Shown here piece by piece: positions 1 through 22,048 of a stretch of 22,048 nucleotides of DNA. The notes below the pieces were generated by a model. That model ran no database searches and had not been told where the DNA came from. It saw only the letters and a list, made by a program, of their open reading frames with translations. The translations under genes were made by a program, and so were the position numbers. Where the stretch lies: the IMG/VR virus record IMGVR_UViG_3300030329_006031, positions 1 through 22,048 of that record; one strand, 5' to 3'. Numbering within the stretch: position 1 is the stretch's first letter; each line of letters opens with the position of its first letter. The stretch comes from a virus.

Positions 1-54
1 AATAAAAACATATCAATCTCCCATCTGGGTAATGCAGAGAAATTATTAATATGA
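1..54 (+). CDS. C-terminal end of an upstream gene (partial)
   Basis: The window opens inside an open reading frame that is read from base 1 and stops with TGA at 52-54. Only 17 residues are visible, ending HLGNAEKLLI. Its stop overlaps the ATG of the next gene in an ATGA arrangement, the same four-base overlap used by most genes in this cluster, which supports its being a real, co-translated gene. No function can be assigned from so short a piece. Its position suggests another member of the glycosyltransferase cluster. Confidence 0.6.
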   Translation, partial: NKNISISHLGNAEKLLI

Positions 55-914
55 AAGTTGATTTTAAAAACCTAAGAGTCCCGGCAGATTACCCGACATA
101 TCCCCCTTATCATGAAGGGGATTATATGGAAGAATATTTTTACAAATACTATATTCAAAATAAAGGTGAATTTGATAAAACAGGATTTACTTTGATACCT
201 ATTTTTTGGACAAATGTATACTTAACGAGTAAAAATAAAGAGTTGTTACAGCCGTATTTAAATTATCTCCCGAAAGATAAAAAATATTTTACTGTTTCGC
301 AGCATGATGATGCCGTTAATGAAATATTACCTCAAGGCACTTTAAGCTTTGAAGCCGGGGGTAATAGAAATGGTATACCTCTACCTTTAATTTGTTCACC
401 CTTAAAAAAAGATCTTATTACACCACGGGATAAAGATATTTTTTGTTCTTTTGTGGGATCCATTTCCAATAATGCGCAGTGCCGAGTAACATTGTATCAG
501 ACTTATGCTGACGATCCGGATTTTTATTTTTCTAAACCTCGTTACTGGACAGCTGAAGTACCACAAGACAACTTTAAAGAGTTTATTGACATATCTCAAC
601 GCTCGGAATTTTGTTTAGCGCCTCGCGGGTATGGAAAAAACAGTTTTAGATTTTACGAGGTGATGCAATTAGGATCAATTCCTGTTCTTGTATATGATGA
701 GGAATGGTTACCCTTTAAAAAGTATATAGATTGGACAGAGTTTAGTGTATTGGTGGAAGAAAAAGATATACCTAATTTAAAAACCCGGCTACAATCTTAT
801 ACAAAAGAACAAAAAGAAAAAATGCTAGAAAAAGGCAAAGAGATATACAGAGAGTATTTTTCAATGGAAGGATTTAGTAAAAACATATTAAGACATTTAC
901 AAGATGAAAAGTGA
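51..914 (+). CDS. Exostosin-like (GT47-type) glycosyltransferase
   Basis: Predicted cytoplasmic glycosyltransferase of 287 residues. The C-terminal half carries the pattern typical of exostosin/GT47-like GT-B enzymes: a CSFVGS segment near residues 128-133, then FCLAPRGYGKNSFRFYEVM from about residue 186, followed by GSIPVLVYDE. In that family this block (PRG...SFR..E....G.IPV) forms the donor-sugar nucleotide-binding part. There is no signal peptide or membrane segment. The ATG overlaps the upstream stop (ATGA), and the 3' end overlaps the next gene by 11 bases. The family call rests on motif recognition; the sugar donor and acceptor cannot be read from the sequence. Other GT-B families with a similar C-terminal block are possible. 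Confidence 0.7.
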   Translation: MKVDFKNLRVPADYPTYPPYHEGDYMEEYFYKYYIQNKGEFDKTGFTLIPIFWTNVYLTSKNKELLQPYLNYLPKDKKYFTVSQHDDAVNEILPQGTLSFEAGGNRNGIPLPLICSPLKKDLITPRDKDIFCSFVGSISNNAQCRVTLYQTYADDPDFYFSKPRYWTAEVPQDNFKEFIDISQRSEFCLAPRGYGKNSFRFYEVMQLGSIPVLVYDEEWLPFKKYIDWTEFSVLVEEKDIPNLKTRLQSYTKEQKEKMLEKGKEIYREYFSMEGFSKNILRHLQDEK

Positions 915-1650
915 TCTCCCATTATTTTATTACCAACCCAACACTGTACCGTATTTAGAAAAAAGCTTAGAGCTTAACAAAAAAATATTTAAGGATTTAA
1001 TTACTATTAAAGGAACAGATTGTCCGGAGTTTAATAATGTGTATAAGCATATGTGTTATAATGCAGATATGTTTGAAAGATTGTGCTTTATTCGCTTTTT
1101 TAAAATATTAGAATATGTAAAAGAAAATAATATTGATAAGTTTTTGTATTGTGATTCAGATGCTGTTTTTTTAGTGCCATTAGATTTTGAAAGCATATTA
1201 GATAAAGAAAAATGTGTAGCGTGTAGACCAGAACAGCAGAATAAATTTGAAGATGTTACCTGTGCGCATTTTTCAATATGGACGAAAGATGGTTTAGAAG
1301 ATTTTTGTAACTATATTATTGACGTTTATACAAATAACATTGACATTCTTTTACCTAAATGGGAGTGGCATATGAAAACAAAAACCGGTGGTGGTATATG
1401 TGATATGACAGTAATGTATCATTGGTATAAAGGTAGTAAAAATTTGTATAACATTAATGGTGGGGCTTTCGATAGAGGCATTGGCATGCCCCAAAATAAT
1501 ATACCAGATGAATATGAAATGAAGAACGGTATAAAGAGATTGCGTAGGATTGATAACCAAATATTTGGTACTAATTATAACGACGAATTAGTTCAATTCT
1601 TTGGATTACATTTTCAGGGAGATAAGAAAAACTATATGTACAGCTTATGA
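904..1650 (+). CDS. GT8-like glycosyltransferase with DSD motif
   Basis: Protein of 248 residues that looks like a single-domain GT-A glycosyltransferase. A hydrophobic strand leads into the metal-binding motif D84-S-D86 (KFLYCDSDAVFL). Near the end, H236 lies in HFQGDKK, which resembles the HxxGxxKPW motif of GT8-type enzymes, where the His helps bind the metal and nucleotide diphosphate. A GGGICD segment lies around the middle of the C-terminal half. No SD is visible; translation probably follows from the upstream gene, which it overlaps by 11 bases. The downstream gene starts inside its stop (ATGA). It shares the layout of the next protein (late DxD strand, C-terminal His motif), so the two may be distant paralogues. 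Substrate unknown. Confidence 0.6.
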   Translation: MKSDLPLFYYQPNTVPYLEKSLELNKKIFKDLITIKGTDCPEFNNVYKHMCYNADMFERLCFIRFFKILEYVKENNIDKFLYCDSDAVFLVPLDFESILDKEKCVACRPEQQNKFEDVTCAHFSIWTKDGLEDFCNYIIDVYTNNIDILLPKWEWHMKTKTGGGICDMTVMYHWYKGSKNLYNINGGAFDRGIGMPQNNIPDEYEMKNGIKRLRRIDNQIFGTNYNDELVQFFGLHFQGDKKNYMYSL

Positions 1651-2447
1651 AAAAATTCTTAACAACATTTGCATTATATAGTGATCATAGACAGACACTT
1701 TATGAGCAATTTATTCGATCTCGTTTTGCAAAATATGCAGAAATGCATGGAATGAAATTTGTAGAACTTAATAACGATAATTTTAAAATACAAATATTAC
1801 ATCCGGAGTTTGATGTACGTGAAAATATGCATTTTAATCGGTGGTTATTGTTTAAAAGACTTCTCGATGAAGGAAAATTAAATGATGGTGATATTTTATA
1901 TAATTTTGATGCTGATGTTTTTATTAAAGAGATGGATCAGCACTTTGAGCCAGATAAAGGATTTTCATATGCAATCGATTCAGGCAACACACACTGTTTT
2001 GGCTTCTTTGCATTAAAAATTAACGATTTTTCACGTAAGCTTATTAACGCTATTATTGACAGGGAAAGATGGCTTAAGGTAAGTCAATACGAATTTTTTA
2101 ACGAGCATAATAACGAAAAAGGTAAATGGCATATTGCCGATCAACAGATGTATTATACTTGCGCTGGTATTAAGCCTCATAGCTGGGAGTCGTTTTATGG
2201 TTTAGATAACCTAGGATTTCATTCATACCCTACAGAACATACAATCTTTTCACTTGACGAGCTTAAACAAAATGTAAACGTGTTGCCTACTGAATGGAAT
2301 GTAACACAGCTACATGATGAAACCGGCGATCTTAACATTGCTAAATACAATATTAATAAAACCACGTTAGACAAAACAATATTTAGACATTTTGCAGGCG
2401 GACAGCCATGGCGTTTTGATGAGTATACTCAAAAATATCCAATATGA
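1647..2447 (+). CDS. GT8-like glycosyltransferase with DAD motif
   Basis: Protein of 266 residues with GT-A hallmarks. The metal-binding motif is D88-A-D90 in ILYNFDADVFI. The C terminus carries H248 in FRHFAGGQPWRF, close to the HFxGxxKPW motif of GT8-like nucleotide-diphospho-sugar transferases. No signal peptide or membrane segment is seen, so it should act in the cytoplasm on a nucleotide sugar. Its ATG overlaps the preceding stop (ATGA) and its own stop overlaps the following ATG in the same way, indicating translational coupling. Donor and acceptor are unknown. It resembles the preceding protein in architecture more than in sequence. Confidence 0.6.
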   Translation: MKKFLTTFALYSDHRQTLYEQFIRSRFAKYAEMHGMKFVELNNDNFKIQILHPEFDVRENMHFNRWLLFKRLLDEGKLNDGDILYNFDADVFIKEMDQHFEPDKGFSYAIDSGNTHCFGFFALKINDFSRKLINAIIDRERWLKVSQYEFFNEHNNEKGKWHIADQQMYYTCAGIKPHSWESFYGLDNLGFHSYPTEHTIFSLDELKQNVNVLPTEWNVTQLHDETGDLNIAKYNINKTTLDKTIFRHFAGGQPWRFDEYTQKYPI

Positions 2448-3169
2448 AAATAGAAGAATTTACGATATGCTTACATTGTGGATGTAACAGAGATGTAACA
2501 GATAAGCAAATAGAAGCCCTTCGACCGCTTGAAAGTAAATATAAAGTTCATTGGAACAATAGAATAGATAGATACCCGGGTATGTATTCTTCCTATTCAC
2601 AATTAATAAATCATTCTATAGCTACATCACATACGGAGTGGTTAATCCTAATAAATGATAGGACATTTCCTACTGTAGATGAGGTTGAAAAGATGATTAA
2701 GCTTTTACAACAAGGAACATCGTGCGTTTTTTTATATAATGTGGGGTTTATGGGATTTGCAAAGGAACTTATAAGAAAAATAGGTTGGTGGGATGAAAGA
2801 TTTATTCATGGCGGTTGGGAAGATAGAGATTGGGTTTTTAGACTTGCAGAAGCAAATCTTTCCTTATATGAGAGTCAAGAAAGCACATATGATTACACGT
2901 GGAAATCCCCATTAAATGTTCCAGGCGGTAATAGCTCAACTCCACATTGGCTGAGCAAGTGGAACCTCAATAATTATAATCATGTTTTAAGAGTTATGCC
3001 CGAGCAGACATATCAACATTGGGATATGTTTTTAGGGGAACCTAGAGAAAACATTAGTAGCTCCTGGACTAGTTGGGGTGACTCTAAATTAAATATCGAT
3101 TTTGGCGGGCCTGGGTCCGGACCGTCGGGGAGTAGTATACTAGCTAACAGAAAAATTATAGACGCGTAA
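2444..3169 (+). CDS. GT2-like GT-A glycosyltransferase
   Basis: Protein of 241 residues with a GT2-like arrangement. An N-terminal strand (TICLHCGCNRD) is followed by N71-D72-R73 after a hydrophobic strand, in the position of a DxD motif. The acceptor-side motif GGWEDRDWVFRL contains E126-D127, typical of the ED/ExD catalytic-base region in GT2 enzymes. The replacement of the first Asp of DxD by Asn is unusual but is seen in some members. The C terminus ends in a Gly/Ser-rich stretch (FGGPGSGPSGSS). It is coupled to the upstream gene through ATGA. Downstream there is a 19-base gap, the largest within the first seven genes of the cluster. Confidence 0.55.
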   Translation: MKIEEFTICLHCGCNRDVTDKQIEALRPLESKYKVHWNNRIDRYPGMYSSYSQLINHSIATSHTEWLILINDRTFPTVDEVEKMIKLLQQGTSCVFLYNVGFMGFAKELIRKIGWWDERFIHGGWEDRDWVFRLAEANLSLYESQESTYDYTWKSPLNVPGGNSSTPHWLSKWNLNNYNHVLRVMPEQTYQHWDMFLGEPRENISSSWTSWGDSKLNIDFGGPGSGPSGSSILANRKIIDA

Positions 3170-3188
3170 CAAGAATAAACCAAAACTT

Positions 3189-4184
3189 ATGAAACCATCT
3201 TCAACAGAAGAATCGCAGTTAAAATTATTATTTGTACCTACTGTTGACCCAACTAAGCAGGGTGACTTACTAGAACTATCTATCTTACATGGATTAAGAT
3301 CATTACTTGGAAAACAGTGTATTGATTATCCTCGAAAAAAGGTAATGTATCATGATTGGTCCGATACAAAAAAGGATACTCTACATGGTAGAGGGTTTAC
3401 CTTATTAACAGAGCCAATACAGGATTTATCTGAAGAAGATCGAACACTGGGTGAGTTTGATGCTATCTTATATGGCTGCGGTCATATGTACGGTGAAAAG
3501 AGTATCGCAGAATATAATAAACTAGCTATTAATAGAAATATATGGGTTTTAGATGGACATGATCTACACGGGCATGCCCCTAAAAAAATAACAATTAAAG
3601 AAGGAGACAAAGAATTAGAAGTTATAGGTTCCCAGTTTCAAAAATCCTTTAAACGAGAATTAGTTGAAGATAATTTACAATTAGTCTACCCAACTGGCTT
3701 CGGTATACCAAAGCATAGAATCAGATCTATAGATCTGACGAAAAAGGACCAACTATTTCAAAAAACTGCTCCGGATAATTCAATTTTTAAACAGGTTAGT
3801 GATATAGGTGGGGGATTTTCACACCATAAATTTACCGAAGAAGAAAAATACTATGATGATTTAAGTAGATCTTGGTTTGGGTTAACATGTAAAAAAGGCG
3901 GATGGGATTGCTTGAGGCACTATGAGATAATAGCTGCTGGGTCGGTCCTTCTTTTTAAAGATTATAACAAAAAACATCCGTTATGTTCACCGCAATGTCT
4001 TCCGTGTTTGAGCTACTCGACTAAGGAAGAATTAGACGATATAACAAATAGACTAGTTGTAAACAATAAACCTACGGATGAATATTGGTTCTATTTATAT
4101 AAACAAAGAGAGTGGTTAAATAATGTTGGAACAACAGAAGCAAGAGCTAGAGAAATAATTAAAACTATAGAAAATAATTTATGA
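3189..4184 (+). CDS. Glycosyltransferase-like protein, probably GT-B fold
   Basis: Protein of 331 residues. The N-terminal part (LKLLFVPTVDPTKQGD) looks like the start of a Rossmann-type domain. The C-terminal part contains SWFGLTCKKGGWDCLRHYE, then IIAAGSVLLF, around residues 227-257. This resembles the donor-binding region of GT-B transferases, where an (R/H)-x-E motif precedes a small residue and a hydrophobic strand, and it is related in layout to the exostosin-like protein at the start of the cluster. No SD is seen, only an A-rich leader. Its stop overlaps the next ATG (ATGA). I cannot name a family with confidence; a non-catalytic homologue is possible. Confidence 0.45.
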   Translation: MKPSSTEESQLKLLFVPTVDPTKQGDLLELSILHGLRSLLGKQCIDYPRKKVMYHDWSDTKKDTLHGRGFTLLTEPIQDLSEEDRTLGEFDAILYGCGHMYGEKSIAEYNKLAINRNIWVLDGHDLHGHAPKKITIKEGDKELEVIGSQFQKSFKRELVEDNLQLVYPTGFGIPKHRIRSIDLTKKDQLFQKTAPDNSIFKQVSDIGGGFSHHKFTEEEKYYDDLSRSWFGLTCKKGGWDCLRHYEIIAAGSVLLFKDYNKKHPLCSPQCLPCLSYSTKEELDDITNRLVVNNKPTDEYWFYLYKQREWLNNVGTTEARAREIIKTIENNL

Positions 4185-5131
4185 AAAAAATACTTATATC
4201 AGGCGGTGCTGGATTCTTAGGCACATACTCTATCGAAAAATATTTAGAAGAAGGATACGATATTACAGTTATTGACAATTTTTCAACTGCAGTTGTAAAA
4301 AATAATGATCCGATATTAGATAATGTTCGATTAATAGAAGACGATATTTTAAATGTAAAATGGACCGATCTAGAAAAATACGATTTAGTTTTACACTTAG
4401 CTAGTCCAGTCGGACCAGCAGGAATTCTTAAACATTCCGGTAAGATGGCGAAATATATTTTGGATGACATCTACTGGGCTATTGAAGGAGCACAACATAA
4501 TAATTGCCCTTTAGTATTTGTTAGTACATCAGAGATTTATGGCTATAGAGAAAAAGCTGTTCTTCTTAAAGAAGAAGATGACAAGCTTCTTGTAGGTGAT
4601 TTTAAAGTTAGAAACGAATACAGTATTGCAAAACTTTTAGCAGAAATTGTTTTATCTAATACTGCTAAAGTAAGTGATCTAAAGTATCAAATTATAAGGC
4701 CGTTTAACATAAGTGGCGCTCGTCAACTTAAAGATGGTGGTTTTGTTCTTCCTACATTTGTAACGCAGTCTTTAAATAAAGATGACATTACTGTTTTTAA
4801 TGACGGTAAACAAATTAGAGCATTTACACATGTTACAGACATTGTAAACGGTATATATCTTACGTCTCAATCTGATTTTAATAAAATTTGGAACGTCGGT
4901 AACCCGGATAATCAATGTACTATTTTAGAAATGGCTGAAATAGTAAAAAGAAAAACACAAACAGAATCAGATATTACTTTTGTAGACCCGAAAACTATTC
5001 ACGGTCCTTTATATGAAGAAGCTTGGGACAAAATTCCTAATCCCGAAAAAATTAACGACAAGCTTGGCTGGGTTGCAAAACATAATGTTGATTATATTAT
5101 TAATGATGTAATTAATTATTATAGTTCATGA
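4181..5131 (+). CDS. NAD-dependent sugar-nucleotide epimerase/dehydratase/decarboxylase (extended SDR)
   Basis: Extended short-chain dehydrogenase of 316 residues. The NAD-binding GGAGFLG motif is at G8-G14. The active-site strand reads STSEIYG (S115-E118) and the catalytic pair is Y147...K151 (NEYSIAK). The substrate-binding side shows RPFNISGAR and a C-terminal RAFTHVTDIV. The STSE strand and RPFN are typical of UDP-glucuronate decarboxylase (UXS/ArnA-type) and of related 4,6-dehydratases, so a decarboxylase or dehydratase acting on a UDP- or dTDP-sugar is the best guess; exact substrate unresolved. It is ATGA-coupled on both sides and directly precedes a nucleotide-sugar dehydrogenase homologue, so the two could act in sequence on a UDP-sugar. 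Confidence 0.75.
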   Translation: MKKILISGGAGFLGTYSIEKYLEEGYDITVIDNFSTAVVKNNDPILDNVRLIEDDILNVKWTDLEKYDLVLHLASPVGPAGILKHSGKMAKYILDDIYWAIEGAQHNNCPLVFVSTSEIYGYREKAVLLKEEDDKLLVGDFKVRNEYSIAKLLAEIVLSNTAKVSDLKYQIIRPFNISGARQLKDGGFVLPTFVTQSLNKDDITVFNDGKQIRAFTHVTDIVNGIYLTSQSDFNKIWNVGNPDNQCTILEMAEIVKRKTQTESDITFVDPKTIHGPLYEEAWDKIPNPEKINDKLGWVAKHNVDYIINDVINYYSS

Positions 5132-5868
5132 AAGATGTAGGGATTATTGGATACGGTGAAATAGGCGAGTCATTAGAAAAATGCTATCTTGGTAAAAATT
5201 TTAAAATAAGCATTGTTGATACCGGTAAAAAAATAAATCAAATAAATGGTAATATAGACATTTTAAATATAGCTATTCCGTTTACTGACCAGCGGCAATT
5301 TAGCAAAATAGTATCTCAATATATTGAGACTTATTCTCCTACACTTACTATTATTCATAGCACCGTTACACCCGGAACAACAAAATTAATTACCGAAATA
5401 ACAAAGGCTAAAGTTGTACATTCTCCTGTAAGAGGTATTCATCCAAATTTATATGAAGGGTTAAAATCTTTTGTCAAGTGTATAGGTGGAGAAGATGCAC
5501 GTGCAGTTGAACTAACAAAACAACACTATAATGAACTAGAAATTAGATACACGGTCTTTAATGGATCTACCGCAACAGAATTAGCTAAAATTCTTTCAAC
5601 AACCTACTACGGTATGTGTATCGCGTTTCATAATGACATTAACAAGCTTTGTAACGACTACGATGTAAATTACGATGAAGTTGCAACGCAGTGGAATAGA
5701 ACTTATAACGAAGGTTATAAAAAACTAGGAATGGACAACGTTGTTCGACCTGTTTTATACCCGCCTAAAAACGGAAAAATTGGTGGCCATTGTGTTATAC
5801 CTAATGCAGAGTTGTGTAAAAAGTTTTTTGATAGTAAAGTATTAGATTATATATTGGAATTAAAATGA
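5128..5868 (+). CDS. Shortened nucleotide-sugar dehydrogenase homologue (UDP-glucose/GDP-mannose dehydrogenase family)
   Basis: Protein of 246 residues matching the N-terminal and central domains of the UDP-glucose/GDP-mannose dehydrogenase family. Seen: GYGEIG (G8-G13) for NAD; HSTVTPGTT (77-85), a family motif normally STVPxGTT; ELAK with K154; and GGHCVIP containing C222, the position of the catalytic Cys in GGHCIP-type members. It ends about 24 residues after that Cys, whereas family members are usually 400 residues or more and carry a third, UDP-binding domain. The Asn four residues after the conserved Lys is replaced by T158. It may therefore be a minimal enzyme, an enzyme with a different substrate, or an inactive homologue. 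It is ATGA-coupled to both neighbours. Confidence 0.7.
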   Translation: MKDVGIIGYGEIGESLEKCYLGKNFKISIVDTGKKINQINGNIDILNIAIPFTDQRQFSKIVSQYIETYSPTLTIIHSTVTPGTTKLITEITKAKVVHSPVRGIHPNLYEGLKSFVKCIGGEDARAVELTKQHYNELEIRYTVFNGSTATELAKILSTTYYGMCIAFHNDINKLCNDYDVNYDEVATQWNRTYNEGYKKLGMDNVVRPVLYPPKNGKIGGHCVIPNAELCKKFFDSKVLDYILELK

Positions 5869-6899
5869 AAACAGCATTAGTATTAGGAGCCGGTGGATTT
5901 ATTGGAAATCATTTAGTTAATCGTCTTAAAGATGATGGTTACTGGGTAAGAGGAGTTGATTTAAAATATCCTGAGTTTTGTAAAACAAAAGCAGATGAAT
6001 TTGTCTATGGAAATGTAGGTGATTTACGAAGCGCTAATAATTGCAATCGAGCTATTCGGTTTGATGGTAAGATGGGCAATTTTTATAAAAGTGTTCCGGA
6101 ACAGTATAAGGAACCTTTCGATGAAATCTATCAGTTAGCAGCTGATATGGGCGGAGCTGGGTTTATTTTTACAGGAGATAACGACGCTGATATTATGCAC
6201 AACTCTGCTACTATTAATCTTAATATTTTAAATGCTGTAAAACAATATAATGAGTATAAAGGTCTTAATAAGACAAAAATATTCTACAGTAGCAGCGCTT
6301 GTATGTACCCAGAACACAATCAGTTAGATCCAGAAAATCCTAACTGTGAAGAATCTTCTGCATACCCAGCAGATCCTGATTCAGAGTATGGATGGGAAAA
6401 ACTCTTTAGTGAAAGGTTATATTTAGCATATAATAGAAACTATGATATACCTGTTAGAGTTGCTCGTTTTCATAATATCTTTGGTCCATTAGGCACGTGG
6501 GAAGGTGGCAGAGAAAAGGCTCCGGCGGCTATCTGTAGAAAAGTAATTCAGTCTAACGGCGAAGTTGAAATCTGGGGATCCGGAGAACAAACAAGAAGCT
6601 TTTTATATATTGATGAATGTGTTGAGGGTATACGACGTGTAATGGAATCAGAATTTAGCGAACCAGTTAATATTGGTTCCGATGAGATGGTTACAATTAA
6701 TGAGCTAGTAGATATTGCCAGTAGCGTTGAAGGAAAAAATATAACTAAAAAACATATTGATGGTCCGTTGGGTGTTGCCGGTAGAAATTCAGACAACAAA
6801 CTTATTAAAGAAAAGATTGGATGGGCTCCAAATTATCCATTATCTAAAGGTATAGAAAAAACGTATAAATGGATAAAGTCGCAGCTTGAAGATAGCTAA
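5865..6899 (+). CDS. GDP-mannose 3,5-epimerase-like enzyme
   Basis: Extended SDR of 344 residues that strongly resembles GDP-mannose 3,5-epimerase (GME), the enzyme that makes GDP-L-galactose (and GDP-L-gulose) from GDP-mannose in the plant ascorbate pathway and in some bacterial polysaccharide pathways. Seen: GAGGFIG at 8-14, AADMGGAGFI, SSSACMYPE with C146, YGWEK with Y175 and K179, FHNIFGPLGTW, and GREKAPAAI with K218. In plant GME the catalytic residues are C145, Y174/K178 and K217, so all four are conserved at nearly identical spacing. The C terminus carries RSFLYIDECVEGI, the usual SDR substrate-side segment. It is ATGA-coupled to the upstream gene. The product would be a GDP-L-sugar donor for one of the cluster's glycosyltransferases. 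Confidence 0.85.
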   Translation: MKTALVLGAGGFIGNHLVNRLKDDGYWVRGVDLKYPEFCKTKADEFVYGNVGDLRSANNCNRAIRFDGKMGNFYKSVPEQYKEPFDEIYQLAADMGGAGFIFTGDNDADIMHNSATINLNILNAVKQYNEYKGLNKTKIFYSSSACMYPEHNQLDPENPNCEESSAYPADPDSEYGWEKLFSERLYLAYNRNYDIPVRVARFHNIFGPLGTWEGGREKAPAAICRKVIQSNGEVEIWGSGEQTRSFLYIDECVEGIRRVMESEFSEPVNIGSDEMVTINELVDIASSVEGKNITKKHIDGPLGVAGRNSDNKLIKEKIGWAPNYPLSKGIEKTYKWIKSQLEDS

Positions 6900-6900
6900 A

Positions 6901-7734
6901 ATGCACTACACTATTACTACACCCTGGTTTGGAAGGACTGGTAACAATATACAATCAATATCTAATGCTATATACTTTTGTCGCTTAAAGGGTTTTAATT
7001 TTCATTCCCCGCCAAATAGTTTTATAGAAGAATTTTCTGAAAATTTTGGAACAGAATCTAATATTTCCTCTCCATTTTTTACTATAAAAGATTTAAATTG
7101 TGATAAGCCCTGCTATATTAAGGACGATATAATGTTTTGTGATATTAGTGATTTAAATTCGCAGAGGAAAGATATTTGTGAAACTTTTATATTACCACGG
7201 CTAAAGATACCATTACTAAAAGATCCTCTTCCTAGTTCAACTCTCGTTGTTCATATACGTGGCGGTGATATTTTTGATTTTAACCCAGCTTATGTTGGAT
7301 TTGAAGGTGAGATTGACAATTTTCCAGGAATGATGGTCCAGAACCCTCTTTGCTTTTATGAGAATTTATTTAAAAATTTTAAATCAGTTTTGATAGTAGC
7401 AGAGGACTTTTCTAATCCCGTAATAAAACATTTACAAAAGAATAAAAAAGTAAAAGTAGTATCTTCTTCAATTGAAGAAGACTTTTCTTTGCTTTTAAGA
7501 GCTAAAAATCTAGCTACTTCAGGCGTAGGGACGTTCGCTATAGCAGCAGCACTCTGTTCTAAAAACATAGAAACCCTTTTTTGTACTAATTTGTTTTATA
7601 CTCACCACTTAAACCCTACAATGCTTGAAGGTAAAATTAATGTGGAGATTAATAACTTAGAAGGTTATATTAAAAGGGGTGAGTGGAAAAATACATTATC
7701 ACAAAGAAAATTAATGGTAACATATAAATGTTAA
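6901..7734 (+). CDS. Fucosyltransferase-like glycosyltransferase
   Basis: Protein of 277 residues from the ATG at 6901, which starts one base after the preceding stop; a TTG five codons upstream is less likely. The segment LVVHIRGGDIF (near residue 115) matches the HxRxGD-type motif of alpha-1,2/alpha-1,6 fucosyltransferases (GT11/GT23 and related), which binds GDP-fucose. The segment SGVGTFAIAAALC further on resembles the later S-x-x-T/S-F nucleotide-binding motif of the same fold. The N terminus (PWFGRTGNNIQSISNAI) resembles the GRLGNQ-like opening of GT11 enzymes. Because it follows a GDP-mannose 3,5-epimerase homologue, a GDP-L-galactose donor is as plausible as GDP-fucose; this is inference. 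It is the last gene of the sugar cluster before a 42-base gap. Confidence 0.6.
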   Translation: MHYTITTPWFGRTGNNIQSISNAIYFCRLKGFNFHSPPNSFIEEFSENFGTESNISSPFFTIKDLNCDKPCYIKDDIMFCDISDLNSQRKDICETFILPRLKIPLLKDPLPSSTLVVHIRGGDIFDFNPAYVGFEGEIDNFPGMMVQNPLCFYENLFKNFKSVLIVAEDFSNPVIKHLQKNKKVKVVSSSIEEDFSLLLRAKNLATSGVGTFAIAAALCSKNIETLFCTNLFYTHHLNPTMLEGKINVEINNLEGYIKRGEWKNTLSQRKLMVTYKC

Positions 7735-7743
7735 TACCATTAC

Positions 7744-7771
7744 TTGAAAATAATCAAACATAGTATATACT
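7744..7771 (+). promoter_or_regulatory. Sigma70-like promoter before the DUF366-like gene
   Basis: TTGAAA at 7744-7749 and TATACT at 7766-7771 are separated by 16 bases; each differs from the bacterial consensus at one position. The -10 lies in a 14-base perfect palindrome (ATAGTATATACTAT, 7760-7773). Transcription would start near 7777-7779, essentially at the ATG. It lies in the 42-base gap that separates the sugar cluster from the next gene block. The region is AT-rich, so a chance match remains possible. Confidence 0.45.
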
Positions 7772-7776
7772 ATAGT

Positions 7777-8358
7777 ATGGTTATTAAGCAGGGCGTTTAC
7801 GACGGTAATTTAATTCATAAGCGATTCGCTTATGAGCATTTTCGAAAAGAAGTATCACCATATGGTAATATTGTTGCGTTTAGAGCACCAATGTATGTAA
7901 AGGATGCTCTTATCGATCTTGAAGATACTCTAAGCGATGACTTTATTCATAGTCAAGATGCTATTAATTTTTGTTGGGAAATTCCTAACTTAGATCCACT
8001 GGGTGCTGTATCATTTCAACGCTTGTTTAATACAGCAGTAGCAAACATATTAGCTAGTATTATCAACAAGCCTATTGTTGTTGAGGGTGATGATCTTATG
8101 GTGCAGGATGAATTTATTGGTAGTGATGAAAAGGTTCGTAAGTCGGGTAAAGTAAGTGTGTCAATTACATACTCTAAAGATGGTATTGCTTTAGGTCATA
8201 CCGGTATTAATATTGTAGCTGGAGATAAAGCACCAGGATTTGCTTATTCTTCAAACCTAGACAAAAAAGCAGCTAACTTTTTTATTAACACTGTTGTTGA
8301 ATATTTTAATGCTGAAGTTGCTGATCAGTTTACTGCAACGACGAAAGTTATTGTATGA
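7777..8358 (+). CDS. DUF366-like protein
   Basis: Protein of 193 residues from the ATG at 7777; an in-frame TTG at 7744 would overlap the predicted promoter and is less likely. The pattern YDGNLIHKRFAYEHF, IVAFRAPMYV, LIDLEDTL, then HSQDAINFCWEIP, QRLF, VEGDDLMV and the late KVSVSITYS...GHTGINI follows the DUF366 family closely (YDG..L...WAY, IVAFRG, MVDLED, S.DM..F..E, QRL, GDD, LSVSIAT, H.GINI). The biochemical role of that family is not established to my knowledge. Its stop overlaps the next ATG (ATGA), linking it to the clamp-loader gene. The predicted promoter suggests separate, probably early, expression. Confidence 0.65.
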   Translation: MVIKQGVYDGNLIHKRFAYEHFRKEVSPYGNIVAFRAPMYVKDALIDLEDTLSDDFIHSQDAINFCWEIPNLDPLGAVSFQRLFNTAVANILASIINKPIVVEGDDLMVQDEFIGSDEKVRKSGKVSVSITYSKDGIALGHTGINIVAGDKAPGFAYSSNLDKKAANFFINTVVEYFNAEVADQFTATTKVIV

Positions 8359-8714
8359 ATTTTTTCCAACTACAAAATAAATTATTTTATTCTAAAAAAG
8401 ATAATGCTGAGTTTTTAGATACAGAAGGTGAACAAGCATTTGTGCCATTTCTTTTTAATCGATGGCTGTCATTTTATAGTAACGATATGTGTGTGTTTAC
8501 TAATGAAACACTTAATAAATTCGGAAGTATATTTGATAATAAGCAAGATGCGTATAAATTATATTACCATTTAATTCCTCGACTTAAATGGAAAAAAATC
8601 TCTTACATCAAAAAAAAGAAAAAAGAGGAGCAAGAAGTAGATTTAGCTGCAATTGCAAAAAATAAAAATATATCTGTAAGAGAGATAAAAATGTATCTAG
8701 ATAACTATGAGTAA
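8355..8714 (+). CDS. 62: DNA polymerase clamp-loader small subunit-like (gp62-type, phage clamp A)
   Basis: Protein of 119 residues that resembles the short gp62-type clamp-loader subunit A of marine T4-like phages. Seen: an N-terminal FFQLQNKLFYSKKD; FVPFLFNRWLSF, where the FNRWLS block is the family's most conserved part; a YKLYYHLIPRLKWKKISYIKKKKKEE segment, matching the pattern Y..l...iPR....i.Y.KK; and a short C-terminal helix (AIAKNKNISVREIKMYLDNY). With gp44 the subunit would load the gp45 sliding clamp. It is shorter than T4 gp62 (187 residues) but in line with marine homologues. Genes 44 and 45 are not in the window, so it stands apart from the usual 45-44-62 cluster. It overlaps the next gene by eight bases. 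Confidence 0.6.
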   Translation: MNFFQLQNKLFYSKKDNAEFLDTEGEQAFVPFLFNRWLSFYSNDMCVFTNETLNKFGSIFDNKQDAYKLYYHLIPRLKWKKISYIKKKKKEEQEVDLAAIAKNKNISVREIKMYLDNYE

Positions 8715-9606
8715 AGCAATTGTAACCGGGGGCGCCGGGTTTATTGGTTCAAATTTAGTAGACAAACTTGTTGGTAGCTACGACAAAGTAATCATTATTG
8801 ATAATGAATCAGCTGATTCAAATGAACAGTTTTATTATAATGAACGCGCTGAAAAACACTTATTAAATATTTGTGACTATAAGCACACTCGTCCTCTATA
8901 TGAAGGAGTTGATTGTGTTTTTCATTTAGCTGCAGAATCGCGAATACAACCAACGCTAGAAAATCCCGTTTTAGCTACACTTACCAATACCTCTGGCACG
9001 TGCACTGTGTTACAATGCGCGAAAGAAGCCGGAGTAAAAAGAGTAATATATAGTTCAACTTCTTCTGCGTACGGGCTTAAAAATAAAATTCCGTTGGTTG
9101 AAACTATGCCGGATGATTGTTTAAATCCATATTCTGTTACAAAGGTTTCTGGCGAAAAGCTCTGCAAAATGTATACTGATTTATTTGGATTAGAGACAGT
9201 TATATTTAGATATTTTAATGTGTATGGTGAACGGCACCCTGTTAAAGGCCAGTATGCACCTGTAATAGGTATTTTTATTAGACAAAAAAATAATGGTGAA
9301 AAGCTGACTATTGTTGGTGATGGATCACAAACACGAGATTTTACTCATGTTTCAGATATTGTTAATGCTAATATTTTAGCCTCCTACTTCAATAACAAAA
9401 AACCAGTTGGGGAGGTAATTAATTTAGGAACCGGTACAAACAACAGTATTAAAGAAATAGCTGAAATGGTAGGAGGTGACTATACGTTTATTCCAGCTAG
9501 AGCCGGTGAGGCGCGTGATACATTGGCTAACACAGATAAAGCTAAAAATCTTCTCGGTTGGAAAGCAAAGATTAGGGTAGAAGATTGGATTAAAACAGCG
9601 ACTTAG
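8707..9606 (+). CDS. UDP-sugar 4-epimerase-like SDR (GalE/Gne-type)
   Basis: Extended SDR of 299 residues. NAD-binding GGAGFIG at G8-G14; HLAAESR at 73-79; active-site strand YSSTSSAYG (115-123); catalytic Y142...K146 in NPYSVTK; RYFNVYG; and a C-terminal RDFTHVSDIVNA. These together are typical of UDP-glucose/UDP-GlcNAc 4-epimerases, with dTDP-glucose 4,6-dehydratase less likely because the strand lacks the D-E pair. It would supply UDP-galactose, UDP-GalNAc or a related sugar. It lies about 1 kb downstream of the main sugar cluster, beyond the DUF366-like and gp62-like genes, and overlaps the latter by eight bases. Confidence 0.8.
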   Translation: MSKAIVTGGAGFIGSNLVDKLVGSYDKVIIIDNESADSNEQFYYNERAEKHLLNICDYKHTRPLYEGVDCVFHLAAESRIQPTLENPVLATLTNTSGTCTVLQCAKEAGVKRVIYSSTSSAYGLKNKIPLVETMPDDCLNPYSVTKVSGEKLCKMYTDLFGLETVIFRYFNVYGERHPVKGQYAPVIGIFIRQKNNGEKLTIVGDGSQTRDFTHVSDIVNANILASYFNNKKPVGEVINLGTGTNNSIKEIAEMVGGDYTFIPARAGEARDTLANTDKAKNLLGWKAKIRVEDWIKTAT

Positions 9607-9613
9607 TTAAATA
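9606..9613 (+). promoter_or_regulatory. Variant late-promoter motif before the GroES-like gene
   Basis: GTTAAATA lies five bases before the ATG at 9619. It shares the TAAATA core and the exact five-base spacing of the AATAAATA motifs ahead of four late genes, but differs from NATAAATA at the second base. It overlaps the stop of the preceding gene. A late promoter here would fit a co-chaperone needed for capsid protein folding. Confidence 0.45.
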
Positions 9614-9618
9614 GCCAT

Positions 9619-10035
9619 ATGGCAATGGCAAGTATTGATAATCTGGCACCTACGAAGAGCTTAATTGATTTATCTAAACCGGAAAAAGGTGATTTTGGTA
9701 TAGATGATTATGAGTTGAGTTTTATTTTCGATGATATTCTATTAATCGAGTATGTAGACGAAACACAAGAAGGTGAAATAGAACGTAATGGAATCTTAAT
9801 TCCAACAAACGCCCTTAATAAGGCCTGGAGAAAGGGTAAAGTAATTTTAGCAGGTCCTGATGCTAAATACGCAAAGGAAGGTGATGTTGTAGTTTTTCCA
9901 AACAACATGGGGGTTACTATAAACGGTGTATCTATTACCGGTAAAGGTAGAGTTAAAACTGGCGTATTCTTAAACGAAGAAAGAATGTTTGGAATATGTA
10001 AAAAGAAAAATGATAGTCCAAAAAGCGACTCTTGA
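9619..10035 (+). CDS. GroES-like co-chaperone (gp31-type)
   Basis: Protein of 138 residues with the GroES beta-barrel pattern: DDILLIEYVDE (38-48), then a mobile-loop-like segment ETQEGEIERNGILIP with the hydrophobic triplet I59-L60-I61 corresponding to the IVL of GroES that contacts GroEL, then GKVILAGP and EGDVVVFPNN. In T4 the gp31 co-chaperone replaces GroES so that host GroEL can fold the large capsid protein gp23; this protein probably does the same. The first 30 residues (rich in S, D, K) and the C-terminal tail extend beyond a normal GroES (about 97 residues). An internal ATG two codons later (9625) is an alternative start. The 3' end overlaps the next gene by 26 bases. Confidence 0.75.
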   Translation: MAMASIDNLAPTKSLIDLSKPEKGDFGIDDYELSFIFDDILLIEYVDETQEGEIERNGILIPTNALNKAWRKGKVILAGPDAKYAKEGDVVVFPNNMGVTINGVSITGKGRVKTGVFLNEERMFGICKKKNDSPKSDS

Positions 10036-10387
10036 CCCACTCTTACAAACTAACGTATGTGAGGTAAGATTCCCTCGTAGGATACAAAAACCAGGTCTAG
10101 CTCCTACGAGACGAATGCTTTGTACAAATTCTATAGAGTTATTAAACTCTGTAAATGGTCGTATTTCTCTTAATTACTTTGCTCCAAAGGGACCACCTAA
10201 AGCTTACTTAGGACCAGATGATCTAGCTGTTGCTTGGGATATATTAATGCAGGATTATAGAAATATAAACATGTATCAATGCGACTTAATACAAGAAATA
10301 CCCGCTAATGATGATTTTTGGATATACTTTAACGAAAATATATACCCAATGTCATCGAAACAAAAATTTGATTTTATGAACTCATGA
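10010..10387 (+). CDS. Small protein with SH3-barrel-like (DUF2693-like) pattern
   Basis: Protein of 125 residues from the ATG at 10010; a TTG seven codons upstream is possible but unneeded. The pattern VCEVRFPRR...RRMLCTNS followed about 60 residues later by LAVAWDILMQDYRNINMYQCDLI resembles the DUF2693/SH3-barrel family of phage proteins, where V.V.F, R.M.CTL and AVWD.....R.F..D are the conserved blocks. The biochemical role is not known. It begins inside the GroES-like gene (26-base overlap) and its stop overlaps the next ATG (ATGA), so it is co-translated with both neighbours. Confidence 0.5.
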   Translation: MIVQKATLDPLLQTNVCEVRFPRRIQKPGLAPTRRMLCTNSIELLNSVNGRISLNYFAPKGPPKAYLGPDDLAVAWDILMQDYRNINMYQCDLIQEIPANDDFWIYFNENIYPMSSKQKFDFMNS

Positions 10388-10740
10388 ATAATTCTTTAGA
10401 AAGTGTTATAGACTCCTTAAAGCCATTCTTATTAAGAGATATTATAATAAGAACGGATAAAAAAGTACTGAAGAGAGGCCGTTTAAAAATTTTTCAAGTT
10501 AAACAATATTATATAAATCTATCTTTAGAATATAAAGGATCAATTAAAAATTACGAAATCCCCTATCCGTTTAAAATTCATTCTGAACAAAACGAAACAG
10601 AAGCAGTTTTAAACTACCATTTAAGCTCTTTTGTTCCAGACAAACAGATTAACAAAGTTAAATGCTTAGACACATCATCAAAATCCAAACTCTATAACAA
10701 CTTGGTTTATATATGGCCTTCTGAAGAATCTACAGTATAA
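10384..10740 (+). CDS. Unrecognised protein, 118 residues
   Basis: I do not recognise a named family. The protein is basic in its first half (LLRDIIIRTDKKVLKRGRLKIFQVKQYY), with alternating hydrophobic residues that suggest a beta-rich fold, then NYEIPYPFKIH and a C-terminal LVYIWPSEE. No signal peptide, membrane segment or Cys cluster is seen. It starts in an ATGA overlap with the preceding gene and ends six bases before the helicase start. Position between a small SH3-like protein and a helicase suggests a role in phage DNA metabolism or regulation, but nothing in the sequence proves it. Confidence 0.65.
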   Translation: MNNSLESVIDSLKPFLLRDIIIRTDKKVLKRGRLKIFQVKQYYINLSLEYKGSIKNYEIPYPFKIHSEQNETEAVLNYHLSSFVPDKQINKVKCLDTSSKSKLYNNLVYIWPSEESTV

Positions 10741-10746
10741 TTAAGT

Positions 10747-12390
10747 GTGGTAGGCGGGCTTTTAAACAATTTTCCAGACAATTATACCCCAAATTCTTCT
10801 CAAGTAAAGCTATTAAAAAATATCGATCAAGCTTTTCAAGATGGGTATAAATTTGTTGTATGTAATGCTCCAACAGGCTCGGGTAAAAGCTTTATATCAA
10901 AAACTTTAGCTAATGCTTCGGATGAACCATCGCAAGATTTTAAAGATCTAATAACATCATACACAGCGTTTAAGATTGATCAAACTGGATACTATACGCA
11001 TGAAGAAGAATGTGAAGAGCAATATTCAGCTGGTGCGTTTGCGTTAACCATAACAAAAGCTTTACAAGATCAATATAAAAGCTTATTTGAAGGTACAACA
11101 ATACTCAAAGGTAAGAGTAATTATATTAGCACAATTGACTCGGATATTGACGTTGAAATGGAATCGTTAATTATGCCTAAAAATATATTAGAAGATCACA
11201 GAAGGAGACATAAGTGCCCGTATCATAATGATCGAAAAGATGCCCTAATAAACAAATTTGCTGCACTAAACTATAATATGTTTTTTTCTTTACCAAATCA
11301 TGTAAAAAAAAGGCAGTATTTAATTTGTGATGAAGCTGCAGAATTAGAAGATCAATTAGTAAAAGAATTTTCTTGTACTATTAATTTCGAAATGTTAAGT
11401 AAAATGGACGTAGTGGTAAGACCGTTTTACTCAAAAAATACCACAAATGTAGTAAAATGGATTAATAACCTATTACTAGATTTAAGCGACAGAATAGACG
11501 AGCTTCGTGATGTTATCAACACAAGTAATACCAACAATAAAAAATTCTTAGTTGAAACTAGAAAACAAATTGTTGGTTTACGAAATTTACACTCTAAACT
11601 TTCTTTAATTATTGAGACGTGGAACGAAAGTGAATATCTTTTTGAAACAACAAAAGATGGCATTACGTTTATGCCTTTAAAGGTTAATAAGCTATCAAAT
11701 CACCTTTTTAAGTATGCAGATAAAGTAATATTAATGTCAGCTACAATTATTGATCCAGCTAACTTTTGCAAAAGCTTAGGTATAGATCATGGTCAATTTA
11801 AATATGTGGAAGCTGATTCAACTTTTAATGCAAAAGATTCCCCGATATATTGCAACACGAAAGTTAAACTAAATTATCATAACTTAAAACGCAGTTTACC
11901 AAAAGTTGTAGAACAAATAAAACAAATTTGTGAGCATCACAAAAATGATAAAGGTATTATTCATACACATAATAATACAATCACATCTTTCTTATCAAAC
12001 AAATTAGTTGGATCGAGATTTTTAATTAGAGAACCAGGAATCCGTAATGAAGAAATATTGCAACAACATTTGAGTAGTTTGGATCCAACAGTACTAATAT
12101 CACCTTCCATGTCTCACGGTGTTGACTTAAAAGACGATTTAGCTAGATTTCAAATTATTGTCAAGGCGCCATATTTACCAACAAAAGATAAAAGAATTGA
12201 GCGACTTATGAACGACGACTTTAATTGGTATGCAAATAAAATGTTATGCTCGTTAATTCAATCATGCGGTAGAGGCGTAAGATCTAAAAAGGACTACTGC
12301 ACAACCTATATACTAGACGGCGCTATCGTAGAAAGTATTGTTAACAACAAGCATAAGCTCCCGAAATATTTCATCGATAGGTTTTTGTAA
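10747..12390 (+). CDS. DinG/XPD-like superfamily 2 DNA helicase
   Basis: ATP-dependent helicase of 547 residues. Walker A is APTGSGKS at 41-48. Motif II is DEAA near residue 195 (LICDEAAELED). The SAT motif is LMSATI near residue 330. The C-terminal half has SHGVDLKDD and QSCGRGVRSKKD near 505-516, the motif VI form of Rad3/DinG/XPD proteins. The four-Cys iron-sulphur cluster usual between Walker A and motif II is not evident: only CPY in a His/Arg-rich segment (HRRRHKCPYHNDR) and one other Cys are seen. The start is GTG; an in-frame stop lies three codons upstream and no ATG is near. It would act on DNA during replication, repair or recombination. Its stop abuts the late promoter of the next gene. 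Confidence 0.8.
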   Translation: MVGGLLNNFPDNYTPNSSQVKLLKNIDQAFQDGYKFVVCNAPTGSGKSFISKTLANASDEPSQDFKDLITSYTAFKIDQTGYYTHEEECEEQYSAGAFALTITKALQDQYKSLFEGTTILKGKSNYISTIDSDIDVEMESLIMPKNILEDHRRRHKCPYHNDRKDALINKFAALNYNMFFSLPNHVKKRQYLICDEAAELEDQLVKEFSCTINFEMLSKMDVVVRPFYSKNTTNVVKWINNLLLDLSDRIDELRDVINTSNTNNKKFLVETRKQIVGLRNLHSKLSLIIETWNESEYLFETTKDGITFMPLKVNKLSNHLFKYADKVILMSATIIDPANFCKSLGIDHGQFKYVEADSTFNAKDSPIYCNTKVKLNYHNLKRSLPKVVEQIKQICEHHKNDKGIIHTHNNTITSFLSNKLVGSRFLIREPGIRNEEILQQHLSSLDPTVLISPSMSHGVDLKDDLARFQIIVKAPYLPTKDKRIERLMNDDFNWYANKMLCSLIQSCGRGVRSKKDYCTTYILDGAIVESIVNNKHKLPKYFIDRFL

Positions 12391-12396
12391 TAAATA
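12389..12396 (+). promoter_or_regulatory. T4-type late promoter, gp15-like gene
   Basis: AATAAATA, a match to the NATAAATA late-promoter element of T4-like cyanophages (T4: TATAAATA), overlaps the helicase stop and ends nine bases before the ATG at 12406. If transcription starts six bases after the motif, as in T4, the leader is only about four bases. This marks the switch from the replication block to the virion block. Confidence 0.65.
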
Positions 12397-12405
12397 TATA
12401 TACAA

Positions 12406-13614
12406 ATGAAGAAAAGAGCATTTCATTTTGAAGTTAAAAATCTCCTAACGCAATTTATTGCGGCGTTTGATGATGTTGTTATAAGTCGGTGGAATAAAGA
12501 TAGAACTGCAAAATCAAATATTGAAGTTAGGTATGTGTTTGCTCCAAAGCATAGAGTAATGTATGATATCATTAACAAGGCTCAAAATATTACTCTCCCC
12601 GCGGTGGCGGTTAACATAACAAGCATAACACGAGATAATGATAGGGTGTTTAACAAACTAGCACCTTCATATATTTCAACTTCGTATGATGAGAACCCGA
12701 ACAATGTTTCAAAATTTTTAATGCCGGTTCCAATAAATCTTGAAGTTAGTATGTCAATACTAGCTAGATATATGGAAGACGTTGATCAAATTGTATCTAA
12801 TTTTGCCCCCTATAACAACCCTTATATTATATTATCCTGGCCAGTTCCGAAAGCTTTCGGAACTGAATATGACCAAGAAATTAGAAGTGAAGTTTTATGG
12901 TCTGGGCAGCTCGATTATAATACGCCTACAGATACTACGTATAGTGATAAATTTAGAATTACCGTTGATACTACTTTTACTATTAAAGGGTGGTTATTTC
13001 CAGAGAAAAAAGACACCCAAGGTATAATTTATAAAGTAGATAGTAATTTTGTTGCTGTAGATTTAAGGAACAGAATATACAATCCGCTAGATAGAGAAGA
13101 GATTGTAGATAATTTAAGTTACGAACAACAAGGCTACGGGGCATTGTCTGGATACAATGACACTGTACCTACTAACTACTCCGAGATGGTTACTGTATCT
13201 GGCAGACCGGAATTTACTAATATTTTTTACACTGCAACAGGAGCTGCGGTTCAGTTAAGAAACGAAGTACCTATACTTTCTACAATTGATAACAGCTTTA
13301 TTCTTTACGGTAAAAGATTTGATTATAGTAATAATTTTTATCTTAGTGCTGAAAACACAAATAATGTTAACAGCGCTCCAGATCAATTCTTTTCCAACTA
13401 TGAAATTATTACATCAGGTGACACTAACGTGCCAGACATAAGCGGGTATCAACTTGATAATTCTTACTTTACAGTAGCTAATGATAATATTGTAAGTTTT
13501 TACTTTCCTGCTAATACATTAAGTGGACATGGTAACTTTACATTAGTTACGGCTAATGAAGCCGGCTGGGCAACCTCCCACCAAGCCACTAGCTCTATCA
13601 TACACTTAGCATAA
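12406..13614 (+). CDS. 15: Tail sheath stabiliser/completion protein (gp15-like)
   Basis: Virion protein of 402 residues. The first 200 residues follow T4 gp15: an N-terminal FAAFDDVVISRW-type segment, an approximately equal-spaced block ending in MPVPINLEVSMSILARYMED then VDQIVSNFAPYNNPY, comparable with the SPIKMIYELSIFTRYEDD...QIVEQILPYF region of gp15, and a later FTIKGWLFPEKKDTQG that matches the VNGWMYPPVDDAEG region. In T4 a gp15 hexamer caps the tail and joins it to the neck. This protein is about 130 residues longer than T4 gp15, with an extra C-terminal beta-rich, Asn/Ser-rich part. It stands next to gp20, unlike T4, where gp15 is followed by genes 16 and 17. It has its own late promoter. 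Confidence 0.7.
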   Translation: MKKRAFHFEVKNLLTQFIAAFDDVVISRWNKDRTAKSNIEVRYVFAPKHRVMYDIINKAQNITLPAVAVNITSITRDNDRVFNKLAPSYISTSYDENPNNVSKFLMPVPINLEVSMSILARYMEDVDQIVSNFAPYNNPYIILSWPVPKAFGTEYDQEIRSEVLWSGQLDYNTPTDTTYSDKFRITVDTTFTIKGWLFPEKKDTQGIIYKVDSNFVAVDLRNRIYNPLDREEIVDNLSYEQQGYGALSGYNDTVPTNYSEMVTVSGRPEFTNIFYTATGAAVQLRNEVPILSTIDNSFILYGKRFDYSNNFYLSAENTNNVNSAPDQFFSNYEIITSGDTNVPDISGYQLDNSYFTVANDNIVSFYFPANTLSGHGNFTLVTANEAGWATSHQATSSIIHLA

Positions 13615-13617
13615 ATA
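13610..13617 (+). promoter_or_regulatory. T4-type late promoter, gp20
   Basis: CATAAATA overlaps the end of the gp15-like gene and lies eight bases before the gp20 ATG at 13626, giving a predicted leader of about three bases. The spacer TATACAAG resembles the TATATACAA found between the motif and the ATG of the preceding gene. Confidence 0.65.
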
Positions 13618-13625
13618 TATACAAG

Positions 13626-15446
13626 ATGCCTGGAACCGGACCATCAACTAGCTCAAATCAAAATAGTTCTTATGTAACGAACGACGGACGCGCTTCTACT
13701 TTCGGTAGAAATTTAATTCAATATATCCAAAATAGATTGCCTTATGCAACTGATGGAAGAGGCGAAAACGATGCGTTAAATCCAAAATATAAGATCTTTA
13801 AAAAGGCGGGTATGAGAAGAGCCGAAGCGCTAGCTAAAGCTTCAATTTCATCTTCTAACCCTTATAATAATATTCCTATCGGTGACTTCGCAAAAGATTC
13901 TTCTTTTGGTGATGTTATGTATGCAAACTTACAGGATGACAAAGCTGGGAGATTAAGGGATTATAGGATAATGGCTGCGTATTCTGAAGTTGCTGATGCT
14001 TTAGATGAAATTTGTGACGAGACTATTAACCCAGATGATTCGGGTTGGATTACACATTTACATTTTAAAGACATTGATCTTACTATTGACCAAAAAGAAG
14101 AAATTGAAAAACAATTTCATAGGTATGTAGAATATTACGATCTTAAAAACAAGGGATGGCAATACTTTAGACAATTGTTAGTTGAAGGTGAAGTATATTT
14201 TGAACAAATAATTCATGATGGGTATGTTGAAGATGGCGTGTTAGGTGTTATAAACCTTCCAGCTGAAATTATTGATCCTGTATATAATAATATTCAAAAT
14301 ATGTTGGTAAAGGGTTATTTATATAGAAAGCCAATTTTTAGTCAGCATCAGCCAGATAAAGTTGAAAAAATAGAATTTATCCCTATGGATCAAAACCAGA
14401 TTATGTATGTTAATTCTGGTGTATACAATGAAACTAAAAATTTCGTTATTCCGTTTTTGGAGAATGCTAGACGTCCATATAGACAGTTATCACTAATTGA
14501 GGATGCTATTGTTATATATCGGTTAGTTAGAGCTCCGGAGCGATTAGTCTTTAACGTTGATGTGGGTAATATGGCTCCTCCAAAAGCTGAAGCTTATCTT
14601 AAAAAGCTAATTCAAAACTACTGGTCCAGAAAAACATTTGATATGGATCAAGACGACGTGGTTAAAAAGTTTAACCCACAGTCAATGCTTGATGCATTTT
14701 GGTTTGCTAAGAGACAAGGATCTGAAGGCACGCAAGTTACGCAGCTACCCGGCGGTGATAACTTAGGCGAGTTAGCTGATTTAATGTACTTTATTAAAAA
14801 GTTATATAGAGCTCTTAAAGTACCATCAACAAGACTAGATCCTACAGACCAGGCATCTGCAGACGGGTCAACAATTTTACGTGAAGAATTAAAATTTGCA
14901 CGTTTTGTCATGAGACAGCAGCAAAGATTTGCTGCAGGTCTTAGAAAAGGATTTATTACTCATTTAACCCTAATGGGATTATTTGAAAAGTTTGAGCTCA
15001 ACGAACAGAATATTGAAGTTGAATTTAATGTTCCTACTAATTTTTACGAACTTAGGGAAAATCAAAGACTTGAATTAAAACAAAGGAACTTTAACGACTT
15101 AGCTAGTAATGAGTTTGTTTCTACTACTTATGCTCAGAAAAAATACCTAGGCTGGAAAGATAGAGACATATTAGCTAATAGAGAGTTCCTTAGAAAAGAT
15201 GCTGAACTTATGTGGGAGATTGGCCAAATACAAGCAGCAGGACCCGCTTGGAAGGAAATGGCGGTCGCTGGTGAAGTCGCTGAAGGAGATGTTGCTGTTG
15301 GTGGTGAAGGCGGCGGTGTTGGTGGTGGAGGAGGCGGCGCAGCCGACATACCCGAATTCGGCGGTGGTCCCGCTGATGTGGGTGGAGAAGAAGTAGAAGT
15401 AGCTGCTGAAACTGAAGTCGATGCAGATGAAACTGCTGCAGTTTAA
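13626..15446 (+). CDS. 20: Portal vertex protein gp20
   Basis: Portal protein of 606 residues, forming the dodecameric channel through which DNA enters and leaves the head. Recognisable T4 gp20-family segments include DYRIMAAYSEVADALDEICDE near 115-135, VYRLVRAPERLVFNVDVGNM near 300-318, the DQDDVVKKFNPQSMLDAFWF region, TQVTQLPGGDNLGELADLMYF, and STRLDPTDQASADGSTILREE. The first 40 residues are Ser/Asn-rich. The last 60 or so residues are a Gly- and acidic-residue-rich tail with a run of glycines, beyond the usual portal body (T4 gp20: 524 residues). The stop shares the TTAA with the stop of the convergent minus-strand gene. Confidence 0.92.
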   Translation: MPGTGPSTSSNQNSSYVTNDGRASTFGRNLIQYIQNRLPYATDGRGENDALNPKYKIFKKAGMRRAEALAKASISSSNPYNNIPIGDFAKDSSFGDVMYANLQDDKAGRLRDYRIMAAYSEVADALDEICDETINPDDSGWITHLHFKDIDLTIDQKEEIEKQFHRYVEYYDLKNKGWQYFRQLLVEGEVYFEQIIHDGYVEDGVLGVINLPAEIIDPVYNNIQNMLVKGYLYRKPIFSQHQPDKVEKIEFIPMDQNQIMYVNSGVYNETKNFVIPFLENARRPYRQLSLIEDAIVIYRLVRAPERLVFNVDVGNMAPPKAEAYLKKLIQNYWSRKTFDMDQDDVVKKFNPQSMLDAFWFAKRQGSEGTQVTQLPGGDNLGELADLMYFIKKLYRALKVPSTRLDPTDQASADGSTILREELKFARFVMRQQQRFAAGLRKGFITHLTLMGLFEKFELNEQNIEVEFNVPTNFYELRENQRLELKQRNFNDLASNEFVSTTYAQKKYLGWKDRDILANREFLRKDAELMWEIGQIQAAGPAWKEMAVAGEVAEGDVAVGGEGGGVGGGGGGAADIPEFGGGPADVGGEEVEVAAETEVDADETAAV

Positions 15447-15826
15447 CGTGATGGGTTACTAGTAAAGAACTGTGTTCTATAGCAGAGAGGATTTGCTACA
15501 GCTGGATTCGTGACCATTTTAGCCGAAACTTCATCAGCATTTGTAAGCCCCATAAATGTCACACCGTGTAACGGTGTAGCTGCAGCAGCAGCTTTAATTA
15601 ATATACGCTTTTCATCATTAACACTGCCATCTGTCTTTCGTGAATTTTTATCGTATATATAAACATCCTGTGCAGTTGTGTTGTAAATAGTTACCTGTGA
15701 GCATGGTATTGTTGAAAGCGGGTATAGAGCAGTCCCGCCATGAGTACTCTCAAATGAATGACATTCATTTAGGTTGAAATATTCACTTCCAGTATTAGAT
15801 GTTGGGTAATTTGTTTCTGCTGACAT
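15443..15826 (-). CDS. Minus-strand late protein of unknown function, probably virion
   Basis: Protein of 127 residues on the strand opposite to all surrounding head genes. Its start is preceded, six bases upstream on its own strand, by the late-promoter motif AATAAATA, which supports it as a real late gene. The stop lies in a TTAA shared with the stop of gp20. The protein looks beta-rich: VTIYNTTAQDVYIYD, RILIKAAAAATPLHGVTFMG, a few Cys, no signal peptide or membrane segment. Small size and late expression suggest a minor virion or capsid-associated protein; I recognise no named family. Confidence 0.75.
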   Translation of the reverse strand: MSAETNYPTSNTGSEYFNLNECHSFESTHGGTALYPLSTIPCSQVTIYNTTAQDVYIYDKNSRKTDGSVNDEKRILIKAAAAATPLHGVTFMGLTNADEVSAKMVTNPAVANPLCYRTQFFTSNPSR

Positions 15827-15832
15827 ATAAAT

Positions 15833-15840
15833 TATTTATT
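15833..15840 (-). promoter_or_regulatory. T4-type late promoter, minus strand
   Basis: Read on the minus strand this is AATAAATA, six bases before the ATG of the minus-strand gene (start at 15826). It forms one half of a perfect 20-base palindrome (15833-15852) whose other half is the late promoter of the plus-strand gp13-like gene. Confidence 0.65.
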
Positions 15841-15844
15841 CGCG

Positions 15845-15852
15845 AATAAATA
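15845..15852 (+). promoter_or_regulatory. T4-type late promoter, gp13-like gene
   Basis: AATAAATA ends five bases (TTTTT) before the ATG at 15858, so a T4-like start site would fall on the A of the start codon. It is separated by only CGCG from the divergent minus-strand late promoter. Confidence 0.7.
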
Positions 15853-15857
15853 TTTTT

Positions 15858-17042
15858 ATGGCACTTGCATGCAATATTCAACCTCTTTCAGCTTTCTTAT
15901 CGACAAATTTAAATAGTAAAATTGAAACTTACGATAGACTCGGTGATAGAATTAAAAGATCGTTAGGTTACCCATTAGTTAGCTTAGAAATACATACAGA
16001 TCAACTTCGCGAAAACATTCAAATAGCGGTAGAGTATTTTACAAAATATGCAGGTTATACAAGAGAGTATTTAATTTTTGACTCTAATATGTATGAAACT
16101 AATAAAGGTATAAGATTAGATCTATTATATACACTAGCTAATACTGATTTAGATACAAACGCGCAAAAAGTAGCTGGTACTAATCCGCTAGGCCCTGGAG
16201 CAGAATTTTACGGAACCACACCGGAGTCTATCTTTGTGTGTACATCTGCACTACTATCATCTGTTTTTACTTCATCTTCTGCTTTGTCTTCTACCTTCGG
16301 CTCTGGTATAGAAAAATTTGATTTATTTGACCAATCTATATATTCAAATATAACCAGTTATGACGCCTGGGAGAGACCTGCACTTTCTCTTACATCGTTC
16401 GCCTTGAGTGGTTCGTTTAAAGAAAATAAACGTAGCACAATAACATTTGAAGGATCAGCATCTAACTCCATTAATTACCAGAATGTTTACGACTACGATA
16501 TAATGGATTATAGAAAAGTTGTTGATATAGTAGACTTTGAAGAAGGATCTACTACTGGCATTAATACGTTGTTTACATTAGAGCAGACACTAGCTCAACA
16601 AACCTACTTTAGCTATGCAATGGGTAATTATGGATTTGATTTAGTCTCCTGGTATACTTTAAAAGAATGGATAGATACACGTGAAAAAATGTTAGCTATA
16701 CGACGCGATGTAAAATTTGATCCGAGAACTCAATACATGCAAATGTACCCCCAGCCAGGTGGAGATAGATTTTACGGAGTGATAGGTTGTTATTTAGAAC
16801 AACCTATTAGATCAGTTATTATGGAGCAGTGGATATATGAATACGCGCTAGCGTTGTCTATGATAACTATAGGTCGTGTGCGTGGTAAGTTTGGAAATGT
16901 ACAGCTGTTAGGCGGCGGCGCATTAAATTATGATATGCTAGAAAAAGGCGAGGCGAGAAAAGCTGAACTTGAAGAAAAGCTGCTTACTGGTTCGTCTCCA
17001 GGATTAGGAGATGCAGATCCACCAATGTTCTTTGTAGGATGA
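15858..17042 (+). CDS. 13: Neck protein (gp13-like)
   Basis: Virion protein of 394 residues. Near the start, DRIKRSLGYPLVSLEIHTDQ followed by IQIAVEYFTKYAGYTREY matches the opening of gp13-type neck proteins (R..LG.P.V.VEL...Q....I..A...Y). The end matches their C-terminal block: EYALALSMITIGRVRGKF, QLLGGGALNYDML, then a charged helix GEARKAELEEKLL. In T4, gp13 and gp14 close the filled head and provide the tail attachment site. It is about 85 residues longer than T4 gp13 (309), with a Ser/Thr-rich middle insertion near 115-175. No gp14 gene follows; the next gene (ATGA overlap) is gp4-like. Distinguishing gp13 from another neck protein needs a profile search. Confidence 0.65.
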   Translation: MALACNIQPLSAFLSTNLNSKIETYDRLGDRIKRSLGYPLVSLEIHTDQLRENIQIAVEYFTKYAGYTREYLIFDSNMYETNKGIRLDLLYTLANTDLDTNAQKVAGTNPLGPGAEFYGTTPESIFVCTSALLSSVFTSSSALSSTFGSGIEKFDLFDQSIYSNITSYDAWERPALSLTSFALSGSFKENKRSTITFEGSASNSINYQNVYDYDIMDYRKVVDIVDFEEGSTTGINTLFTLEQTLAQQTYFSYAMGNYGFDLVSWYTLKEWIDTREKMLAIRRDVKFDPRTQYMQMYPQPGGDRFYGVIGCYLEQPIRSVIMEQWIYEYALALSMITIGRVRGKFGNVQLLGGGALNYDMLEKGEARKAELEEKLLTGSSPGLGDADPPMFFVG

Positions 17043-17476
17043 GGAAATGGAGACAAGGCATTTTCACTCCTAATAATCCCGATAAATTTATTGGAAATAA
17101 GGCTATATATAGATCCGGTCTAGAGTTAAAGTTTTTTAGATTTTGCGATAATAACCCAAATGTTAAAAAGTGGGGCAGTGAAAACGTTGTAGTACCGTAC
17201 ATTAGTCCATTAGATCATAGAGCACATAGATATTTTGTTGATAATTACATAGAGATATTAGAAGGTAATAATTTAAAAAAATACTTAGTAGAAATAAAGC
17301 CTTCAAAACAAACCAAACCACCTACAACAAAGTATAGAAAAAGGCGACATTTATTATATGAACAGAGAGCTTATGTTATAAATCAAGCAAAATGGGAAGC
17401 AGCGCGCACATATAGTAAGAAAATAGGGTGTGACTTTATTATTTTGACAGAAAAAGAGCTTATTTATAACAAATGA
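17039..17476 (+). CDS. 4: Head completion nuclease-like protein (gp4-like)
   Basis: Protein of 145 residues with the gp4 (gp50/4) head-completion pattern, which is related to TnsA-type PD-(D/E)XK nucleases: E29 in RSGLELKFFRFCD, D68 in YFVDNYIEI, and E85-x-K87 in LVEIKPSKQ. A basic stretch (KYRKRRH) and a C-terminal IGCDFIILTEKEL complete the match. T4 gp4 is about 150 residues. In T4 the protein acts at the end of DNA packaging, before tail joining; its exact activity is unclear. It overlaps the gp13-like gene by four bases (ATGA), so it is coupled to it. Its stop overlaps the late promoter of gp21. Confidence 0.8.
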   Translation: MRKWRQGIFTPNNPDKFIGNKAIYRSGLELKFFRFCDNNPNVKKWGSENVVVPYISPLDHRAHRYFVDNYIEILEGNNLKKYLVEIKPSKQTKPPTTKYRKRRHLLYEQRAYVINQAKWEAARTYSKKIGCDFIILTEKELIYNK

Positions 17477-17483
17477 ATAAATA
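17476..17483 (+). promoter_or_regulatory. T4-type late promoter, gp21
   Basis: AATAAATA begins on the last base of the gp4-like stop codon and ends five bases (ATTGT) before the ATG at 17489. With T4 spacing the transcript would begin at the start codon. Confidence 0.7.
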
Positions 17484-17488
17484 ATTGT

Positions 17489-18154
17489 ATGGCATTGAAA
17501 CTTAACCTGGTTGTAGAAAAACCTGATATAGATGATGAGTTCGAATACATTGAAGAAGAAGTAGATAGAAACTCACCATCTAATCTATATATAAAAGGCC
17601 CTTATATGATGGCTGAAGATGTAAATCGTAACAATCGTATGTACCCTCTAGATGAGTTAGTAAGAGAAGCTGCCCGTTATAACGAAGAAATGGTTGTACC
17701 AGGACGTGCCATGGGAGAGTTAAATCATCCAACTACTGCAGATGTTGATCTCGAAAGAGCATGTCACATGGTAACAGAACTAACACAAGATGGTAATATA
17801 TTTGTTGGTAAGTCTAAAGTTTTATCCACCCCATGTGGTCAAATAGTTAGATCTTTAATTAACGACGGTGTTAAAGTTGGAATGTCATCCCGTGCACTTG
17901 GTACTTTAGAAGAGGGATCCGAACATAACGTTGTTAAAAACATGAAACTTGTAGCAATTGACTGTGTAGCTGATCCTTCTTACCCAAAAGCATTTGTTAA
18001 CGGTATCTTAGAATCTAAGCAATGGGTAATGGTAGACGACAATAAGTACGAAGAAGTCTATGAAAATTTCGAAAAATCGCTGCAAAGGTTGCCAAAAAAG
18101 GAAATAGATTCCTTTTTACGTGACAGAATTCTTAGCTTTATTAAGTCAATTTAA
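17489..18154 (+). CDS. 21: Prohead core protease gp21
   Basis: Serine protease of 221 residues that matures the prohead by cleaving scaffold and capsid proteins. Seen: YIKGPYMMAEDVNRNNRMYP (34-53), the conserved catalytic His in GELNHP (H80), and the nucleophile region VGMSSRALGTL with S133/S134. D158 in AIDCVADPSYP is in about the right place for a third residue. This is the usual gp21 arrangement, and the length is close to T4 gp21 (212). The C terminus is charged (KKEIDSFLRDRILSFIKSI). It has its own late promoter and is followed by the small core protein, as expected for this module. Confidence 0.9.
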   Translation: MALKLNLVVEKPDIDDEFEYIEEEVDRNSPSNLYIKGPYMMAEDVNRNNRMYPLDELVREAARYNEEMVVPGRAMGELNHPTTADVDLERACHMVTELTQDGNIFVGKSKVLSTPCGQIVRSLINDGVKVGMSSRALGTLEEGSEHNVVKNMKLVAIDCVADPSYPKAFVNGILESKQWVMVDDNKYEEVYENFEKSLQRLPKKEIDSFLRDRILSFIKSI

Positions 18155-18160
18155 TAAATA
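18153..18160 (+). promoter_or_regulatory. T4-type late promoter, gp67-like gene
   Basis: AATAAATA overlaps the gp21 stop and ends five bases (ATAAT) before the ATG at 18166. It probably also drives gp22, which has no motif close to its own start. Confidence 0.7.
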
Positions 18161-18165
18161 ATAAT

Positions 18166-18312
18166 ATGTCTAAACAAAAACTAAAAATAGCAAAGTTTAT
18201 TGAGCATATTTCTGCTAAAAATTATGCTAAGGCACATAAATATTTAAAGAGCGTCGTTGAAGATAAAATAGCAAAGAAAATTAACGCCGCAACAGAAAAA
18301 CCACTCTTTTAA
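18166..18312 (+). CDS. Small prohead core protein (gp67-like), 48 residues
   Basis: Short gene between gp21 and gp22, starting MSKQKLKIAKFIEHISAKNY and ending ATEKPLF. Support for it being real: an exact late promoter five bases before the ATG, a full 49-codon frame filling the gap, and a sensible helical, Lys-rich product. It resembles the N-terminal part of T4 gp67 (a core protein of 80 residues): F/LIE.I...N...A.K.......... with a downstream basic helix. It lacks the acidic tail of T4 gp67. In T4, genes 67 and 68 lie between 20 and 21; here the small gene lies after 21. It ends three bases before the gp22 ATG. Confidence 0.7.
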   Translation: MSKQKLKIAKFIEHISAKNYAKAHKYLKSVVEDKIAKKINAATEKPLF

Positions 18313-18315
18313 ACC

Positions 18316-19173
18316 ATGAGCAAGAAAAAAGCATTACCCGAAACAGCAGAAGAGGTGCTAACCGAAGAGTCGGTTAAGGCTATAGAGACTGCTATCGAAG
18401 AAAAAATTCAGCTATCTGTAGAAGCTGCATTAACTAATCAAGATGAGCTTTATGCTGAAAAACTTCAAGATTTAGTAAGTGCAATTGATAAAGATCATAC
18501 TACTAAGCTTAAAAGAGTAGTTGAAGCTGTTGACCATAACAATGCTAGTAAGCTTATTAAAGTAGTTAAGCGCTATGAAAATGAATTAGGTGGACGTGCA
18601 GATCAGTTTAAAACAACTTTAGTTGAAAGTATTTCTGATTATTTAGAAGAGTATTTAGAAGAGTCTGTCCCCACACATGCTATTGAAGAAGCCACGAAGA
18701 ATAGGACTGCTAGAGAAGTGCTTGGTAATTTAAGAAAGGTACTTGCAGTTGACTCTACGCTCATGAGTGAGTCTGTTAAAGAAGCTGTAATGGACGGTAA
18801 GAGCCAAATTGACGAATTAACTAACACAGTCAATAAGCTTGCAAAGGAGAATACGGCACTTAAAGAAGCGTATTCGCAGCAAAGCTCGCAATTAATGTTA
18901 GAAGCTTGGACGGCTAATTTATCAGAGAGCAAGAAAAACTACTTGATTAAGATCTTAGGTGATAAATCACCCAAGTTTATTGAAGAAAATTTTAATTATA
19001 CTGCTAAGTTGTTTGATAGAAAAGAAAAAGAAAGACTTACAGTAATAAAGGAGGAAGCATATAAAAAGCGTAAAGTAAAAGCTGATGCTCCTGTACAACG
19101 AATTTCAGAGAAGAAGGAAGAGAAGAAGCCTTATAACCCCTATTTAGCGGAGTTAGAAAGGCATCACAAATAA
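18316..19173 (+). CDS. 22: Prohead scaffold protein gp22
   Basis: Scaffold core protein of 285 residues, predicted almost entirely helical and rich in Glu, Lys and Ala. Seen: acidic N-terminal helices (ETAEEVLTEESVKAIETAI), repeated DKDHTTKLKRVVEAVDHNNASKLIKVV, a conserved central SDYLEEYLEESVPTHAIEEA, a coiled-coil-like LTNTVNKLAKENTALKEAYSQQ, and a basic C-terminal end with KKEEKKPYNPYLAEL. This is the gp22 pattern, and position between gp21 and gp23 confirms it. It forms the inner core around which gp23 assembles and is later cut by gp21. No SD or NATAAATA motif lies near its ATG; it is probably read from the promoter ahead of the gp67-like gene. Confidence 0.9.
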   Translation: MSKKKALPETAEEVLTEESVKAIETAIEEKIQLSVEAALTNQDELYAEKLQDLVSAIDKDHTTKLKRVVEAVDHNNASKLIKVVKRYENELGGRADQFKTTLVESISDYLEEYLEESVPTHAIEEATKNRTAREVLGNLRKVLAVDSTLMSESVKEAVMDGKSQIDELTNTVNKLAKENTALKEAYSQQSSQLMLEAWTANLSESKKNYLIKILGDKSPKFIEENFNYTAKLFDRKEKERLTVIKEEAYKKRKVKADAPVQRISEKKEEKKPYNPYLAELERHHK

Positions 19174-19269
19174 TTTCAACCCTGAACAATGAGGTGCTTG
19201 ACACCTGAGTAACTTGGACTAGTCCGAAATGCTAAGTCCATGAGGTAAAATGAAAGGAAACGTCTTATT
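19174..19269 (+). promoter_or_regulatory. Structured leader with SD before gp23
   Basis: This 96-base gap is the only sizeable leader in the late block. It has a hairpin AGGTG/CACCT (19192-19196 with 19202-19206, loop CTTGA). A second possible stem is TGGACT/AGTCCA (19215-19220 with 19235-19240), which competes with ACTTGG/CTAAGT (19212-19217 with 19232-19237). A purine-rich GAAAGGAAA ends about nine bases before the ATG and is the best SD in the window. No NATAAATA motif is present. Confidence 0.45.
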
Positions 19270-20778
19270 ATGAATAAACCACAATCATTTATTGATAGAG
19301 ATAGAGCGGATACACTTCTTGAGAAGTGGGCCCCTGTCTTGGAGTATTCTTCTGATAGTGTTAAGCCTATCGAAGACGATCATACTCGTTTAAACACCGC
19401 CATCCTTCTGGAAAACCAGGAGAAGTGGTGTATCGAGGAATCCAACGTTGCTGGTTCCGGACCTAACGGTTCTTTTGGTAGTGGATCTACCATGAGTTCG
19501 TTGTACGGACCAAACGCTGCCGCACAGAACATTGGTTCTGGCGACACATATGCAAACGGAGATGCCCGTCTTCCTAAAGTGCTTATACCGATGATTCGTC
19601 GTACGTTCCCTGAGCTTATCACCAACGAGATTGTTGGTGTCCAACCTATGTCTGGTCCTGTTGGATTGGCATTCGCTCTTCGTTATGCTTACCAGAGTCA
19701 AACATTAGGAGACGGCACCGATGGTGCACCTTCTGGTACTGTCGCTGGTGATGGAGCAGACGGAGGTCTGTGGAAGACCGGTACAGCCGGCCTTCCTGAT
19801 GACGAGCTTGGATACCAGCTCCTCGATACTACGTTTACAGGTACATCGTCTCAGCGCCTTAGTGGCTCAGAAGACTGGTACTTCGCAGCGCAGGATACGG
19901 GTGTTGCTCAGATTCTTTCCGCCTTTGAGATCACTGGAAGCATTCCTCAGGTTGAGGTTAAGTTTGAGAAGACCGCTGTTGAGGCCGGCACACGCCGCCT
20001 TGGCGCACGTTGGTCCGTCGAGCTTGAGCAAGACCTTAAGAACATGAACGGTATCGATATTGACGCCGAAATCACAAACGCTATGTCGTATGAGATTCAG
20101 GCTGAGATCGACCGTGAAATGCTCATGAGAATGATCCAATCTGCTCTTGGAGCCGGTTATGGACCTGGTTACACAATCTGGCAGCCTGCATCTGCAGACG
20201 GCCGTTGGTTGGTTGAGCGTAACAGGGACTTCTATCAGCGTCTTATCATTGAAGCCAATCGTATCGCCGTCCGTAACAGACGTGGATCTGCAAACTTTGT
20301 TGTTGCAACTCCTCGTGTTTGCGCCATCCTTGAGATGCTCCCTGAATTCCAGTGGGTACCTGTACAGGGTGATGTTAACACACAGCCTGTTGGCATTGCG
20401 AAGATTGGTTCAGTAGGTGGAAGATTCAACGTTTACCGTGATACTAGAACGGAAGTTCAGAACAATCCTAACTACACTAATGCTAGTACTAATAACTACG
20501 TGAGAGGTCCTGGCGGAGCTCTTCAAGAGAGTATTGAGTACGCATTGCTTGGTTATAAGGGTCCTGAGTTCTACGATACTGGTATCATTTACTGTCCTTA
20601 CATTCCAGTCATGGTTCAGAGAACTATCGGTCCTAACGACTTCGCACCACGTGTTGGCTTGCTTACTCGTTATGGTGTTGTTGACAACATCTTCGGAGCG
20701 AATCTCTACTACCATGTCATACTTGTTCAGGGACTTGGTACTGCGTTTACTCCTGGCTCAACGGCAGTGTACTTCTAA
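19270..20778 (+). CDS. 23: Major capsid protein gp23
   Basis: Major head subunit of 502 residues. Typical gp23 segments: TRLNTAILLENQEKW near 39-53, LPKVLIPMIRRTFPELITNEIVGVQPM, GPVGLAFALRY, WSVELEQDLKNMNGIDIDAEI, EIDREMLMRMIQ, and a C-terminal YHVILVQGLGTAF. In T4 the first 65 residues are removed by gp21; here IEE followed by S58 (I55-E56-E57) fits the gp21 site rule I/L-x-E then A/G/S, so residues 1-57 would be the propeptide. Codon choice differs from the neighbours: Leu is mostly ctt/ctc, Arg often cgt/cgc and Glu often gag, against tta, aga and gaa elsewhere, and the gene is visibly more GC-rich. This points to strong selection for translation. It is followed by an intrinsic terminator. 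Confidence 0.95.
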   Translation: MNKPQSFIDRDRADTLLEKWAPVLEYSSDSVKPIEDDHTRLNTAILLENQEKWCIEESNVAGSGPNGSFGSGSTMSSLYGPNAAAQNIGSGDTYANGDARLPKVLIPMIRRTFPELITNEIVGVQPMSGPVGLAFALRYAYQSQTLGDGTDGAPSGTVAGDGADGGLWKTGTAGLPDDELGYQLLDTTFTGTSSQRLSGSEDWYFAAQDTGVAQILSAFEITGSIPQVEVKFEKTAVEAGTRRLGARWSVELEQDLKNMNGIDIDAEITNAMSYEIQAEIDREMLMRMIQSALGAGYGPGYTIWQPASADGRWLVERNRDFYQRLIIEANRIAVRNRRGSANFVVATPRVCAILEMLPEFQWVPVQGDVNTQPVGIAKIGSVGGRFNVYRDTRTEVQNNPNYTNASTNNYVRGPGGALQESIEYALLGYKGPEFYDTGIIYCPYIPVMVQRTIGPNDFAPRVGLLTRYGVVDNIFGANLYYHVILVQGLGTAFTPGSTAVYF

Positions 20779-20818
20779 TAGTACATCGCTGATTAAGCAG
20801 CAGTCGAGAGACAATCTT

Positions 20819-20851
20819 AAAACGGCGAGACGAAAGTCTCGCCGTTTTTTT
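20819..20851 (+). terminator. Intrinsic (Rho-independent) terminator after gp23
   Basis: A perfect nine-base stem CGGCGAGAC/GTCTCGCCG (20823-20831 with 20836-20844) closes a GAAA tetraloop and is followed by seven T residues. Four A residues upstream (20819-20822) pair with the T run and lengthen the stem. It lies 41 bases after the gp23 stop and isolates the capsid transcript from the next gene, which has its own late promoter. Confidence 0.93.
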
Positions 20852-20882
20852 GTATAAACTCCGAATAAAGTAACTCTTATTT

Positions 20883-20890
20883 AATAAATA
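20883..20890 (+). promoter_or_regulatory. T4-type late promoter after the terminator
   Basis: AATAAATA ends five bases (ATTAC) before the ATG at 20896. It restarts transcription 32 bases after the T run of the gp23 terminator. The predicted start site falls on the start codon. Confidence 0.7.
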
Positions 20891-20895
20891 ATTAC

Positions 20896-21660
20896 ATGGC
20901 CTATAATACATTTTCACATTCAATATTATCAGCACAATTACTAAGTTATCCGGAATTAGCACTAGGCTCTGGATATTATGCGACCTGTTCAAATGCAAAT
21001 GCAAAAGTTGTTTCTTTAACTGCAGGCTCGGAGGTTGTCGGTGATACCCCTCTTCTTTCTGGTGGTATTGGCGTTGTTGGAGGCGGGATAGCTACACTAC
21101 CAGCCAAAGAAAATGGAAATCCACTCTCTGGATCTCTAGGAATTAAAAAGCTTGGAGCTATTGGCACACACCCTGTTGTTCAGTTATTATGGAACCCACC
21201 TACTCTTTGCGATAACACCGCAGGAGCAAACACCGCTATTCCTGATGGTGGAGTTGCACCTTTATACACAGGAACATGCTCGTCTAAAGGATATGGCAAC
21301 CTTAATTCAAAAGGTGGAAAACATCCTATGATATTTGAATATGAGCTAATTTCTCCGGAAGCTACTGAAACAAGAAGCCATCATGGTCATTTAAGTGCTG
21401 TGGGTTCAACTATTGTCGCTTCTTCTATATCAGGTATTACAGTTGCGTTAAGAACAGGACACGCCTCTGAAAGAGCAAGTAGACATTCCCGTCATCGACA
21501 TAAAGATAGCGGTATTGAAGTCCAGTACTACTTAGGAGATCCACTAGCGGCCGGAGGATGCTACATGAGCAACGCTCTACTGGTTTCAGCAGGTCTTAGT
21601 AGCCGGCATTCAGGTTTCGTTGGTCCTGAGCATGCTCGTAAGAGATTAATGGGCTTTTAA
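20896..21660 (+). CDS. Unrecognised late protein, probably virion
   Basis: Protein of 254 residues under its own late promoter directly after the major capsid gene. The first 120 residues are rich in Gly, Ala, Leu and Thr, with GSGYYATCSNANAKVV, then GGIGVVGGGIATLPA. A basic, His-rich stretch (HASERASRHSRHRHKD) lies near residues 192-207, followed by IEVQYYLGDP and a C-terminal SRHSGFVGPEHARKRL. No signal peptide or membrane segment is evident. Late expression suggests a virion component, such as a head-associated or fibre protein; I recognise no family. It converges on the minus-strand cysteine-rich gene with a 16-base gap. Confidence 0.7.
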   Translation: MAYNTFSHSILSAQLLSYPELALGSGYYATCSNANAKVVSLTAGSEVVGDTPLLSGGIGVVGGGIATLPAKENGNPLSGSLGIKKLGAIGTHPVVQLLWNPPTLCDNTAGANTAIPDGGVAPLYTGTCSSKGYGNLNSKGGKHPMIFEYELISPEATETRSHHGHLSAVGSTIVASSISGITVALRTGHASERASRHSRHRHKDSGIEVQYYLGDPLAAGGCYMSNALLVSAGLSSRHSGFVGPEHARKRLMGF

Positions 21661-21676
21661 TTACCCCATCTTACCA

Positions 21677-22045
21677 TTAGCACCCGCACCCGCAACCAGA
21701 AACGATCTTAAGATAACCACCGTCGTTATATACAGCGCCGGCGCATAAGCAGCATGACGATGTAGGTAGATTTGTGAGGTATAACGTACAAAAGCTACCA
21801 CAGGTAGTACCACATACTGTAGGGCTACAAACAGCACTAGTACCGCAGACGGTAGGACTACAAACAGTACTAGTACCGCAGACACACGATCCACGTAAAC
21901 AACCCGTACTACAAACTGTAGCTGATCGTAAACACGTTGTAGCGCAATGGGTTCCAGTAGTTCTAGAACCTGATGAACAAGTACATAACTTAGCAGAGTC
22001 ATCGTAATATAGACATACAGAACCGTCAACTTCAGCTCTAATCAT
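21677..22045 (-). CDS. Cysteine-rich repeat protein on the minus strand
   Basis: Frame of 122 residues from an ATG at 22045; the true start could lie beyond the window edge. It contains 21 Cys, many in C-x(4)-C spacing, with two adjacent 11-residue repeats (VCSPTVCGTSA) and a GCGCGC C terminus. The segment AGAVYNDGGYLKIVS before the end looks like a beta-rich structural protein. It overlaps other open frames on both strands, but those lack such order. The base repeats match this frame in whole codons (33 bases), which supports it. A cross-linked or metal-binding virion appendage is conceivable; function unknown. Confidence 0.65.
   Translation of the reverse strand: MIRAEVDGSVCLYYDDSAKLCTCSSGSRTTGTHCATTCLRSATVCSTGCLRGSCVCGTSTVCSPTVCGTSAVCSPTVCGTTCGSFCTLYLTNLPTSSCCLCAGAVYNDGGYLKIVSGCGCGC
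21820..21885 (-). repeat. Two tandem 33-base repeats in the cysteine-rich gene
   Basis: Units at 21820-21852 and 21853-21885 agree at 29 of 33 positions; two of the four differences are at the unit end. They encode the 11-residue VCSPTVCGTSA-type repeats, and a more degenerate copy may adjoin them at 21790-21819. Confidence 0.75.
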
Positions 22046-22048
22046 TTC

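Follow-up and report, generated by a model that had tools for sequence, protein, structure and literature searches.

Two genes diverge from a 31-bp intergenic segment in the structural region of the window, the whole 22,048-nucleotide stretch of DNA analysed here, which comes from an uncultured bacterial virus of the ocean (Table 1). The plus-strand gene had been called gp13-like in the original prediction, and its match to PHROG 211 (E 2.8e-16) confirms this. Neighbouring genes encode a gp15-like protein, the portal protein gp20, a gp4-like head closure protein, the gp21 protease and the major capsid protein gp23. Upstream of the structural genes, positions 51-9606 are occupied by a long run of genes resembling those for glycosyltransferases and NAD-dependent sugar epimerases/dehydrogenases, as read from their translations only.

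The minus-strand gene encodes a small protein of 127 aa. Its homologues occupy the same location in most relatives, and 14 residues are invariant across 48 sequences. The protein belongs to no PHROG or Pfam family and has no sequence match in the PDB. Its AlphaFold2 model is mostly beta, with medium confidence (mean pLDDT 73); Foldseek returned no match with E <0.001, and the best VIA-align Z score (7.6) is at the level expected of unrelated models.

Sequence comparison places the phage far from isolates. Searches by tblastn among isolated phages with the gp13-like or the 127-aa protein found no relatives; the portal and capsid proteins gave distant matches only (e.g. the capsid is ~34% identical to that of P-SSM2). 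A host search among 84,980 genomes of bacteria and archaea likewise found no relative. One related sequence used here is IMGVR_UViG_3300029319_009044 (170.9 kb, loci L090-L098; hereafter G001, the 171-kb relative). It has 0 tRNA genes, and the one tmRNA predicted there seems to be a false call.

Between the two genes lies TATTTATTCGCGAATAAATA (15833-15852), a perfect 20-bp palindrome, identical to its own reverse complement as had been claimed; the flanking bases T/T end the symmetry. The 20-mer consists of two opposed GAATAAATA 9-mers and a 2-bp middle (GC, 15842-15843). In promoter terms, two G-AATAAATA elements stand back to back, separated by 2 bp, and their octamers are 4 bp apart. The GC middle is the only symmetric part beyond the 9-mers, a 1 in 4 coincidence if those bases are free.

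Both strands thus carry an octamer of the T4 late type (consensus TATAAATA in T4, NATAAATA in cyanophages); an A at -13 is found in nine T4 late sites too (PMC2988020). AT-rich segments (TTTTT and ATTTAT) directly follow the two boxes, as in T4 late promoters, and genome-wide base counts agree. The gaps to the two start codons, six bases on the minus and five on the plus strand, are those originally given. The T4 late TATA box covers -13 to -6 (PMC2988020), so a box ending five bases before ATG would place +1 on the A of the ATG. A gp55-type late sigma on the host RNA polymerase would recognise G-N-ATAAATA in either direction and start ~5 bases further on, and mRNAs from boxes 5-6 bases away would probably begin at the start codon or one base before it. 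The two predicted starts are then 31 bp apart; the close spacing expected earlier stands, and its figure of about 32 bases shifts by one.

Table 1. Genes, late-type octamers and predicted start sites in the window
Feature	Position	Strand	Remarks
gp13-like neck protein (head-tail adaptor Ad2)	15858..17042	+	PHROG 211, E 2.8e-16
127-aa small protein, predicted mostly beta	15443..15826	-	Relatives have homologues at this location
Putative late promoter octamer AATAAATA	15845..15852	+	Would serve the gp13-like gene; G(-14) = 15844; 5 bases to ATG 15858
Putative late promoter octamer AATAAATA	15833..15840	-	Would serve the minus-strand gene; G(-14) = complement of C15841; 6 bases to ATG 15826
Predicted late start (+1)	15858	+	A of ATG, leaderless mRNA; T4 rule applied to the sequence
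Predicted late start (+1)	15827	-	One base before ATG; T4 rule
Late octamer AATAAATA	12389..12396	+	9 bases before ATG, gp15-like tail sheath stabiliser
Late octamer CATAAATA	13610..13617	+	8 bases before ATG, gp20-like portal
Late octamer AATAAATA	17476..17483	+	5 bases before ATG, gp21-like head protease; kept in relatives
Late octamer AATAAATA	18153..18160	+	5 bases before ATG (18166), 48-aa ORF; kept in relatives
Late octamer AATAAATA	20883..20890	+	5 bases before ATG, 254-aa ORF that follows the major capsid gene

The placement of the box is regular across whole genomes. In the 171-kb relative, TAAATA precedes ATG by 5 bases 40 times and by 6 bases 23 times (63 together), most other spacings occurring ~5 times; the reversed-pattern control gave 1+1 matches against the 40 at the 5-base spacing. 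The forward pattern also exceeds the reversed one in nearly all of 16 other related contigs; the excess is clear in most and weak in a few (e.g. 28 vs 4 in 44 kb but 8 vs 4 in 20 kb). In the 171-kb relative, PHROG assignments of 47 boxed and 60 unboxed proteins separate two classes of genes. Boxes stand before virion and lysis genes (tail sheath, tube, portal, head protease, baseplate, fibres and endolysin), the placement expected of late promoters. Unboxed genes serve mainly replication and metabolism (DNA polymerase, clamp loader, helicases, primase and UvsX), a terminase and a baseplate gene being exceptions. Unlike other virion genes, the major capsid gene of the window (start 19270) has an AAGGA-type ribosome site and no late box, and so does the capsid gene of the 171-kb relative (120196).

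Recognition of such boxes in T4 involves gp55, and gp55 homologues are encoded by the 171-kb relative and by the near relative G002, which carries this palindrome as well; the evidence comes through relatives, the window being only a 22-kb fragment. BLAST and Pfam gave no match for gp33 or gp45 in the 171-kb relative, where sequence divergence may hide homologues; the PF09116 search detected gp45 of HTVC008M.

The AATAAATA boxes could instead be translation-initiation signals, i.e. A/U-rich leaders in a host without Shine-Dalgarno sites. They do lie directly before ATG, and Shine-Dalgarno cores are rare in the 171-kb relative, among boxed (4/52) and unboxed genes (14/136) alike. However, the box is the known late promoter of T4 and cyanophages, NATAAATA (PMC2984593, PMC2988020), its 5-6 base spacing is sharp, and it marks mainly virion genes. 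Moreover, 19/136 unboxed genes of the relative carry TATAAT 5-7 bases before ATG, and a different promoter motif at the equivalent distance indicates a promoter pattern rather than a ribosome site. A translational role in place of a promoter is therefore improbable.

On the observed sequence, its conservation (see below), the genome-wide placement of the box, the gene classes it marks and the gp55 homologue, the palindrome is very probably two divergent T4-type late promoters placed back to back, with mRNAs that are probably leaderless or carry one extra base. The earlier proposal that each half is a late promoter aimed at its own gene is supported here: 80/80 junctions retain the boxes and their spacing from ATG, the box marks virion genes genome-wide, and near relatives encode a gp55 homologue. 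Promoter activity, start sites, leaderlessness and mutual exclusion are what we infer from the sequence.

Leaderless genes are marked by a -10 box whose distance from the start codon is 5-7 bases and by the lack of a Shine-Dalgarno site, and boxed genes show both features (the 5-6 base peak and cores in only 4/52). If late transcription starts by the T4 rule, the late mRNAs of this virus group probably begin at their first codon. Early mRNAs may be leaderless too, as the TATAAT placement suggests. On balance we favour a broader reading: an abundant, uncultured marine T4-like clade with a leaderless late regulon, a gp55-type box standing 5-6 bases from AUG, and many early genes arranged likewise with TATAAT. 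Searches of the literature, mostly outside subscription journals, found no account of leaderless late genes in T4-like phages; pelagimyophage late promoters have been described as not predictable by cyanophage rules (PMC7029224). In uncultured marine T4-like phages, the fixed spacing provides an easy criterion for recognising late genes and choosing the right start codon. Confirmation of the leaderless reading would mean that late transcription of the T4 type is compatible with mRNAs lacking a leader, and that where phages place their promoters may be shaped by the way their hosts translate.

Comparison of the junction among relatives, suggested in the original prediction, separates what is conserved from what is not. 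With the gp13-like gene as query, 80 related contigs were found; informative junctions numbered 80 (the window and 79 marine viral contigs). A divergent pair of TAAATA hexamers is present in every one, 5 bases from ATG on each side, except that the minus-side gap is 6 bases in the window's subclade. G(-14) is found at the plus site in 28/28 distinct junction sequences and at the minus site in 16/16 distinct close-spaced sequences. The bases between the hexamers are far more variable: their number is 7, 8 or 10 with many different sequences (e.g. TGCCTGAA and TGCTAGAA), and 20 contigs have a wide spacing of 33-47 bp. In most of these 20 the minus strand bears another ORF, 52-55 aa long; four (L024, L025, L040 and L043) carry a homologue of the 127-aa protein. 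The CGCG-centred palindromic core occurs in 11 of the 80 junctions and 2 of the 28 distinct sequences. Both half sites thus persist throughout and the core does not; the gene pair is kept where the palindrome is lost, one half of what the original prediction had itself named as counting against it.

These data bear on the idea that a dimeric regulator binds the palindrome as its operator, or that the symmetric core works as a switch choosing between the two genes. Perfect symmetry speaks for such a role, as do the invariance of the whole 31-bp segment in the window's subclade and the occurrence of the same 20-mer on a second sequence background (L056, L058, L113, L114 and L127). Yet the palindromic core is missing in 69/80 junctions with the same gene arrangement, the spacer length varies even among close-spaced junctions (7-10 bp) as well as in the widely spaced ones, and the promoter 9-mer accounts for all symmetry outside the 2-bp middle. 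With the core so rarely retained, a conserved palindromic operator was rejected, and the operator or switch explanation is very unlikely. A bidirectional terminator or RNA hairpin is scarcely credible: palindromes can fold, but the predicted fold is no more stable than those of shuffles (z 0.52), the stem is AT-rich and it lies upstream of both genes.

Because both boxes are kept in all junctions while the core is kept in only 11, the conserved element is, by this comparison, the promoter pair, and the palindrome a by-product of abutting promoters. It would arise where two G-AATAAATA promoters flank a 2-bp middle that is by chance GC. The subclade of the window adds one qualification. All 31/31 intergenic bases are identical there, while fourfold sites of the gp13-like gene differ by 29-55% (pairs of distinct sequences); the segment may therefore be under extra constraint at the core or have been exchanged recently.

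The length of the palindrome is a poor guide to its function. Markov models (first- and second-order) predict 0.03-0.045 palindromes of at least 20 bp per window; three are observed, two of them elsewhere and within genes, so length by itself says little. The 20-mer itself, allowing up to 3 mismatches, occurs once in the window and in 0 of 100 shuffles. Palindromes of at least 18 bp are in excess generally (4 vs 0.13 from Markov models). The longest, CAGTTCCGAAAGCTTTCGGAACTG (12842-12865), is a perfect 24-bp palindrome within the gp15-like gene; none was expected by chance (200 simulated windows), and it is not conserved in relatives. Two more perfect palindromes (7462-7481, 20 bp; 3721-3738, 18 bp) lie inside ORFs.

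Searches of IMG/VR gave a similar picture. The exact 20-mer occurs in 11 contigs, and every one inspected has it at this gene pair. The back-to-back pattern CAT-N5-TATTTA-N8-TAAATA-N5-ATG matches 102 stretches, against 4 for a shifted-hexamer control. Among 100 matches read in fetched loci, 55 are this gene pair and the remaining 45 are mostly other gene pairs; only 1 of these 45 has a palindromic middle. The 171-kb relative has five divergent late pairs.

How the two promoters might share so little DNA follows from the predicted mRNAs. With no room needed for 5' leaders or ribosome sites, two promoters could pack into the 31 bp found here as a symmetric sequence and, more generally, into 29-32 bp; if so, late gene pairs can share ~30 bp with back-to-back promoters. 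One polymerase would cover both boxes, and the two directions would take turns on one DNA copy. Simultaneous occupancy of both promoters is physically unlikely, and the earlier statement that two polymerases probably cannot bind at once is plausible from the size of RNA polymerase. The accompanying suggestion of balanced expression or a switch found no support in the comparison, because the spacing is altered in many relatives. Mutual exclusion has been demonstrated in E. coli for bidirectional promoters of related geometry, which interfere with each other only under strong transcription (PMC12825309).

The E. coli bidirectional promoters of Warman et al. share or overlap a -10 element, with a typical distance between starts of 10, 18 or 23 bp, most often 18 (PMC12825309). 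They resemble the present junction in symmetric sequence, divergent starts and use by one polymerase at a time. They differ in that two separate octamers, 4 bp apart, are found here, the distance between the predicted starts is 31 bp, and the sigma factor would be a late one of the phage; the junction is thus not a bidirectional promoter in their sense.

The closest mechanistic parallel is T4, whose late promoters (TATAAATA, gp55/gp33/gp45) share with the present ones the octamer core, the virion genes, a gp55 homologue and the AT-rich downstream stretch. T4 even has an overlapping palindromic pair of late boxes, TATTTATAAATA, between the diverging genes 26 and 51. Symmetric late promoter pairs therefore exist in T4, and the difference here is the tight coupling to start codons. 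The T4 box lies mostly 21-29 bases before ATG (ATAAATA in two segments, 84 kb), leaving a leader with a ribosome site, whereas the distance here is 5-6 bases. Because leaders require it, the close divergent T4 pairs 4/53 and inh/segE are crossed, their boxes facing each other across the leaders; here the boxes are back to back. Cyanophage late promoters (S-PM2, Syn9 and P-SSM2) follow NATAAATA with a relaxed first base (PMC2984593), as do the boxes here. The boxes of P-SSM2 peak 21-25 bases upstream of ATG (49-kb structural region), again unlike the 5-6 bases seen here. At 5-6 bases, whole genomes of T4 (12 vs 8) and P-SSM2 (13 vs 7) show little excess of the forward pattern over the control.

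The cultured Pelagibacter phage HTVC008M (NC_020484) is more similar in spacing. TAAATA peaks there 5 bases before ATG (14 vs ~3 per other spacing), and back-to-back boxes at 18914-18945 lie 5 bases from each ATG, between genes for a DNA end protector (gp2-like) and a head closure protein (gp4-like). HTVC008M differs in its weaker genome-wide signal, in the gene pair and in lacking the palindrome; its gp2/gp4 junction nevertheless provides a testable model of the back-to-back arrangement.
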